Source of the DNA: Yoonia maritima
GTDB taxonomy: Bacteria; Pseudomonadota; Alphaproteobacteria; Rhodobacterales; Rhodobacteraceae
Length of the DNA: 64,000 bases
Assembly (NCBI RefSeq): GCF_002933395.1
Contig: NZ_PKFN01000008.1
Span: forward strand, 496,001 to 560,000
Direction: 5' to 3'
Position 1 is the stretch's first letter; each line of letters starts with the position of its first letter. Shown here piece by piece: positions 1 to 64,000 of this stretch. The notes under the pieces are model-generated. The model made no database searches. It saw only the letters and a program-made list of their open reading frames with translations, and was not told the origin of the DNA. The translations under genes were made by a program, and so were the position numbers.

Positions 1-210
1 AGCCAGATTGGATCTGGCAAAACAGTGTCACAGTCGCGCGCCGAGCTTGCGCCTGCAATACAGGATGCTCTCCTGACGATCGCGGACCGGCTTGGAAGCC
101 AGTCCTTCGAGCACTTGGATCTCCTCGCCCGCGTAATGAATGCACCCACTTCGGATGCAACCCGGTGGCACGGAGCGAAAGTGTCTGATCTGGTTGCGCG
201 GTTCCTTTAA
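1..210 (+). CDS. C-terminal end of a protein entering from the left edge, possibly a recombinase
   Basis: The frame is open from the first base and ends at a TAA, so only the last 69 residues are visible. A GTG at 25 could start a 61-residue protein, but nothing upstream is seen and no ribosome site supports it. The end, with an alanine/leucine-rich helix followed by RWHGAKVSDLVARFL, resembles the DNA-binding tail of serine recombinase or invertase proteins, which often finish with a 'W.a..V..il.r' helix. That fits a mobile-element remnant next to integrase fragments. The family call is an inference from a short tail and could be wrong. Confidence 0.35.
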   Translation, partial: SQIGSGKTVSQSRAELAPAIQDALLTIADRLGSQSFEHLDLLARVMNAPTSDATRWHGAKVSDLVARFL

Positions 211-282
211 CGCCCAATCCCTAATTTCATTCCGTGCTCGTCACCGAGCGCGGCCCATCTTAGCTGAGAACGGAGACTATCA

Positions 283-525
283 ATGTATGTAAAGACTGAC
301 CTGCGCGAGGTGACCCTGTGGCTGCGTTGCAAGTATTCGATGCGCCATCTGCATATTTGGATCACACGCCACTACTGCTGCGAGGAGGACCAGATTTCTC
401 AAGTAAAGATCACGACCATGGGAAGCTCTCCTGCGGAGTTGGCATCGGCTGCAAAAAAAGCATTTGAAGCATTGGGGTATACGCAGGCTATCCTTGCTTC
501 GTTGACCTCCTTCAACTTGAAGTGA
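283..525 (+). CDS. small hypothetical protein, 80 aa
   Basis: The ATG is preceded by a GGAG at about 8 bases spacing, the best argument that this is a real gene. The first half is rich in aromatic, Cys and His residues; the second half contains an Ala-rich helix (AELASAAKKAFEALG). No family is recognised. It lies between two recombinase remnants, convergent to the integrase fragment that ends at 551. Several short frames on the opposite strand overlap it, so coding status is uncertain. Confidence 0.35.
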   Translation: MYVKTDLREVTLWLRCKYSMRHLHIWITRHYCCEEDQISQVKITTMGSSPAELASAAKKAFEALGYTQAILASLTSFNLK

Positions 526-550
526 GAGAATTTCATCGGAACTGATTGGT

Positions 551-1096
551 TCATGCGGCACGTGGAAGCTCCTTTGACAGTTCTTGCTGGCCGGCAAGCA
601 CTAATTTGTCGTGGTCGATCCAGGCGTAAGCTGTGCGGCATACCGCTTCTGAGTCGCCAAGCCGAGCAGACACAAGAGACCAATTACCTGGGTTTTGTGC
701 CACAAGGATTGAAGCTTGGCCGTGGCGGAACATGTGAGGGTTCATCCCAGGGAATCCGCAATTAGCGGCGCAGTCGGACCACCATGACTTGAACGTTCCA
801 TATGGAAGGCGTTTCGTTGGATCTATGACTGCGGGAAAGAAGTGGTCGTTGTCCTTGTGATTGCAAAATAGGGGGCGAATTTTGGCTTCAAACCAACGCA
901 TCGTCTCAAGCCCGCGGAAAGGGCTCGCCGCCTGAATGACTGCGTGAATGCCCTTGCGGTTCTTCACGAACGCCGCAGGAATGCTCATTCGCCCGTTGTC
1001 TGACTTTCCAATGCCCAGAAACAACCAAGGGGACTTGCCGCGGTATGTCAGAGCCAGAATATTGGATACCCTGGCCGGGACAGCATCGGTTTCCAA
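551..1096 (-). pseudogene. truncated tyrosine recombinase, catalytic C-terminal half only
   Basis: The 181 residues carry the second half of a tyrosine recombinase catalytic domain. The box II motif is HMFRHGQASI (H..R with a following His), and a nucleophile Tyr is in the context CRTAYAWIDHDKL. The usual GH motif before it reads LGD. The N-terminal SAM-like domain and box I Arg are absent, so this is about half the normal length. Its apparent start overlaps the 3' end of the upstream gene on the same strand by 49 bp in another frame, suggesting a deletion joined the two. It is probably an inactive remnant of an older element at the same tRNA hotspot. Confidence 0.55.
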
Positions 1097-1632
1097 AGCT
1101 GCGAAAGCTGCGCATGTGCCATAGCGACGCGCCTTCTGGAGGTGATGTTCGGTTTGGCGAACGGATTGTAGGTATTGGACGGAGGTTCTTGAGTTCGGTT
1201 AGCCAGGGGTTTTGGTGTGCGCCGTGCTGCGGTCGAAGCGACCCGATAGTTGGGGACTGGCAAACCCGCCTGCCAAGCGCGCAGCTGGGCTGTTCGCCAG
1301 AGTATCGGTTTTTTTCGGAGCGGGATCGGGTCTGGGAAACTCGGATCAGGCTTTGAAACGCCACGCCGCCTTCCAGATCGTATAGTCTCTCCGAGCGCCT
1401 CAGCCACATCGCCTGCAGTGCTATGCGGAAGCTTTAATTCTTCCCACCTGTAGCGTGGCGGTGGAGCCAGGCCCTCAATTGCCCAAACGGAATACCAGGG
1501 AAATTTGCCTTCGATACGCCGTAGGCCGAGTGCCAGTGCAAGTTCACGAGCGGCCCTAACAGATGGCATTCTCCAATATTCGGCCAGCTCTTTTGTGGTT
1601 GCTGAACCTGGGTCGTCCTTGACTTTTTTCAT
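1048..1632 (-). CDS. helix-turn-helix or excisionase-like protein, C-terminus probably altered
   Basis: The ATG at 1632 is chosen over a TTG six bases upstream because an AAGGAGG lies 7-8 bases before it. The N-terminal ~60 residues (TKELAEYWRMPSVRAARELALALG) look like a winged-helix or MerR/excisionase-type fold. The C-terminal half is basic, Pro-rich and low-complexity, and it overlaps the integrase remnant downstream. In integrative elements a small HTH gene commonly sits just upstream of int, so this was probably the control or excision partner of the truncated recombinase. The exact function is not known; the C-terminal ~60 residues may be out-of-frame sequence created by a deletion. Confidence 0.45.
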   Translation of the reverse strand: MKKVKDDPGSATTKELAEYWRMPSVRAARELALALGLRRIEGKFPWYSVWAIEGLAPPPRYRWEELKLPHSTAGDVAEALGETIRSGRRRGVSKPDPSFPDPIPLRKKPILWRTAQLRAWQAGLPVPNYRVASTAARRTPKPLANRTQEPPSNTYNPFAKPNITSRRRVAMAHAQLSQLWKPMLSRPGYPIFWL

Positions 1633-1642
1633 GACCAAACCT

Positions 1643-1660
1643 CCTTACAAAAAGGAGATC
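1643..1660 (-). promoter_or_regulatory. short hairpin covering the ribosome binding site of the HTH gene
   Basis: Read on the minus strand, CTCCTT and AAGGAG are separated by five bases, so the Shine-Dalgarno of the gene starting at 1632 can pair with a CTCCTT just upstream. The arms are only 6 bp. Translational masking of the site is an inference. Confidence 0.3.
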
Positions 1661-1913
1661 GGTTCGAGTGGACGTTGACGGAAACGCTTTTTGTTCGTTG
1701 GCTCTCGTGCTTGGCAATTGCCATCGCAAAATTGACTTGACGCAGTTCAGGGCGCTTTCTCTGTAAGGGAAATTGACCAAATGTTTCCCAAACCCAGTGC
1801 CATTCTGTGCCACTCAGGGCCATTTTGAGGGTATTTTTGTCCAGGAAAGAAAATTTCAAAACTGGAGATTTTCGCCTTGTAACCCTTATGTTTACTTGGC
1901 TATACGCGTCGGT

Positions 1914-1955
1914 GGAGACGTGGCCGAGTGGTCGAAGGCGCTCCCCTGCTAAGGG
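1914..1955 (+). repeat. attL-like 5' half of tRNA-Ser(GCU)
   Basis: These 42 bases are identical to 18293-18334 of the intact tRNA-Ser, from the first acceptor-stem base through the anticodon loop into the 3' side of the anticodon stem, and then diverge abruptly. The upstream ~50 bases are also similar but diverged (both contain a 'gattttcg.cttgt' stretch and 'taaccct'). The fragment therefore looks like the original 5' half of the gene, left behind when an element inserted and restored the tRNA with its own copy at the other end. It cannot make a tRNA. Confidence 0.85.
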
Positions 1956-2026
1956 GCTGTAAGTGTCTGTAAAAAAAGAATTTTATCCTTTTTCATTCCA
2001 GTTTGACAAATCTTCGTCAACTGCAC

Positions 2027-4375
2027 CTACTGCTCATCATCAACGATTTCTGTTTCACGTTGATTGAACCAAGCGCCTTTCAAGCGCGATCGGATCGCAT
2101 TCGCAGCCGGGCGCCCGGCGTCGATCATAACGGTCTTCAAACCAGGCTTTTGAGCAAGTGATTTCTCGACCATTCGGACGCAACCAAGCACCTTTGCATC
2201 AGCAGGGGTAATGTCGCGTGCTGTGAACAGCAGCCGGAGAACGTCGGCTTCGGTTTTCGGCTGCATGGCATTGAGAGATATTAGATCTTCAATGGTTGCC
2301 ACCAGATCATCTTGCGATCTTCGCGCCATCCATGCGTCAAGCTCTGAGTGCGATGCTCGACCGAAGAAGGCGCTGTTGCGCGCCTCAAGGTTGTCGATGC
2401 GGCGTTCAAGGGTCGCAATAAGGCCAAGATGTAGTCCTTCAGCGGCGCACAAAAGGCCTCGCAACCACTCCGCCATCAGATGTGTCTGCGCGGCGGTCTT
2501 TAGGGTGTTGTTTCCCAAAAGGGCTGCACCGCCTATCGCGGGGGCCAGGATGAGCGCGCCGGCCGGACCGATGGCGACCAGACCGAACCAGGCTCCAGCC
2601 TGGCTGCCCGCAAAGCCCAGTGCACCGCGAGACGCTCCGTCGAGGAGTAACCAGGCAGGTAAATCCGAAAACGGCACCCTGCCTTGAGCGACTTCGATCC
2701 CACCGCGTAGGACACCAATCGAGAGGGCGAACTGCAAGATGTCAGGGTCAGCGAGGTCGGCAGCGTGGCCGAGCGTCTCAGCTATTTGCTTTTCGATTAA
2801 GCCAATTTCGAATCCTGGCAGGGTAGTCACCAAATGTGCCCACGGCGCGCCGCTCTCGGCGGCCTGCTGGGCCAGCGCGGTATTGGCTATCACGGGAATA
2901 TCGGGGTACTTTTCGAAGTGATCGGTTAGGTTGGAGAGCGAGGTGCCGCACTTCACCTGCACGGCCTGATCATCGACAATTAGATCAAGCCCAGGCGTGT
3001 TACTTGCATCGGCAAGGCGGACATGGTGCCCATCGGCAATCAGTTGGTCCATGACAAGGCGTTCAGCGGTGTATCCCCGCAGTGACCATCCGGCACCAGC
3101 ATTAACGAAATCACTGGCGCGACAAGCAAATGCCAGGGGATCCCCAAGGTCCTCGGTGCGGGAGAAATCAGCGGCCTTCATAACATTCGCATCGAGTGAT
3201 ACTGCATGCCAAAGCATCTCACCGGCCGTCAGACCCACGACAAGTGATGCATCGGTCACATCCGTCGATACCCTCTTGGTGGACCAGGGGGCCGGCGGAG
3301 CGCCCGCAGGAGGTGGGACAGGGCCGACGAGGCGGCCATTGAGAACGCCCATCTTTCTTCGAAGAGCAGATCGGTCGCTTGCCCGCATCCAGCCAAGCGC
3401 GTCCGCCTGCGAGTGGTCAAGTGCGCGCATATCAGTCAAGAACTGTGCCAGGCCTGTTTCACTGTGATGAGTGCCCTGTGCAGCCAACATGACGCCGAGG
3501 CGTGCTGCAAGCTGGCTGCGAACAAGCCGTGATCCGCGTCCGATCCCGAGCCAGCCCAGTGTCGCGACCCCGACGAGAACAGTCACAGGGTTTGTGAGTG
3601 TTGCGAGTAGAGACACCAGGGTCGGCCCGCTCACCATGGGGATTGCAGCGCTCAATTGAGCCGCCAGAATATATGGAACAAATCCGGCATTTGCGACTAC
3701 CGCAGCCCCACCGACCCACGCGCCACCGGCGGCAATAGCGTTGCGTGCTCTTAACTGCCCATCTCTAAGCGCTATGGCGATTTCTGGATCTGCCGTTTCC
3801 GCAACAGCCTCAACGAGGGCTTCGTCTGCGAGCAAGACGAGCATTTCTTCGGCCACAATTTCCGGGAACGCCAGAGGCGGTTCCGATGTCATCGCGACCT
3901 TCGCAATTCGCCAATAATCGGCAGCCCTACCGCCTATCCGTGCGGCAAGACCGCTCTCTGACAGTTCTCGATTGTTTTCCCGGTGGCGGGATCTGATCGA
4001 TGGTGTCAGACGTTCGGCGGCCCTCACCGCAAAGGCAGAGGCCGATCTGGTGGCGGATTTCTTCGAGAGTGGTGGTTCGGACGGGATCGCCAAAGCATCG
4101 GTGAGCCGAGCCCAGAGGCGAAAGCGCAAATCACCTTCGGAGGCAGTCGATCTGGCCAGATCATCCTGAGCGGCCTGAATCTGATTTGCAGCGACGTCAA
4201 CGTCCAGACCAAGCTTGGCAACGACACCGGCAGCTGCACCCTTCGCAAGGAAGATGCCGTCCACGCATTCGATGAGCGCGATCATCTGACAGATCTCTGC
4301 CCGTGTCAGAACTCCGATGCCAGACTGTATGTCGATGGGGCGGACGATGGGACGGGAAGTGAGATGATTTGTCAT
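2027..4375 (-). CDS. large membrane protein with embedded PD-(D/E)XK-like nuclease motif, 782 aa
   Basis: The ATG at 4375 (MTNHLTSR) is preferred; the frame runs upstream without start signals and would overlap the integrase end. Two Gly/Ala-rich hydrophobic regions at ~217-280 and ~584-622 are likely membrane hairpins. Between them, at ~434-476, lies a restriction-endonuclease-like pattern: helix Glu438 (YTAERLV), Asp464 in PGLDLIV, and Gln473-Val-Lys475 in AVQVKCG, matching E...D...QxK of the PD-(D/E)XK fold. No family name is recognised. It is the first cargo gene beside the integrase, a position where defence genes are common. A membrane-linked nuclease effector is an inference; a DNA-processing or transport role is not excluded. 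Confidence 0.65.
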   Translation of the reverse strand: MTNHLTSRPIVRPIDIQSGIGVLTRAEICQMIALIECVDGIFLAKGAAAGVVAKLGLDVDVAANQIQAAQDDLARSTASEGDLRFRLWARLTDALAIPSEPPLSKKSATRSASAFAVRAAERLTPSIRSRHRENNRELSESGLAARIGGRAADYWRIAKVAMTSEPPLAFPEIVAEEMLVLLADEALVEAVAETADPEIAIALRDGQLRARNAIAAGGAWVGGAAVVANAGFVPYILAAQLSAAIPMVSGPTLVSLLATLTNPVTVLVGVATLGWLGIGRGSRLVRSQLAARLGVMLAAQGTHHSETGLAQFLTDMRALDHSQADALGWMRASDRSALRRKMGVLNGRLVGPVPPPAGAPPAPWSTKRVSTDVTDASLVVGLTAGEMLWHAVSLDANVMKAADFSRTEDLGDPLAFACRASDFVNAGAGWSLRGYTAERLVMDQLIADGHHVRLADASNTPGLDLIVDDQAVQVKCGTSLSNLTDHFEKYPDIPVIANTALAQQAAESGAPWAHLVTTLPGFEIGLIEKQIAETLGHAADLADPDILQFALSIGVLRGGIEVAQGRVPFSDLPAWLLLDGASRGALGFAGSQAGAWFGLVAIGPAGALILAPAIGGAALLGNNTLKTAAQTHLMAEWLRGLLCAAEGLHLGLIATLERRIDNLEARNSAFFGRASHSELDAWMARRSQDDLVATIEDLISLNAMQPKTEADVLRLLFTARDITPADAKVLGCVRMVEKSLAQKPGLKTVMIDAGRPAANAIRSRLKGAWFNQRETEIVDDEQ

Positions 4376-4443
4376 GGCCCTGACAATGCATCTCGTGGAC
4401 CAATTGTGCAATCGCCCGGGGGAATTGCCCCAGGCGATTATGT

Positions 4444-5568
4444 TTATTTTCCGATGGTAATAAGTTCTCCGAACTTTACCGGTGCTCCGACGTCCTCCCT
4501 GAAATCCCAACCATGCTGGAGAAGGCGGTTCCCGAGATCCTTTGGCGCAACCTTGCAATACCGGTTTGCAGTGTCGGATTTGTTCCAGCCGCCGAGATCG
4601 ACGAGCCGCCGAAAGTCCTTGGTCTGAGAATAGTACCATGTCGCCCATGTGTGGCGCAGGGTGTATGGTACGACATCCGCACCCAGACCTGCGGCTTTCC
4701 TGACCTTGCTGAATGCTTCAGCCATCTGTCCGCCACCATTCTGCCGTTCTACATAGGGCTGACCGTCCGGCGTGAGAAATGCAGTGCCGCTTTCCGGAAG
4801 ATCGCCCATCAAATCGATGGAACGCTGCGGGAGCAAAACAAAGCGCGCGCGATAATTGGTCTTGGTCCCGTCCAACCACCACTCCGAAGTCGCAGAGTTC
4901 CAGTGCTCGGCCTTCGAAGAGAAGGTCTCTCCGGGACCGGCGCCACCACCAAGCATGAAAGCGATCTTTTGGAGCGTCTTGCACTGTGGGTCGTCCAGCT
5001 TCGCTTTGTGGGGATTGCTCGCGAAAAAGATCAGCCGTTCGGCCTCTTCCGGAGTGAGCCAACGTGTCCGTTTGGTATCGTGGTTCTTTTCACGGCCGGT
5101 TCCCTGAGCGAAATTGATCACGGCTTTAATCGGAGTTTTCAATTGGCGCCGAACCGTTTCTGGCTTCGCATTCGGATAGAGAGCTGCGGCGGCTTCCGCG
5201 ACTTTCATCGTGTCGATATCCTCAATCATCGTATGCTCACCGAAATGCTCAATAATACGGCCCAGGAAACGCTTTTCTTTTCCCTGCTCCATGTAGCGAA
5301 GAGCCGCGAGGCAAAAAGGTGTCTTCGGAGCAGCTTCGGGGAGCACCGGTTGTTTGGCTTCCTCCCACGCTTCATCGAAAAGCCGCTTGGCTTCAACGTT
5401 CGCCTTCTGCTTCATTTCGATTGTGCGCAAGCCAAGGCGGCGGCGAAATCTGCGGCCGTCGATGACGAAGTCGATGGCCCAGTCGCCCGCGTCTTCGACC
5501 CAGAACGGCTGCCACGGGTTACTCTTCGAACGGTTCTTGGCGCGTTTTTTCTTTTGATTGGTCTGCAT
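4444..5568 (-). CDS. tyrosine integrase of the element, 374 aa
   Basis: Site-specific recombinase expected to integrate and excise the element at tRNA-Ser. A basic N-terminus (~1-18) is followed by an AP2-like arm-binding region, a SAM-like domain (~85-160) and the catalytic domain (~168-345). Visible catalytic residues are Lys236 (GTKTNYRAR), Arg305-His306 in PYTLRHTWAT, Trp328 in the GGW position and the nucleophile Tyr337 (ANRYCKV). The box I Arg is replaced: the usual G.R..E reads GAGPGE, giving Gly211. Length is normal. The start overlaps the upstream xis-like gene by 157 bp. It lies ~2.5 kb inside the left att repeat, with the membrane nuclease-like gene between. Confidence 0.88.
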   Translation of the reverse strand: MQTNQKKKRAKNRSKSNPWQPFWVEDAGDWAIDFVIDGRRFRRRLGLRTIEMKQKANVEAKRLFDEAWEEAKQPVLPEAAPKTPFCLAALRYMEQGKEKRFLGRIIEHFGEHTMIEDIDTMKVAEAAAALYPNAKPETVRRQLKTPIKAVINFAQGTGREKNHDTKRTRWLTPEEAERLIFFASNPHKAKLDDPQCKTLQKIAFMLGGGAGPGETFSSKAEHWNSATSEWWLDGTKTNYRARFVLLPQRSIDLMGDLPESGTAFLTPDGQPYVERQNGGGQMAEAFSKVRKAAGLGADVVPYTLRHTWATWYYSQTKDFRRLVDLGGWNKSDTANRYCKVAPKDLGNRLLQHGWDFREDVGAPVKFGELITIGK

Positions 5569-5762
5569 TTTAGTGCTGTCCTGATGTTCTCAATATTTTC
5601 GGGATAAAAGACCCGGCGGCTTCCACGAGGCTCGTGTGTATTCACGCCATCTTTCTCAAGGTCTGAAAGGACATCGCTGAACGTTCGGTAGCTGAGCCCT
5701 ATTACTGCAGCAGCCTGTTTTTGGGTGAGTGGCTTAACCGCCCAATTTTGACTGACCGCCAT
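5412..5762 (-). CDS. helix-turn-helix protein, probable excisionase or integrase regulator
   Basis: Residues ~10-60 form a convincing winged HTH of the excisionase type: LTQKQAAAVIGLSYRTFSDV, then a turn with RGSRRVFYPENIE, a typical wing. The gene is immediately upstream of int on the same strand, the usual xis-int order. The last ~52 residues overlap int in a different frame and are basic and low-complexity, so either the overlap is real or an indel has displaced the original stop codon. The functional part would then be the first ~65 residues. Confidence 0.6.
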   Translation of the reverse strand: MAVSQNWAVKPLTQKQAAAVIGLSYRTFSDVLSDLEKDGVNTHEPRGSRRVFYPENIENIRTALKCRPIKRKNAPRTVRRVTRGSRSGSKTRATGPSTSSSTAADFAAALACAQSK

Positions 5763-6214
5763 TTTCCATTCCTCAAGTTGGTCTTCGATAAAGGGAACCA
5801 GAGTGTTTTTTGTGGGTCCCGAGGAAGAAATCAGACTTATTTTCCCAACTCGCTCGCACCTGTGCGCAACATTCGATATCCATGGGAGAAGGTATCGAAA
5901 AAGTGATTATTATCATTTTTTACAGCCACTTAATGTTGATCTCTTGGGGGCGGTTGCTTTCTTTGAATCAGGATGTAGAGATTTGTTTTGATCGTTTTCG
6001 TCCCCCTTGGATGCTTCTCTCGAAGTAGGTCTCGCTATATGAAGCTGACCCCGGAAGTGGCATTCGAAAATGGTTCACATGTCAAAGCGCGCGCCGACGT
6101 TTGAGCAGCAGAAGGTATGGGTGTCGGCACGCTTGGGATTGGTTGTCTAAGCCAACCCACGGGCATCTGGGCCCTCAAGATGACGGCGCTGATGGTACGC
6201 GCCGTCCTGGATCA
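5763..6214. other. gene-poor stretch inside the element
   Basis: This 450-base interval is AT-richer than its surroundings and holds only short frames with no ribosome sites or recognisable families. A 26-codon frame starting at 6070 (reading MVHMSKRAPTFEQQ) could be the remnant of a longer gene. The promoter for the divergent xis-int unit must lie near its left end. Nothing else is supported. Confidence 0.4.
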
Positions 6215-6637
6215 TCATTGAAGGAGGTCCTCGATCAGACGCTCCGCCTCGGCAAAGTCGATGACTTCGGTAGCGGCTTCGTACATGCCGATCAGATGCC
6301 CGACAGCGACCGCCAGAGAGTGACTCCGCGTATCGAAATGGCGCTCATGATGACCGCCGTGCACATTGTGCTCATCCGCGATCCACGTTGTCTGGATACC
6401 TTTTTCGATTTCCACCCGCATGAAATCGATCAGGATCTCCAAGTCACGCAAAAATGGCTTAGTGAGCAAAGCATCCGCATGCAGTTGGCGCTTCACTGCC
6501 TCGGCAAGCGCGCGCCTTTGCGGGGGCAGTGCCGGAATGATGACTTCATGAAGCTGGTCACGCGCGATGCGCGCTTGCATCACTGCATCCGCAGTTAACG
6601 CCAACAGAAATTCTCGGTGGGAAAGTTCCGCGCTCAT
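6215..6637 (-). CDS. uncharacterised protein, 140 aa, second gene of a two-gene operon
   Basis: No family is recognised. The protein is almost entirely helical and soluble, with several His, Glu and Asp residues (DEHNVHGGHHERHFD around residues 88-102) inside a helical bundle; this His-rich segment might bind a metal, as hemerythrin-like bundles do, but that is speculative. Its ATG overlaps the stop of the upstream gene as ATGA, so the two are translationally coupled. The pair is cargo between int and the mobilization genes, where accessory or defence genes are often found. Confidence 0.6.
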   Translation of the reverse strand: MSAELSHREFLLALTADAVMQARIARDQLHEVIIPALPPQRRALAEAVKRQLHADALLTKPFLRDLEILIDFMRVEIEKGIQTTWIADEHNVHGGHHERHFDTRSHSLAVAVGHLIGMYEAATEVIDFAEAERLIEDLLQ

Positions 6638-7092
6638 TTCAGGTCTCCCAATTTCTGGACACCGGCACAGTAATGAGGACCCTGTGTGCCATTGCCATCA
6701 ATTGCACGGCCAGCAAGCCCTGAGACGGTCGGAGAGTTGCGCAAGGCTTGGGCCAGTCCGTCCGCCAGCAGGCAGATATCCTCCACGACCGGATTGGCGG
6801 GATCAATGGCCGCGAAGAACCCAGATTCAACCCGATCAGGATCGTCCACGTGTTCGAGGAAAAGGATGTCCCGCAGTTGCTTGAGCAGGTCTGAAGTCCT
6901 ACGCGACGGCGCAAGCTCCCGGCTCAGTGCATCAGAAATCTGATCGACAGTGTGTGCCCCATCACAGCCACCCAGCAGGCGGGCTGCATGGTGGAGAGCA
7001 TCACGGTTCAACTCAATAAATCCATGAATGGGAAAGACAGCCTGTTGATGCGGCAAAGTCGGCTTGAGGGCCAAAGGGGTGGCAATGTTCAT
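6634..7092 (-). CDS. uncharacterised protein, 152 aa, first gene of a two-gene operon
   Basis: The ATG at 7092 is chosen because a GGAG lies ~10 bases upstream; a longer frame to 7347 runs through the inverted repeat at 7166-7205 and reads as non-coding sequence. The product is soluble and mixed alpha, with a segment of alternating hydrophobics (VEDICLLADGLAQALRN) near 110-126 and a Gly-rich tail. It has no recognised family. It is coupled to the next gene by a 4-bp overlap, so the two products probably act together. Confidence 0.55.
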   Translation of the reverse strand: MNIATPLALKPTLPHQQAVFPIHGFIELNRDALHHAARLLGGCDGAHTVDQISDALSRELAPSRRTSDLLKQLRDILFLEHVDDPDRVESGFFAAIDPANPVVEDICLLADGLAQALRNSPTVSGLAGRAIDGNGTQGPHYCAGVQKLGDLK

Positions 7093-7165
7093 TTTGATCG
7101 TAACTCCAGCAGTGCAAGGAGGTGTTCCTTGCTTCAAGCATCTTTTCTCTGCTGGTGGCGGGTTC

Positions 7166-7205
7166 ATTCTGTCCGCAGTCTCGCCCAGAGGACTGCGGAC
7201 AGAAT
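7166..7205. promoter_or_regulatory. perfect 15-bp inverted repeat upstream of the 6215-7092 operon
   Basis: The arms attctgtccgcagtc and gactgcggacagaat are exact complements around a 10-base loop. The repeat is ~75 bases before the start at 7092, in the 5' region of the two-gene operon. No T-run follows on either strand, so a terminator is unlikely. An operator for a dimeric regulator, or an RNA hairpin in the leader, fits better. Confidence 0.6.
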
Positions 7206-7607
7206 AAACCGCAGCCAGATTTCCTCCGGAAAACCGTTGTCGAAAAAATCCATGTTTTTCGTCGCGGAATGAGGGGAGGTTCACTTGGTGCGAGAGAAAC
7301 AAAACAACACTTTTCAATTCCCTAATTCCAATTTTCATGGAATTCAAAATCGGTAAAAATATTATATTTCAGAATGATAGATGGCAATCCACGCATGAAC
7401 GACGGGTTTATACGAACGTTCATGCCGTGGTTCGACGCAGTTAATTAGACCAACTCTTGCACGCTTCATCAGGGCATCGTGCCGCTGAACGGGGCGACCT
7501 GGCCTGCTACGCGGGACGATCAGGTTGCTGGACGGGGCGAAACGCATTTTGAACGGGGTCGGTAGGGGACCAATTGCTTCTTGCAACACACAGGAGCCAA
7601 CAAACAC
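7206..7607. other. intergenic stretch with divergent promoters presumed
   Basis: About 400 bases separate the inverted repeat from the plus-strand gene at 7608. Frames here are short and lack ribosome sites. AT-rich sequence at 7300-7375 is a plausible promoter region for the minus-strand operon. No other feature is visible. Confidence 0.35.
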
Positions 7608-8231
7608 ATGCCCATCAACGACAATTACACGATCCCCGAACCCGTCATTCAGTTCCTCGTCAACGGAAACCGCAGTTTCCTCGCACTGAGGCTCGTGCAC
7701 GGACTAATTTATGTGATCCACTGCACACTAAAGGGCAACATGAAAATTGTTCCGGCACAGTTCTCAAAAGAACATAGTGTCCGAACAGGCATACTTGCAG
7801 CGGCCGTCGGCCCTGAAAAAAGCAAAGACAACCGGTGGCTACATACTGCTTGCCGAGAACTGGCCGATCAAAAAATTTTTGATACGATCAAGATCGAAGG
7901 TCGGCGTCTGCGTTTCAAGTTAAGCAAAAGATTCTCTGATTCATTCGGGACCAAATCCACGGTGTTCGCGATCATGCAAACGGCTCAAGTCAGAGCATGC
8001 CGCACAATGCATGATTTGATGTTTTTGTCTCTTGCCTGCCTCCATGGCGGAAAAAGATGGCCGAAATTCTACCTTCCTCGCCTGCCTAAACGTTTGGAAA
8101 TGCCGGACCCTCAGCTCACAGTGATGCCACAAATGACACCCGAGCAGGCGGGATGGCGCATGTCTTGGTCAAGATCGAGCAGATCTTGGGTCAAAGCCGG
8201 GCTTTTTGCCTCTCCAGGTCGCGAAGGATAA
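7608..8231 (+). CDS. uncharacterised protein beside the mobilization genes, 207 aa
   Basis: The ATG at 7608 is preferred over a TTG at 7581 because an AGGAG lies 12-13 bases upstream. The N-terminal part (PEPVIQFLVNG...ALRLVHGLIYVIHCTLKG) is followed by a basic C-terminal half with many Arg and Lys; the last ~30 residues are Ser/Arg/Trp-rich. Basic charge and position beside a relaxase suggest a DNA-associated role, for example replication or transfer accessory, but no family is recognised. It converges with the relaxase gene and overlaps its 3' end by 41 bp, so its final ~14 residues lie antisense to coding sequence. Confidence 0.6.
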   Translation: MPINDNYTIPEPVIQFLVNGNRSFLALRLVHGLIYVIHCTLKGNMKIVPAQFSKEHSVRTGILAAAVGPEKSKDNRWLHTACRELADQKIFDTIKIEGRRLRFKLSKRFSDSFGTKSTVFAIMQTAQVRACRTMHDLMFLSLACLHGGKRWPKFYLPRLPKRLEMPDPQLTVMPQMTPEQAGWRMSWSRSSRSWVKAGLFASPGREG

Positions 8232-9135
8232 GCCATGAGGTCCATGTTTCATCGTTGTGATCCTTGACCTTCTCTCGCGCTCCAACCATTGCCTTAATGA
8301 CCGGCAGACCTTCTGTATTTTCAACAATTGTCTGAATTGGATGAACAGGTTGTCCATCCTCGACCAGCTCCGCGTTCTTTGCATTTGAAGCCTTCGGACC
8401 AAGATGCTTTTGAGGGGTCAGACCCTCCGGCGCATCGCCTGTGTTCACCATCTCTTTGTAAGAACGAAGGTCGATCCTGGCTTTAGACCCTATGCGACGG
8501 AGGGCAGCATTTGTCCGGATCTCCCATTCAGCCCGCATTGTCTGAATTTCCTCAGGTCCAGTTTTGATGTTATCCAGACGCCGGACTTTTGCGCCAAACC
8601 CACCACTCACCTCATCCTTTTCACGAGTCGAGACCAAGATATGTGCGTGAAAGTTGAGATTTGTGCGTTTTGGGTCCGCCATGATGCACAGGTATTCTTC
8701 GAGATCCAGTGTGCCATCCTGATACTTGCGTTCCACTTCTTTGCCGTCTTCTTTATCATGGAATTTGGGGGCGTGGATGGCGTATTGGGCCACCACGCCG
8801 TAGCGATCTTTCAGATTGCAAGTGAAGCCATGAACTACACGGCGCATATCGTCGAGCGGCAGATCGGCAGGTAGCGCCACGCGAATTTCACGGGCTACCC
8901 TGGAATTCTTGCGGGTCTCAGCGGCCTCAACTTCATTCCAAAGTCGGTCACTTCCCGTCACCCAATTGACGGTGCCTTCGGCCAGAAGCCCGCCGAGATG
9001 GTCGTATGAAAACGTCTTTCCAATCCGATCATCGTGCAAGCGGCAGCGCGCGATGTATGCGGCCCGCGCGACGGCGCCAGCGGTTTTACCGCGAGAAAGA
9101 GTGAGAACAGAAAAATGACATGCAGGGTGTTTCAT
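8191..9135 (-). CDS. mobA: MobA/MobL-type (MobQ family) relaxase, 314 aa
   Basis: Relaxase that nicks oriT and stays bound to the transferred strand. The start MKHPACHFSV at 9135 gives the usual MobA/MobL N-terminus ('HFSVLTLSRGKTAGAVARAAY'-like, with Tyr27 as likely nucleophile), then a conserved AREIRVALP helix, and the metal-binding His motif NLNFHAHIL (His163, His165) with His121. No good Shine-Dalgarno precedes the ATG. At 314 residues it is essentially only the relaxase domain, without the long C-terminal primase or helicase part of plasmid relatives. It diverges from the TraD-like gene, with the putative oriT between, the normal MobQ layout. Confidence 0.85.
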   Translation of the reverse strand: MKHPACHFSVLTLSRGKTAGAVARAAYIARCRLHDDRIGKTFSYDHLGGLLAEGTVNWVTGSDRLWNEVEAAETRKNSRVAREIRVALPADLPLDDMRRVVHGFTCNLKDRYGVVAQYAIHAPKFHDKEDGKEVERKYQDGTLDLEEYLCIMADPKRTNLNFHAHILVSTREKDEVSGGFGAKVRRLDNIKTGPEEIQTMRAEWEIRTNAALRRIGSKARIDLRSYKEMVNTGDAPEGLTPQKHLGPKASNAKNAELVEDGQPVHPIQTIVENTEGLPVIKAMVGAREKVKDHNDETWTSWLILRDLERQKARL

Positions 9136-9198
9136 ACTGAGGGAGATCAGGCCCCGGCAAGATCTCGCTACCCAAAAAAGGCCCGCTGCAGGCGCGCT

Positions 9199-9229
9199 GC
9201 AAACAAAGTTTGCGTAATTGCGCCTTCCT
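9199..9229 (+). other. putative oriT nic region (MobQ type)
   Basis: A perfect 6-bp inverted repeat (gcaaac-aaa-gtttgc, 9199-9213) is directly followed by gtaattgcgccttcc. This matches the layout of MobQ origins, where an inverted repeat precedes a conserved TAAnTGCGCCCT nick core, as recalled for RSF1010 and the Ti plasmid oriT. It lies between the divergent relaxase and TraD-like genes. A second small hairpin (caggtt/aacctg, 9244-9259) is next to it. The exact nick position is inferred. Confidence 0.75.
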
Positions 9230-9348
9230 ACCTCTCGGGTCGTCAGGTTGTGAAACCTGCTCCTACGATCTCGCATGCGAAAAAAATGAAGCGACCGGCA
9301 ACCTCGGGCGCGACTTCCCCTTCAGGACCCCAACGAAAGGTAACAACA

Positions 9349-9618
9349 ATGTCCCGAACAGAGAAGAAAATCGAAGCGCTGGCCCGCGAGATTGAGCAAA
9401 AGACCGCCGTTCTCTCAGACCTGAATCAAAAAGCAAAAGAGGAAAAGAGGCGCGCTGATACGCGCAGAAAAATCATCTACGGCGCTGCTTTCCTGGCCTA
9501 TACAAATGATCTTCCTCCGGAAAAAGCTGAAAAGGCTTTCTCAGGTATCCACAAGCATATCACCAATAAAAAGGACCGTCAGTTTCTCGAAATCGGTGAT
9601 TTGACAATTTCAAAATAG
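9349..9618 (+). CDS. TraD/MobC-like mobilization accessory protein, 89 aa
   Basis: The ATG at 9349 follows AAAGG at 8 bases; upstream frame sequence covers the oriT and is not coding. The protein is a charged coiled-coil (residues ~1-45, MSRTEKKIEALAREIEQKTA) followed by DTRRKIIYGAAFLAY and a C-terminal helix. The motif 'D.RRKI..GA..L' is typical of TraD-family relaxosome accessory proteins of Agrobacterium-type plasmids and of MobC-like proteins. It probably binds oriT and helps the divergent relaxase. Only a short gap separates it from the oriT. Confidence 0.7.
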   Translation: MSRTEKKIEALAREIEQKTAVLSDLNQKAKEEKRRADTRRKIIYGAAFLAYTNDLPPEKAEKAFSGIHKHITNKKDRQFLEIGDLTISK

Positions 9619-9698
9619 CTACGAGACCTTTTTGATGAGTTTGCTGAAGGCAAGCGCGAGTAATGCGCGGGCTTCAGTTTTTCATGTCCAAAGAACCG

Positions 9699-9736
9699 CC
9701 TGTTCAGGAGGCGAGGTAACTGCCGTCCTGAACAGG
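9699..9736. repeat. 11-bp inverted repeat upstream of the restriction operon
   Basis: Arms cctgttcagga and tcctgaacagg are exact complements, and the loop can extend the stem by a further ggc/gcc with one unpaired base. It sits ~150 bases before hsdM. No T-run follows, so it is more likely an operator or leader hairpin than a terminator. Confidence 0.55.
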
Positions 9737-9889
9737 TCGTAGCAGGAGCACGGACACAAGGGGCGGTTGCAGCGGCTCCCAAAGGCAAAACAAAATACCT
9801 ACCAGCAATTGAACCACACCCTAAACATGTGAATAGTGAGGAAAATAATTTCAGCCATCTGGCGGGCACGCGCCAGGAAGGAACATCAG

Positions 9890-11410
9890 ATGACAATCGA
9901 AAAGACGCTCTTCGCTGCGGCGGACAAGATGCGCGGCTCCATGGACCCGGGCGAATACAAGCACGTGGCCTTGGGCCTGCTGTTTCTGCGCTACATCTCG
10001 ATTGCCTTTCAACGCAAGTATGATGAGCTTCTGCCAGAGGGCCAGGAGGTGGCCGATGATGTCGATGAATATATGGCCGAAGGCATCTTCTGGGTGCCCG
10101 AGGCGGCCCGCTGGCGGACCCTGTCGGCGCAGTCCAAGGACCCCAAGATCGGCGTCAAGGTGGACGACGCCATGCGCGCCATTGAGGCCGAGAATGACCA
10201 GCTCAAAGGCGCACTCCCCAAGGTATTCGGCCGCGAGGCTCTGGGCAGCCATGTCGTCTCCGGCCTGATCGACCTGTTCTCGAACATCGAGTTCGAAGGC
10301 ACCCGCAAAGACTTCGACCTGATCGGCCGGATCTACGAATACTTCATCTCCGAATTCGCCAGCAACGAGGGCAAGCGCGGCGGCGACTTTCACACACCCA
10401 AACCCGTGGTTGAGCTGATCGTCGACATGATCGAACCGATGAAGGGCCGGATGTATGAGCCTTGCTGCGGATCCGGATCGTTCATGGTGCATTCCGAACG
10501 CTTCCTTGATCACCACGCCGGACGGCGCGAGGATCTGGCGATCTACGGGCAGGAACTCAACCACACCACCTATGGCCTTGCCCGCATGAACCTTGCCATT
10601 CGTGGCATCGTGGCGCGCATCGAATGGAACGATCAGGGCACGCTGCTGCGCGATGCTTTCCCGGACGAAAAATTCGACTTCGCAATGGCCAACCCGCCCT
10701 TCAACATCTCTGACTGGGGCGGCGGCATTCTGGCCGAGGATCGGCGCTGGACATTCGGCACGCCCCCGGTCGGCAACGCCAACTTTGCCTGGATGCAGCA
10801 CATCTATGACAAGCTGGGCAGCACTGGCATCGCAGGCGTGGTGATGGCCAACGGCTCCATGTCGTCGATGTCAGGGGGCGAGGGCGACATTCGCCGTGCC
10901 ATGGTCGAGGGCGGCGCAGTGGATGCCATGGTCGCCCTGCCGGGGCAGCTGTTCTACGGCACGCAAATTCCGGCCTGTGTGTGGATCCTGGCCAAGGATA
11001 AATCCAACGGCATCGCCAAGGATGCCAAGCTGCGCGACCGGCGCGGTGAGGTGCTGTTCATCGACGCCCGCAAGATGGGCGCGTTGGTGGCTGGGTCTCG
11101 CAAGCAAAAGGAGCTGTCTCAGGACGAGATCGCGCGCATCGCCGCCGCCTATCACGCATGGCGGGGGGAGCCGGACGCAGGCACCTATGAAGACGAGCCG
11201 GGCTTTTGCAAGGCGGCCACGCTGGAGGAGATCACCAAGCACAACTTTGTGCTGACCCCGGGTCGCTATGTCGGCGCAGGCGCAGCAGAGGAAGACGCCG
11301 AGCCTTTCGAGGAGAAGTTCGAGCGGCTGACGGCGGAGTTGAGGGCGCAGTTTACCGAGGGGCGGCGGCTGGAGTCGGAGATTCAAGCGCGGTTGGAGAA
11401 ATTGACATGA
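9890..11410 (+). CDS. hsdM: type I restriction-modification DNA methyltransferase subunit HsdM
   Basis: N6-adenine methyltransferase subunit that works with HsdS to modify, and with HsdR to restrict, DNA. The ATG at 9890 (MTIEKTLFAAADKM) follows an AGGAAGG; the frame upstream is discarded. The HsdM N-terminal helical domain occupies ~1-150. The SAM-binding motif I is EPCCGSGSF at 190-198 and the catalytic NPPF at 268-271. Length 506 is normal. The stop overlaps the hsdS start (ATGA), beginning a chain of five tightly coupled genes. Expression may be influenced by the inverted repeat at 9699-9736. Confidence 0.97.
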   Translation: MTIEKTLFAAADKMRGSMDPGEYKHVALGLLFLRYISIAFQRKYDELLPEGQEVADDVDEYMAEGIFWVPEAARWRTLSAQSKDPKIGVKVDDAMRAIEAENDQLKGALPKVFGREALGSHVVSGLIDLFSNIEFEGTRKDFDLIGRIYEYFISEFASNEGKRGGDFHTPKPVVELIVDMIEPMKGRMYEPCCGSGSFMVHSERFLDHHAGRREDLAIYGQELNHTTYGLARMNLAIRGIVARIEWNDQGTLLRDAFPDEKFDFAMANPPFNISDWGGGILAEDRRWTFGTPPVGNANFAWMQHIYDKLGSTGIAGVVMANGSMSSMSGGEGDIRRAMVEGGAVDAMVALPGQLFYGTQIPACVWILAKDKSNGIAKDAKLRDRRGEVLFIDARKMGALVAGSRKQKELSQDEIARIAAAYHAWRGEPDAGTYEDEPGFCKAATLEEITKHNFVLTPGRYVGAGAAEEDAEPFEEKFERLTAELRAQFTEGRRLESEIQARLEKLT

Positions 11411-12711
11411 TGGAATGGGCCACAGTCGAACTTGCGAAAGTGGCCGATCTGACGGGTGGGCATGCTTTTAAGAGTTCCGAGTATAGTGAAACCGGGATGG
11501 CGGTTCTTCGTACGCTCAATATCAGGGATGATTGCAGTGTCGACCTTTCCGATCCTAAGTATATTCCTCACGTCTTGGTTCCTGCCTATGAGCGCTTCGC
11601 TCTTCAAAAAGATGACACTCTATTTGTGATGGTGGGCGCGACTCTTGGTAAAGTGGGTCTTATTCGCGCAAAAAACCTGCCCGCATTGCTAAACCAGAAT
11701 ATGTGGCGGATTCGAGCTAAGCCGGGAAAAGTTGACCCGATGTATCTGCATTACTGCTTTAGGCACTTCTGCATCGGCCCTCTTGAGTGGATGTCAGGTT
11801 CGGCACGTGGGTTTGTCAGGCGTGATGACTATCGAACGCTCGAAATTCCCCTGCCGTCACGGTCAGAGCAACAACAGATCGCAGCAATCCTCGGCGCTCT
11901 CGACAACAAGATCGAGCTGAATCGCCGGATGAGCGCGACGTTGGAGGAGATGGCGCGGGCGCTCTATCGGTCTTGGTTCGTGGATTTCGACCCCGTCCAC
12001 GCCCGCGCCCTCGGCCAATCCCCCGCCCACATGGACCCCACCACCGCCGCCCTTTTCCCCGACAGCTTCGGCCCCGACGGCCTGCCGAAGGGGTGGGCCT
12101 CTGTACCTTTATTGGACGTCATGGAGCTAATTTCTGGTGGAACGCCGAAGACCTCAGAGCCCAAATACTGGGGAGGCGATATCCCGTGGGCGAGTGCCAA
12201 AGATGTCAGTCAATGCGGTCAATCATTCTTGATTGGTACAGAGAGATCGATAACCCGAGCCGGTCTTGTTAAGAGTAGCACCAAGATTGTTCCGAAATTC
12301 TCGACCGTGGTTGTCGCGAGGGGGGCAACTACTGGGCGGGCATGTATGTTTGGCGATGATATCGCCATGAACCAGACCTGCTATGCGCTGCAATCCAGAC
12401 ATGGCCGACCTTTTTTCGCCAACTGCCTTTTCATGAATGAAGTCGTTGGCATCACGCTTGCCGCACATGGTTCTGTATTCGACACAATTACCACCAAGAC
12501 CTTGCAGGCTACAAATGTGACTGCGCCCACAGATGCACTGTCGCAAGCATTCGAAGAATTGGTGTCTCCGATGTTCTTGGAAACCCTCAACAGGACCAGA
12601 GAAAGCCAAACCCTCGCCACCCTCCGCGACACCCTTTTGCCTCGCCTCATGTCCGGAAACCTCCGCATTCGCGAGGCCGAAAAGCAGGTTGAGGAGGTTG
12701 TATCCGCATGA
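11407..12711 (+). CDS. hsdS: type I restriction-modification specificity subunit HsdS
   Basis: Recognises the bipartite target sequence for HsdM and HsdR. The ATG at 11407 overlaps the hsdM stop. Two target-recognition domains are visible: ~1-150 (beginning WATVELAKVADLTGGHAF) and ~225-400 (beginning WASVPLLDVMELISGGTP), each followed by a conserved coiled-coil spacer with RSEQQQIAAILGALDNKIELN in the first and a shorter TLATLRDTLLPRLMSG in the second. The second TRD has lower GC than hsdM, usual for exchanged specificity domains. Length 434 is normal. Its stop overlaps the next start (ATGA). Confidence 0.96.
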   Translation: MMEWATVELAKVADLTGGHAFKSSEYSETGMAVLRTLNIRDDCSVDLSDPKYIPHVLVPAYERFALQKDDTLFVMVGATLGKVGLIRAKNLPALLNQNMWRIRAKPGKVDPMYLHYCFRHFCIGPLEWMSGSARGFVRRDDYRTLEIPLPSRSEQQQIAAILGALDNKIELNRRMSATLEEMARALYRSWFVDFDPVHARALGQSPAHMDPTTAALFPDSFGPDGLPKGWASVPLLDVMELISGGTPKTSEPKYWGGDIPWASAKDVSQCGQSFLIGTERSITRAGLVKSSTKIVPKFSTVVVARGATTGRACMFGDDIAMNQTCYALQSRHGRPFFANCLFMNEVVGITLAAHGSVFDTITTKTLQATNVTAPTDALSQAFEELVSPMFLETLNRTRESQTLATLRDTLLPRLMSGNLRIREAEKQVEEVVSA

Positions 12712-13625
12712 TCGCTTCCGGTGACCTTCGGGCCTACCTCAGAGGTCTTTCACATCAGGTCTGGACTGACCAGAACGACGCGATCCAGCATAACTTTTGG
12801 CTGCAGGAAGTGACGATCACCGAGATGCTTTTACTTCGTATGGCGCGGGACCTGTCGCCACACGGATTGAAAATGAAAATGTTCTCCGGGAAAGAAGAAG
12901 GTGGAGAAACGAAAAAGGATGGCACTGTTGTAAAAGTAGGCAACGGTGCGGATTGGGAGTGGTTTGTCGAACTGCCTGACTGCAAGATTGGCTTTCGGGT
13001 GCAAGCCAAGCGTCTCTTTCCAACGCCGACCAAGCAGGGTGCATACAATAGCTTTCATGCTGGCGGGAAACAAATTGATCAGTTGATCAATGCTGCTGGG
13101 AAAATGAACCCCGTCTATGTTCTCTACAACCACAAATTTGCCAAGGACGCATCGCTGTTTTCGCGGTCAGTCAAGACCAACTGGTATGGGCGTAGCTCAT
13201 GGGGATGCTCTGTTGCAACAGCAGCCTTCATGAAAACCTTGAAAACAAATAAGCTTGCCGAGGTCTTTCCTGGTACGGTGCCATGGCATCGGTTTTTCGC
13301 GGTTGGAAACCATAGCGTTCGAGGTTGCGCCGTCGAACGTATGATGAAGAACATGTTAGGTGGGCAAGAGTTTAAGACAAGGGACGACAGGCCCGATTGG
13401 GTGGATGATTTGCTCTCATTAGAGACGCCTATCCCGTCGGTGGATGAAGGGATCGAAGAACAGCCCACTGGGCGACTGCAAGATGGTCAGCCTTCGGATG
13501 CTGACCCAGTCTCTGCTCCCGACCAATCTTATGAAGCGCGAAGGGGTCGATTGACGGGCCTGTTGTCAGAGCGGGAGCTCCAGGGCGTCGCATATTTCGA
13601 TTTTACAAAATTCCAAGGTGATTGA
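12708..13625 (+). CDS. PD-(D/E)XK-like protein inside the type I operon, 305 aa (DUF6615-like)
   Basis: The ATG overlaps the hsdS stop and the stop overlaps the next start, so it belongs to the operon. Residues ~25-105 carry a nuclease-fold pattern: helix Glu34 (LQEVTITEML), Asp82-Trp-Glu84 in NGADWEWF, and Gln99-Ala-Lys101 in GFRVQAKRL. This resembles the DUF6615 group as recalled. The C-terminal ~70 residues are acidic and Pro/Gln-rich, probably disordered. It may be a nuclease, a restriction accessory or a second defence gene riding in the operon; which is unknown. It is not a standard type I subunit. Confidence 0.65.
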   Translation: MIASGDLRAYLRGLSHQVWTDQNDAIQHNFWLQEVTITEMLLLRMARDLSPHGLKMKMFSGKEEGGETKKDGTVVKVGNGADWEWFVELPDCKIGFRVQAKRLFPTPTKQGAYNSFHAGGKQIDQLINAAGKMNPVYVLYNHKFAKDASLFSRSVKTNWYGRSSWGCSVATAAFMKTLKTNKLAEVFPGTVPWHRFFAVGNHSVRGCAVERMMKNMLGGQEFKTRDDRPDWVDDLLSLETPIPSVDEGIEEQPTGRLQDGQPSDADPVSAPDQSYEARRGRLTGLLSERELQGVAYFDFTKFQGD

Positions 13626-14776
13626 TGTTCCAGATTGACCGTTCCGCCAACCGCCTGCGCAAGCTTGAACGCACCAGCTTTTCCGAAGTGGGGTTCCGAG
13701 AGAGGGAGCATCTGCAGGAATGGCTGGCCACCATGCCCGATGCGCTCTGTGAGGCAATGAGCGAGGGTGAGGATGGTCTGCTGATCATCCAAAAGGAATT
13801 TGACGGGTTCGACGGCACCCGCGAACGGCTCGACCTGCTGGCGCTGGACAAGAGCGGGCAGTTGGTGGTCATCGAGAACAAGCTGGACGATTCCGGCCGG
13901 GATGTCGTCTGGCAGGCTCTGAAATACGCCGCCTATTGCTCCAGTCTGAAAAAGGCCGAGATCGTAGGGATCTTTCAGCAGTATCTGGACCGTCACGGCT
14001 CCGGCGATGCCGCCAGCACCATCTGCGAGTTCCTGGGGGAGGATACGCTGGATCAGGTTGTCCTGAATGACGGCACAGATCAGCGGATCATCTTTATTGC
14101 CGCCAATTTTCGACGCGAGGTGACGGCGACAGTGCTGTGGCTGCGCGAACACCAGATCGACGCGCGCTGCATCAAGGTGATGCCCTACAAGTTCGAAGAA
14201 GAGCTGTTCATCGACCTGCAGCAGGTGATCCCGACGCCAGAGGCCGCAGACTATATGATCCGGATGGCCGAGAAGGACAGCGAGGAGAAGAATGCCAAAG
14301 GTGCGCAACGCTGGAGCCATCAAATGCGGATGGAGTTTTGGGAGCAGGCGCTTGAGGGCCTACGAGGGGCTGGCCTTGAGAGATGGCAGAACATCACACC
14401 GTCCAAAGATCATTGGGTGAACTCCAGTATAGGGGTGTCGGGTTGCACACTGACATTGATCTTCCTTCGCCACGAAGTTCGGGTGGAGTTCCAGCTCAAC
14501 CGATCCAGCCGCGAAGAAAATAAATGGCTGTTCGATCAACTGGCATCTGAGAAAGAACGCTATGAGGAGGCCGTCGGCGAACCGTTGGAGTGGCGACGGA
14601 TTGACGACAAAAAGGTCAGCATGATGGTCTGTAAGACGCCAGTTCAAGGGTACAGCAAAGAGCACTGGCCAGAGATGATCAAATGGCTGATTGAGCACTA
14701 TCAGAAGATGGATGCCGCATTCTCGGAGCCTGTTCGGTTGCTTGCCACGAAAATCCCTCAGGGCGGGGTGAGCTGA
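13625..14776 (+). CDS. DUF4268-type protein with N-terminal PD-(D/E)XK nuclease-like domain, 383 aa
   Basis: The ATG at 13625 overlaps the previous TGA. The N-terminal ~150 residues have a nuclease-like signature: RERLDLLAL (Asp70), VVIENK (Glu84, Lys86) and a downstream Gln97 helix, as in NucS- and RecB-like folds. The C-terminal region (~235-365, with [14 protein letters not shown] and [16 protein letters not shown]) matches DUF4268 as recalled. Such proteins are frequently found between hsdS and hsdR. The role is not established; binding or cutting DNA, or controlling restriction, are possibilities. The stop overlaps the hsdR start. Confidence 0.75.
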
Positions 14777-17700
14777 TGGCTTGGAACTCAGAATCCGACC
14801 TCGAAGACTGGATGATGGAAAAGCTGGTTGGGCTGGGATACTCGACCGCCTCTGGTGCTGAGATATCGCCCGAGAAGCGCGACCCTGAACGCCGCAGTTT
14901 CCATGATGCGGTATTGCGAAAGGTTCTGGCCAAGGCCGTACAACGGCTCAATCCGGATCTGCCGGATGGCGCGGTACAAGAGGTTGTGGCGCGTGTGACG
15001 GACGAGGTCTTTGCTGGTGACTTGATTGCAGAGAACCGCCGCCTGCACGGGCTCATGACACGGGGCGTACCGATCACCTACTTCAGTCAGGGAGAGGAGC
15101 GTAATGACCGTGCCCGCCTGGTGGATTGGGATGATCAGGAGAACGCCTGGCATGCCTTCAATCAGGTGGACATGGTCGGGCGGACGCCTCGGATCCCCGA
15201 TATTGTAATTTACCTGAACGGTCTGCCGTTGGTGGTGGTTGAATTGAAGGGAACCGAGGGTGCGAACATTGAATCGGCATTCAACCAGATCGAGACTTAC
15301 AAGCAGGACATCCCCAACCTGTTCCGAACCTCTCTGATTTCGGTGATTTCCGATGGTTTGAACGCGCGGTACGGGACATTATCGGCAGGGCTGGATCGCT
15401 ACATGCGTTGGAGGACTGTCGATGGCGAAACCATCCAGTCCGAACGCGAGGGGCTTGCCCTCAATACGCTCACTGAAGGCTTGCTCAATCGTGCTGTTCT
15501 ACTGGATCTATTGAGGTGGTTCGTCGTCTTTGAGGATGATGGAAAAGGGCCGATCAAGAAGGCGGCTGGATATCATCAATTTCATGCCGTCCGGAAAGCC
15601 ATGGCATCAATCCTGAGTGCGCGGAATGACGATGGTAAGGGCGGTGTTATCTGGCATACTCAGGGCTCCGGAAAGTCGCTGTTGATGACTTTCCTGGCTG
15701 GTAGGGCCATGCATCTGAAGGAGCTTGAGAATCCAACCGTCTTGGTGCTTACCGACCGCAACGACCTTGATAACCAGCTCTACACAACCTTTGGGCGCTG
15801 TAGGGACCTTCTGGGCGAAGACCCAACCCAGGCGGATAGCATTGATGATCTGAAGACCCTCCTTAACCGTCAGGTCGGGGGCATCGTCTTCTCGACAGTG
15901 CAGAAATTTCGACCGGGACGAGGCGAGACCTTCCCGGAACTCACGGATCGTTCAAATGTCATTGTCATGGTCGACGAAGCGCACCGCACGCAGTATGGCT
16001 TTGAAGCGAAGATGGATCAGATGACCGGCGAAGTCCGCCATGGGTTGGCTCATCACTTGCGCTCTGCCTTGCCAAATGCCGTCTATGTCGCCTTCACCGG
16101 GACGCCGGTTGAGTTGGTCGGCGCAAATACCCGATCTGTTTTCGGGGACTACATCGACGTCTACGACATTGCCCAAGCAGTCGAGGACGGTGCCACCGTT
16201 CCGATTTACTATGAAGGTCGAGTCGCCCGCGTGGAAATCGCCGATGACGTTCAGGAAAGCCTTGATGAGGAATTCGACGAAGCGACCGAGGCGCTCGAAG
16301 AAGACGAGGCAACGGCCACCGCAAAGAAATGGTCTCAGATCGAAAAACTCGTTGGTGCTGGGCCGCGCCTTGATGCAGTAGTCGAGGACATTCTCACGCA
16401 TTTTGATGCAAGGCTTGAAGCGATAGATGGCAAAGCCATGATTGTCTGCATGAGCCGCCGAATATGTGTCGAGGTTTATGATCGGATCGTTGCGGCGCAT
16501 CCCGATTGGCACTCCGACACAGACGAGACTGGTGCGATCAAAGTTGTCATGACTGGCAACGCAACTGATCCGTTGGCATTCCAGCAGCATATCAGGAGCA
16601 AGACGAAGCTGGAAGCGCTCCGCAAGCGATACAAGAACACCTCCGACCCGCTGAAACTCGTCATTGTTCGGGACATGTGGCTGACGGGGTTTGACGCGCC
16701 TTGCATGCATACGCTTTACGTCGACAAGCCCATGAAGGGCCACGGCCTCATGCAGGCGATTGCTCGGGTTAATCGGGTCTTCGCTGGGAAACCAGCCGGG
16801 TTGGTCGTCGATTATATCGGTCTGGCTGCTGATCTGAAGAAAGCCTTGGCCCATTATTCACAAGGTGACCAACAGCAAACCGGGGTGGATGAGAGAGAGG
16901 CCGTATCCGCGTTTTTGAGCGCCCTTGAAGTCGCACGCGGCCTTTTCCACGGTTTTGATTACTCCAGCGTTCTTGGTGGGACAGCAGCCGACCGTATCGA
17001 GATATTGCCTGCAGCGGCGGATCATGTGTTGACCAAGGCGCGTGAGGAAGGCCAGGAGGGAGACAAGGATTTCGGGAAGAGGTTCCATGATGTTGTCGCG
17101 GCTTTGGCGAAGGCATTCAAATTGGCCGCGGGATCGCCTGAAACTTCCAAACATGCCGAAGAGGTCGCCTTTTTCTTGGCGGTGCGCGCAGCCTTGCAAA
17201 AATTGGACGTGAAGGGTGGCGCAGGGCGCAATTCCTCGCCTGATTTCGCGATCGAACAACTGTTGAATCGAGCAGTGGCTTCCACCGAAGTGGTGGACAT
17301 ACTGGAGGCCTGTGGTTTCGATCGACCTGATATCAGTGTGCTCTCAGAAGAGTTTCTGCATGAAATTCAGAATATGCAGCACCGAAATCTGGCCGTTGAA
17401 GCTCTGAAGAAGCTTTTGAATGGTGAGATCAAGGCACGCACACGTGGCAACGTTGTTCAAAACCAAAAGTTCTCTGAGCGCCTCACCAGTGCAATTGCCC
17501 GGTATCACAATCGCAGCATCGACGCATTGCAGGTCATCCAGGAATTGATCGGGATGGCCAAGGATCTCAGTGCCGAGCCCGAAGATGACATGTCAGAGGC
17601 TGAGCGCAGCTTTTACGATGCTCTGGCGCAAAACGACAGTGCAGTCGAGGTCATGGACAATGACAAGCTCAAAATCATTGCTGCCGAGTTGGTCAAATCC

Positions 17701-17868
17701 CTACGTGACAACTCGGGCGTTGACTGGTGGCAGAGGGACGATGTCCGAGCGAAAATGCGCGTATCCGTGAAAAGGATATTACGGCGCTTTGGCTATCCAC
17801 CTGATCTTCAGGCTGACGCTGTCAAACTTGTCATCAAGCAAGCTGAGGCGATGGCGCGCATGATGTAG
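14776..17868 (+). CDS. hsdR: type I restriction endonuclease subunit HsdR
   Basis: ATP-dependent translocase and nuclease subunit. Domains in order: an N-terminal PD-(D/E)XK nuclease (Pro141-Asp142, then Glu156-Leu-Lys158 in VVVELKG), a superfamily 2 motor with Walker A GSGKS at 297-301 and DEAH at 400-403, then a helical C-terminal region contacting the methylase. Length 1030 is normal for this subfamily. The start ATG overlaps the previous stop (TGATG). It closes the operon. All catalytic motifs are intact, so restriction should be active. Confidence 0.97.
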
Positions 17869-18292
17869 CTTGGGCGAAGGCGAAAATCGTGAGGAAATTT
17901 TCTACGTGGAAACCTGAAATGCTGTTTCCCAGAAACGCTGACCAAGCCATCTCTACGGCATCTGAGGAATAACATCTTCGATGTCAAAGCCTGAGTTGCG
18001 TACATGGCGGAACAGGACCAGATCAGATCGACCGTAGCCCGCTTCCGAATCTGATATTGCAGTGTGATTTTACTGGCCGTCGCGTTGACGCAGAGCGCGG
18101 GTTTTTCTTCGCAAGCTATTTTGATTGTCCGTGGTAGCGAACCACCTCCTCGTTGACAGAATATTGCCAACCACCCTTGCTCAAACGCGCCATTTGGCGC
18201 GCAAAACACTTGGATCAGGCATTCTTCAAGATTTCCAGAAAAATGTGATTTTCGGCTTGTTTCCTTGGGTAACCCTCTCTAAACGGATCGGC
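17869..18292. other. intergenic stretch between hsdR and tRNA-Ser
   Basis: No coding frame is supported. A GC-rich segment followed by gtttttctt near 18095-18110 may be a weak terminator for the hsd operon, but no clean stem is seen. The last ~60 bases resemble the sequence upstream of the tRNA fragment at 1914 and probably supply the promoter of the restored tRNA-Ser. Confidence 0.45.
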
Positions 18293-18382
18293 GGAGACGT
18301 GGCCGAGTGGTCGAAGGCGCTCCCCTGCTAAGGGAGTAGGCGGGAAACCGTCTCGAGGGTTCGAATCCCTTCGTCTCCGCCA
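18293..18382 (+). tRNA. tRNA-Ser, anticodon GCU
   Basis: A complete 90-base serine tRNA: acceptor arms ggagacg and cgtctcc, discriminator G, and encoded CCA. The anticodon stem ctccc/gggag encloses ctGCTaa (anticodon 18327-18329), a long variable arm follows, and the T-loop is ttcgaat. The 5' half comes from the integrated element and the 3' half from the chromosome, as shown by the fragment at 1914. It decodes AGC and AGU. Confidence 0.97.
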
Positions 18383-18419
18383 GACCTCAATTTTATTCAA
18401 TTCCGTTGGTACCTATACA

Positions 18420-18440
18420 CCCCCTTATGGGGCTGTTTTT
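18420..18440 (+). terminator. probable tRNA-Ser terminator
   Basis: A short stem cccc-ttat-gggg followed by ctgttttt starts ~38 bases after the tRNA. The stem is only 4-5 bp, but the T-tract and position fit a rho-independent terminator. Confidence 0.5.
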
Positions 18441-18529
18441 GTTGATATATATGTATTCATTGTTGCTTTTCGTTTCTCTTCGATTAGACTCGTTTCTATT
18501 CATTTCGTGGTATAGATCGTGGTACTTTT

Positions 18530-18775
18530 ATGGCTGCTCTAGGCGGAAAGCTAACAAAGAATTTAGTCCGAACCCTCGGTCCCGGTCGCCATGGTGACGG
18601 GAACGGATTGTACCTCGTGGTCGATCCATCCGGTGCGAGACGCTGGATTGTACGCATCACAGTGAAGGGTCAACGCAACCGCGAAGGCAAGCCCCTGCGC
18701 ACCGACTTCGGGCTTGGTGGCGCTGACGTCGTGACGTTGAACGAAGCGCGTGACCGAGCCTTGGAATATCCTGCA
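18530..18775 (+). pseudogene. truncated P4-type tyrosine integrase (N-terminal arm-binding domain)
   Basis: About 80 residues of the N-terminal DUF4102-like domain of a P4-type integrase are intact (LGPGRHGDGNGLYLVVDPSG, then FGLGGADVVTLNEARDRAL). It lies ~150 bases from the tRNA 3' end, pointing away, the standard position for integrases using the tRNA 3' end as att. It breaks off near 18770 where sequence homologous to a metallophosphoesterase gene begins on the other strand; the remaining frame ends after seven unrelated codons. The SAM-like and catalytic domains are gone. This marks a second, decayed element on the right of the tRNA. Confidence 0.85.
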
Positions 18776-18884
18776 AGTTCCATTGATCAATAGGGCACAG
18801 GGCAAAGCGTCGATAGCTGTCATAGTGCAGGTCGCCGAGAACGACGATTTCGCCACTGTGATATGGGATGGTTTGATAATTCAT
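18767..18884 (-). pseudogene. truncated metallophosphoesterase (first ~38 residues)
   Basis: The frame starting at 18884 is nearly identical for ~38 residues to the intact metallophosphoesterase at 25959-26864 (both begin M.YQTIPYHSGEIVVLGDLH and reach IDQW.LQDI), then runs into the integrase fragment in antisense. Only the first metal motif (GDLH) survives. It follows the ATPase-like gene at 18895 with the same short gap as in the intact pair, so it is the remains of a second copy of that pair. Confidence 0.85.
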
Positions 18885-19683
18885 AGCGGCAACCTCAGTT
18901 CAGCATGGGCTGGCAGGCAAGCGTCTGTGCGCGGTCGAGCATGCGGCTCACCGTGCGAAGGCTCAGACCGGAATTTATGATCGCGCCACAATCAAAGACA
19001 TCCATCAAGGCAGCCATCGCAGGGGCTGGCAAGTCACGGCGTGCGCCCTCTTTCTTCGCAAAGTGACGAAGCTGGTCTGGCGTCAGGTCGGGCAGTTCCA
19101 AGACCGCACAGCGACTCTGCAGAGGCTCAGGCAGCCCCTGTCGGCTGTTGGCAGTCATCACCCAGTTCACCCAAGACATGTCACATTTGATCTGGAAAAA
19201 CGGGCACTCCCATGTTGCGGCAGTCATACGTTCAAGCAGCGGCAGCAAGGCGTCGGTCAACGCATGACGTGTGCCTTTGCTGGAATGGATGTCACCTGAC
19301 TTCTCGACCTCATCAACGATGACGAGAGGCCCACCATGGCGCTCCCGCAGGATTGTCTGCAGCAGCTTGCCCGGTGTCGCGTTGAACCAGCCGCGCTGGG
19401 ACCCGACGATACCAAATGCGGCCGGTTCCCCCGTCGCGTCGATCATAGTTGTTGGCACGGCAAGATGATGCGCAAGACGGCGAGCCCAGTGGCTTTTGCC
19501 GATCCCAGGGGAACCGACCAAAACGAGCGGAGAGAAACGAAATCCCGACAGCCCCTCGCGCGCCGATGCACGAAGCCCGTGCCAGACCGCTTCAGTTGCC
19601 AGTGCCATCCACGGCATTTCGGCGTGCAACGCGGCCGCGATCTCGTCAGCCTCGTGCTCGGTGACGATGCGGGCCACTGGCAA
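18770..19683. repeat. diverged direct repeat of 26745-27665
   Basis: About 915 bases here align to 26745-27665 in the same orientation, covering the start of the metallophosphoesterase and most of the ATPase gene. The homology ends sharply at both limits. By eye, identity is about 80%. Confidence 0.8.
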
Positions 19684-19839
19684 GCCGACCTCGATAGGCA
19701 AGTTGAGATGCTGCACCTGCAGCCCGCATTGCCGACATTCGCCGCGCGCGCACAATGCCTGAGGGTTCGAATTCACAGTTCGCGGACAAACCGCCATTTC
19801 GCTGCGGTTGCGCCAATGGCTGATTTCGACTGCGTTCAA
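18895..19839 (-). pseudogene. 5'-truncated copy of the AAA+ ATPase of the ATPase/metallophosphoesterase pair
   Basis: From about residue 53 (GLPVARIVTEHEADEI) to the C-terminus, ~260 residues align without gaps to residues 104-366 of the intact ATPase at 26874-27974. Walker A (GSPGIGKS), Walker B (VIVDE), sensor Asn (MTANS) and the Arg finger region (LQSRC) are kept. The normal first ~103 residues are replaced by unrelated sequence containing a dispersed repeat, and the partner phosphoesterase is truncated. A 314-residue product could be made, but loss of the N-terminal domain and partner makes function doubtful. Similarity to the intact copy is about 80% at DNA level, so this is not a recent duplication. 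Confidence 0.75.
19719..19741 (+). repeat. 23-bp dispersed repeat, copy A
   Basis: The string gcagcccgcattgccgacat and its next three bases occur exactly here and at 22108-22130, and a degenerate form occurs near 24900. It falls in the non-homologous head of the truncated ATPase gene. Confidence 0.6.
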
Positions 19840-20001
19840 CTAACGGTCGTTTTTGAGAGCGGTATGTACTGTGCGGCGAAAACCGGCAAGGATCACGTCA
19901 CTATATTGTTTTTGAAGGTGAAGTTAGTGCAATTGATATCTATTGATGCGACCTACGTGCTTCGAGAAAAAGCGCTGTATGAAAATTTAGGAGGCAGAAG
20001 A

Positions 20002-21084
20002 GTGTCTAATTTCCTGAAATTGTTCTCGTTACCCAAACTGAGCGTTCCATTTTTGTTTATTTTTATCCAACTTTTGGGAGGGACCCAGGTTATTGGCGAG
20101 ACGTGCGGTCAACCAATAGGTAGCAGCCAAGATGGGCTCATTATTTGTGATCTAGGTGTCCTCGAAGGAGGTGACAGGAGCCGTGCAACAGCTATCAGTG
20201 ACGATGGTTTGGTTGTTGTGGGACAGAGCACGTCATCTCTGGGCGAACGAGCTTTTCGTTGGACAGAAACTGATGGTATGGTGAGCTTAGGTACACTGCC
20301 CGGCGGTTCGAAAAGTATCGCTTGGGGTGTCAACGCTGACGGTAGCGTTATTGTCGGACGCAGTGATAGTTCAGCTGGCTCCCGTGCTTTTCGGTGGACA
20401 GAAGAGACTGGCATGGTGCTTCTGACTGGTGAAGCGATGAACGATCTATCGGATGCGCGCGCGGTCAACTCGGATGGTACAGTTGTGGTCGGGACAATCG
20501 GCAGCGTATTTGGCGGAGGTCGGTATGCGTTTTCATGGACAGCGAAAGATGGAACTCAGCGGGTTGGAACAGACGATAGTGTCGCATTCGGTGTGAGTAG
20601 CGACGGGACCACGGTCGTCGGGCAGGTCGGGTTTTCAGCTTTTCGTTGGACCGAGGAGGAGGGCATGATTTTGCTTGAACAAGAGCCCGATCCGTTTGTC
20701 TCAATGGCGCGTAACGCGTCCGGTGATGGGGTAATAATTGTTGGAAATTCTGGCCCGCTGAATAGCACCAGCATAGCGACAATGTGGGGCGAGGTGTCTG
20801 GGCAAGGTAACCTACTTGTCGATGCTGCGAGTACACGCAGCATCGTGAATGATATCAGCCCTGATGGAACGACTATTGTCGGCAGTGTAGGCGGTATCTC
20901 CCAGCAGATGGCATTTATTGAAGTGCTAAAGGAGAATCTAACTTTACTTGGCGGTTTGAAACCTCAGGAAGAGGATACTGTTAGCAGCGATGCTAAAGGT
21001 GTTAGTGCCGACGGTTCTTTAATCGCGGGCAGTTCTGACGGCGTTGATGGGCGTCGCGCTGTCCGGTGGATGCATTTAGACTAG
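20002..21084 (+). CDS. secreted HAF-repeat protein, 360 aa
   Basis: The GTG at 20002 is chosen because a perfect AGGAGG lies 8 bases upstream and it is followed by a signal peptide (~1-35: basic start, then LPKLSVPFLFIFIQLLGG). The mature part is a chain of ~7 HAF-type repeats built on FRWTE..GMV.LG..PGG and DGTVVVG, a beta-propeller-like fold of extracellular proteins. No autotransporter barrel or anchor follows, so release to the periplasm or outside is likely. Binding or surface roles are possible. Codon use looks AT-richer than neighbours, suggesting acquisition. It stands alone. Confidence 0.8.
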   Translation: MSNFLKLFSLPKLSVPFLFIFIQLLGGTQVIGETCGQPIGSSQDGLIICDLGVLEGGDRSRATAISDDGLVVVGQSTSSLGERAFRWTETDGMVSLGTLPGGSKSIAWGVNADGSVIVGRSDSSAGSRAFRWTEETGMVLLTGEAMNDLSDARAVNSDGTVVVGTIGSVFGGGRYAFSWTAKDGTQRVGTDDSVAFGVSSDGTTVVGQVGFSAFRWTEEEGMILLEQEPDPFVSMARNASGDGVIIVGNSGPLNSTSIATMWGEVSGQGNLLVDAASTRSIVNDISPDGTTIVGSVGGISQQMAFIEVLKENLTLLGGLKPQEEDTVSSDAKGVSADGSLIAGSSDGVDGRRAVRWMHLD

Positions 21085-21407
21085 AATAGTGTTTGACCTT
21101 GCACCCTCAGGCAGCATTACATGCTTTTATCAGATTTGCAGTCCTTCAAGACGGGCTATTCGCTCAAAATTGATTGAGGTCCGTTATGTCCGCCCCGCAA
21201 AGCGAACTTGTAGAGTTTCCACAAATGGCCGTTTTTGGAGCATGGGCTAACTATCCCGATTGCCAAAGCCGACATTTATACAACTCGCGGCACCGGACAT
21301 TAAGGGCTCTTTCCTGCCGTTAGCTGTTTTTGCACATCTTGTGATATACAGCGCTGTCAACGTCTGGTTGTCGCTGTGGGAGGGAATGGTGGATCGGAGT
21401 ATCTATC
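21085..21407. other. intergenic stretch
   Basis: No convincing gene is present. A frame at 21260-21565 partly overlaps the integrase and lacks a ribosome site. No terminator with a T-run is seen after the HAF-repeat gene. Confidence 0.35.
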
Positions 21408-22040
21408 ATGCATATGCCAAACTTACCGGCCATTCGCGCACTTCGTCCCGCTTGGAACAAAGGTCGCATCGTCGGTCAAAAGCTCCCGCTGAAACCCAAA
21501 CATGTCTGGGCCATCCGCGTCCGACTCGAATTGGCCGAGGACCATCGCGATCTGGCTTTGTTTAATATGGCCATCGACAGCAAGTTGCGCGGCTGCGACC
21601 TGGTCCGGATGAAAGTCGTGGATGTCATGGCGTCTGGGCAGATCAAAGCCCGCGCATCCGTACTGCAAAGCAAAACCCAAAAACCGGTTCGGTTTGAAAT
21701 CTCGGAGGGCACACGGGCATCGGTCGCGACGTGGATGAAAGACCCGCTGATGGTCGGGTCCGAATTTCTCTGGCCGGGGCGCTTCCACGAGCGACTTCAC
21801 ATCTCAACACGCCAATATGCCCGTATCGTGCGGGACTGGGTGTCGTCGATTGGGCTGGAGGTAACTGCTTACGGCACCCATTCTATGCGACGCACAAAGG
21901 TAACCCAGATTTATAAAAAGACGGGCAACCTGCGTGCCGTTCAGCTTCTGCTGGGTCACACCAAGATGGATAGTACAGTGCGATATCTTGGCGTTGAACT
22001 TGAAGACGCCTTGGCAATCGCGGAAGCTATTGAAATATAA
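21408..22040 (+). CDS. small stand-alone tyrosine recombinase, 210 aa
   Basis: A compact tyrosine recombinase consisting essentially of the catalytic domain. Visible residues: Arg in AIDSKLRGCDL (box I), Lys in VLQSKTQKPVRF, His..Arg in YGTHSMRRTKVT, His in LLGHTKMDS, and nucleophile Tyr in TVRYLGVEL. All six catalytic positions are present, so it should be active. The ATG at 21408, or a second at 21414, follows a GGAG. Short integrases of this kind are common on alphaproteobacterial plasmids and islands, where their targets are mostly unknown. Its neighbours are unrelated cargo genes. Confidence 0.85.
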   Translation: MHMPNLPAIRALRPAWNKGRIVGQKLPLKPKHVWAIRVRLELAEDHRDLALFNMAIDSKLRGCDLVRMKVVDVMASGQIKARASVLQSKTQKPVRFEISEGTRASVATWMKDPLMVGSEFLWPGRFHERLHISTRQYARIVRDWVSSIGLEVTAYGTHSMRRTKVTQIYKKTGNLRAVQLLLGHTKMDSTVRYLGVELEDALAIAEAIEI

Positions 22041-22107
22041 GCGTATGGGCCGTACTACATGTACGGCCCATTGCGGCCATTGATCACGGTCGCTCGATGC
22101 TGCGTCC

Positions 22108-22130
22108 GCAGCCCGCATTGCCGACATTCG
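22108..22130 (+). repeat. 23-bp dispersed repeat, copy B
   Basis: Exact match to 19719-19741, located ~70 bases after the small integrase gene. Confidence 0.6.
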
Positions 22131-22229
22131 TGCATCCCGCAGCATTCTCGGTGCGTGGATGACTGGATCGCGGGACAAACCTGCCATAAAGAATACTCCG
22201 TCGAATGGCGGCTTTTGTGGGACGACAGG

Positions 22230-22841
22230 CTAGCCGCCCACCACTTTTGACATCTCTGTCGCGGATGAGAACCCAAAAACGGTGCGAAGCGGGCCGAGGG
22301 ATTTAACGCCAATTTTTGAATAGCCTTCGCGTTCATATAGCGCACGGGCGCGTGGGTTGGAATCGATGACATCCAACCGGATACTCTGCAAACCTTGTGA
22401 CGCAGCATGCGTCTCGATGGATTGCAGCAGTGCTTTGCCTACACCTTGGCCGCGCGCATCGGGCTCAACAAAGATGCCGTCCATCAGCAGCGTCTCATCC
22501 GCGAGGTCACGTTCCAAAATACTGATCACCATGCCACGACAAAGCGCACTGACCCACCCATAAGTCCGCGCCATATCGGTGAACCCACCGCCAACCAGCG
22601 CACCCTTTGACGTTTTAAAACCTGCGATCCCCAGAAACCGTCCGTCGTTGGAAACGGCACTTATGGCATGTGTTGGATCAAGAATGCTTTCGATGAAGCG
22701 CACAGCTTTTTCTTCTGGGCCAAGAGGGTAGCGAAGCTTTCGTGCGAAAGCATTCCAGTATCCGCGCGCAGCACGGTGTCGATGTTCACTGCGCAGACCA
22801 TTTTCGACGGTGAAGCTGGGCGACGGCTGGATTGTATTCAA
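22230..22841 (-). CDS. GNAT-family N-acetyltransferase, 203 aa
   Basis: Acetyl-CoA-dependent transferase of the GNAT fold. The core motif A is IFVEPDARGQGVGKALLQSI (Q/R-x-x-G-x-G/A), followed by IRLDVIDSNPRARALYEREGY, the usual motif B with the Asn and Tyr that hold the cofactor. The N-terminal ~80 residues are less conserved. Length is typical. The substrate cannot be told. It diverges from the hydrolase gene at 22896 with ~55 bases between, so they share a promoter region. Confidence 0.88.
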   Translation of the reverse strand: MNTIQPSPSFTVENGLRSEHRHRAARGYWNAFARKLRYPLGPEEKAVRFIESILDPTHAISAVSNDGRFLGIAGFKTSKGALVGGGFTDMARTYGWVSALCRGMVISILERDLADETLLMDGIFVEPDARGQGVGKALLQSIETHAASQGLQSIRLDVIDSNPRARALYEREGYSKIGVKSLGPLRTVFGFSSATEMSKVVGG

Positions 22842-22895
22842 TGGTAGTCCCTCCTAAGTTACTTATCAGATGGAGACAGCATTGAGCGGATTCAA

Positions 22896-23912
22896 TTGAA
22901 GCTATCGTATTTCCTGAACGCAAGCCTTTTTGTCGTCTGCCTCGCCGTGTTTGTCCTGTGGCGTTTGGCTGATCATGATCTGGATCGCAGAGCCGATGAA
23001 CCGTTTGATTTTGTGGTCTCTGGTAACACCATCTCCGGCACGATTTGGTTGCCTGATAAAGCACCCAAGGCGGCTGTGGTTTTCGTCCATGGTGATGGGG
23101 CGCAAGATCGCACCTCTGCAGGTGGGTATGCACCGATAATTAACGCGCTTCTTGATCAAGGCATCGCGGTTGCATCTTGGGACAAGCCCGGGGTCGGATC
23201 ATCGCAAGGAAACTGGCTGCATCAATCGATGTCAGAACGAACCACCGAAACACGCGGAGCATTGCAACAATTAGAACAACGCTTACCGGGGATCGGCGTC
23301 GGCGCACTTGGGTTTTCGCAAGCTGGTTGGGTTCTGCCGTCGCTGACGCAAGAAGACGCAGACTTCATTGTCTTGGTAGGTCCAGCCGTGTCTTGGCAGG
23401 ATCAAGGGGACTACTACACGCGTACACGGCTGACGATAGAGGGGCTTGAGTCCGAAGTGATCGACGAAACAATTGCCGCGCAAAATCTGGCAGATGATCG
23501 GGTGTTCGGGGCTGAGGCAAATGTAGGAGACGCGCCGTCAGATATGTCGCATGATCGTTGGGGCTTTGTTCAGCGCAACCGAAGCGCGGATGCGCGACAA
23601 GAACTGTCGACGCTCGATCTGCCGCTTCTCGCCTTTTGGGGCGCGGATGACCTTAACGTTAATGCCGCTCGCAACGCTGCGATCTACCGAGAAACCCTAG
23701 CCGGGCGCGCAGTTTCGACAGAGATCATCGTCTGGCCCGGTGCAACGCACGGATTGTTGAAGGCACGGGCATATAATTGGCAGCTCCTCGAAGACTGGTC
23801 GGCTATTGCGCGCGTCTGGTTCCTCGCGGAGGGGAGGTACGCATATGCGTCGGGAACGATAGCTAAGATTGCAGATTGGATAGCGCAGGAAAGCAAAGGC
23901 GGACGTTCATAG
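22896..23912 (+). CDS. alpha/beta hydrolase, membrane-anchored, 338 aa
   Basis: A TTG start at 22896 is used because no in-frame ATG or GTG is near; GAGCGG lies 6 bases before it. Residues ~5-22 form a single membrane segment or uncleaved signal. The hydrolase fold follows: oxyanion region VVFVHGDGAQD, nucleophile elbow GFSQAG (Ser), acid WGADDLNV and His GATHGLLK, giving a complete Ser-Asp-His triad. The family includes esterases and dienelactone-hydrolase-like enzymes; substrate unknown. The catalytic domain is expected in the periplasm. It diverges from the GNAT gene. Confidence 0.85.
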   Translation: MKLSYFLNASLFVVCLAVFVLWRLADHDLDRRADEPFDFVVSGNTISGTIWLPDKAPKAAVVFVHGDGAQDRTSAGGYAPIINALLDQGIAVASWDKPGVGSSQGNWLHQSMSERTTETRGALQQLEQRLPGIGVGALGFSQAGWVLPSLTQEDADFIVLVGPAVSWQDQGDYYTRTRLTIEGLESEVIDETIAAQNLADDRVFGAEANVGDAPSDMSHDRWGFVQRNRSADARQELSTLDLPLLAFWGADDLNVNAARNAAIYRETLAGRAVSTEIIVWPGATHGLLKARAYNWQLLEDWSAIARVWFLAEGRYAYASGTIAKIADWIAQESKGGRS

Positions 23913-24148
23913 ATCGCGCAGCATCGGTCGAAGTGGGCTCTCTGCCGCCATTAGATCGGTCGCAGCATTTTGCCTGTCTGGAGCGCGATCTACGACACAA
24001 ACGGCCCAGAGCGGACTTTGGTGGTTATTGCGGCTAACGGCAGGTATGAGCCCAAAAAGACCAATGCTGCAAATCGGCCCAAGGTCGGCTTCTCAACCTG
24101 AATCAAATTGCCTGCTCGCTAACTAAGGCGAACTTGAGCACTTGCTTT

Positions 24149-24799
24149 CTATCGAAAACCGCTCAGTAGACGCTGCCATCCTGCAACGCGGACCGCCATA
24201 ATTACTGACGAAAATATCGCAATCACCGCAAACGCAGCAGATACTGTCGCCAATCCGAATGACCAGTTCAGTATCCCCCCACTATGGTCGAGGGTGAGGT
24301 AACCAAGTCTCCCTTGCTGCAGAATGCACGCGACTGGCAAAAGAGTATAAAGCGTATCTATTAGAGGCTTCACGGCAACCATGAATAATCGGGCAAAGGT
24401 CTTTGGCATGCCAAGAGTGAGAGGAAAAAGTCTGACGTAGCTTGGCTTAACCATCTTGTATGCTATTTCTTTTAAATTATTGTTTTTGCTAACTTTTATA
24501 TTGACTGCGTCGATGTCTGACAAATATTGAGCGAAGTTTTTCGAAAATTCGTAGGTCATCATTTGAGAGGAACAATAGTGAATGTTCAAAGCAGAAATGA
24601 CTACTACCGAGACCCAGTGAAAAAAGTCAGGGTTAATTGCAAAGCCTACAATGTCCATTGTTTCGGGATCGCTTGGTTGGGCGAGAACCGCTGCTAAGCA
24701 AATTGATATCAAAGCAACCCAAGCACGGTTTGATGTCTCGATGTTGAGAGAATAAGCGCTGGCAAGGATTTCAAGGTCTTCGGGTATCGTTTTTTTCAT
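24149..24799 (-). CDS. four-helix integral membrane protein, unknown function, 216 aa
   Basis: Hydrophobic segments at ~25-42, ~58-78, ~140-160 and ~185-207 predict about four membrane helices. A hydrophilic loop (~85-125, containing KVSKNNNLKEIAY) lies between the second and third. No family is recognised. The gene is lower in GC than its neighbours and rich in Asn, Lys and Ile codons, so it was probably acquired. There are ~235 bases without genes on one side and ~790 on the other, so it appears monocistronic. Confidence 0.7.
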   Translation of the reverse strand: MKKTIPEDLEILASAYSLNIETSNRAWVALISICLAAVLAQPSDPETMDIVGFAINPDFFHWVSVVVISALNIHYCSSQMMTYEFSKNFAQYLSDIDAVNIKVSKNNNLKEIAYKMVKPSYVRLFPLTLGMPKTFARLFMVAVKPLIDTLYTLLPVACILQQGRLGYLTLDHSGGILNWSFGLATVSAAFAVIAIFSSVIMAVRVAGWQRLLSGFR

Positions 24800-25586
24800 A
24801 GTTATAAGGTGTCCACGGAACTATAGCTATATTTCGATACACTGAAGAAAGCGGATGCAAAAGCGGCATCGAACCGGACGCTCACTCAGCGATACCGAAC
24901 GGCAGCTTCGTCCCGCATAGCCGACCTCGGAGCAAACCGCAGCGAAAGTCCGCAATCCGCCGATTTTGTTGAAAAACTCTTTGCTGCGTCTGCAAATTTT
25001 ATGAAACTAGAAAGCTGTTCTTCGTTCATCAAAGCACGTCCAGAAATGTCGGAAAAATTTTATAAATTCAGAATATTATTCCGACAATTTTGCATGGGAC
25101 GCCCGGTATTGGAGTTTTTCAACAGAATACGCCCACGGTGTAGGCTTCAGTCTCCAATGTAGGCGGTGCCGCATCGCTGCTCTGGGCCAAGTCGCACCAT
25201 CACGATCCTCTTTCAAGCAAAGCTGACAAATGCGGTGGCGCAATAATCATCATCGAGACCTTTATGCGCGGCCAAACACCCAAGTCCCGCGCACCGCCAT
25301 GGGAGGACGCCGCATGATACATCCATCACATTCGGTTCAGGCGGGGGGCACGGCATGACCTAAAGCCCAACCGCCAATCCTAACGGGATCGTCCCTCACC
25401 GGGCGAGGTTCGTGGATAAAGCCGAAAATGGCTGCTGCGCCACGTGAAGCGCGTCTCAAAGCAAGGCTCTCCACGTCCGATCTGACATATGCGTGCAGCG
25501 GTGCCATCACGGCATCAACCAGACTGCGAAAGTCACAATAATTCGGTCCACTTGGGGCGGCAACCAAAGCAATAGGGACTTCCAGG
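24800..25586. other. 790-base stretch without a supported gene
   Basis: Frames here are short or antisense. The region contains a degenerate copy of the dispersed intergenic repeat (24896-24960). A minus-strand frame at 25337-25747 overlaps the small gene at 25587 and has no ribosome site; it might include a decayed gene but cannot be supported. Confidence 0.4.
24896..24960 (+). repeat. degenerate copy of the dispersed intergenic repeat
   Basis: Contains cccgcatagccgacctcgg, close to the cccgcattgccgacattcg core at 19719 and 22108, followed by a pyrimidine/purine-balanced tail. Similar sequences are recalled as frequent between genes in Rhodobacterales. Confidence 0.4.
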
Positions 25587-25919
25587 ATGAACCTGATAGA
25601 TTTCGCAAAACAGATGCCAAAAGACCAATCTGAACAGGATTTTGTCGATCGCCTGAAGCAGTTTGTTGATCTCGGCGAAATTGAACACCTGTCGAAAGCA
25701 GATCGTGACGCCTTGTTTGATACAGTGCAGTTTCTGACCGATTTCACCCTATTCGTTCGAGAAACTAAAGGCGATTTGGGGTCTCACGGGAGTGCTCCAA
25801 ACGTTGAGTATAGCGGACCGTTTATACCGAACGCCCTGACGCGACCGAGCGATGCTCCTCTAGATCTTTCGATCCTCCAAAACTTTGGCGTGGGCGCCGC
25901 CGACAAGTACTTGGGATAG
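25587..25919 (+). CDS. small hypothetical protein, 110 aa
   Basis: The ATG follows CCAGG at a short distance. The first ~65 residues are an acidic helical bundle (FAKQMPKDQSEQDFVDRLKQ); the rest is Pro/Gly-rich and probably unstructured. No family is recognised. It converges with the metallophosphoesterase gene, whose stop is 40 bases away. Confidence 0.5.
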   Translation: MNLIDFAKQMPKDQSEQDFVDRLKQFVDLGEIEHLSKADRDALFDTVQFLTDFTLFVRETKGDLGSHGSAPNVEYSGPFIPNALTRPSDAPLDLSILQNFGVGAADKYLG

Positions 25920-25958
25920 GATTGAAGTCTGGACCTATCTTCCCGCCAAAGCCATGGA

Positions 25959-26864
25959 TCATCCGCCGCCGCTTTTTACCGTTGCGGAATAGCTCTTCCA
26001 CAAAACCGCTTCCCGCAGGTATGAAACGGACTCATCGATCAGTTCACCTGCATATCCCACAGACACATTCCTGATATCCGTACCGTAAATTTTGGCGCGA
26101 AGCCGTCGATGGGAATGGGCAAAGAACCATGCGTCTGGACGATACTGAATGATCAGATCACTCATGTCCGAATGAAACGCGGCAGAGAGTGTATCTATCT
26201 CGCCAGCAACGGCAAGATGCGGTCCGTGATGCGTAATGATCACTGTCCGGCCATTGCTCCCCGAAGGATGCGGGTTGGCTAGGTTATCAGCAAGCCACGC
26301 CCGATGATCTTGATGAACACGGAGAATTTCTCTTGGCTCCAACCGGCGCTCTCGGCGCATAATTGGGATACGGTCGGCAGGCGTGCTGGGGTCCAGAGGA
26401 GCACCGATCATGTGATAGTCTGCCATGAGCAAGTCAGCAGTGTGCATAGCAACCGAGGGCTCGTCGGACAGGTTAAAATCGGTCCACAACGTGCAGCACA
26501 AGATGCGCGTATCACCATGCAGCAGAGCTGTTTTCTGTGCGAAATGTGCGTCCACGTCCTTCGCAACCCTTTCCAGCTTAGGGTCGTCGGTCAGATGGCC
26601 TGAATAATAATTGTGATTACCGGGCAGCGCATAGATCCGTTCGGGCCGGATGAACTCTGAAAGATACTGAAAAACCTGCGTCCAGCGGTCAGCAGGACCG
26701 TTTGTCAGGTCGCCTGCGAGGATCAGAGCATCGGCGTACCAAACGATGTCTTGCAGGGCCCATTGATCAATCGGGCTCAGGGCGAAACGGCGGTAGCTGT
26801 CATAATGCAGATCACCCAGGACAACGATTTCGCCGCTGTGGTACGGGATGGTTTGATATTGCAT
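25959..26864 (-). CDS. calcineurin-like metallophosphoesterase, 301 aa
   Basis: Dinuclear metal phosphoesterase with every motif intact: GDLH (D.H), GDLTNG, GNHNYY, THHGPH and AHSH near residues 16, 50, 82, 205 and 250. Length is typical. Such enzymes hydrolyse phosphodiesters in nucleotides or nucleic acids; the substrate cannot be read from sequence. The start is 9 bases after the stop of the AAA+ ATPase gene, so they form an operon. A second, broken copy of the same gene pair at 18.8-19.7 kb shows that the pair travels together. Confidence 0.9.
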   Translation of the reverse strand: MQYQTIPYHSGEIVVLGDLHYDSYRRFALSPIDQWALQDIVWYADALILAGDLTNGPADRWTQVFQYLSEFIRPERIYALPGNHNYYSGHLTDDPKLERVAKDVDAHFAQKTALLHGDTRILCCTLWTDFNLSDEPSVAMHTADLLMADYHMIGAPLDPSTPADRIPIMRRERRLEPREILRVHQDHRAWLADNLANPHPSGSNGRTVIITHHGPHLAVAGEIDTLSAAFHSDMSDLIIQYRPDAWFFAHSHRRLRAKIYGTDIRNVSVGYAGELIDESVSYLREAVLWKSYSATVKSGGG

Positions 26865-26873
26865 GGCGTGACC

Positions 26874-27974
26874 TCAGTTTAGCATTGGCGTGCAGGCCAA
26901 TGTTTGGGCGCGATCCAGCATGCGGCTGACAGTGCGCAGGCTCAGGTTGGCATTTTTGATAGCACCGCAGTCGAAGACATCCATCAGCGCGGCCATCGCG
27001 GGATCGGGCAAGCCTCGGCGCGCGCCCTCGGTTTCAACGAATTGCCGCGGTTGTACCGTCGTTAGGTCCGGCAAATTCAGAACAATACAGCGACTTTGAA
27101 GCGGCTCGGGCAACCCGTTGCGGCTGTTGGCTGTCATCACCCAATTGACCCAAGACATATCGCATTTGATTTGGAAGAACGGACATTCCCATGTCTCGGC
27201 TGTCATGCGTTCCAACAAGGGCAACAATGCATCGGTCAGGGTATGACGCGCACCATTCGTTGCTTGAACATTGCCCGACTTTTCCACCTCATCAACGATA
27301 ACCAATGGCCCGCCGTGGCGGTTTTGCAGAATGGTCTGCAACAGTTTGCCCGGCGTTGCGCTGGACCAGCCCCTTTGCGAGCCGACTAAAGCGAAGCTGC
27401 CCGGTTCGCCTGTCGCGTCAATCTTCGTCGTCGGCACCTCAAGATAATGGGCAAGACGGCGCGCCCAGTGGCTTTTGCCAATGCCGGGCGACCCAACGAG
27501 AACGAGAGGGTTAAATCGCAGTCCGGGCAGCCCATCCCGCGCCGAAGCCCGCAGTCCGTGCCAAACCGTTTCGGTCGCCGGTGCCATCCAAGGCATCTCG
27601 GCATGCAGGGCTGCCGCGATCTCGTCGGCTTCGTGTTCGGTGGCAATCTTGGCGATGGGCAACCCACCTCTGAGCGACGTGAGGCGAGCACGGTTCTCCT
27701 CGCTCAGATGGCGCATGCCTGTTGAGGAGTGCAAACAATCAAGGAACCGCATCGCGCGCCGTTTGATGCGGCGCTTATCGGCGTCATCGAGCAAGTCAAA
27801 CAAATCTACCCGATCGTCTTCCGCTATTCGACCGGCTTCGATCTCAGCACGTTGCGCAGCATCGCGGGTCGCCTTCAGGAATTTTTTCCATCGCGCTTCC
27901 ACGTCGCCTAATTTGGGCAAGTCATCGTAGAAGGTGAGGTTGTGAAACGGGATTTTGGATTGGGAGTTTGTCAT
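26874..27974 (-). CDS. Lon-like AAA+ ATPase without protease domain, 366 aa
   Basis: The ATG follows AAGGA at 8 bases. Residues 1-103 form a charged helical N-terminal domain. The AAA+ module has Walker A GSPGIGKS (161-168), Walker B VIVDE (225-229), sensor 1 in VMTANS (Asn283) and an Arg finger in PLQSRC (Arg295); the arrangement resembles the ATPase part of Lon, but no protease domain follows. The C-terminal ~65 residues are a helical lid. It is paired with the metallophosphoesterase. It might remodel or sense a target and license the phosphoesterase, but that is inference. Confidence 0.88.
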   Translation of the reverse strand: MTNSQSKIPFHNLTFYDDLPKLGDVEARWKKFLKATRDAAQRAEIEAGRIAEDDRVDLFDLLDDADKRRIKRRAMRFLDCLHSSTGMRHLSEENRARLTSLRGGLPIAKIATEHEADEIAAALHAEMPWMAPATETVWHGLRASARDGLPGLRFNPLVLVGSPGIGKSHWARRLAHYLEVPTTKIDATGEPGSFALVGSQRGWSSATPGKLLQTILQNRHGGPLVIVDEVEKSGNVQATNGARHTLTDALLPLLERMTAETWECPFFQIKCDMSWVNWVMTANSRNGLPEPLQSRCIVLNLPDLTTVQPRQFVETEGARRGLPDPAMAALMDVFDCGAIKNANLSLRTVSRMLDRAQTLACTPMLN

Positions 27975-28183
27975 GTCGGAGTCCTTTCATAGCGCAAGCA
28001 AGGCCTGCGCCGGCACCCGGAGATCGATAACAATCGGGCAACTGTTGATATGAAAGGTTCCGGAACCTCTGGAACACTTTGGGAACATCCGCGGAAATAT
28101 GGCAAGCCCCAGCTTATTAGAGCCGGTCAGACTTATCAGTGTTCACTGCAGAACAGCGAAAATATCGTAACTCATTGAAAATA

Positions 28184-28217
28184 TTAAAAAACCACCAACC
28201 TCAAGAAGGTTGGTGGT
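28184..28217 (-). terminator. rho-independent terminator after nrdJ
   Basis: Perfect 11-bp arms (accaccaacct and aggttggtggt) with a 5-base loop. On the minus strand the stem is followed by tttttaat. It lies ~85 bases beyond the nrdJ stop. Confidence 0.85.
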
Positions 28218-28301
28218 CATTTGATCTGTGCGGAGTGGTCAAAAAACACCCCATAGTGGCCAAGTTATAGGGTGTCTGACAACACTGAACTTAGCGTTTC
28301 A

Positions 28302-30584
28302 TTAAGAACACTTCGAATATCCGCACGACCCACAGGTCATACAACCCTCGACCATACGCAGGTCATACGACCCACAAGAGCCACAGGCTTTTCCACGTGG
28401 TTTGCTATTCAACGACACCACGTCTGCTTGAGGGTCGCTTTTTAGCCCCATGCCTTCGCCAGCTAAAAAGCCGGTTGCGATCATGTGCTTTTCGATTACG
28501 CCGCCGATCGCCGCGAGGATTGAGGGTACATATTTGCCCTGCATCCACGCTCCACCACGCGGATCAAAGACCGCTTTCAGTTCTTCCACAACGAATGACA
28601 CATCTCCGCCACGGCGGAACACTGCACTGATCATCCGGGTCAGGGCCACTGTCCAGGCGAAATGCTCCATGTTTTTGGAGTTGATAAACACTTCGAACGG
28701 GCGGCGGTGTCCAGCAATCACCAGATCGTTGATCGTGATGTAGATGGCGTGCTCAGAATCTGGCCATTTCAGCTTGTACGTCGCGCCTTCTAGCTCATTC
28801 GGGCGATCCAACGGCTCTGACATATAGATGATCTCAGACCCTTGGTCGCCTTCACGTACTTGCTCAGGAACCTCGGATGGCGATGCTTCGGATGATACGG
28901 ACAGAACGGAACCTGTCACGTCATTCGGACGATAGGTCGTGCAACCTTTGCAGCCTTGATCCCATGCGGCCATGTAGACCTCTTTGAAATCGTCAAAGCT
29001 GATGTCTTCGGGGCAGTTAATCGTCTTTGAGATCGAGCTGTCGATCCATTTTTGCGCTGCCGCCTGCATACGAACATGGTCAAGTGGCGCAAGCGTTTGT
29101 GCGTTCACAAAATAGTCCGGCAGAGGTGCGTCGCCCTTTAGGTCGCGCCACATCTGAACAGCGTAATCAACGACCTCTTCCTCGGTCCGCGACCCATCTT
29201 TTTGCAGAACCTTACGAGTGTAGGCATAGGCAAACACGGGTTCGATCCCGGATGATACGTTGCCAGCATAAAGGCTGATGGTACCGGTTGGCGCGATTGA
29301 AGTGAGCAGCGCATTTCGTATGCCATTTTGACGGATAGCATCACAAACATCATCATCCATGTCCTGCATTGCACCACTCGCCAGAAACTTGTCAGCGTCG
29401 AACAGCGGGAACGCACCCTTTTCCTTCGCCAAGTCCACTGACGCCAGATATGCGGCGCGGGCGATCGCGTGCATCCATTCGTCCGTCTGACGCGCCGCTT
29501 CTTCTGATCCATAGCGCAGGCCAACCATCAGCAATGCATCGGCCAAACCAGTGACACCCAGCCCGATACGACGCTTGGCCGCGGCCTCTTGTGCTTGTGC
29601 CTCAAGCGGGAACCGCGAGGTATCAACAACGTTATCCATCATGCGCACGGCGGTCGCGACCAGATCAGTCATCGCATCCGAGTCAAGCGCAGCACCAGCT
29701 TCAAACGGGTTGCTGACAAGGCGAGCCATGTTGATCGAACCCAACAGGCAAGCACCGTAAGGTGGCAAGGGTTGCTCACCACATGGGTTCGTCGCGGCAA
29801 TGGTTTCGCAGTAGTTCAGGTTGTTCATCTGATTGATGCGGTCGATAAAAATCACGCCGGGTTCGGCATAATCATAGGTCGACTGCATAATCGCATCCCA
29901 CAATTCGCGGGCTTGAACGGTGCGATATGTCTTGCCGTTGAACACCAAATCCCAAGGTCCGTCCGCCTTAACCGCGTCCATGAAGGGATCAGTAATCAGC
30001 ACAGACATGTTAAACATCCGCAGACGGGCTGCGTCGGATTTCGCCGTGATGAAATCTTCGACGTCAGGGTGATCGCAACGCATGGTCGCCATCATCGCGC
30101 CACGACGCGAACCTGCTGACATGATCGTGCGACACATTGCATCCCAGACGTCCATAAACGACAGCGGGCCAGAGGCATCCGCAGCAACACCCATTACCGA
30201 CGCGCCTTTGGGGCGGATGGTGCTAAAATCGTAACCGATCCCCCCGCCCTGCTGCATGGTCAGCGCGGCTTCCTTTAGCATGTCAAAGATGCCACCCATG
30301 TTGTCAGGCACAGTGCCCATGACAAAACAGTTAAACAGCGTCACAGAACGCGCTGTACCTGCACCTGCAGTGATCCGGCCAGCGGGCAGATATTTAAAAT
30401 CTGACAACGCGCCATAGAATTTTTCCTCCCAAACCGCCGGGTCTTTTTCGACCACAGCCAAAGATTTAGCGATACGACGCCATGTATCTTCGACCGTTTG
30501 ATCGATTGGCGTTCCATCTGCCTGCTTGAAGCGGTACTTCATATCCCAGATTTGTTCGGCAATCGGGGCGGCAAAAGCGGTCAT
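28302..30584 (-). CDS. nrdJ: adenosylcobalamin-dependent ribonucleotide reductase (class II), 760 aa
   Basis: Makes deoxyribonucleotides using adenosylcobalamin as radical source, so it needs no oxygen or second subunit. The ATG at 30584 follows AAGGA; a longer frame upstream is not used. Typical segments are LPAGRITAGAGT near 65-80, NCFVMG, QQGGGIGYDFS, SAGSRRGAMMATM, NPCGEQPLPPYGACLLGSINM near 275-295 and APTGTISLYAGN. The C-terminus has paired cysteines (ACGSCGSYDL..., MTCGSCGYSKCS) for redox exchange or zinc. A clear terminator follows. A NrdR-box-like site lies upstream. Confidence 0.95.
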   Translation of the reverse strand: MTAFAAPIAEQIWDMKYRFKQADGTPIDQTVEDTWRRIAKSLAVVEKDPAVWEEKFYGALSDFKYLPAGRITAGAGTARSVTLFNCFVMGTVPDNMGGIFDMLKEAALTMQQGGGIGYDFSTIRPKGASVMGVAADASGPLSFMDVWDAMCRTIMSAGSRRGAMMATMRCDHPDVEDFITAKSDAARLRMFNMSVLITDPFMDAVKADGPWDLVFNGKTYRTVQARELWDAIMQSTYDYAEPGVIFIDRINQMNNLNYCETIAATNPCGEQPLPPYGACLLGSINMARLVSNPFEAGAALDSDAMTDLVATAVRMMDNVVDTSRFPLEAQAQEAAAKRRIGLGVTGLADALLMVGLRYGSEEAARQTDEWMHAIARAAYLASVDLAKEKGAFPLFDADKFLASGAMQDMDDDVCDAIRQNGIRNALLTSIAPTGTISLYAGNVSSGIEPVFAYAYTRKVLQKDGSRTEEEVVDYAVQMWRDLKGDAPLPDYFVNAQTLAPLDHVRMQAAAQKWIDSSISKTINCPEDISFDDFKEVYMAAWDQGCKGCTTYRPNDVTGSVLSVSSEASPSEVPEQVREGDQGSEIIYMSEPLDRPNELEGATYKLKWPDSEHAIYITINDLVIAGHRRPFEVFINSKNMEHFAWTVALTRMISAVFRRGGDVSFVVEELKAVFDPRGGAWMQGKYVPSILAAIGGVIEKHMIATGFLAGEGMGLKSDPQADVVSLNSKPRGKACGSCGSYDLRMVEGCMTCGSCGYSKCS

Positions 30585-30712
30585 GGGATGATCCTTGTTT
30601 GATTCTGATGGGCTGCAGCGAGGCTGCAAAGCATAAGCGGTGAATGATTGAAAGCAAGGGCAGCGGCCCTACTTTCAGAATCGTGAACCCCGGTCTATAC
30701 CGGGATGATGAT

Positions 30713-30727
30713 ACCACATCTAGGGGT
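30713..30727. promoter_or_regulatory. possible NrdR box between nrdJ and the DUF1489 gene
   Basis: The imperfect palindrome accacatctaggggt, centred ~135 bases upstream of nrdJ, resembles the ~16-bp NrdR box found before ribonucleotide reductase genes. It is a single site rather than the usual pair. A 6-bp hairpin (cccggt/accggg, 30689-30704) lies next to it in the nrdJ leader. Confidence 0.35.
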
Positions 30728-30732
30728 CAAAT

Positions 30733-31164
30733 GTGACAAAGTGCATAAATATAGTGAAGCTGTCGGTTGGCACGGATGATGTCGCGGGATTGGCAGCATG
30801 GCAAGACACGCGTCACGCGCAGACTGCTGATGGGTATCCCCGGCACATAACCCGCATGTGGCCCAAGCGCGAGACCGAAATACTTAACGGTGGGTCAATC
30901 TATTGGGTGATCAAAGGGGTGATCCAATGCCGCCAGCCGGTTATCCGTCTGGATGAAATCATTGGCGAGGACGGTATCCGCCGGTGTGCGATCGTCAGCA
31001 AACCCGGTTTGATCCGCGTCGCAGCAACCCCGCGTCGCGCCTTTCAAGGCTGGCGCTATCTTCCCGTTGACGATGCACCAGAGGACCTAACTGGCAGACA
31101 ACAGGCCGAAGAAGCATTGCCCCCCGAGCTATCCAAAGCCCTAGCAGATATTGGCGTGCGATAG
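30733..31164 (+). CDS. DUF1489 family protein, 143 aa
   Basis: A conserved alphaproteobacterial protein of unknown function. Recognisable parts are the N-terminal LSVGTDDV, the central HITRMWPKR followed by GGSIYWVIKGVIQCRQ, and the basic AATPRRAFQGWRYL. A GTG at 30733 is used; an ATG two bases earlier is out of frame. No clear ribosome site is seen. It is divergent from nrdJ and converges with the decarboxylase gene, whose stop is four bases past its own. Confidence 0.85.
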   Translation: MTKCINIVKLSVGTDDVAGLAAWQDTRHAQTADGYPRHITRMWPKRETEILNGGSIYWVIKGVIQCRQPVIRLDEIIGEDGIRRCAIVSKPGLIRVAATPRRAFQGWRYLPVDDAPEDLTGRQQAEEALPPELSKALADIGVR

Positions 31165-31168
31165 GCCG

Positions 31169-32557
31169 TCACAAATTTCTAGAAATTTGTGAAACCACTT
31201 CTGCAACTGTCATTACATCGTCGCGGGTACAGTCGAACTGCCCTATTTGCACACGGATCGCAAACCGCCCTTCGTGGCGTGTCTGGGTCAGATAAACGCG
31301 ACCATCATCGTTTATGCGTTCAAGCAATGCTTCGGTCTTAGCATCGTCACCCAATCGAAAGGTGAACAGTGACAAGACTGGCGCAGTCACAATTTTGCAT
31401 CCTTCGATTTGCGCAATCGCTTTGGCTAACTCATCCGCCCAAGCCACATGATTTCGAATACGCTGCCGCAATCCGTCTAGCCCATAGGCGCGCAACACGA
31501 ACCACACCTTCAACGCACGAAACCGCCGCCCCAATGGTACGGTCCATTCATTGAAGTTCACGATCTCATCATGCCCCAAAGTCTGTAAATACTCTGGCCG
31601 TAACCCAAGCGACCTAATCTGCGGCGCGGGATCTGCAAGAAACTGGACCGCACAATCAAACTGCACACCCAGCCATTTGTGTGGATTGAACACAACGCTA
31701 TCAGCGCCATCAACGCCCGCCCATAGATCACGAAACTCTGGGCAGATCATCGCCGATCCGGCCCAAGCCGCATCCACATGAGTATAAAGATCGTGCCGCT
31801 TTGCGACAATCAAACATTCAGCAATCGGATCGCATGCACCGATCGACGTTCCGCCAGTACACATAATGACCCCGGCAGGTTTATGCCCCGATGCAATGTC
31901 TGCGCGGATCGCAGCATCAAGCGCCTCAGGGTCCATGCCATAATCGGCACGCGTCGGCACCTTCACTAGATTGGCCTGCCCGATCCCCGCAACGCGCACG
32001 GCTTTATCTACCGACGAATGCGTCTGCGCCGATGCGTATATCCGCAAACGCGGTCCGCCGAACAGCCCGTCTTCGACCGAGCGCCATCCTGTCGCCCGAT
32101 CACGCATAGTAAGAACCGCCGATAATGTTGCAGTGGTCGCGCTGTCATGGATCGTGCCTGTGAAATGGTTGGATAGTCCCAGCGCGGCACGCAACCAGCC
32201 AACCATGACCTGTTCGATCTCGGTCGCCGCAGGCGATGTTTGCCACAACATCGCCTGTGCCGCGATGGCGCTGGTTAGCTGTTCGGCCAACATCGATGCA
32301 GGTGATGCATTCGCAGGGAAATACGCAAAGAACCGTGGATGCTGCCAATGCGTGATTGCATCGGGCACAGTCGCCTCGAAATCCGCAAAAATCTGGGCCA
32401 TTGGTTCAGGCGCGTCAGGGGCGACAGCTGGCAGTTTTGCCGCCGTATCCCCATAGGCAACTTGCGCCCTTACAGGCCGATCACGCAATCCGTTGTGATA
32501 ATCAAGTGCCCATTCAGCCGCGCGACGCGACCATTCTACCAATTCATCATGTGTCAT
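31169..32557 (-). CDS. PLP-dependent amino acid decarboxylase (group II, aromatic type), 462 aa
   Basis: Member of the aromatic-L-amino-acid decarboxylase family. The PLP lysine is in VVFNPHKWLG; HVDAAWAG (Asp binds the pyridine nitrogen) and the N-terminal THWQHPRFFAYFPANAS are also typical. Length is normal. Substrates could be tyrosine, DOPA, tryptophan or phenylalanine; sequence alone does not decide. The last codons lie within a 22-bp perfect palindrome (31170-31191). No operon partner is evident. Confidence 0.9.
   Translation of the reverse strand: MTHDELVEWSRRAAEWALDYHNGLRDRPVRAQVAYGDTAAKLPAVAPDAPEPMAQIFADFEATVPDAITHWQHPRFFAYFPANASPASMLAEQLTSAIAAQAMLWQTSPAATEIEQVMVGWLRAALGLSNHFTGTIHDSATTATLSAVLTMRDRATGWRSVEDGLFGGPRLRIYASAQTHSSVDKAVRVAGIGQANLVKVPTRADYGMDPEALDAAIRADIASGHKPAGVIMCTGGTSIGACDPIAECLIVAKRHDLYTHVDAAWAGSAMICPEFRDLWAGVDGADSVVFNPHKWLGVQFDCAVQFLADPAPQIRSLGLRPEYLQTLGHDEIVNFNEWTVPLGRRFRALKVWFVLRAYGLDGLRQRIRNHVAWADELAKAIAQIEGCKIVTAPVLSLFTFRLGDDAKTEALLERINDDGRVYLTQTRHEGRFAIRVQIGQFDCTRDDVMTVAEVVSQISRNL
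31170..31191. repeat. 22-bp perfect palindrome with CTAG centre
   Basis: Symmetric sequence reading outward from ttctagaa to cacaaa...tttgtg. It covers the final codons of the decarboxylase gene and lies between two convergent stops. Two related palindromes occur at 57646-57707. Confidence 0.75.
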
Positions 32558-32600
32558 CGCCGCACTTAGCCACGCTGCACGCGCAGGAACAATCCTTTGG

Positions 32601-33140
32601 TTAGTTGATTACCCCAACGGTCGAAAACCCGCATTGCTCTGCAATCTTTCCATAAGACGCGGTAAACCCAGCAAGCGACGCGCCATAGACGACTTCACCG
32701 TCCAGCGTGATCCAAAGCTGTGCCGCTTGACGCATGGATTGCAGCAGCCAAAGACTATCGTCTTGGTGTGCTTGCGCATAGGCAAACCGAATACCGTCAT
32801 CATCGAACCCGGCGGTCACAAAACCTTCGGTAATATTGTCTGGGTCAAATTCAAAAAGCACGCGCTGCCCGTCTTTCATCAGCGTTTCATAGCCGCGCGG
32901 CGCGGTTTCGTACAATGTCGGCGCCGGATAGTATGCTGGAGGCAATGCGTCACCATTTGACACATCAATACGCAATGATGGCATACCATCGCCACCTGTT
33001 AACGCGGTGCAAAAGACACGCGTATCTTCGCCCGTATCGACGGTTTCAATGATGACTCGCCAATCATTGTAATCCCAATATTCAATGTCAGCATACGCAG
33101 CAACAGGCAACAATGTCAGAACAGCAAAAGCGAATTTCAT
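32601..33140 (-). CDS. secreted hypothetical protein, 179 aa
   Basis: A cleavable signal peptide is clear (MKFAFAVLTLLPVAAYA, cut before DIEYWD). The mature protein is acidic, with a single Cys pair (FCTAL near residue 43 and EQCGF near 170) that could form a disulfide in the periplasm. No family is recognised. It lies 43 bases from the decarboxylase start and on the same strand, so they may be co-transcribed. Confidence 0.7.
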   Translation of the reverse strand: MKFAFAVLTLLPVAAYADIEYWDYNDWRVIIETVDTGEDTRVFCTALTGGDGMPSLRIDVSNGDALPPAYYPAPTLYETAPRGYETLMKDGQRVLFEFDPDNITEGFVTAGFDDDGIRFAYAQAHQDDSLWLLQSMRQAAQLWITLDGEVVYGASLAGFTASYGKIAEQCGFSTVGVIN

Positions 33141-33209
33141 AAGGTGATCCTAAAAATGTAATGCACGCACCTTCGCACGACATCCTGACCAAATTATGAA
33201 CGCTTTTGC

Positions 33210-33899
33210 CTAAATTCCCAAAATCATCTGTAGGGTCTTCAATGTCTTGCGCTGTTCATCAGTCCAGTCCTTGCGGCGGCCGCGAAACAGCGTCGCCTGC
33301 GATGCATGGATCAAGCCGTCGTCAAGAATTTTCAAACCATTCGCACGCAACGTATCACCCGTCGAGGTGATATCCGCAATTGCTTCTGCGGTCTCATTCT
33401 TAACTGTACCTTCGGTCGCCCCTTGACTGTCAATCAGCTGGTAATCAGCAACACCGTGTTCACGCAAAAATTCCCGTACAAGACGGTGGTATTTGGTCGC
33501 GATCCGCAGGCGAAAACCGTGCTTTGCGCGAAACGCGGCGGCGGCGGCGTCTAGATCGTCGAGCGTATCTACATCGACCCACGCCTGCGGCACAGCAACG
33601 ATCAGATCAGCGCCGCCAAAACCCATAAGTGCAAGTTCACCGACTTGGCTGTCCCAATTCGCCAATTTTTCACGGACAAGGTCAGACCCAGTCACACCAA
33701 GATGGATGTTCCCAGACGCAAGTTCGCGTGGAATTTCTCCGGCTGACAAAAGCACCAGTTCAACGCCTTCGATACCTTCGACGGCACCCGCATATTCGCG
33801 GTCTAATCCAGACTTGCGCAGGGTCACGCCCCGGCTGCCGAACCAGTCGAAGGTCTTTTCCATCAGCCGTCCTTTTGACGGCACACCAAGCTTTAGCAT
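33210..33899 (-). CDS. hisG: ATP phosphoribosyltransferase, short form
   Basis: First step of histidine synthesis: ATP and PRPP to phosphoribosyl-ATP. At 229 residues it is the short form that lacks the C-terminal regulatory domain and needs HisZ. Visible features are the N-terminal KLGVPSKGRLME, GVTGSDLV, and the PRPP loop SQGATEGTVKNETAEAI. The ATG at 33899 overlaps the hisZ stop (TGATG); a GTG one codon earlier is less likely. Genes hisS, hisZ and hisG form a tight operon. Confidence 0.96.
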   Translation of the reverse strand: MLKLGVPSKGRLMEKTFDWFGSRGVTLRKSGLDREYAGAVEGIEGVELVLLSAGEIPRELASGNIHLGVTGSDLVREKLANWDSQVGELALMGFGGADLIVAVPQAWVDVDTLDDLDAAAAAFRAKHGFRLRIATKYHRLVREFLREHGVADYQLIDSQGATEGTVKNETAEAIADITSTGDTLRANGLKILDDGLIHASQATLFRGRRKDWTDEQRKTLKTLQMILGI

Positions 33900-34972
33900 C
33901 ACGCAACCCCCAAGGCTAAGTCAGGACGGATCACACCGCCGACCGCCGGGACCGCACGCCCCTCGCCCAAGCGAGCGGTCAGCGCGTCATAACGGCCACC
34001 CGTTGCGACTGGCGGCAGATCAGGGCGTTTTGTTGCGTAGAACCCAAATACGAAACCATCGTAATATTCCAACGACGTCCGACCATAGCTGCCTTCGAAT
34101 TCAAGGTTATCAACATCAACGCCACGTGCATCCAGTGCATTCACGCGAGCTTCCATCCGGGCTACGGCATCCGAAATCGCCGGCATATCAACTGCGATGT
34201 CTCGTAGATGGCTCAGGACATTGGGCGTCGTTTCACGCAACTCCAAAATCGCATCAATCAACATCACTTCATCCGAAGAAATCGGCGGCTGTTGTGCATC
34301 GTCACGCAATGCGGCGATCCGGGCCTCAACCTCGGCACGGCTGCGCAAACCGATATCTGAACCTGCGTTTGCAAACGGATCATCGGCCGCCAGCAACGCA
34401 GTGCGCGTCGCTGGAACCTTGCCGCCCGCATAACGCTTTAGCAGTGTTTTAAAGCGATGCGGCCGCCAGATGTGGCGCAACAAGGCGGCCTTGCGGGCAT
34501 CCGTCGTCTGCAAACCACGCACAGCAGCTGTCAGAATGCCAATATCGCCAGTTGCGGCGCGCACAGGCAGCCCAGACAAACCTTCGGCGATCACGGCAAA
34601 CACCTCGGCATCTGCGGCAGCAGGGTTCTGGCCGTCGAACACCTCGTACCCAACCTGCATGTATTCATTCGCACGGGTTTCGTCGTTTTCTTGCTTACGA
34701 AACACCTTGCCCGCATAGGCATAGCGCGCAGGGTCCGCGTGGCTCTCCATATGCATCTGCACAACGGGAACCGTAAAATCAGGGCGCAGCACCATTTCAC
34801 CGCGCAGCGGATCAGACGTTAGATAGGCTCGCGCACGAATGTCTTCGCCATAGAGATCAAGCAGCGTTTCAGCGGATTGTAGCACATCCGCTTCGATCAC
34901 TTGCGCACCTTGGGCGGCAAACAGATCGCGCAGGCGGCGGGCCTCGGCCCGCGTTTCAGGTGAATTTGGCAT
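33899..34972 (-). CDS. hisZ: ATP phosphoribosyltransferase regulatory subunit
   Basis: A HisRS-like protein without aminoacylation activity that binds HisG and confers feedback inhibition by histidine. The ATG at 34972 overlaps the hisS stop (TAATG). Class II motifs are degenerate: motif 2-like YAYAGKVFRKQ and the C-terminal VATGGRYDALT. Length 357 is typical. It is 1 base coupled to both neighbours. Confidence 0.94.
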   Translation of the reverse strand: MPNSPETRAEARRLRDLFAAQGAQVIEADVLQSAETLLDLYGEDIRARAYLTSDPLRGEMVLRPDFTVPVVQMHMESHADPARYAYAGKVFRKQENDETRANEYMQVGYEVFDGQNPAAADAEVFAVIAEGLSGLPVRAATGDIGILTAAVRGLQTTDARKAALLRHIWRPHRFKTLLKRYAGGKVPATRTALLAADDPFANAGSDIGLRSRAEVEARIAALRDDAQQPPISSDEVMLIDAILELRETTPNVLSHLRDIAVDMPAISDAVARMEARVNALDARGVDVDNLEFEGSYGRTSLEYYDGFVFGFYATKRPDLPPVATGGRYDALTARLGEGRAVPAVGGVIRPDLALGVA

Positions 34973-36462
34973 TAGCTTTGACTGTCCAAAATCTCGCGCA
35001 ATTTCGCGACCATTTGATCGCGAGGCACTTCGTATTGGCTCGGGCGGTCTTTCCATTCCTCAAGGGTCGCGTTCTTGGCGATCTCTGCGCCAAGGATCAT
35101 ATCCTTAATTTGGACCTTACCCGCGTCGAATTCATCGCCACCCGCAATCACAGCAGCAGGTGAATTGCGCTTATCCGCATATTTCAACTGATTGCCAAAG
35201 TTCTTGGGATTACCCAAATAAACCTCTGCACGGATGCCGTTGTTACGCAGCTCAGCCACCATCGTCTGATAGTCAGCCATACGTGCACGGTCCATGACGG
35301 TCACGACAACAGGACCAGCAGCAACGGTGTCCAAACGGCCCTTGGCGCGCAGCGCGGCCAACAGACGGTCAACACCGATAGACACGCCTGTTGCTGGCAC
35401 TTCTTGGCCCGTAAAGCGTTTCACTAGATCGTCATAACGACCACCGCCGGACACCGAACCAAAGTTACGCGGACGCCCCTTTTCATCGGTGACTTCGAAC
35501 GTCAGTTCAGCCTCGAACACCGGTCCGGTGTAATAGCCAAGGCCACGCACGACGGATGGGTCAATCTCTATGCGGTCTGAACTGTAGCCGCCAGCGTCCA
35601 GCAGTTCGGCAATCGTCTCAAGCTCGGCCACGCCGTCACCGCCGACCTTTGAACCAGTCACCAGTTCACGCAAACGCGTAACGGTCGCTGTGCCTGTGTC
35701 GCGTTTAGCATCCATAAAGCCCATGACGATTTCGGCCTGCTCGGCGGATAGCCCGGCACCTTTGGTAAAGTCGCCGCTGTCATCTTTGCGGCCTTCGCCC
35801 AGCAATGCACACACGCCGTCCACACCAAGGCGGTCCAGCTTATCAATTGCGCGCAGAACAATGCCGCGCTCGGATGCGAACCGATCTGGGTCGCTTGGGT
35901 CCAAGACGCCCGCGACTTCCATGACGCCGTTCAGCACCTTGCGGTTATTGACGCGCACAACGTAATCGCCGCGTGGGATGCCCACGACCTCTAGGGTATC
36001 AGACAGCATCGCGCAGATTTCAGCATCAGCCGCGACGCTAGACGCGCCGACAGTATCAGCATCACACTGATAGAACTGACGGAACCGGCCCGGACCGGGC
36101 TTTTCGTTACGCCAAACCGGACCCATCGCATAACGGCGATAAGGGGACGGCAGGTCATTGCGATACTGCGCCGCGACACGCGCCAATGGGGCTGTCAGAT
36201 CATAGCGCAGGGCAAGCCAGTCATTGTCTTCTTCCCACGCGAACACACCTTCGTTCGGGCGATCAACGTCGGGCAGAAATTTGCCCAATGCCTCGACCGT
36301 TTCGACAGCCGATGTTTCCAGCGCGTCAAAGCCGTAACGATGATAGACTCCGGCAATCTTGGTCAGCATTTCCGTGCGTTCTGCCACCTCTGCACCAAAA
36401 TAGTCGCGGAAACCTTTTGGTGTCTGCGCCTTTGGGCGGGGCTGCTTTTTAACCTTGGCCAT
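34972..36462 (-). CDS. hisS: histidyl-tRNA synthetase
   Basis: Class II aminoacyl-tRNA synthetase for histidine. Motif 1 region is near [14 protein letters not shown], motif 2 is [23 protein letters not shown], and motif 3 is [13 protein letters not shown]; the histidine-binding loops [10 protein letters not shown] and [11 protein letters not shown] are present. The C-terminal anticodon-binding domain starts near residue 385 ([12 protein letters not shown]). Length 496 is normal for the alphaproteobacterial form. It leads the hisS-hisZ-hisG operon. Confidence 0.97.
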
Positions 36463-36609
36463 ATTGGGTCCTATCTTCGCGGATAATAGGTCGCCGTTTA
36501 ACGCGGCTACGTCACAGGAGCAATGCAGTCATCGAAAAACTGCCGCAGCGTGTGGTTTTGGGAAAATCCCAGACTATGCAGGCCAGCGTAGTTCCGCTAA
36601 TGCAGCAAC

Positions 36610-36813
36610 ATGACCGATACATTGCACCTAGAAGAACAAATCGCCCACCTGACACGCACAGTCGACGAATTGTCGGATATCGTCGCGCGACAAGAAACCG
36701 AACTGGCGCTCGCGATGCGCCGGTTGGCGATGTTGATGGAACGCGAGGCATCACGCGAGTTAGATGCAGGTGGCACCGTGCCGCTCGCCGACCAGCGCCC
36801 CCCACATTGGTAA
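36610..36813 (+). CDS. slyX: SlyX-family protein, 67 aa
   Basis: Small coiled-coil protein of unknown molecular role. The N-terminal two-thirds is a heptad helix (LEEQIAHLTRTVDELSDIV) and the C-terminus ends PLADQRPPHW, the family's hallmark PPHY/W tail. It converges with the Hint-domain gene, whose stop is nine bases away. Confidence 0.88.
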   Translation: MTDTLHLEEQIAHLTRTVDELSDIVARQETELALAMRRLAMLMEREASRELDAGGTVPLADQRPPHW

Positions 36814-36821
36814 AAGCCGAC

Positions 36822-37940
36822 CTAGGCTGCAGGTAGCGCCCATGCGCCCAGCAGTCCGCTTTCGCTCGCCTTGGGCGCCAGACGCGCTGTTGGACCGAAC
36901 GCCGCTAGATTATGTTCCAGCTCTGGGAATAGCGCAAATATCTCTGCGCTTTGTTCTTCGTGCATGCCATTGATCCCAACATGACCGGGATGAAAGCTCT
37001 CGCAGGGTGCGTCATCGGCGTAAACGACTTCATGTCGATCAAATAAGATATGATAATAGGTCACCTCGCCACCTTCACGGCGCACGATGCTTCCGCCGTT
37101 CACAAGCTGCTTTGCTGGCACAAGTACCTCTAATTCACCGAACATCAATTCTGCTTGCCAGCCCTGCATCAGCACACGGTGCTGTGGTGACAACACCAGT
37201 TCACGCGTGTTGCCCACAACACCCTGGGAAATAACGATTGGCGCAAATTTTCCAACGGCATCAACAGTCCGAGACCCAACCCAGCGAATCGGCTGAAGCC
37301 CGTTATCCATCGTCATGACCAAGTCGCCTTCGCGCAGATCCTGCACGGCAACCTTACCTGTATCAGTTTCAATTAATGTGCCGTGACCAAAACAAACCAC
37401 GTCGCCGCTTAGATCACCAATGCCAATTACGCCAGCACGGACACCACTGGACTGGCTGCCCCCCATCAACACGAACACCCGCACGACAGGCTGATCGAAT
37501 GTTACCGTCAGTGAATCAGGGGAACCCGGGCCATCAACCGACTGACTGTTATTACCATTGGCCTCAACTGTGTACGCATCCACGACATCATGAGTCGCGC
37601 TAAGATCGCTAAACGTTGGTGCAACTAAATTGCCGTTAGCATCATAGCCGTATATCACGGCCTGATCATCCCAAGCCGTACCATTGGCGTCTAAATCTAA
37701 AATTTCAAAACTAAGATTATCTACGGCGCGATCTGTAAAATCCAGCCTTACACCATTGAGCTGACCCGCCTGCAGCCCACTTGAGCGAATATAGCCACCA
37801 TTGCCATTGTTATAACTCGAGCCCGAAGTACCCGAAGTCGCCACATTTGTCGACGTGAAGCCAGTGTTGTTCACCCCGTCATTTAACGTCGTCGACCCAT
37901 TCGGGCTAGAAAAAGTGGTCCAATCAAATAAAAATGGCAT
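36822..37940 (-). CDS. Hint-domain (hedgehog/intein-type) extracellular protein, 372 aa
   Basis: The ATG at 37940 (MPFLFDW) is preferred over a second start five codons upstream. Residues ~1-180 are Asn/Ser/Gly/Thr-rich and beta, like a surface or calcium-binding module. A Hint domain begins at ~182 (VVCFGHGTLIETDTG, with Cys as possible nucleophile), continues with LREGDLVMTMDNG, and carries a LSPQHRVLM block. Such proteins are abundant in Rhodobacterales and are often type I secretion substrates. Whether this one self-cleaves is unknown. No signal peptide is seen. Confidence 0.88.
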   Translation of the reverse strand: MPFLFDWTTFSSPNGSTTLNDGVNNTGFTSTNVATSGTSGSSYNNGNGGYIRSSGLQAGQLNGVRLDFTDRAVDNLSFEILDLDANGTAWDDQAVIYGYDANGNLVAPTFSDLSATHDVVDAYTVEANGNNSQSVDGPGSPDSLTVTFDQPVVRVFVLMGGSQSSGVRAGVIGIGDLSGDVVCFGHGTLIETDTGKVAVQDLREGDLVMTMDNGLQPIRWVGSRTVDAVGKFAPIVISQGVVGNTRELVLSPQHRVLMQGWQAELMFGELEVLVPAKQLVNGGSIVRREGGEVTYYHILFDRHEVVYADDAPCESFHPGHVGINGMHEEQSAEIFALFPELEHNLAAFGPTARLAPKASESGLLGAWALPAA

Positions 37941-38087
37941 AGCTATACCTGTCACTTCACAATATTTACGACATGACTTACGAGGCTTTTTGTTTATTTA
38001 TAGGCCAAAAGGTTAATAAGTACACCAAAGTACAGGCCCAACCCCAGAGGTTTAAGTCCCGACGCAATTGACAAGGGGGAAAAAATA

Positions 38088-38393
38088 TTGGCTGTCGTCA
38101 CTTTTCCACATGAAACCGCCCAAAGGTTGCGATCACGAATCGATCAGCTGATCGCAGAACACGGCGCAAAGGTGTTCCCGGCGACTGACGTTGCAATGGG
38201 GTTATTCTTTACGCCCGAAGAAACACACGAATTTGGCGGCGACACAGGCGAAGCCATGATTTTCGCGGCACCTACCCTTAAGATGATCACAAGTACCATT
38301 CCAGAATTCGAAGGTGACCGCAGGAATTACTGCATCATCAAGAACGAACGTGCCATTGTACGAATCGATCCCTTTGCACAGTCAAAGCCCTAA
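38088..38393 (+). CDS. small hypothetical protein, 101 aa
   Basis: A TTG start follows AAGGGGG at ~10 bases. The product is soluble, mixed alpha/beta, with motifs FPATDVAMGLFFTPEE and NYCIIKNERAIVRID but no recognised family. It converges with dnaE, overlapping its stop by 4 bp. It could be a conserved Rhodobacterales protein of unknown role. Confidence 0.6.
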   Translation: MAVVTFPHETAQRLRSRIDQLIAEHGAKVFPATDVAMGLFFTPEETHEFGGDTGEAMIFAAPTLKMITSTIPEFEGDRRNYCIIKNERAIVRIDPFAQSKP

Positions 38394-41300
38394 GCGTCTT
38401 CGACCTCTATCACACCATTCAAACTGCGCAGCGCGCCTTTGATCTGTGGGTTCACAGGGAAATCTTCGCCAAGGTCTAATTCAACCTCACCCGGCAAATC
38501 AGGATGCATCAGGTTAAAGTAAACAGGCCCCCGCCCTGCCCGCACGCCATCTTTGATGGCGTTGGCAAGGATGCTCGCCACGGATTCGATTGCGTCCGGC
38601 GTGTCGATAAACACCCGCAGCGCAGAACCGCCCGCATCAGCAACAACATTATCAATCGGCGCGACAGAACGACCAAGCAGCTTTAGCTGGTCGCTTTCCA
38701 TCGTGGCCTCGCAAGACAGCACGACTTGGCTACCTGTCTCAAGGTAATCACGCGCGGCCTCCAGCGTATCAGAGAACAACGTGACCTCGTATTGCCCTGT
38801 CGGGTCAGACAGCTGCGCAAAGGCAAAGCGGTTCCCGCGTGCAGATTTGCGTTCCTGTCTGCCAGAAACAGTACCCGCCATTTTCACAACACAGGCACCC
38901 CGTTTGGCCTTCAGCATGACCTCGTCCAAGGTCAGGACCTGTTTCCGTTTCAGCGCGCCCATGTAGTCATCAAGCGGGTGACCAGACAGGTAGAAACCGA
39001 TCGCCTTGAATTCCTCGGCCAGCCGTTCTGCGGGCAACCAATCGTCGCCACCAGCAAGGCGGGGTTCGGGCAAATCATCGCCAGCCTCGCCAAACAATGA
39101 CACCTGATTGGATGACTTTTGATCGTGGATTGCACCCGAATACCCGGACAGCGCATCAAGGCTCATCATCACGCGACGACGATTACGATCAAGCACGTCG
39201 AACGCCCCTGCCCGTGCAAGCATTTCCAGCGGACGTTTACCGACCCGCTTCAAATCAACCCGGCGCGCGAAATCGAAAAGGTTCACGAACTCACTGTCGC
39301 CGCGGCCTTCGACGATTAGCTTCATCGCCTCGACACCGACGTTTTTCAACGCGCCCAGCGCATAGACAAGTTTGCCCTCGAACACGTCAAACGTGGCTTG
39401 TGACCTGTTCACACAAGGCGGCGTGTATGCGATACCAAGGCCCTTTTTGACCTCTTGGAAATAGACACCCAATTTATCTGTTAGGTGAATATCGCAGTTC
39501 ATCACACCGGCCATAAATTCGACCGGATGGTTCGCCTTTAGCCATGCTGTTTGGTAAGAAACCACCGCATAGGCAGCCGCGTGCGATTTGTTAAAACCGT
39601 AGTTCGCGAATTTCTCGAGAAGGTCAAAAACCTCGGCCGCTTTTTTCTTATCGACCCCATTTTCCATCGCCCCTTTTTCGAATTTGGGACGTTCCTTGGC
39701 CATTTCCTCGGCGATCTTTTTACCCATCGCACGACGCAGCAAATCCGCACCACCAAGGCTATAGCCAGCCATGACCTGCGCGATCTGCATAACCTGTTCT
39801 TGGTAAACGATGATGCCTTGAGTTTCTGCCAGCAGATAATCGATAGATTCATGCACCGATTCAATCTCGCGCTGGCCGTTCTTAACCTCGCAGTAGGTCG
39901 GGATGTTCTCCATCGGGCCGGGGCGGTACAGCGCCACAAGCGCAACAATATCCTCGATACAGGTCGGCTTCATGCGCTTTAGCGCATCCATCATGCCGCT
40001 GGATTCCACCTGAAATACCGCGACGGTCTTAGCGCTGGAATAGAGTTTATAGGATGCCTCGTCATCCAGCGGGATCGCACCGATATCGTATTCGAAACCA
40101 ACGGGCGGCTGGTACAATTCGGTTCCATCGGCCGCCACATTCAACGTGCGGCCATTCTTTTTGACCAGCTCAACGGCGTTCTGAATGACTGTCAGGGTCT
40201 TTAGACCCAAAAAGTCGAACTTAACCAGACCGGCCTGCTCAACCCACTTCATGTTGAACTGGGTGGCAGGCATGTCAGAGCGCGGATCTTGATACAGCGG
40301 GACCAGTTCGTCCAACGGACGGTCACCAATCACAACACCCGCAGCGTGGGTCGATGCGTTCCGCAAAAGGCCTTCGACCTGCTGCGCGTATTTCAGCAGA
40401 CGATCAACGACCTCTTCGTTCTGGGCTTCTTCGCGCAGGCGCGGTTCATCCGCGAGCGCCTTCTCAATCGAAACAGGTTTCACCCCCTCAACAGGGATCA
40501 TCTTGGATAGACGGTCGACCTGCCCATAAGACATCTGCAAAACACGACCTACGTCGCGCACAGCAGCCTTGGACAACAGCGCACCAAAGGTGATGATCTG
40601 CCCCACCTTATCGCGCCCGTATTTTTCCTGCACATAGCGAATAACTTCTTCGCGGCGGTCCATACAAAAGTCGATATCGAAATCGGGCATGGAGACACGT
40701 TCTGGGTTCAAGAACCGCTCGAACAGAAGCGAATAGCGCAGTGGATCAAGATCGGTAATCAGCAGCGCATAAGCCACCAGTGATCCCGCACCCGAACCAC
40801 GGCCCGGCCCAACAGGAATACCGTTATCCTTGGACCATTTGATAAAGTCAGCAACGATCAAGAAGTAGCCGGGGAACCCCATGCCCTCAATAATACTCAG
40901 CTCGAACTCAAGTCGCTTTTCGTATTCGGCGACCTCAGCCGCGTGCGGAATAATGGCCAGCCGGGCTTTCAGTCCTTCCTCGGCCTGACGCCGCAATTCC
41001 GCGACCTCGTCATCAGCAAACTTAGGAAGGATCGGATCACGTTTATAAGTCTTGAACGCACAGCGCTTTGCAATCTCAACCGTGTTTTCGATGGCCTCTG
41101 GTAGATCGGCAAACAGCGTCACCATTTCCTGTGGAGACTTGAAATAATGCTGCGGAGTCAGACGACGACGCGGCTCTTGTTGATCGACATAGGCACCTTC
41201 AGAAATACACAACAGCGCATCATGTGCCTCATACAGACCCGTCTTAGGAAAATAGACATCATTCGTCGCAACCAAAGGCAGGTTTTTCGCATATGCCATC

Positions 41301-41890
41301 TCAATATGCCCACGCTCTGACAGGCGCTCTGCCTCTGGCAGACCACCATCAATCGGATGACGCTGAAGTTCCACATACAGACGGTCCGGATACGTCACAG
41401 CCAAACGATCCATCAGGACTTCGGCCTTCGGGCGTTGACCCTGACGCAGCAAACGACCAACCGGGCCATCGGGGCCACCAGACAAACAGATCAATCCTTC
41501 ATGATATTGGCTTAGGTCATCTAACGTGACCTGCGGCAACTGCCCACCTGCGTCCAAATACTCGCAAGAGTTCAGCTTCATCAGGTTCATATAACCTGCC
41601 TCGGTCTGGGCAAGCAGCACAATCGGCGCAGGATCTTCGGGGCGCTTTCCCGGCTCTGGCGTCGTATAGCACAGATCAACCTGACACCCGATGATCGGCT
41701 GGATACCGGCCTTTGAAGCACCCTCCGAAAATTCCAATGCGCAAAACATGTTGTTGCGGTCGGTCACGGCAACAGCGGGCATGTCCATCGCGGCGGCCAT
41801 GCCGGGTAATTTCTTAACCGGAACGGCACCTTCCAACAGGGAATACTCTGAATGGACACGCAGATGGATGAATCGGGGATTTGTACTCAT
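38390..41890 (-). CDS. dnaE: DNA polymerase III alpha subunit
   Basis: Replicative polymerase catalytic subunit, 1166 residues. The PHP domain is at ~1-270 (starting HLRVHSEYSLLEGA), then the palm with the catalytic acids in PDFDIDFCMDRRE (near 400) and the third in VKFDFLGLKTLT (near 555). Further on are the tandem helix-hairpin-helix region and an OB fold (VVKMAGTVSGRQERKSARG, near 990). Length is normal for DnaE1. It is core chromosomal sequence bordering an accessory patch on its upstream side. Confidence 0.98.
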   Translation of the reverse strand: MSTNPRFIHLRVHSEYSLLEGAVPVKKLPGMAAAMDMPAVAVTDRNNMFCALEFSEGASKAGIQPIIGCQVDLCYTTPEPGKRPEDPAPIVLLAQTEAGYMNLMKLNSCEYLDAGGQLPQVTLDDLSQYHEGLICLSGGPDGPVGRLLRQGQRPKAEVLMDRLAVTYPDRLYVELQRHPIDGGLPEAERLSERGHIEMAYAKNLPLVATNDVYFPKTGLYEAHDALLCISEGAYVDQQEPRRRLTPQHYFKSPQEMVTLFADLPEAIENTVEIAKRCAFKTYKRDPILPKFADDEVAELRRQAEEGLKARLAIIPHAAEVAEYEKRLEFELSIIEGMGFPGYFLIVADFIKWSKDNGIPVGPGRGSGAGSLVAYALLITDLDPLRYSLLFERFLNPERVSMPDFDIDFCMDRREEVIRYVQEKYGRDKVGQIITFGALLSKAAVRDVGRVLQMSYGQVDRLSKMIPVEGVKPVSIEKALADEPRLREEAQNEEVVDRLLKYAQQVEGLLRNASTHAAGVVIGDRPLDELVPLYQDPRSDMPATQFNMKWVEQAGLVKFDFLGLKTLTVIQNAVELVKKNGRTLNVAADGTELYQPPVGFEYDIGAIPLDDEASYKLYSSAKTVAVFQVESSGMMDALKRMKPTCIEDIVALVALYRPGPMENIPTYCEVKNGQREIESVHESIDYLLAETQGIIVYQEQVMQIAQVMAGYSLGGADLLRRAMGKKIAEEMAKERPKFEKGAMENGVDKKKAAEVFDLLEKFANYGFNKSHAAAYAVVSYQTAWLKANHPVEFMAGVMNCDIHLTDKLGVYFQEVKKGLGIAYTPPCVNRSQATFDVFEGKLVYALGALKNVGVEAMKLIVEGRGDSEFVNLFDFARRVDLKRVGKRPLEMLARAGAFDVLDRNRRRVMMSLDALSGYSGAIHDQKSSNQVSLFGEAGDDLPEPRLAGGDDWLPAERLAEEFKAIGFYLSGHPLDDYMGALKRKQVLTLDEVMLKAKRGACVVKMAGTVSGRQERKSARGNRFAFAQLSDPTGQYEVTLFSDTLEAARDYLETGSQVVLSCEATMESDQLKLLGRSVAPIDNVVADAGGSALRVFIDTPDAIESVASILANAIKDGVRAGRGPVYFNLMHPDLPGEVELDLGEDFPVNPQIKGALRSLNGVIEVEDA

Positions 41891-42097
41891 GGGGGCAAAC
41901 TATCTGATGCTGTGCTACAGACAAGATAACAAAGCACGCTGCTTTGCGCAGTTCTCAGCTTTCTGTGCCGACCCTCATCGTATCTCCAACTTATAATGTT
42001 ACTCTGGGCACATAAGTCCAGTGATGCTTACCCGCCCTTATTGAAGCATTCAATTAAGCACGATTGCAAAACATCACGATATCTAGCCTGCCCATAA

Positions 42098-43966
42098 TCA
42101 TACCAAATTACGCATTACCACTGGTTCACCCGGAGCTAATGTCGTTGGCGGCAATGTTGCGAGAGCCCGCAACATTTTTCCAAATTTTTGTTCTGACCCG
42201 CCATCCATGATCCAGCTCAACCGCTTCATACCTTCCGAAGCGGTTGACTTAGCCCCTGTAGGGGTGATGCGTTCAACAATTTGCTCCCATTCGCGCTGCG
42301 TCTGGACTGTACCGACGACCGTCAAAATAGCGGCTTCTTGATGTTCTTCTAAAGAAAACGTGAACGTTTCTGATAGTTTGTACAAAATTGCCCCCTTAGC
42401 TTCCGGAGGCGCGAAAAGCAAAACCTCAGGTTTTGCTTTAATTTTACGTGCGTATTCTTCAGCCTTATCACTTTTATCAATCGATGCCTTAGCTGCTGCA
42501 ATGAACGCATCGATCTTGTCTTCAGCCGCTCGCAAGGCGTCGGCACCGAATTCAACGGCATACAAGACCAAGCCAATTACGGCATCAAATGCTTCTTTGC
42601 TCATGAAGGTTAAGAAGCTAAAATCGTTTTCTTTCAATTGATTGTACACGTATACAATAAGGTCATAGATCGCGCCAGTTCCCACAAGCCCTGTCATGCT
42701 CCCCTTGGCCCCTACTCCAATCACGAGCTGGGCCTTCGCACGGAACATAAACTTACCACCCTCAAAGCTAATCATAAAATCAACTTCGCCGCCAATTCCG
42801 GCGTTAGCAGCTACCATCACGCCAAGCTCAACGAGGATCACCCATTTCGCGTCCTTGATCGCGCCATTTTTATCCTCGCGCCAGCCAGGGTTTTGCCACT
42901 CCAATGCACCGGCAACATTACCGCCTGCCTCTACGCCCGCAAACGCACCGGCGGCGATTTCGCCTTTGGCACCGGCCATGGATGGCTTAGCAAGAATAGA
43001 TCCGCCGGGTTCGGGTGCATATTCAATGCCAGCAGTTCCAAAAATACTGGCGCCTAACATCGCATGCGCCTTTATTGTCAATCGGCCTCGGAAGTATCCA
43101 AAATTAAGGTCCTGCTGACGACCAGCCTCCGACCCCGTTTCAGGAAAATACGATAGATATGCATGCCAACCATCACGGTGCGGTGCGTATCCATCAAACT
43201 GGGCTTTGGCCTCGGCCAGAATGGCGCGCGCCTCTGCGTTACCTGTTAAACCGTAACCCCCTGTTTTGGGGTTATATCCAAGGTTCAGCCCATACCCCGC
43301 ATAGGCCCGCAATAGCTGCGCACCTGCAGACAGGTCATGGTACCCGCTCGACCCGCTATAAATGAGACTATCATTGACAGCATCGACCCATTGCAGCCAG
43401 CTGGCGTCCCATACATCAGTAATCGACCCGCTAACCGTGCCCTTGGCAAGCTGGGAGCGGAAAGTGATCCCCTCAGCCAAGTCCTTTTTGATCTTTTTCC
43501 TTGCTTGTGTAAAAGCAGTTCTCAGACCTTGTTTATTCAATTGTTTCGGATCGTCTGCAGAACCTTCAGCCACTAACAGCGACTTATTAACGTTGTAGCT
43601 CCGCCAATGATTGCGCATCTTGGTGCTTCGAATTCGAGTCCACTTCTTCCCCTTAATCGAATAAGCTTGAACGAGATGCTCACCGGGCAACCGAGCCATT
43701 GGTCGGGTATATCCGTCCAGCATAGGAATATGGCCCTTCAACGTCGTTGTTATGTGGTCTTGGGCCGCAATGATCGCCTCTGGGTCTTGTTCTGCTTTTG
43801 CTTTTTCGAGTGCACCAAAGGTGTCATCCATAAATTTTATTTCTTGATGAATTTCGGCTAGTTCATCTCCTGCAAAAAGAAGAATGTTGCTTTCCCCGAC
43901 TGCTGCATCACCACATGCCAGAACATAAAATAGTTCAAATTCACCGCATTCGATGCAGATACTCAT
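42098..43966 (-). CDS. putative type VI secretion effector, membrane-active type, 622 aa
   Basis: Paired with the DUF4123 adaptor by a 4-bp ATGA overlap. The N-terminal ~180 residues begin with a CIECGEFELFYVLACG segment and are hydrophilic. The middle (~290-430) is Gly/Ala-rich with repeated short hydrophobic strands (AGAFAGVEAGGNVAG, VELGVMVAANAGIGG, LVIGVGAKGSMTG), followed by a likely helix pair at ~440-480. This arrangement resembles pore-forming T6SS cargo such as VasX, by recollection of architecture only. No immunity gene is evident downstream. Confidence 0.6.
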   Translation of the reverse strand: MSICIECGEFELFYVLACGDAAVGESNILLFAGDELAEIHQEIKFMDDTFGALEKAKAEQDPEAIIAAQDHITTTLKGHIPMLDGYTRPMARLPGEHLVQAYSIKGKKWTRIRSTKMRNHWRSYNVNKSLLVAEGSADDPKQLNKQGLRTAFTQARKKIKKDLAEGITFRSQLAKGTVSGSITDVWDASWLQWVDAVNDSLIYSGSSGYHDLSAGAQLLRAYAGYGLNLGYNPKTGGYGLTGNAEARAILAEAKAQFDGYAPHRDGWHAYLSYFPETGSEAGRQQDLNFGYFRGRLTIKAHAMLGASIFGTAGIEYAPEPGGSILAKPSMAGAKGEIAAGAFAGVEAGGNVAGALEWQNPGWREDKNGAIKDAKWVILVELGVMVAANAGIGGEVDFMISFEGGKFMFRAKAQLVIGVGAKGSMTGLVGTGAIYDLIVYVYNQLKENDFSFLTFMSKEAFDAVIGLVLYAVEFGADALRAAEDKIDAFIAAAKASIDKSDKAEEYARKIKAKPEVLLFAPPEAKGAILYKLSETFTFSLEEHQEAAILTVVGTVQTQREWEQIVERITPTGAKSTASEGMKRLSWIMDGGSEQKFGKMLRALATLPPTTLAPGEPVVMRNLV

Positions 43967-44928
43967 GTTACGTCCACCTCAAGATTATAATGCTTTGCGA
44001 TCTTATAATTCAGGAAACCCAGTGAATGATCTCCGCTTTCGATAGCTTGCCAAATCGAAGCGTGCGCCTCTGCGGGAATTTGCGCTAACAGATCATATGT
44101 ACCAATCAGCGCAGTTTCATTATTGAAACCAGCATTGAAAAGGCGCGTGTACACTTCGGCACGCATCTTTCGTTCAGATGCTGGTGTCCCACCATGGATT
44201 GCCAGATTACGTCCCTGACGCGTGCAAAGCACATCATGCATTGCCGCTCTCTTGGTCTTGTCAATCACAGGTAAATTGAATGTCGCGTTTTCGGACAGGT
44301 TCAAGCCCGGTTGGGGTGAGGTTTTTACAGCATCCCACAACCCGTCATTCAACGCCGGAAACATATACATAAAGCTTTCGACCCGAGCGAAAAAACTGGC
44401 GACTTCGACTTGGTTAGAACACCGAAGTACTGCGTCTAAAAAGCCGGGTTCCTGAAATCGAAAATACTGCCTGATCCCAGCTTCGTCAGCCAAAAGCGTA
44501 TAACGCCGTAAGTGGTGTTGAACATCCTTGATACCAAAGCGAGAGCGCAACACGATGCCGGCATCCAGTGCTAGCATATGCCACGGGTTGTCTTGGCCTG
44601 GATCATACGCGAAATATTGCCGAGTTAACTCTGCTTCCACCTCAAGCTGTACCAACCAAGGTGCAGTTTCTGCGTAATCGTCATTTTCATAAAGACAGAC
44701 ATGCGGCAAATCGCACTGCGACAGACGGTCGGTCAAGAACCGAACCTTCGCAGCATCTATCACTGCATATACATATAGCGGATGCCCATCGGCATCAGTT
44801 TCTCCGAATAATTTACTTTCTAACTCACTGGGAATAAATGAAATTTCACCACCAGAGTCTGGATCCTTAAGGGGGATGATATCAAAAACTAGGTCACGCT
44901 GTAAAAATTCGTCCATGTTTTGGATCAC
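43963..44928 (-). CDS. DUF4123 type VI secretion effector adaptor/chaperone, 321 aa
   Basis: DUF4123 proteins (Tap/TEC) load a specific effector onto a VgrG spike. The domain spans ~50-200: YAVIDAAKVRFLTDRL, LYENDDYAETAPWLVQLE, and RYFRFQEPGFLDAVLR, matching the family pattern of DAA, 'APyLV' and 'fRf.dP..L'. The C-terminal ~100 residues are extra helical sequence. A GTG at 44928 is used; an ATG four codons later (44916) is an alternative. The effector gene follows with a 4-bp overlap. No VgrG or T6SS gene is in the window. Confidence 0.8.
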   Translation of the reverse strand: MIQNMDEFLQRDLVFDIIPLKDPDSGGEISFIPSELESKLFGETDADGHPLYVYAVIDAAKVRFLTDRLSQCDLPHVCLYENDDYAETAPWLVQLEVEAELTRQYFAYDPGQDNPWHMLALDAGIVLRSRFGIKDVQHHLRRYTLLADEAGIRQYFRFQEPGFLDAVLRCSNQVEVASFFARVESFMYMFPALNDGLWDAVKTSPQPGLNLSENATFNLPVIDKTKRAAMHDVLCTRQGRNLAIHGGTPASERKMRAEVYTRLFNAGFNNETALIGTYDLLAQIPAEAHASIWQAIESGDHSLGFLNYKIAKHYNLEVDVT

Positions 44929-45422
44929 GCGTAAAGCAGCCTTAGCCTAGATGTATTTTCAGCAGTATGCGCCACAAATACTGACCAGCTCAACACCTCA
45001 CAAGCGGCTAAAAGCCTTCGAAAACCCCGAGCAATCGGCACAAAAAAATTCATGGGTGCATCCAAGAAATTTCGTCAAGTTATGGCGTTTCAGCGATCGC
45101 TGTCACGCTGAGCTGGGTTCGATCTCAGGGATCGAACGTAGTGCCAATTCCTGGACCGCGCAATACGAAGCACCTTGTCGATTTACTTGACGCCGCGAAT
45201 CTTGAATTCCAAGCAGCTGAAATTTTGATGATTGATGAGATCGCAAAGAATTTTTTTGTTGGTCAATGAAACATGATATATTTGCCCCCGGAAGGACGTT
45301 TTGTTTTACATAGCTCAAACACTTAGAATACCGCCACTAATTCATGTTTGAAACGAATAATCTAACTGGTCCTTGCGAGTTTCAGGCCTCTAAACGAGCA
45401 ACCCTAAGAAAAGGTCATTTTA
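44929..45422. other. intergenic stretch with an inverted repeat
   Basis: No supported coding frame. An 8-bp inverted repeat (gttcgatc/gatcgaac, 45117-45137, 5-base loop) is the only symmetric element noticed. Divergent promoters for the DUF4123 gene and the gene at 45423 should lie here. Confidence 0.4.
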
Positions 45423-45665
45423 GTGGTTAAGAAGAATAAACTCACCGATAGGGAAATTGGCATCATAAAAGCGATGTTGAAGTTTTTCCCCAAATTATCT
45501 CAGCAAGCGATCCATTCCTATTTCTCGAAACCAGGGCGTGACTTCAACCAGGCAAGGATCACAAACATCGCCAAAGGGGAACTTGGAAAAATTGTGCCAA
45601 CGGCGACTAAGCAAGAAGCTGAAGCTTACATGTCAACATATACTGGAACAGGGGATCTCCCCTGA
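45423..45665 (+). CDS. small helix-turn-helix-like protein, 80 aa
   Basis: A GTG start (MVKKNKLTDREIGIIKAML) opens a compact helical domain with QQAIHSYFSKPGRDFNQARI, a pattern seen in short predicted DNA-binding modules in which 'I..yF..P.R..N..RI' forms the recognition part. The family name is not recalled. The ribosome site is weak. The stop is 40 bases before the next gene on the same strand, so they may form an operon, or the two may be parts of one gene split by a frameshift. Confidence 0.55.
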   Translation: MVKKNKLTDREIGIIKAMLKFFPKLSQQAIHSYFSKPGRDFNQARITNIAKGELGKIVPTATKQEAEAYMSTYTGTGDLP

Positions 45666-45705
45666 TAGCCAACTGTTCGATTTTTCCCTCAACCCTGCAG
45701 TATGC

Positions 45706-46524
45706 ATGGCCGAACGGGGCGACATTGAACAAATAGTTTTTGTACTTGCCGCCGAGACTGATGATATCAGCCCAGGATCAGTCGACGCCCCAAGACCGGA
45801 TGGGCCAATTCAGGGCCCAATATTCGAAGGTCTTGAGGAATTGTCGGACGTCGATATTAATCTAAATATATCTGATCCGGTGATGACACGCGTACGACAT
45901 CTACGACATTATGGAAGAATTGTAATCCCATCTTACTGGGAGTTTGTACCCTATAATGATGCGCTTATGTCGCCGCATGCGAGTTCTCACCTCAGGCTAC
46001 GCGTCCAAGGAATAGTACGTGCGCTCATCAAAGCCCCCTCGAAACGAGCGAGAGGGTTAAGGGCACTGAAATATATTTATGATAAGAATTTTGGCGGCAC
46101 ATCAAGGCGACGCAATATTATATCTCTCTTTTTGTATTCGGGTCCCGTTGGTACAAGTATGAAACTTCAGGGCCATTCTTCGACCCACCCAGTTAGATGG
46201 AACACTTCGTTTGACAATTTTGGACAGCTATTCACTGGAGATGGGTATCTCAGTACATCGGCAGAGCTAAATGCCCTTCTCCGCCGTTACTGTGGTCGGT
46301 TAAATCGGGCTGGTGTTCTTCAGGTCATGCATCACGGAGCTTTGGGGAATCGGCATTCAGGTGTCGCGAACGCATTACAGCCGGCTGCAAGCATCTTTTC
46401 GTCAGATCCAGAAAGAGGCAAGGACCCTCACCCTCATGCTTTCGTCTTGAGAGATTTCTGGCCACATTGCCCGGTACAACTTGACCCCCAATCTGCTTTC
46501 CAACTGCAGTTACTTTTGGCCTAA
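45706..46524 (+). CDS. metallo-beta-lactamase-fold-like protein, probably missing its N-terminal half, 272 aa
   Basis: The C-terminal ~130 residues resemble the second half of an MBL-fold hydrolase: NIISLFLYSG, LFTGDGYLS (metal-ligand Asp), VLQVMHHGALGNRHSG (the HHG motif) and DPHPHAFVLRDF. The N-terminal part has no HxHxDH motif, so the active site appears incomplete. The ATG at 45706 lacks a Shine-Dalgarno, and the frame is open upstream to ~45538 in overlap with the previous gene. It is probably truncated or frameshifted. Related proteins occur in accessory regions, so an immune role is possible but unproven. Confidence 0.5.
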   Translation: MAERGDIEQIVFVLAAETDDISPGSVDAPRPDGPIQGPIFEGLEELSDVDINLNISDPVMTRVRHLRHYGRIVIPSYWEFVPYNDALMSPHASSHLRLRVQGIVRALIKAPSKRARGLRALKYIYDKNFGGTSRRRNIISLFLYSGPVGTSMKLQGHSSTHPVRWNTSFDNFGQLFTGDGYLSTSAELNALLRRYCGRLNRAGVLQVMHHGALGNRHSGVANALQPAASIFSSDPERGKDPHPHAFVLRDFWPHCPVQLDPQSAFQLQLLLA

Positions 46525-46777
46525 GTAACCGTCGCGGCCCACTCCCGACCTACCACGCGCCGTTTTCCCTAAGATGAGCTAGAGTCGCGGCTGAAGAGCG
46601 CTTTGGACAAAACGCTGAACTAGCGCTCAATCAATCGCTCCGTGGGTGAATTGACATATTGTCAGTCACATCAACAAATAGTTCGAGCGCCCAGTGGGCG
46701 CCCTATATCTTGATTGCACATTGACTTCGCGGGATCCTTGCCCCGATTTCGAGACAACTTTGCCCCGATTTACAGTT

Positions 46778-47092
46778 CTAGTGGGTCCACGCACCGCGGC
46801 GGTTCGTCGCAAAATTTTCGCCGTAGCCGCCCGCACGGATGTTGAGTTTTCGTGGTTTCGGCTCTTGAACAACGGCCTCGATACCGTGTTCGGCGGCATA
46901 CTCGACCGCGGCCTTTTTGGTGTCAAACGTCAGTTTCACTTGGGCTTGCGTATCAACGGAGGACGTCCAACCCATCAAAGGGTCAACCTCGCGGGCGGTT
47001 TCTGCGACATGTTCCAAAACCCAGTGGTGTGTTTTGGCTGTGCCTGACGACATTGCTGTTTTCGCGGGTTTATAGATTCGTGCGCGCATCAT
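46778..47092 (-). CDS. NADH dehydrogenase (complex I) accessory subunit, NDUFS4 family
   Basis: Alphaproteobacterial homologue of the mitochondrial 18-kDa subunit NDUFS4. The start is the ATG at 47092 or the next at 47089; the GGAG just upstream favours the second. Family features are [34 protein letters not shown] and the terminal [12 protein letters not shown]. About 104 residues is normal. It is not in an nuo operon, as is common for this gene. Confidence 0.9.
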
Positions 47093-47222
47093 GGTCTCCA
47101 TAATTAGGCGTGTTATCGACAAAACAGGCGCTCAGCGCAAGCATACTGACAAGTAATGTCAACAAGAAGGGTTGCAGCGGAACAAAAAGGGATCACATAT
47201 AGGTTAACCCAAGGAACGTCGC

Positions 47223-49424
47223 ATGCCCTACGCCCAGACCGATAAGTCAGAACCAGAAGCCTTTTTGGCCAACCCTGCACCGGATGTAAAAAACCGTGAA
47301 AAGCTGGAGGGTGGTAAAAAGTTCGTCCTGCACACGGAATTCGAACCGGCAGGCGACCAACCCACCGCGATCAAAGAACTGTCGGCGGGGATTTTGTCAG
47401 GCGAACGGGACCAAGTCCTATTGGGCGCGACGGGTACAGGTAAAACCTTCACCATGGCCAAGATGATCGAGGAAACGCAACGTCCTGCGATTATCCTTGC
47501 GCCGAACAAAACGTTGGCCGCCCAGCTATATGGCGAATTCAAAGGGTTCTTTCCGGACAACGCGGTCGAATATTTCGTCAGCTATTACGACTACTACCAA
47601 CCCGAAGCCTACGTCGCACGATCCGACACATTCATCGAAAAAGAATCCCAGATCAACGAACAGATCGACCGGATGCGGCACTCTGCCACCCGCGCGCTAC
47701 TAGAACGGGATGATGTGATCATCGTGGCATCGGTGTCTTGCATCTATGGTATCGGCTCTGTCGAAACTTACGGCGCGATGACCCAAGACATCCACGTCGG
47801 GCAAATTTACGACCAGCGCCAGATCATCGCTGACCTGATCGCCCAGCAATACCGACGCAACGACGCGGCCTTCCAACGCGGCACCTTCCGGGTGCGCGGC
47901 GATAGCCTTGAAGTCTGGCCTGCCCACTTGGATGATCGCGCATGGAAACTGTCGTTCTTTGGCGAAGAACTCGAGACGATCACCGAATTCGACCCACTGA
48001 CCGGGTCCAAAACTGGAACCTTCGATAAGGTCCGCGTCTACGCCAACAGCCACTACGTCACGCCCAAACCGACAATGAACCAAGCCATCATCGGCATCAA
48101 AAAAGAACTGCGGACGCAGCTTGATAAAATGGCCGCCAACGGCAAACTGCTCGAAGCACAGCGCCTAGAACAGCGCACCAACTTCGACCTTGAGATGCTC
48201 GAGGCGACAGGCGTCTGCAACGGCATCGAAAACTATTCACGCTACCTAACCGGCCGCGCACCCGGCGAACCACCACCCACCCTGTTCGAATTCATCCCCG
48301 ATAACGCCATCGTCTTTGCCGATGAATCCCACGTGTCCGTGCCGCAGATCGGCGGGATGTACAAAGGTGACTTTAGACGCAAATCCGTGCTGGCCGAACA
48401 TGGGTTCCGGCTGCCGTCTTGTATGGATAACCGGCCGCTGAAGTTCGAAGAATGGGACGCGATGCGCCCGCAATCCGTGTTCGTATCAGCCACCCCTGCC
48501 GCGTGGGAAATGGAACAAACCGGCGGCGTGTTCACCGAACAAATCATTCGACCCACCGGGCTGATCGACCCTGAAATCGAAATCCGGCCCGTTGAAATGC
48601 AGGTGGACGACCTATTGGACGAGGTCCGCAAAGTCTCGGCCGATGGCTACCGCACGCTGGTCACGACCCTGACCAAACGCATGGCCGAAGACCTGACAGA
48701 ATACATGCATGAACAGGGGATCAAGGTTCGCTATATGCACTCTGACATCGACACGATTGAGCGGATCGAAATCCTGCGTGACCTGCGGCTTGGCGCGTTC
48801 GACGTGCTGATCGGGATCAACCTATTGCGAGAGGGGCTCGATATCCCCGAATGCGGGTTGGTCGCGATCCTCGACGCCGACAAAGAAGGCTTCCTGCGCT
48901 CCGAAACCTCGCTCGTGCAAACCATCGGCCGCGCCGCGCGTAACGCCGAAGGGCGCGTCATCATGTACGCCGACAAAATCACCGGCTCCATGGGCCGCGC
49001 GATGAAGGAAACCGAACGCCGCCGCGCCAAACAAATGGCCTATAACGTCGAACACGGGATCACGCCGACCACCGTGAAAAAGAACGTCGAAGACATCCTC
49101 GCGGGCCTCTACAAAGGCGACGTGGACATGAACCGGGTCACCGCCACAGTCGACAAACCACTGCACGGCGGCAACCTCGAGGCCGTGCTGGACGGCCTGC
49201 GCAACGACATGCGCAAAGCCGCCGAGAACCTCGAATTCGAAGAAGCCGCCCGCCTGCGCGACGAAGTCAAACGGCTCGAAACCGTCGACCTCGTGGTCAG
49301 CGACGACCCGCTCACACGACAACAAGCAGTGGACAAGGCTGTTAACGATGCTCAAAAAGCAGCAGGGCGTAGTACCGCGGGTAAACCCGGTCAACGTGGT
49401 GGTGTAAAACGTAGAAGCCGCTGA
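47223..49424 (+). CDS. uvrB: excinuclease ABC subunit B
   Basis: Damage-verifying helicase of nucleotide excision repair. Walker A is [10 protein letters not shown] (near 70), the beta-hairpin is [11 protein letters not shown] (near 120), a DEAD-like motif is [11 protein letters not shown] (near 360), and motif VI is [14 protein letters not shown]. The C-terminal UVR domain ([20 protein letters not shown], near 665) binds UvrC. The protein is 733 residues, longer than the ~670 of E. coli, with extra N- and C-terminal tails usual in Rhodobacterales. AAGGA precedes the ATG. Confidence 0.98.
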
Positions 49425-49472
49425 TGATATTGTGACGCCCTAGAGCAACACACATAGTTTGAGGCAGAAGTA

Positions 49473-49952
49473 ATGCTGAAATGGATATACCGACGCAACC
49501 AACGTAAACGCATCATGATTTGGGAAGATGTTATAAATAACTACGAAAAAGCCGAACAGTCCGGTTTTGACAGCGTAGCGCTAATATTTCCGGTAGTAGT
49601 TGCTGGCATCTCACAAAAACTCGCGGTCCCAGACGATATGATTTTTGCGCCGGTAGATATTTCCATGGAGCGAAGGCTCATGTTTATCAGATGGTTAGAC
49701 AGTGAAGCGGATCGTATAGCCGCGATCGATGCTACCGAAGATTCGCGCATGCCAATGCTTTACTGCCATGATATCCTATATGTCGTTCATCGCGCCTGTT
49801 TTCATCAGGCTGATCAGCCGATGATTGAACCTGAACTGTCCTGCAAGGTCGCTGAACGAGCCGTACGATTGTCGTCTAGACTTTTTGAGCGCGGCAAGCA
49901 GCAAATCAACCAACTTTACTCTCCCTCCATTCCTGATCAAAAGCTAAATTAG
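49473..49952 (+). CDS. hypothetical protein, 159 aa
   Basis: The ATG follows GAGGCAGAAG. The N-terminus is strongly basic (KWIYRRNQRKRIM), then a helical domain with Cys residues near 95, 106 and 122. No family is recognised. It follows uvrB by ~50 bases on the same strand and could be co-transcribed. Codon use is more AT-rich than uvrB, suggesting separate origin. Confidence 0.6.
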   Translation: MLKWIYRRNQRKRIMIWEDVINNYEKAEQSGFDSVALIFPVVVAGISQKLAVPDDMIFAPVDISMERRLMFIRWLDSEADRIAAIDATEDSRMPMLYCHDILYVVHRACFHQADQPMIEPELSCKVAERAVRLSSRLFERGKQQINQLYSPSIPDQKLN

Positions 49953-50000
49953 GTTTTCACTCTGTTGTTATTGCAGGGCCTCCAACACGATACCCCCATC

Positions 50001-50468
50001 ATGACCAAAGACCCCATTAATCCCACCACGCCTGAATCCATTGCGCTCACCAATGACATCCTGACCGCCACGCGGTTTGGGGCCTTGGCGGTCGTTGACC
50101 CAGATGGCGCGCCCTACGTGACGCGGGTTGGTTTGATCTGGGATGGGAACGGTTTCCTCACCTTGGTCTCGCGGCTGTCGACCCACACCAGCGCATTGCT
50201 GGCCGCACCCAAATGCGCCGTACTGGTCGGTGAACCCGGCGACAAAGGTGATCCGCTGACCCACCCGCGCCTAACCGTGCAATGCACCGCCGCGCAGGTC
50301 GACAAACCCGCGCATAAATCCGCATGGCTTGCCCAAATCCCAAAGGCAAAACTGTACTATGATTTCCCCGATTTCATCATGTTCCGGCTAACGCCAACCG
50401 CCTTCCACCTGAACGGCGGTTTTGGCAAAGCGTTCCGTTTAACCAGCGCCGATCTGGCCGAAAACTAA
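50001..50468 (+). CDS. HugZ/pyridoxamine-5'-phosphate-oxidase-like flavin or heme-binding protein, 155 aa
   Basis: The split-barrel fold of PNPOx-like proteins is visible: FGALAVVDPDGAPYVTRVGL at the N-terminus, LSTHTSALLAAPKCAVLVGE, the KGDPLTHPRLTVQC segment typical of HugZ-like heme-utilisation proteins, and YYDFPDFIMFRLTP. The ATG at 50001 is chosen from codon context; no strong ribosome site is present. Function could be heme handling or flavin-dependent reduction. It converges with the RNase-like gene. Confidence 0.8.
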   Translation: MTKDPINPTTPESIALTNDILTATRFGALAVVDPDGAPYVTRVGLIWDGNGFLTLVSRLSTHTSALLAAPKCAVLVGEPGDKGDPLTHPRLTVQCTAAQVDKPAHKSAWLAQIPKAKLYYDFPDFIMFRLTPTAFHLNGGFGKAFRLTSADLAEN

Positions 50469-50521
50469 CATGCGGCCCCTGTACATACGCTGTGTGTACG
50501 CAATGTGCACGGGCGGTGCCC

Positions 50522-51142
50522 CTATCCCCGGCCCAATCCCAGCAAGATAACACTGCCTTCTTGCCAGCGCCCCTTAACCAAGAATCCTTTATCCCCGATT
50601 TTAGGGAATTCTTGTTTCCAGTCTAAAAAGCGGTCGTTCGTCACAACGCGTAGCCCGTCGTCAACCGCGTGTTTCAATAGGATCGGATCAGCAGGTGTAC
50701 CACTGGGCGCAAGCGTTACATCGCTCTTGGGCAACCCCAATTGCACCGCCATATCCCGCGCGCCCAAATGCTGATCAGCCAGCTTATAACCAACGTTCGC
50801 ATCGAAATAGACGATGGGTTCATAACCACGGTTATGCAGCGCATCCATCACACGTTTCAGCACCATTATCGACGGGTCCCCGCCCCAGTGCATGACGTTC
50901 GAACCATCAACAATTATTGGCTTTCCTGCACGCTCGCGCGGTTTTTCGGCTGGTCGCTTGCCGCGCTTTAGCCAACGGCGAAGCTTTAGGGCATAGCCAA
51001 GCGCAAGCAGGCCAAAAACGCCAAAAATCGCCTTACCTAAGGCATCAATCACACGTGGTTTTTCACCGCCTTCGGGCAACAAAACAGCGCAGACCACCAA
51101 TGCGATCAACGTGCAAATCAGTAGCCCCCGAAGTATGCGCAT
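50522..51142 (-). CDS. membrane-anchored Zc3h12a-like (NYN/PIN-type) ribonuclease, 206 aa
   Basis: Two N-terminal hydrophobic segments (~4-24 and ~33-52) anchor a cytoplasmic nuclease domain. The domain (~73-185) has conserved acids in IIVDGSNVMHW, VYFDANVG, TPADPILLKHA and VVTNDRFLD, matching RNase_Zc3h12a. A basic linker (KRGKRPAEKPRERAGK) joins them. Family members cleave RNA; a membrane-tethered version is notable. It stands alone between convergent and divergent neighbours. Confidence 0.82.
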   Translation of the reverse strand: MRILRGLLICTLIALVVCAVLLPEGGEKPRVIDALGKAIFGVFGLLALGYALKLRRWLKRGKRPAEKPRERAGKPIIVDGSNVMHWGGDPSIMVLKRVMDALHNRGYEPIVYFDANVGYKLADQHLGARDMAVQLGLPKSDVTLAPSGTPADPILLKHAVDDGLRVVTNDRFLDWKQEFPKIGDKGFLVKGRWQEGSVILLGLGRG

Positions 51143-51216
51143 GCCTAGCTCTCATGTTTGTGCTGCGTGGATATCACGCAGAATTTCCACAACCACAAGG
51201 CAACATCGGGACGTTT

Positions 51217-51603
51217 TTATGACCCTTCTAATCCCTTCAAGATCGGACAATCAGGCCGGTTATCGCCCGCGCAATCCTTAACCAATTCCGACAACGTATC
51301 CCGCATCGCAATCAACCCAGCAATTTTATCCTCAATCTCCACCAAATGCTGTTTCGCAATACGACGAACATCACCGCTCGCCCGCGCCTGATCTTCCCAT
51401 AATGCCAATAGGTTACGGCAATCCTCAATCGAGAAACCAAGCGCCCGCGCCCTGCCTAAAAACGCCAGTTTATGCGCGTCACTGTCCTGAAAATCACGGT
51501 AGCCATTCGGCCTGCGCGCCGGTGTCACCAGCCCGATTTCTTCGTAATACCGGATGGTCTTTGCAGGCAACCCGGTACGGGTTTCGACCTCAGAGATATT
51601 CAT
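51217..51603 (-). CDS. cueR: copper-responsive MerR-family regulator CueR
   Basis: Activates copper efflux genes when Cu(I) binds. The MerR HTH is in NISEVETRTGLPAKTIRYYE, followed by wing residues RPNGYRDF. A long dimerisation helix ends with the metal loop CAGDNRPDC, the CueR-type two-Cys site. Length 128 is typical. It starts one base after the copA stop, so copA-cueR is one operon and cueR is likely autoregulated from the promoter at 54057-54087. Confidence 0.92.
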   Translation of the reverse strand: MNISEVETRTGLPAKTIRYYEEIGLVTPARRPNGYRDFQDSDAHKLAFLGRARALGFSIEDCRNLLALWEDQARASGDVRRIAKQHLVEIEDKIAGLIAMRDTLSELVKDCAGDNRPDCPILKGLEGS

Positions 51604-51604
51604 C

Positions 51605-54028
51605 TTATGCTCCCTTCACCCAGCGCAAGCGCAGCGCGTTTGTTACGACCAGCACGCTCGACAGCGCCATTGCCCCGGCCGCCAACCCCGGCGACAAAAG
51701 CACACCCCAAATGGGGTAAAGCACCCCAGCCGCGACCGGAACCAGCAGCACGTTATAACCAAACGCCCAAACGAGGTTTTCTTTGATATTGGCCATGGTC
51801 GCCCGGCTAATGACGATCCCGTTCAGTACCCCAGCCGGGTCGCCCGACATGAGTACAACATCCGCGCTTTCGACGGCCACATCCGTTCCCGTACCAATCG
51901 CGATACCGACCTCGGCGGTCGCAAGCGCAGGCGCATCATTGATACCGTCACCGACGAAGGCCACCTTGCTGCCATTTGCTTGCAATTGGCGGATCACGTC
52001 GACCTTACCTTCGGGCAGGACCTCAGCAAAAACGTCAGCGACCTCCAATTCGGCACCAATCGCTTTTGCTGTCCGCTCTGCGTCACCAGTGATCATCACA
52101 ACGCGGATGCCCCGCGTATTCAACCCTGCAACTGTTGCTTTCGCCGAAGGCCGCACGGTGTCCGCGACGCCAATCACACCCGCAGGCGCACCATCAATCG
52201 CGACCATGATTGGGGTCTTACCAGCACCAGCAAGCTCTTGTGCTGCTTGTTCAAGTGGTGACGGATCGATGCCTTCGCGCGTTAACAGGCGGGCGGCACC
52301 GACCAGCACAACCCGGCCTTCAACCACCGCTCGCAGACCGTGTCCCGGAATGGACGCAAAGTCAGTCACGGCAGGCAGCGGGCGGGATGCCCCGGCAACA
52401 ATTGCTTGGGCCAATGGATGCTCGGAAAGCGATTCAACTGCGGCAACAATCTGTAAAAGCGCGGCTTTGTCACCTGTTACTGGCTCAATGTCAGTCAGCA
52501 CTGGCTTGCCGACAGTTAGCGTCCCCGTCTTATCAAAAGCAACGATATCAACGCCCTGCAGCGCCTGAAGCGCATCGCCCTGACGGAACAAAACGCCAAG
52601 GTCAGCCGCCCTGCCAGTGCCCACCATAATCGACGTTGGGGTCGCTAAGCCCATAGCGCAAGGGCAGGCGATAATCAGAACCGACACACCTGCAACCAAT
52701 GCGTAAGACAAGACAGGCGAAGGGCCAAAGGCCAACCAAATGATAACGGTCAACACAGCAATGGCCATGATCCCCGGAACGAACCACTGTGTAATTTTGT
52801 TGACGAGGTCTTGTACTGGCAGCCGTGCGCTTTGGGCATCTTCTACCATCGCGATGATCTGCGACAGCATGGTTTCAGCCCCCACAGCGGTCGCCCGAAT
52901 TTGAAGCGCGCCATTCCCATTCACTGTGCCGCCGACCACAGTGTCACCTTTGGATTTCTCGACTGGAATAGGTTCACCGGTGACCATGCTTTCGTCCACA
53001 AACGACGCACCGCTTTGCACCACACCGTCAGTCGCCACACGTTCGCCGGGGCGCAACACAATGATGTCATCGCGAACGATTTTATCGACGGGTACATCAA
53101 CCTCTTCTGCATCGCGTAGTACGCGGGCGCTACTGGGGCGTAGGCTGATTAGCCGCTTAATGGCGTTTCCCGTCCGGCCCTTTGCGCGTGCCTCTAACCA
53201 ACGGCCAAGCAGGATCAAGGTTACAATCACCGCGGCCGCTTCGAAATAGACGGACCGCGCCGTTGCGGGCAAAAGCGCCGGGGCGAAAAGTGCGACGGTG
53301 GAATAAACCCACGCCGCACCCGCCCCCATTACAACAAGCGAATTCATATCCGGCGCGAACCGCCGCAGCGCTGGAATTCCTTTGGCAAAGAACACACGGC
53401 CCGGTCCCATTAGAACAACAGTCGCGAGGATGAATTGGATCGCCCAACTCGTTTGCGTGCCAATTGTTCGGGCGATGAAATGATGAAATGCTGGGAACAT
53501 ATGCCCGCCCATTTCAAGAACGAACACTGGAATAGTTAACGCCGCCGCGATCAGGAAGTTGCGGAAAACCTTTGTTGCTTCTTTGCCTTGGCGGTCGTCA
53601 GTAGGCGATGCACCCTCAAGGACCTTGGCCTCGTAACCAGCGTGACTGACAGCCTGCTGCAAAGTCGCGGCATCGGTCAACGTCGTGACGGTCGCGGTGC
53701 CATTCGCCAAATTGACCGACGCCGTGATGACACCGGGCGTTTCCAACAAAGCGCGTTCTACGCGGCCCACACATGACGCACATGTCATGCCGATTATTTC
53801 AAACCGAAGCTTGCTTGGCAAAGCAGGATAGCCAGCGGCCCGCAAAGCGCTTACCATTGCGCGACCAGCATCGGCACCGTTCAAATCCACAGTTGCCGAT
53901 GCATTCGCCAAGTTGACGCGCGCTTGTGTCACGCCAGATACGGCCGAAATCGCCTTTTCCGCGCGGCTAACGCAGCTTGCGCAGCTCATCCCGTCGACAC
54001 CAAATCTAAGTTCTGCAGAATGTCCCAT
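51605..54028 (-). CDS. copA: copper-exporting P1B-type ATPase CopA
   Basis: Exports Cu(I) from the cytoplasm. Two N-terminal heavy-metal domains carry GMSCASC (near 13) and GMTCASC (near 80). Eight membrane helices follow, with CPC in [16 protein letters not shown] (MVTGEP), DKTGTLT phosphorylation site, the HP motif SEHPLAQA and [10 protein letters not shown]. Length 807 is normal. Expression is driven by a MerR-type promoter with a 19-bp spacer directly upstream. Confidence 0.97.
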
Positions 54029-54056
54029 GACATGCCCCGTGATTAATCAGACCCTT

Positions 54057-54087
54057 TACATAGGGGTTCCAGTCACGGGAAGGTCAA
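54057..54087 (-). promoter_or_regulatory. CueR-type promoter of copA-cueR
   Basis: On the minus strand, TTGACC (-35) and TATGTA (-10) are separated by exactly 19 bases, the overlong spacer characteristic of MerR-family-activated promoters. The spacer contains the imperfect palindrome ttcccgtgactggaa. The -10 ends about 28 bases before the copA ATG. The -35 overlaps the stop codon of the upstream gene. Confidence 0.85.
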
Positions 54088-55382
54088 GAACCTAGATTGA
54101 AAACTTCGTCCGGAAAATACTTTGCTAGCCGAATGTCGGCAGTGCGGGCATGTCCTTCCATGCCTTCGATACGTGAAATCCGGGCGGTTGCTTCGGCGAC
54201 TGGTCGTGCTGCATCACGGGTTGCGCGCTGCCAAGTCACTGTTTTCATGAACTTACCGACAGATAGGCCACCTGTATAACGCGCCGCACCCGATGTTGGC
54301 AGAACATGGTTTGGTCCTGCTGCTTTGTCACCAAATGCGACAGTCGTTTCTTCGCCTAAAAACAGCGATCCATAGGTCGTGAGCCGATCAAGCCACCAAT
54401 CGAGATCATGGCATTGCACAGTCAGATGCTCAGGCGCGATAGTATCAGACGTATGCGCCATCTCTTCACGGTCAGCACAAAGGATCACCTCGGCATAATC
54501 GCTCCATGCGGCGGCGGCATTGGCTGCGTTCATATCAGGCAAGGACGCGATCAGGGCCGGAACACGTGCTATCACATCGTCAGCCAGCGCCCGGTCATCA
54601 GTCACCAGCCAAACAGGCGAATTCGGCCCATGCTCTGCCTGTCCAACAAGATCAGCTGCAACAATGTCCGGGTCAGCACCAGCATCAGCAAGCACGAGTG
54701 AATCGGTTGGCCCTGCGACCATATCAATACCGACTTCGCCGAACAGAATACGTTTTGCCTCGGCCACATATTGGTTACCCGGCCCGACAAGAATATCCAC
54801 GCGCGGCAATCCGAACAGCCCCTTTGCCATAGCTACAACAGCCTGCACGCCGCCCATGTTCAAGATGGTATCAGCCCCACACAAATCCATCGCATACAGG
54901 ATCGCGGGCGGAATACCGTCAGGGCCGGACGGCGGAGAACACGCGGTAATGTGTTTAACCCCTGCAGCCTTTGCCGTCGTGATTGTCATCATGGCGCTGG
55001 CAATATGCGCGTAGCGACCACCCGGTACGTAACACCCAGCGGCACCGACAGGGATTTGACGCTGGCCAGCGAACAAACCCGGCAGAATTTCGACCTCGGT
55101 ATCGACGATCGTGTCGCGCTGCGCCTGAGCAAATCGCAGAATATTGGCGTGGGCAAATTGAATATCCGCCTTGGTTTGCTCTGAAACCTGATCTATCGCG
55201 TAATCAAGCGCGGTTCGCGAGACGATTGTCTCTCCCTGCCAGTGATCAAACCGCTGCGCCAAGGCGATTGCGGCAGCTTCACCACCATGCGCAATTTCAG
55301 CAAGCAATGCCTGTACGGCAGGTGCCACGTCCGCATGGTCTGTTTGGGCGGTTCGAACCGCGCGCTTGAGGTATTCAACCAT
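54084..55382 (-). CDS. hpsN: HisD-family sulfopropanediol dehydrogenase (HpsN-like), 432 aa
   Basis: Homologue of histidinol dehydrogenase that oxidises 2,3-dihydroxypropane-1-sulfonate to sulfolactate in sulfonate degraders. The ATG at 55382 follows AGG. Zinc ligands are kept (GQAEHGPN, AFGDKAAGPNHVLP, EGMEGHAR). The segment GDKAAGPNH is characteristic of the HpsN side of the family as recalled, and the gene lies beside tauABC and xsc rather than other his genes. A role in histidine synthesis is less likely but not excluded. Confidence 0.75.
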   Translation of the reverse strand: MVEYLKRAVRTAQTDHADVAPAVQALLAEIAHGGEAAAIALAQRFDHWQGETIVSRTALDYAIDQVSEQTKADIQFAHANILRFAQAQRDTIVDTEVEILPGLFAGQRQIPVGAAGCYVPGGRYAHIASAMMTITTAKAAGVKHITACSPPSGPDGIPPAILYAMDLCGADTILNMGGVQAVVAMAKGLFGLPRVDILVGPGNQYVAEAKRILFGEVGIDMVAGPTDSLVLADAGADPDIVAADLVGQAEHGPNSPVWLVTDDRALADDVIARVPALIASLPDMNAANAAAAWSDYAEVILCADREEMAHTSDTIAPEHLTVQCHDLDWWLDRLTTYGSLFLGEETTVAFGDKAAGPNHVLPTSGAARYTGGLSVGKFMKTVTWQRATRDAARPVAEATARISRIEGMEGHARTADIRLAKYFPDEVFNLGS

Positions 55383-55497
55383 TTCAAAACCTATTGTGGG
55401 ACAGGTTTGATTTGGGACTAGAAATACCAAAAGGCAAAGGGTTAGCTGCCCTTTGACTCTCTTGTTTTACTTCATCAAAAGCATTCTTCGGAAAGGC

Positions 55498-56832
55498 TTA
55501 ACCTTTGCCCTTCCATGGTACCAAGACGCGCTCAATCCAGCGCATCAGCATGTCGATGCTAAAGCCAATTATCCCGATCAAGATGATGCCCATCAGAACA
55601 ATGTCCGTGCTTTGAAATTTAGACGCGACCATAATCATCATGCCTGCGCCCTTTTCGGCGGCGACCAACTCGGCGGCAACAACAGTCCCCCAACACACGC
55701 CCATCGCGACACGCGCACCGGTAAAGATTTCAGGCAATGAATTCGGGATGATCACATAACGCATGATCTGCCATTTCGAAGCGCCCAGAGAATACGCCGC
55801 ATGCACCTTGGATATCCGAACCCCGGACACGCCGGAACGGGCTGCAATCGCCATGATCCACAGTGCAGCTAGAAACAGCAGGATGATTTTTCCGACCTCG
55901 CCAATGCCCGCCCATATGATCACCAGCGGGATCAACGCAAGCGGCGGCACCGGGCGCATGAATTCGACAATAGGATCAAACCAACCACGGAACCAGTTCG
56001 ACAGTCCCATCGCATAGCCCAAAGGAATCCCGACAATCGCACCAAGTAGGAAACCAACGACGACACGAAACAAGGAATACCCCAAGTGTTCCATCAGCGT
56101 GGAATTGCGAAAACCAACAGTCGCGATTTCGGTCATGCGCTTCCAGACAGCTTCGGGCGCTGGCAGCCAAATGGGTTCCATTTGGACACCAGTCGCAGGG
56201 ATGATATTCAGCGTCCCCTTCGCAGACATCGCGACAGTACCAAAATCAACCTGAACCGACCCTTCCGGGGCAATCGGTTGGCCGTTGACAGCCGTAATGA
56301 ACGTGTCTTCGTCGCGCCCCATTTCATCGTTGCGATCGACCCGCAGCAACGCGCTGCGATAGCTGGCAATTGCAATGGAATCATCTTTGGCGATGCCGCT
56401 GCCCGGACTGACTTCGGGCGCTTCGGTTTCAACCGTTGCAGGGTGAACGATGACAGACACCGTCGCGTCATCGGTCTGCCCGTCAGGTGTTGTGATGGTA
56501 TAGGTAAACGAACCATTTCCGGTGAATGCGCCCGGCGCATGCATGAACCCCGGCAACAACTTTGACCCAGTAAATGCGCCCCAAAGCACAAAGATCAACA
56601 CCACTGACACGACCGAAGCGACAGTGTTTGACGTCACTGCGCTTTCGTCGCCAAAGGTCACTGTTTTGAGAGAGCGATAGTCGTGTTTCGGAGTCAAAAG
56701 CCGTTTGATACCACTCCAAATGACCATCATCGCCAAGATCAGAACGACATAGCCGATAATGTATGGTGCCGCCTTAAATAGCGTCGTTAGAACGGCCCAG
56801 AGTTCTGCGCCAAGATTTGAAAGCAGCTCCAT
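55498..56832 (-). CDS. tauC: taurine ABC transporter permease TauC with extra periplasmic domain, 444 aa
   Basis: Membrane subunit of taurine import. The ATG at 56832 overlaps the tauB stop (TAATG). After two helices (~22-42 and ~68-88) come ~120 extra residues (~95-215) containing a cadherin/VCBS-like beta stretch (NGSFTYTITTPDGQTDDATV). The canonical permease begins at WLPAPEAVW (~222), with the EAA-like loop VAAELVAAEKGAGMMI near 400 for TauB contact. Ordinary TauC proteins are ~270-300 residues, so the insert accounts for the length. Confidence 0.9.
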   Translation of the reverse strand: MELLSNLGAELWAVLTTLFKAAPYIIGYVVLILAMMVIWSGIKRLLTPKHDYRSLKTVTFGDESAVTSNTVASVVSVVLIFVLWGAFTGSKLLPGFMHAPGAFTGNGSFTYTITTPDGQTDDATVSVIVHPATVETEAPEVSPGSGIAKDDSIAIASYRSALLRVDRNDEMGRDEDTFITAVNGQPIAPEGSVQVDFGTVAMSAKGTLNIIPATGVQMEPIWLPAPEAVWKRMTEIATVGFRNSTLMEHLGYSLFRVVVGFLLGAIVGIPLGYAMGLSNWFRGWFDPIVEFMRPVPPLALIPLVIIWAGIGEVGKIILLFLAALWIMAIAARSGVSGVRISKVHAAYSLGASKWQIMRYVIIPNSLPEIFTGARVAMGVCWGTVVAAELVAAEKGAGMMIMVASKFQSTDIVLMGIILIGIIGFSIDMLMRWIERVLVPWKGKG

Positions 56833-57635
56833 TACGCGTTCTCCGTCCGGCCCATGATTTCTTCTTCCATGTCCCAAATCATCGCAAGGATTTCTTCGCG
56901 GGTTTCATTGAACCGTGGATCTTTTTTGACCTGTCTTAAGTCTTGGTTCACGCCCATTTCTGCAAACGGCAGGTTGTATTCTCGGTGGATACGACCCGGA
57001 CGCGGGGCCATCACGATTAGACGCTCGCCCAGCAACAACGCTTCTTCGACGGAATGGGTAATCAAGATGATCGTCTTGCCGGTCTCTTTCCACAGCTTCA
57101 GAACAAGGCCCTGCATTTTTTCACGGGTCAACGCGTCAAGCGCACCGAGCGGTTCATCCATCAAGATCACGTCAGGCTCATTGGCTAAACAGCGGGCAAG
57201 TGCCACGCGCTGCTGCATCCCGCCGGACAACTCGTAAACGGCCTTCTCCTTGAAATCCTGCAGCCCGACAACATCCAAAAGATGATCGACGATCTGCGCC
57301 TTTTCGGCTTTTGCCATGCCCTTCATCGACGGGCCAAAGCCAACGTTTTCGCGCACGCTCATCCATTCAAACAGCGCGCCTTGTTGAAAGACCATGCCTC
57401 GCTCTGCGCCCGGCCCGGTGACTGTCTTGCCGTTTAAGACGATCTTCCCCTCAGTCGGTGCAAGAAACCCTGCAACGATATTCAGTAGGGTTGTTTTCCC
57501 ACAGCCCGAAGGTCCAAGCACAGACAACAATTCGCCCGCCTTGAGATCAATCGATACGTCCTTTAACGCCTGCACCGATGACCCATTCGGCAGATCAAAC
57601 CGCATTGAGAGTTTGTCTATCTGAAGTCCTGACAT
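56832..57635 (-). CDS. tauB: taurine ABC transporter ATP-binding protein TauB, 267 aa
   Basis: ATPase energising taurine import. The ATG at 57635 follows GGAG at ~6 bases. Walker A is GPSGCGKTT, the Q-loop MVFQQGALFEW, signature LSGGMQQR, Walker B VILMDEPLGALD and switch His ITHS. Length is normal. It lies downstream of two palindromes that separate it from tauA and is coupled to tauC by one base. Confidence 0.95.
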   Translation of the reverse strand: MSGLQIDKLSMRFDLPNGSSVQALKDVSIDLKAGELLSVLGPSGCGKTTLLNIVAGFLAPTEGKIVLNGKTVTGPGAERGMVFQQGALFEWMSVRENVGFGPSMKGMAKAEKAQIVDHLLDVVGLQDFKEKAVYELSGGMQQRVALARCLANEPDVILMDEPLGALDALTREKMQGLVLKLWKETGKTIILITHSVEEALLLGERLIVMAPRPGRIHREYNLPFAEMGVNQDLRQVKKDPRFNETREEILAMIWDMEEEIMGRTENA

Positions 57636-57645
57636 ATCCCGCTCC

Positions 57646-57707
57646 AATAATTTTCTAGAAAATTATTTGCACGCCACAGCATGCATCAGAATTTTCTAGA
57701 AAATTCT
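57646..57707. repeat. two perfect CTAG-centred palindromes between tauA and tauB
   Basis: A 22-bp palindrome (57646-57667) and a 20-bp palindrome (57688-57707) share the core aattttctagaaaatt and are 20 bases apart. Both can form hairpins in the tauA-tauB mRNA. They may stabilise the tauA message or reduce read-through, giving more binding protein than transporter; that is inference. Confidence 0.75.
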
Positions 57708-57749
57708 TGCCCCGGCGCAGACAACTGGTCCGCGCCGGGATCAAAGGAT

Positions 57750-58757
57750 TTAGATGTCGTTTAGTGTCGCCAGTGGACCAGTGTTCACATTGCCAGCATA
57801 GCTATCTAGCGCGCTGTCAATTGATCCGGATTCCACAAATACATCAGCAACACCCTTCATGAACGCTGGTGCCGCTGCACCCAGCCAAGCGTCAGACAAT
57901 TGTTCGTCGACCGATGGAAACACAAATGTTGCCATCGTTTCAGCTGTCGCGTCTTCGTCCATACCGGCGTCATTGGCGATCACGGGCAGCATTGCCTCAA
58001 CACCAGAACCGTCGTTCCACGCAGCGTTTGCTTCGGCAGTGACAGCAAGAAATTTAGCGACCAGTTCTGGGTTCTCAGCGACAAAGCTGGCGGGTGCGGA
58101 AGTCACGTCAAACACCAGAATACCCAGTTCTTCTTTCTCAGCGCCAGTCAACAGGACGTTCCCATATTCCTTCATGCGGCGCAGCGAACCGCCCCAGCCA
58201 CAAGCCATATCCACTGAACCCTGTGCGATTGCGGCGGCGCCATCCGGTGGCGCCATATCGACGATATCAAGCGAGGCAAGATCGACGCCGAAGTGTTCCA
58301 TCTGGCGCAAGAAGCCATAGTGCGCAGCCGTCCCCAACGGCACAGCTACTTTCTTGCCTGTCAGCTCGTCAGCGCTGTCTTTGTCAATCTCAAGCCCGGA
58401 CGCCACGACGCAGTTATCGTTTTCGGCATAAGATACAGCTACGTCCAAAATTTGCAGGTCTTGCCCAGCAGATGCAGCAACCACGAAAGGCGGCACACCT
58501 TGGCTTACTGAAATCTGTACGTCACCTGATGCCATCGCCGCCGACATTGCTGTGCCCGCATCAAAGCTAACCCAATTTACCTTCATACCCAGCGCTTCGT
58601 CATAAGTGCCATTCACTTTGGCGTATTGAAACGGCATCGGCCATTCGAGGAAGTAGCCAACGGTAATTTCTCCGTGGGCTTCCGCAGTTGCAGTGGTCGC
58701 GCCCGTCATGATCGCGACGCCAGCAGCGGCACCCATTAATACTGTCTTGAGTTTCAT
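57750..58757 (-). CDS. tauA: taurine-binding periplasmic protein TauA, 335 aa
   Basis: Captures taurine in the periplasm. GGGAG precedes the ATG. The signal peptide is MKLKTVLMGAAAGVAIMTG..., cut near residue 26. The mature protein has NMT1/TauA-type features: TVGYFLEWPMPFQYAK, SFDAGTAMSAAMASGDVQI and SVDMACGWGGSLRRM. Length is normal. It heads the tauA-tauB-tauC operon and is divergent from tpa across ~480 bases. Confidence 0.95.
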   Translation of the reverse strand: MKLKTVLMGAAAGVAIMTGATTATAEAHGEITVGYFLEWPMPFQYAKVNGTYDEALGMKVNWVSFDAGTAMSAAMASGDVQISVSQGVPPFVVAASAGQDLQILDVAVSYAENDNCVVASGLEIDKDSADELTGKKVAVPLGTAAHYGFLRQMEHFGVDLASLDIVDMAPPDGAAAIAQGSVDMACGWGGSLRRMKEYGNVLLTGAEKEELGILVFDVTSAPASFVAENPELVAKFLAVTAEANAAWNDGSGVEAMLPVIANDAGMDEDATAETMATFVFPSVDEQLSDAWLGAAAPAFMKGVADVFVESGSIDSALDSYAGNVNTGPLATLNDI

Positions 58758-59105
58758 TTTCGTCTCCCGTGTTGGGCCTTAGCAAATAAGACCATGAGGT
58801 GGGCAGGTTTACCTGCCTCGATAATTCTGAACTGACCATGTTTCACCTTAGGTTCATAGTCCCAAGACCGATCAGCGACATGTGTACCCGCAGGTTTTTA
58901 CACACACACCTGTCGGGCCACTTCAGGAGCAGACTACGACAAGTTAACCAAAGCCAAAGAAATTCGACCTGCTGCGTCAATCATAACAAACAGCGCTTAT
59001 TTTCAAAGGATTACACCGTTCAGACACAACCCATGAAATTTTATTCATTTTATTCAACGCGCTACCATCAATCACCACATCACAGAACAAGGTCATGTTC
59101 GGTTT

Positions 59106-59137
59106 TTGGCTATATGCATCTGCGGAAACTGGCCCTA
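59106..59137 (+). promoter_or_regulatory. TauR-like direct repeats upstream of tpa
   Basis: ttggctata (59106-59114) and ctggcccta (59129-59137) are in the same orientation, 23 bases apart, in the tauA-tpa intergenic region (58758-59236). They match the repeats upstream of tauR and xsc. No coding frame is supported in the rest of the interval. Confidence 0.6.
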
Positions 59138-59236
59138 CTGACATTGCAAATTCTGTAGGCAAAGTGCAAAGGACAGCGGCAGCCACGAATTAGATTCGCG
59201 CTGCCCGTTTTTCGTTACATAGATGGAGCCTCCTAC

Positions 59237-60619
59237 ATGGACACCACCAATTTCTTTAATGATCCCGACCATGTGATCGAGGCAGATCGCGCGCACATCT
59301 GGCATCACCTAAGCCAACATAAGACCTACGAAACCACTGACCCGCGCATCATAGTCGAAGGCAAAGGCCTGCGCGTTTGGGATATCAAAGGCAAAGAGCA
59401 TCTGGATGCCGTGTCCGGTGGTGTTTGGACCGTCAACGTTGGTTACGGTCGCGAACGTATCGGTTCTGCCATCGCTGAAGCCGTCACCAAGATGTGCTTC
59501 TTCGGCGGCACTGCGGGCACCATCCCCGGCGCACAATTTGCAGAGATGCTAATTGACAAGATGCCCGGTCTTGATCGTGTTTACTATGCTAACTCTGGCT
59601 CTGAAGCGAACGAGAAAGCCTTTAAAATGGTTCGCCAGATCAGCCACAAGCATCATGGCGGCAAGAAATACAAAATTCTGTATCGCGACCGGGACTATCA
59701 CGGCACAACGCTAGGTGCGCTGTCTGCGGGCGGCCAAGACGAACGCAATGCACAGTACGGCCCATTTGCGCCCGGATTCGTGCGCGTACCGCATTGCCTT
59801 GAATACCGCGCTGAAAATGGCCTGACCGGAGAAGCATACGGCCACGCCGCCGCCCAAGCGATCGAAGACGTGATCCTACGTGAAGGTCCGGACACTATTG
59901 GTGCGCTTTGCCTAGAACCCATTACCGCAGGTGGTGGTATTATTGTTCCGCCCAAAGGCTACTGGGAACGCGTCCAAGAGATTTGCGAAAAATACGATAT
60001 CCTTTTGCACATTGACGAAGTTGTCTGTGGCATGGGGCGTACGGGGACGTGGTTCGGTTATCAGCAATTTGGGATCAAGCCAGATATTGTCACGATGGCC
60101 AAAGGCGTTGCGTCTGGATATGCCGCAATTTCATGCTGTGTCACAACGAATGCAGTCTTTGAGCAGTTCAAAGACGACACTGATAAACTGAGCTACTTCC
60201 GTGATATTTCGACCTTTGGCGGCTGCACAGGCGGTCCTGCTGCTGCGATCGAAAACATGAATATTCTTGTCGAAGAAGACTTACTTTCGAACTCAACCGC
60301 TATGGGCGAACATCTGATGAGTAACCTTGCGGGGCTGATGGAGGAACATAAATGGATTGGCGACATTCGCGGTATGGGACTGTTCGCAGGTGCCGAACTG
60401 GTCACAGACCGTGACACCAAAGAACCCGTTGATGAAAAATACATCGCGGCTATCGTTGCCGACTGCATGAACCAAGGCGTGATTGTCGGAGGCACAAACA
60501 GATCAGTACCGGGCTATAACAACACAATTTTGTTTGCCCCATCTTTGGTAGCGACCAAAGACGACATGAACCAAGTCACCGAGGCGGTTGGGAACGCGAT
60601 CAAACGCGTGCTTGGCTAA
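59237..60619 (+). CDS. tpa: taurine:pyruvate aminotransferase
   Basis: Converts taurine and pyruvate to sulfoacetaldehyde and alanine. Class III PLP aminotransferase: the PLP lysine is in VTMAKGVASGYA, with LLHIDEVVCGMGRTG (Asp for the pyridine ring) and YANSGSEANEKAFKMVR. GGAG lies 8 bases before the ATG. Length 460 is normal. It begins the catabolic arm with tauR and xsc. Confidence 0.96.
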   Translation: MDTTNFFNDPDHVIEADRAHIWHHLSQHKTYETTDPRIIVEGKGLRVWDIKGKEHLDAVSGGVWTVNVGYGRERIGSAIAEAVTKMCFFGGTAGTIPGAQFAEMLIDKMPGLDRVYYANSGSEANEKAFKMVRQISHKHHGGKKYKILYRDRDYHGTTLGALSAGGQDERNAQYGPFAPGFVRVPHCLEYRAENGLTGEAYGHAAAQAIEDVILREGPDTIGALCLEPITAGGGIIVPPKGYWERVQEICEKYDILLHIDEVVCGMGRTGTWFGYQQFGIKPDIVTMAKGVASGYAAISCCVTTNAVFEQFKDDTDKLSYFRDISTFGGCTGGPAAAIENMNILVEEDLLSNSTAMGEHLMSNLAGLMEEHKWIGDIRGMGLFAGAELVTDRDTKEPVDEKYIAAIVADCMNQGVIVGGTNRSVPGYNNTILFAPSLVATKDDMNQVTEAVGNAIKRVLG

Positions 60620-60668
60620 CACCGCCGAACTTTGCAGGCGCCGCATTGGCGCTTGCCTTGGCCTACAG

Positions 60669-60700
60669 TTAAGTCCAAAATTGACGCAACTTAGGGCCAA
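60669..60700 (-). promoter_or_regulatory. TauR-like direct repeats upstream of tauR
   Basis: Read on the minus strand, ttggccctaa (60700-60691) and ttggacttaa (60678-60669) are direct repeats 22 bases apart, two helical turns. They end four bases before the tauR ATG, suggesting autoregulation. Confidence 0.7.
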
Positions 60701-60703
60701 TTT

Positions 60704-62164
60704 ATGTCAATCGCTGTCGATACTTTCTTTCTTGATCCATCTGCCGTCGGCACGTTGCAGGCGCGCGTGCAGCAGATGGTTGCGCAAGGCATCCTTGCTG
60801 GGCGGTTTCGGGCGGGCGAACGGCTTCCTTCGTCGCGGAAAATGGCCGCCCATTTGGGGGTTAGCCGGATTACAGTCACGCTTGCCTATACGGAATTGGT
60901 CGCCGACGACTATCTAACATCGCGTGGACGATCCGGGTTTTTCGTATCCGAAAACGCGCCCGAACCGCCAGCTTTTCCCGCTAAACGCGCCCAATCTGGC
61001 ACAGTCGATTGGAGCCGCGCGATCGGCCAACGGTTTGCACCGGGCCTGTATATGGACAAGCCCGCAGATTGGGCCAGTTATAAATACCCCTTCATTTACG
61101 GCCAAGCCGACAAAACCTTGTTTGATACCGCCAACTGGCGACTTTGCGCGCTGCGGGCGCTTGGGATGCGCGACTTTAGTGCGATGACCGCTGATTATTA
61201 CGATGGTGACGATCCGCAATTAATCGAATTCATCGCGCGCCAAACGTTACCGCGGCGTGGGATCCTAGCGGACGAAGACGAAATCCTTGTCACGATGGGC
61301 GCACAAAACGCGCTCTGGCTTTCGGCGCAGGTACTACTGAATAGCCGGCGGATGGCTGCAATCGAAGACCCCTGCTATCCAGCACTTCGTAATATTCTGG
61401 ACCAATCACGTTGCCAATACACGCCCGTACCAGTGGATGGGGATGGGCTTCCGCCCGATGCGCTTCCTGTTGATACGGATGTCGTTTTTGCGACCCCCAG
61501 CCACCAATGCCCAACAACATCGACAATGTCAGTTGACCGCCGCAAGGCTCTGTTGCGCAAGGCCGAAGATAACGATTTTCTAATCGTTGAAGATGACTAT
61601 GAATTCGAAATGTCCTTTCTAAAGCCGCCTTCACCATCGCTCAAATCGCTCGATCAAAATGGGCGGGTGATCTACGTTGGATCGTTCTCAAAATCGTTAT
61701 TTCCGGGGTTACGATTGGGGTATCTTGTCGGACCTGCACCCTTCATCCGCGAGGCCCGCGCATTGAGAGCGACAATATTACGGCATCCGCCCGGGCATAT
61801 TCAGCGTACCGTTAGCTATTACCTGTCGCTTGGGCACTACGACGCACTGATCCGGCGCATGAGCAAGGCCTACCATGCGCGACGTCAGGTCATGGATGCA
61901 GCTCTAAAGGAATATGGCCTAAACGTTGCTGGGCACGGAACCTATGGCGGATCAGCGGTATGGTTACGTGCACCAGATGGCACAGACACCGCGCAACTAT
62001 CTGCCCGGCTACGCGAGGATCGCGTATTGATGGAACCGGGCGCACCTTTCTTTGCATCGGAAACCCCACCGACCGAATATTTTCGTCTTGCCTATTCTTC
62101 GATCCCATCAGCGAAAATTGCCCCGGGCGTGCGATTGATTGCGCGGGCGCTCGCAGAGCATTAA
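60704..62164 (+). CDS. tauR: MocR-type GntR regulator of taurine genes TauR, 486 aa
   Basis: Activator of taurine catabolism. The N-terminal GntR winged HTH (~20-90; RFRAGERLPSSRKMAAHLG, SRITVTLAYTEL) is fused to a class I aminotransferase-like domain with the PLP lysine in VGSFSKSLFPGLRLGYLVG. Length is typical for MocR proteins. It sits between tpa and xsc, as in Rhodobacter capsulatus. Operator-like repeats lie before tpa, tauR and xsc. Confidence 0.94.
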   Translation: MSIAVDTFFLDPSAVGTLQARVQQMVAQGILAGRFRAGERLPSSRKMAAHLGVSRITVTLAYTELVADDYLTSRGRSGFFVSENAPEPPAFPAKRAQSGTVDWSRAIGQRFAPGLYMDKPADWASYKYPFIYGQADKTLFDTANWRLCALRALGMRDFSAMTADYYDGDDPQLIEFIARQTLPRRGILADEDEILVTMGAQNALWLSAQVLLNSRRMAAIEDPCYPALRNILDQSRCQYTPVPVDGDGLPPDALPVDTDVVFATPSHQCPTTSTMSVDRRKALLRKAEDNDFLIVEDDYEFEMSFLKPPSPSLKSLDQNGRVIYVGSFSKSLFPGLRLGYLVGPAPFIREARALRATILRHPPGHIQRTVSYYLSLGHYDALIRRMSKAYHARRQVMDAALKEYGLNVAGHGTYGGSAVWLRAPDGTDTAQLSARLREDRVLMEPGAPFFASETPPTEYFRLAYSSIPSAKIAPGVRLIARALAEH

Positions 62165-62183
62165 GCCCGATAATCCGCCTGAA

Positions 62184-62215
62184 TTGGCCATAAGAACCCA
62201 ACGCAATTGGCCCTA
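62184..62215 (+). promoter_or_regulatory. TauR-like direct repeats upstream of xsc
   Basis: ttggccata (62184-62192) and ttggcccta (62207-62215) are direct repeats 23 bases apart, about 90 bases before the xsc start. Spacing equals that upstream of tpa. Confidence 0.7.
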
Positions 62216-62303
62216 TTGAAAAGCCGGCCCCGTTTCTAATGTGACAACACCATATCGGACACGCCGCGTCGCGCGTCTGATCAAACCCAAAGGACCTTTC
62301 CTC

Positions 62304-64000
62304 ATGAAAATGACCACCGAAGAAGCATTCGTTAAAACCCTGCAAATGCACGGGATTAAGCATGCTTTCGGGATCATCGGATCCGCGATGATGCCGATCT
62401 CGGATATCTTTCCGAAGGCAGGAATCAGCTTCTGGGACTGTGCGCACGAAGGGTCCGCAGGCATGATGGCAGACGGTTACACCCGTGCCACCGGTGAAAT
62501 GTCGATGATGATCGCGCAAAACGGCCCGGGTATCACTAACTTTGTGACCGCCGTGAAGACAGCATATTGGAACCACACACCGCTGTTATTGGTCACGCCA
62601 CAAGCCGCGAACAAGACAATCGGTCAGGGTGGTTTCCAAGAGGTCGAGCAGATGAAACTGTTCGAAGACATGGTCGCCTATCAAGAAGAGGTGCGCGACC
62701 CATCCCGCGTTGCCGAAGTGTTGAACCGCGTTATCATGAAAGCCAAACGCGCCAGTGCGCCCGCGCAAATCAACGTTCCGCGCGATTTTTGGACCCAAGT
62801 AATCGATATCGAACTACCGATGATCGTTGATTTCGAACGCCCCGCTGGCGGCGAGACCGCGATTACGAAGGCTGCCGAGTTGCTATCAAACGCCAAGTTC
62901 CCGGTGATCCTAAACGGGGCTGGTGTGGTTCTGGCCGAAGGTGGCATTGCAGCATCCAAAGCAGTGGCCGAACGCCTAGATGCCCCTGTTTGCGTTGGAT
63001 ACCAACACAACGACGCATTCCCCGGCGCCCACCCACTGTTCGCTGGTCCATTGGGTTATAACGGATCAAAGGCCGGGATGGAGCTAATCAGCAAGGCAGA
63101 TGTTGTGCTGGCACTAGGCACACGTTTGAACCCATTTTCCACCCTGCCGGGCTATGGCATCGACTACTGGCCCCAAGACGCCAAGGTGATCCAAGTCGAC
63201 ATCAACCCAGACCGTATTGGCCTGACCAAAAAGGTCACTGTCGGCATTGTGGCGGACGCTGCAAAGGCCGCGGCGGGTATATTGGAACAGCTTTCGGATG
63301 ACGCAGGCGATGCAGGCCGCGATGATCGGAAAGCGCTGATCGGGAACCTGAAATCTGCTTGGGCACAAGAACTGACCAGCCTTGACCACGAAGAAGACGA
63401 TCCGGGCACCACTTGGAACGAACGTGCCCGTGCGGCCCGCCCCGATTGGATGAGCCCGCGCATGGCGTGGCGTGCGATCCAATCTGCGATGCCTGAAAAC
63501 GCGATCATCAGCTCTGACATCGGCAACAACTGTGCAATCGGCAATGCCTATCCTTCGTTTCCGACGGGGCGCAAATATCTGGCCCCCGGCCTGTTCGGCC
63601 CATGTGGTTATGGCCTGCCGTCCATCGTTGGCGCAAAGATTGGCCAGCCGGATGTTCCTGTGATTGGGTTCGCCGGTGACGGTGCATTTGGTATTTCGGT
63701 AAATGAACTGACCGCGATTGGCCGCGACGAATGGCCAGCCATCACGCAAATCGTTTTCCGCAACTACCAATGGGGTGCTGAAAAGCGGAATTCGACCCTT
63801 TGGTTTGATGATAACTTTGTTGGCACCGAATTGGACATGAAAGTCAGCTACGCTGGCATCGCGCAGGCCTGCGGGTTGAAGGGCGTTCAAGCGAAAACAA
63901 TGGACGAACTAACCACTGTTCTTAATCAAGCGATCAAGGATCAGATGGAAAACAACGAAACCACGTTGATTGAAGTCATCCTGAACCAAGAACTCGGTGA
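62304..64000 (+). CDS. xsc: sulfoacetaldehyde acetyltransferase Xsc, 3' end outside the window
   Basis: Thiamine-diphosphate enzyme that cleaves sulfoacetaldehyde with phosphate to acetyl phosphate and sulfite. AAGGA precedes the ATG. Visible are the N-terminal PYR domain (KMTTEEAFVKTLQMHGIKHAF; catalytic Glu in CAHEGSAGMMADGYTRATG), a central domain, and the ThDP-binding GFAGDGAFGISVNELT (GDG...) near 450. 565 codons are present; the family is ~590, so ~25 are missing. It ends the taurine pathway encoded here. Confidence 0.95.
   Translation, partial: MKMTTEEAFVKTLQMHGIKHAFGIIGSAMMPISDIFPKAGISFWDCAHEGSAGMMADGYTRATGEMSMMIAQNGPGITNFVTAVKTAYWNHTPLLLVTPQAANKTIGQGGFQEVEQMKLFEDMVAYQEEVRDPSRVAEVLNRVIMKAKRASAPAQINVPRDFWTQVIDIELPMIVDFERPAGGETAITKAAELLSNAKFPVILNGAGVVLAEGGIAASKAVAERLDAPVCVGYQHNDAFPGAHPLFAGPLGYNGSKAGMELISKADVVLALGTRLNPFSTLPGYGIDYWPQDAKVIQVDINPDRIGLTKKVTVGIVADAAKAAAGILEQLSDDAGDAGRDDRKALIGNLKSAWAQELTSLDHEEDDPGTTWNERARAARPDWMSPRMAWRAIQSAMPENAIISSDIGNNCAIGNAYPSFPTGRKYLAPGLFGPCGYGLPSIVGAKIGQPDVPVIGFAGDGAFGISVNELTAIGRDEWPAITQIVFRNYQWGAEKRNSTLWFDDNFVGTELDMKVSYAGIAQACGLKGVQAKTMDELTTVLNQAIKDQMENNETTLIEVILNQELG

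Follow-up and report, generated by a model that had tools for sequence, protein, structure and literature searches.

Transposons of the Tn5053/Tn402 family carry their genes in the order tniA-tniB-tniQ, and those of the IS66 family in the order tnpA-tnpB-tnpC. Protection from impinging transcription is a known form of transposon control, and ClpX unloads MuA transposase bound to its ends. Tn7-like transposons with TnsD/TniQ that home to tRNA genes include CAST I-B2 and I-D (Faure 2023, PMC10293859; PMC11406308).

Here we analyze a 64,000-nucleotide stretch of the Yoonia maritima genome (the window) together with related loci. As far as the accounts cited above go, the elements that we describe share with CAST I-B2 and I-D insertion at a short, constant distance behind a tRNA gene, genes for TniQ, a transposase, and an ATPase, end repeats, and tandem arrangement. 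The Rhodobacterales elements target ribonucleotide reductase and tRNA-Arg genes; here, a gene for a Lon-like AAA+ protein with its own predicted SOS promoter and leader RNA lies inside the target-proximal end, and a TSD was found in one Tn-type element only. With Tn5053/Tn402, the elements share the TniA-TniB-TniQ order (loci L085, L148, and L150), a 5-bp TSD (Ruegeria), and TGT ends at many reductase loci, but they differ by site-specific insertion, a long TniQ (615–664 aa in three scanned from relatives), and the AAA module. With IS66, locus L116 shares GTAA ends, an 8-bp TSD, TnpA, and TnpB, but the AAA gene stands in the expected place of TnpC.

Among the PMC matches listed, titles and abstract openings on Tn7-like/TniQ elements, reductase sites, LexA/SOS, and IS66 do not name the AAA/MPE module; DUF6634 or PF20339, and AAA passengers of IS66 with TnpB/TnpC, gave no PMC match, and the phrase 'impinging transcription' is absent among the matches listed, which include Hfq control of IS10 and Tn5.

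A Lon-like ATPase next to a phosphoesterase

The genes at the window locus are as follows.

25587..25919, plus strand: small ORF, 110 aa, of uncertain membership in the module
25959..26864, minus strand: calcineurin-like metallophosphoesterase (MPE), 301 aa, metal-binding motifs present
26874..27974, minus strand: AAA+ ATPase (AAA), 366 aa, its N-terminal part helical and its C-terminal two thirds a Lon-type AAA domain

The earlier note on this DNA had read the pair as a Lon-like AAA+ protein without a protease and a complete phosphoesterase 9 bases apart. Our analysis confirmed this reading and supplied the strand, unstated there: the minus strand carries both genes in intact form, with 9 bp between them. 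AAA matched the Pfam AAA model (1.4e-9), and Lon was its best NCBIfam relative (2e-16, a match limited to the AAA part of Lon and far under the model cut-off) as well as its best fold match. Compared with Lon and ClpX, the protein has an N-terminal part of its own, and domain searches revealed no protease domain, the chain ending after the AAA module. Lys167, Asp228, Glu229, Asn283, Arg295, and Arg347 were invariant in an alignment of 21 AAA sequences. MPE matched Pfam Metallophos (5.1e-11), and its D18-x-H20, G51-D52, G82-N83-H84, H212-H213, and H250-x-H252 motifs were invariant in seven sequences. Its likeness to Mre11/SbcD was weak in profile (E 0.0025) and in fold (E 0.02, from an AF2 model with a pLDDT of 65 that is too poor for a fold statement), and no Rad50/SbcC-like partner was seen. 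Relatives of the 110-aa ORF occurred at four other related loci (L149, L109, L134, and L120; 46–52%).

Copies and distribution

The diverged second copy that the earlier note placed 7 kb away and broken at a junction is real and truncated, spanning 18766–19692.

18766..18884, minus strand: second MPE copy, N-terminus only (approximately the first 40–46 residues)
18895..19692, minus strand: second AAA copy, residues 101–366, 82%

The truncated pair runs into the N-terminus of an integrase (Arm-DNA-bind_3) that follows a tRNA-Ser gene (18293–18382). Carriage of the pair as integrase-borne cargo was rejected; the tRNA-Ser integrase that adjoins the truncated copy is part of another island. A third, intact copy lies outside the window beside tRNA-Arg (G000:C11:309902-311913; AAA 77%, MPE 76%), and the pair is thus present as three copies at more than one site. 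The genome also contains a remote AAA relic with a stop codon (C8:50087, 39%).

The earlier view of a mobile module in integration hotspots is supported. Its distribution is sporadic: among 295 genomes of the family, 35 encoded AAA and 17 encoded MPE (E 1e-20), and the other same-genus genome in this sample had neither gene. MPE was present in 12 of the 35 genomes with AAA and in 5 of the 260 without it (p 5e-9), and AAA occurred in 9 of 19 TniQ-positive and 26 of 276 TniQ-negative genomes (p 7e-5). The proposal that the pair moves as a unit holds only in part: co-occurrence is far above chance, but profile searches placed MPE near AAA in only 14 of 81 related loci (a cruder clustering put 16 loci into the MPE cluster), and MPE was often decayed. 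As judged from these loci, MPE is a recurrent, often decayed, and dispensable partner of AAA. Beyond the family sample, viral collections yielded one closer relative, on an IMG/VR contig (L161, 53%), and six distant ones; nine phage records matched, all below 30%, and 130 plasmid records matched, all below 60% identity, with five covering most of the protein (six plasmid neighborhoods were inspected).

The suggestion that the pair is a defence or conflict system found no support. PADLOC assigned it to no known anti-phage system, its best hits being weak and partial (PDC-M37B, 6.5e-5, for AAA; PDC-S10, 4.5e-4, for MPE). With these weak hits, and MPE near AAA at 14 of 81 loci, we rejected a free-standing two-gene defence system.

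AAA genes lie behind reductase and tRNA-Arg genes

Upstream of the pair, the window contains a transposon end and the target of insertion.

28212..28281, minus strand: transposon end TGTCAGACACC.., which carries the repeats TTGGCCA, TTGACCA, and ATGACCA and begins 20 nt past the stop codon of the reductase gene
28302..30629, minus strand: ribonucleotide reductase gene, host insertion target

A reductase 3' end lay within 700 bp upstream of the AAA match on the same strand in 28 of 80 loci, at distances of 313–572 nt. In 13 of the 80 the match stood approximately 300 nt behind tRNA-Arg (292–323 nt over 15 tRNA-Arg loci measured), and in 12 it followed an IS66 TnpB gene. The reductase and tRNA-Arg loci display site-specific insertion downstream of a conserved gene. 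In 17 of 31 reductase loci, a TGT..RAC motif stood 18–26 nt past the reductase stop, whereas each of three control windows from these loci gave 0 of 31; the motif had been read off the same loci before being counted. In the loci that could be placed, AAA reads inward, away from the host gene, and its place and orientation are constant across several end types and two transposon families. The flanking DNA examined contained Tni genes in 18 of 81 loci. The window contained no Tni match; a TniB query found nothing in the genome, and a TniQ query found one distant match elsewhere in it. Searches with end motifs and TSD did not find the far end of the element, leaving a single end. With no TniB match and no far end, the copy in the window appears to be stranded, even though both its genes and its control region are intact.

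Could AAA be a housekeeping accessory of ribonucleotide reductase? Twenty-eight of 80 relatives do sit directly behind that gene. However, just 1 of 14 same-genus reductase loci, that of the source genome itself, had AAA within the 1.1–1.5 kb examined behind the gene, a transposon end separates reductase from AAA, and the same module occurs at tRNA-Arg genes and in IS66-like elements. We regard this explanation as highly improbable, and the same-genus genomes refute a core reductase function. The earlier note had taken a fixed syntenic place as a core gene to speak against its reading: the places are indeed fixed, but because they are transposon attachment sites and not because the gene is core. 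In six same-genus genomes, a FecCD-type permease (by eye) directly follows the reductase (L171, L172, L174, L175, L181, and L186); three of these six versions, used as queries, had no match in the window.

Complete elements of two kinds

In Ruegeria intermedia, the element is complete: 15,268 bp with matching ends TGCCAAAGCAACCAGAA, a 5-bp TSD (GTTGC), and TniA, TniB, and TniQ. It was the one complete Tn-type element with a TSD among 47 stretches scanned. A second element with AAA and TniQ follows it. Side-by-side tandem elements were seen there and, by eye, at L148 and L150. Mu-transpos_C, AAA_22/TniB, and TniQ scored over cut-off in the Ruegeria element and in L085, and rve scored over cut-off in L085 and under it in the Ruegeria element; both thus encode a DDE transposase, an AAA regulator, and TniQ, a combination absent from the window. 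As to TnsA, a 289-aa ORF before TniA had no Pfam match. None of 21 TniQ loci of the family sample had AAA nearby (flanks of up to 1.5 kb), and AAA is therefore not needed for transposition in general.

The IS66-like element at L116 is likewise complete, with 3,808 bp, GTAAGCG ends, the 8-bp TSD, TnpA, and TnpB (TnpB by Pfam) and no TnpC match inside it; of the 13 IS66-type left ends scanned, the remaining 12 yielded no right end. Counted by hand, AAA in IS66-like elements starts 1 nt after the TnpB stop, where TnpC is expected. One TnpC query gave no match in 11 of 15 IS66-type loci (L154 and L135 extending only 1.2 kb downstream), and its matches in L130, L131, L124, and L062 lie 4–10 kb from AAA. 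The pair as a whole was also considered as an IS66 passenger, a reading that holds for one branch (12 of 80 loci) and was rejected for the rest.

These elements bear on two further readings. First, AAA might be a TnsC- or TnsE-like protein for target selection or target immunity. Its gene adjoins the attachment site, tandem elements occur, and TnsC, an AAA ATPase, does such a job in Tn7 (Benler 2021, PMC8649781). Yet the complete element already has a separate TniB-type ATPase and TniQ, the AAA fold is Lon-like, and in Silicibacter lacuscaerulensis AAA genes with 93% DNA identity lie at different targets (L096, reductase; L098, tRNA-Arg). Because the AAA tree, with 13 target changes, does not follow the target, we rejected this role, which we judge improbable.

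Second, the pair might be defence cargo that Tn7-like elements merely carry, with AAA sensing phage or damaged forks and MPE cutting a nucleic acid or nucleotide. Defence genes are an enriched cargo of Tn7-like elements (Benler 2021, PMC8649781). Known defence genes do occur as cargo of relatives' elements, which carry GmrSD, a Gabija-like OLD/UvrD pair, and type I RM genes (the RM genes by eye). The sporadic distribution of AAA and MPE favors this reading and SOS control is compatible with it, whereas the lack of a convincing PADLOC match and the dispensability of MPE do not fit. Transposon cargo would usually be expected to vary in placement, whereas AAA keeps one place and one orientation. 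Overall, defence cargo seems to us possible but doubtful.

A LexA box and a predicted leader RNA

Between the transposon end and the AAA gene, we identified the following features.

27972..28073, minus strand: predicted structured mRNA leader, in which a helix of CCUUUCAUA and UAUGAAAGG (Shine-Dalgarno) encloses two inner hairpins
28056..28067, minus strand: GGTTCCGGAACC palindrome, the first block common to modules at different targets
28072..28086, minus strand: GTTCCCAAAGTGTTC, an exact alphaproteobacterial LexA/SOS box

The alphaproteobacterial LexA operator is GTTC-N7-GTTC (PMC3323433), and at the level of sequence the window promoter has this SOS-regulon signature at 28072–28086. The source genome also has this motif 94 nt upstream of its recA match and 29 nt upstream of its lexA match. 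The box was exact in 21 of 82 AAA upstream regions (2-mer shuffles: mean 0.68, maximum 5). It was absent from all 7 tRNA-Arg(CCT) loci, including the C11 copy of the source genome itself, and from all 12 IS66 loci, and genome-wide the motif was not enriched (119 sites versus 174 for a reversed control pattern). An EcfG (general stress) promoter was rejected: GGAAC is present, but on our reading the –10 spacing does not fit the consensus.

The Shine-Dalgarno pairing appeared in 27 of 30 minimum-energy folds, and the third pair of the GGTTCCGGAACC palindrome covaries in relatives. The covariation score of the leader was 0.248 versus 0.139 (0 of 500 shuffles as high), with slid controls at or below 0.128, a comparison that leans in favor of the leader because the three-way junction was taken from single folds first and then counted on an unfitted alignment. 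Pairs changed on both sides (14 versus 11.7, a value reached by 51 of 500 shuffles) and further pair types (35 versus 32.8, reached by 130 of 500) were not significant, and these two of five measures are those that the tool calls least sensitive to relatedness. Run on a MAFFT alignment, RNAalifold recovered the palindrome stem together with part of the third helix, but not the Shine-Dalgarno helix. An Rfam search of 25900–28400 gave no match on the leader and one sub-threshold snoRNA hit (28257–28354). Prediction and pair counts support pairing between the leader RNA and the Shine-Dalgarno sequence, seemingly hiding the AAA start signal.

Double repression, here by the LexA box plus a hidden Shine-Dalgarno sequence, would be expected of harmful products, and the genes might thus form a toxin or addiction module, induced by the SOS response, through which the element is retained in its lineage; several copies per genome also occur. 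We consider such a module very unlikely: a small antitoxin-like gene is not a constant neighbor, and the 110-aa ORF recurred in just four other loci.

Discussion

We consider it reasonably probable that AAA, with MPE as a frequent partner, is a damage-induced accessory module that Tn7-like and IS66-like transposons carry, rather than a defence system in its own right. The sequence documents where the elements insert, their ends, a complete element with a TSD for each of the two kinds, and the LexA box. AAA is the first gene from the target-proximal end in Tn7/Tn5053-like (TniA-TniB-TniQ) elements inserted immediately behind ribonucleotide reductase or tRNA-Arg genes, and a second branch lies behind TnpB, usually TnpA-TnpB, in IS66-like elements. 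From its position inside the ends, the putative damage switch, and the predicted folded RNA, AAA is probably part of the life of the elements in their hosts.

In healthy cells, LexA would keep the AAA gene off, and the leader would keep read-through transcripts from the adjoining host gene untranslated. DNA damage would release LexA, and the Lon-like ring without a protease could then remodel or unload a nucleoprotein complex, most likely the Mu-type transposase on the transposon ends, much as ClpX acts on MuA; MPE, of the Mre11/SbcD type by weak similarity, may trim DNA or phosphate ends. The biochemical task assigned to AAA is drawn by analogy. More tentatively, this may be an undescribed module common to two unrelated superfamilies of transposons. 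A Lon-like unfoldase under LexA and RNA-switch control, sometimes joined by an Mre11-like nuclease, would let the element respond to DNA damage by remodeling its own transposition complex or arrested forks. If so, the leader would represent a new class of regulatory RNA in bacteria, and AAA would stand in for the usual transposase partner in those IS66-like elements that lack TnpC.

The analysis is a caution that a gene pair in an island should not be called a defence system on its neighborhood alone. It identifies the sites behind ribonucleotide reductase and behind tRNA-Arg genes as attachment sites of Tn7-like elements in Rhodobacterales, and offers a complete element for further work and a candidate new regulatory RNA. 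An unexplained gene pair is thereby turned into a testable statement on the control of site-specific transposons, in which a DNA-damage promoter and a leader that hides the ribosome-binding site would act directly behind conserved host genes.

The AAA-MPE pair and its copies in this genome

The earlier note correctly described a Lon-like AAA+ ATPase gene (AAA) beside a calcineurin-like metallophosphoesterase gene (MPE), with a second, broken copy of the pair nearby. The two intact genes are separated by 9 bp and both lie on the minus strand.

Features of the window
9836-17868 (+), operon for type I restriction-modification, sharing the pair's variable region: M, S, a weak DUF6615-like ORF, a PDC-S11/DUF4268 gene, R
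18766-19692, truncated second copy of the pair, adjoining a broken integrase and tRNA-Ser
25587-25919 (+), 110-aa ORF, no Pfam match, found also in relatives' loci L149, L109, L134 and L120 (46-52%)
25959-26864 (-), MPE, 301 aa
26874-27974 (-), AAA, 366 aa
28281 (start), transposon end, 20 nt behind the reductase stop
28302-30629 (-), host ribonucleotide reductase gene

The closest relative of AAA by NCBIfam profile was the AAA domain of Lon, a PDB sequence profile also placed Lon closest (E 6e-25), and the confident structural model (pLDDT 88.9) had Lon as its best fold match (E 3e-16). Unlike Lon, AAA had no protease domain detectable by profile searches or in the model. MPE contains the metallophosphoesterase motifs and is weakly similar to SbcD/Mre11. 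A third, intact copy of the pair on another contig (C11; 77% for AAA, 76% for MPE) has tRNA-Arg(CCT) directly in front of it, and the genome also holds a remote AAA relic. At 18293-18793, tRNA-Ser(GCT) is followed by an integrase N-terminus (Arm-DNA-bind_3) that merges into the truncated MPE copy; this stretch is a rearranged second island. A MobA/MobL relaxase and two phage-integrase-type recombinases, at 8191-9276 (-), 4444-5568 (-) and 21408-22040 (+), are further mobile-element genes to the left of the pair.

AAA lies at fixed places next to transposon ends

We annotated 81 loci (80 genome loci and L161, a viral-collection contig) with the reductase and its DUF1489 neighbor from the window and with HisG/Z, TniA/B/Q, IS66 TnpA/B, DUF6634, and MPE from the loci. 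Of 408 confirmed stretches from a scan of named genomes, the 80 best served as the relatives' loci; all come from Rhodobacterales or Martelella by titles read by eye. The reductase 3' end lay at most 700 bp upstream of AAA, on the same strand, in 28 of the 80 genome loci; tRNA-Arg preceded AAA in 13 (7 TCT, 6 CCT) and IS66 TnpB in 12 (TnpA also present in 10), leaving 2 with the reductase farther off and 25 with other settings. The AAA match began 313-572 nt behind the reductase stop in the 28 loci, where some matches start within the protein and the genes may begin earlier, and 292-323 nt behind tRNA-Arg in 15 loci (the 13 labeled, the C11 copy, and L069), with a start codon there in 14/15. 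Tni genes were present in the flanks examined of 18/81 loci.

Among 14 same-genus reductase loci, only this genome had AAA within 1.1-1.5 kb behind the reductase; six had the same convergent gene (by eye a FecCD-type permease) directly behind it, and others (among L170-L181 and L186) had different transposon-end-like sequences behind the stop (by eye). Therefore, insertions share a general hotspot at the reductase 3' end, and AAA is not a core gene. In locus L111, a short stretch ~240-420 nt upstream of the opening of the AAA frame resembles by eye the last reductase codons, as though the target had been duplicated or had travelled with the element.

The motif TGT..RAC, picked after inspection of the same loci in which it was counted, occurred 18-26 nt behind the reductase stop in 17 of the 31 loci compared (28 near, 2 far, plus the window) and in 0/31 in each of three control windows. 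The other 14 loci had different sequences, some end-like by eye, and Tn7/Tn5053-like (Tn-type) tRNA-Arg loci had two further end types. Judged from its sequence, the DNA between the reductase and AAA is a transposon end.

A scan of 47 stretches, limited to about 10 kb, gave one complete Tn-type element. This 15,268-bp element of Ruegeria intermedia, assembled from two overlapping loci on one contig, has ends TGCCAAAGCAACCAGAA and a 5-bp duplication, GTTGC, the last three bases of whose right copy are the first bases of a directly adjoining second element. Its order is tRNA-Arg(CCT), end, AAA, TniQ (reverse), GmrSD and other cargo, TniA, TniB, end; the second element likewise starts with AAA and TniQ. 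In locus L082, MPE and TniQ flank a Gabija-like OLD/UvrD pair, with type I restriction-modification genes past TniQ (by eye). Tni genes had no match within the window, and TniB had none in this genome in a search run without a positive control; one distant TniQ lies elsewhere in it. At G000:C9:854749 of this genome (L189 8645-10477, -), a TniQ protein of 610 aa had 0/5 scanned neighbors resembling TniA/TniB.

A second transposon family carries AAA behind TnpB. These IS66-type left ends read GTAAGCG or GTAACCG, and Phaeobacter sp. B1627 (L116) has a complete element of 3,808 bp with ends GTAAGCGTTGCAT and an 8-bp duplication, GACCAATC, in the order TnpA, TnpB, AAA, ORF, UvrD-like fragment. TnpC had no match in this element, and the scan found no right end to go with the 12 remaining IS66-type left ends. 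Some loci have MPE upstream and DUF6634 downstream of AAA. A Ketogulonicigenium vulgare plasmid (L060 4758-9676) carries the cluster DUF6634, TnpB, MPE, AAA, DUF6634, MPE; no paper naming DUF6634 was found in the literature library searched.

The module is exchanged between elements and loosely linked to MPE

In a quick AAA protein tree (80 of 83 proteins; L103, L127, and L133, each <150 aa, left out), which has many long branches and SH-aLRT support only, target classes were intermixed, with 13 changes among reductase, tRNA-Arg CCT, tRNA-Arg TCT, and IS66 and just 2 between Tn-type and IS66-type. In 14/14 comparisons, which are non-independent pairs, DNA similarity between AAA genes at different targets began at, or at most ~20 bp before, the palindrome GGTTCCGGAACC, which lies about 92 bp upstream of the AAA ATG. 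These shared boundaries therefore indicate that elements whose ends differ have exchanged the AAA module.

AAA occurred in at least 35 of 295 family genomes, a lower bound because at most 6 candidates per genome were scored, and MPE in 17/295 (both E at most 1e-20). The association is real yet loose: 12 genomes had both, with MPE in 12/35 AAA-positive versus 5/260 AAA-negative genomes (p 5e-9). Weaker AAA matches on plasmids spread wider (130 records, every one <60% identity). By eye in alignments, MPE downstream of AAA was intact in L082, L083, L087, L088, L102, the window, and C11. In L081, L093, L096, L098, L103, L133, and the window's truncated copy, it was shortened or broken, or only its start was left. 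Arrays of three neighboring MPE genes (L017/L026/L029, G234:C27) and of two (L027/L028, G135:C11) also occur.

A LexA box and a predicted leader RNA precede AAA

Directly before the palindrome lies GTTC-N7-GTTC, which PMC3323433 states to be the alphaproteobacterial LexA motif; a Roseobacter study likewise describes GTTC-type LexA sites and recA under LexA control (PMC6473078). The exact motif occurred in 21 of 82 AAA upstream regions; 200 two-letter shuffles averaged 0.68 and never exceeded 5. Because the loci are related, these counts are non-independent. By setting, it was found in reductase 12/29, tRNA-Arg TCT 5/7, and other 4/25, and was absent from tRNA-Arg CCT (0/7), IS66 (0/12), and reductase-far (0/2) loci. 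In this genome, it precedes the recA profile match by 94 nt and the lexA profile match by 29 nt. Since the motif was not enriched genome-wide (119 sites versus 174 for a reversed control pattern), one site by itself says little; the fixed motif-palindrome spacing of 18-20 nt across loci is the stronger point.

Of 30 leaders folded singly, 27 had a minimum-energy structure in which CCUUUC (or CCUCU), located after the palindrome, pairs with the Shine-Dalgarno sequence GAAAGG (or AGAGG) in a predicted helix enclosing two inner hairpins; this pairing was absent from the minimum-energy folds of L103, L105, and L111. Fold z-scores ranged from near zero (L093 -0.07, L105 -0.01) to strong (L084 -5.4). 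With 26 leaders aligned by plain MAFFT, 23 pairs were counted: paired cells (76% versus 68.1 shuffled), double-change cells (58 versus 31.4), and the covariation score (0.248 versus 0.139; slid controls at most 0.128) were each reached in 0/500 shuffles, although, per the tool, relatedness alone can lift measures of this kind above the shuffles. Pairs with a double change (14 versus 11.7; 51/500) and further pair types (35 versus 32.8; 130/500) were non-significant. The Shine-Dalgarno helix was nearly invariant (4/8 pairs never vary), with covariation mostly in the inner helices. A model of the 26 leaders gave 39 matches in 37/90 sources. Of these, 37 were at AAA starts (the 26 used and 11 new, four of which, with E 0.003-0.03, belong to distant AAA genes); the remaining 2 were weak overlaps in antisense. 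In this genome, it matched the two intact AAA copies only (150 of 1149 candidates scored), and Rfam had no match on the window leader. Together, folding and alignment support a leader that would hide the Shine-Dalgarno sequence.

A proposed role in mobility or maintenance

Sequence comparison establishes the place of AAA, the transposon ends, one complete element of each kind, and the LexA box. AAA is an accessory of transposons, as all 21 TniQ loci of the family sample lacked it within a flank of at most 1.5 kb. The proposal of a new mobile defence system held in part: the module is mobile, and defence was not shown, PADLOC giving no convincing match on the pair. Cargo genes would be expected to keep place and orientation only seldom. 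AAA keeps both with several end types and in two transposon families, and for this reason we prefer a part in mobility or maintenance to one in defence.

LexA repression and the hidden Shine-Dalgarno sequence may keep AAA (and MPE) silent, although host genes in front read towards the element. DNA damage would open the AAA promoter, and the AAA ring might then act on the element's own DNA-protein complex. That this is a new transposon module whose Lon-like unfoldase, controlled by LexA and an RNA switch, answers DNA damage is a tentative reading that we consider rather unlikely, its probability lowered by the two non-significant leader pair counts. What is new here is the transposon setting of AAA, its SOS box, and its predicted leader RNA.
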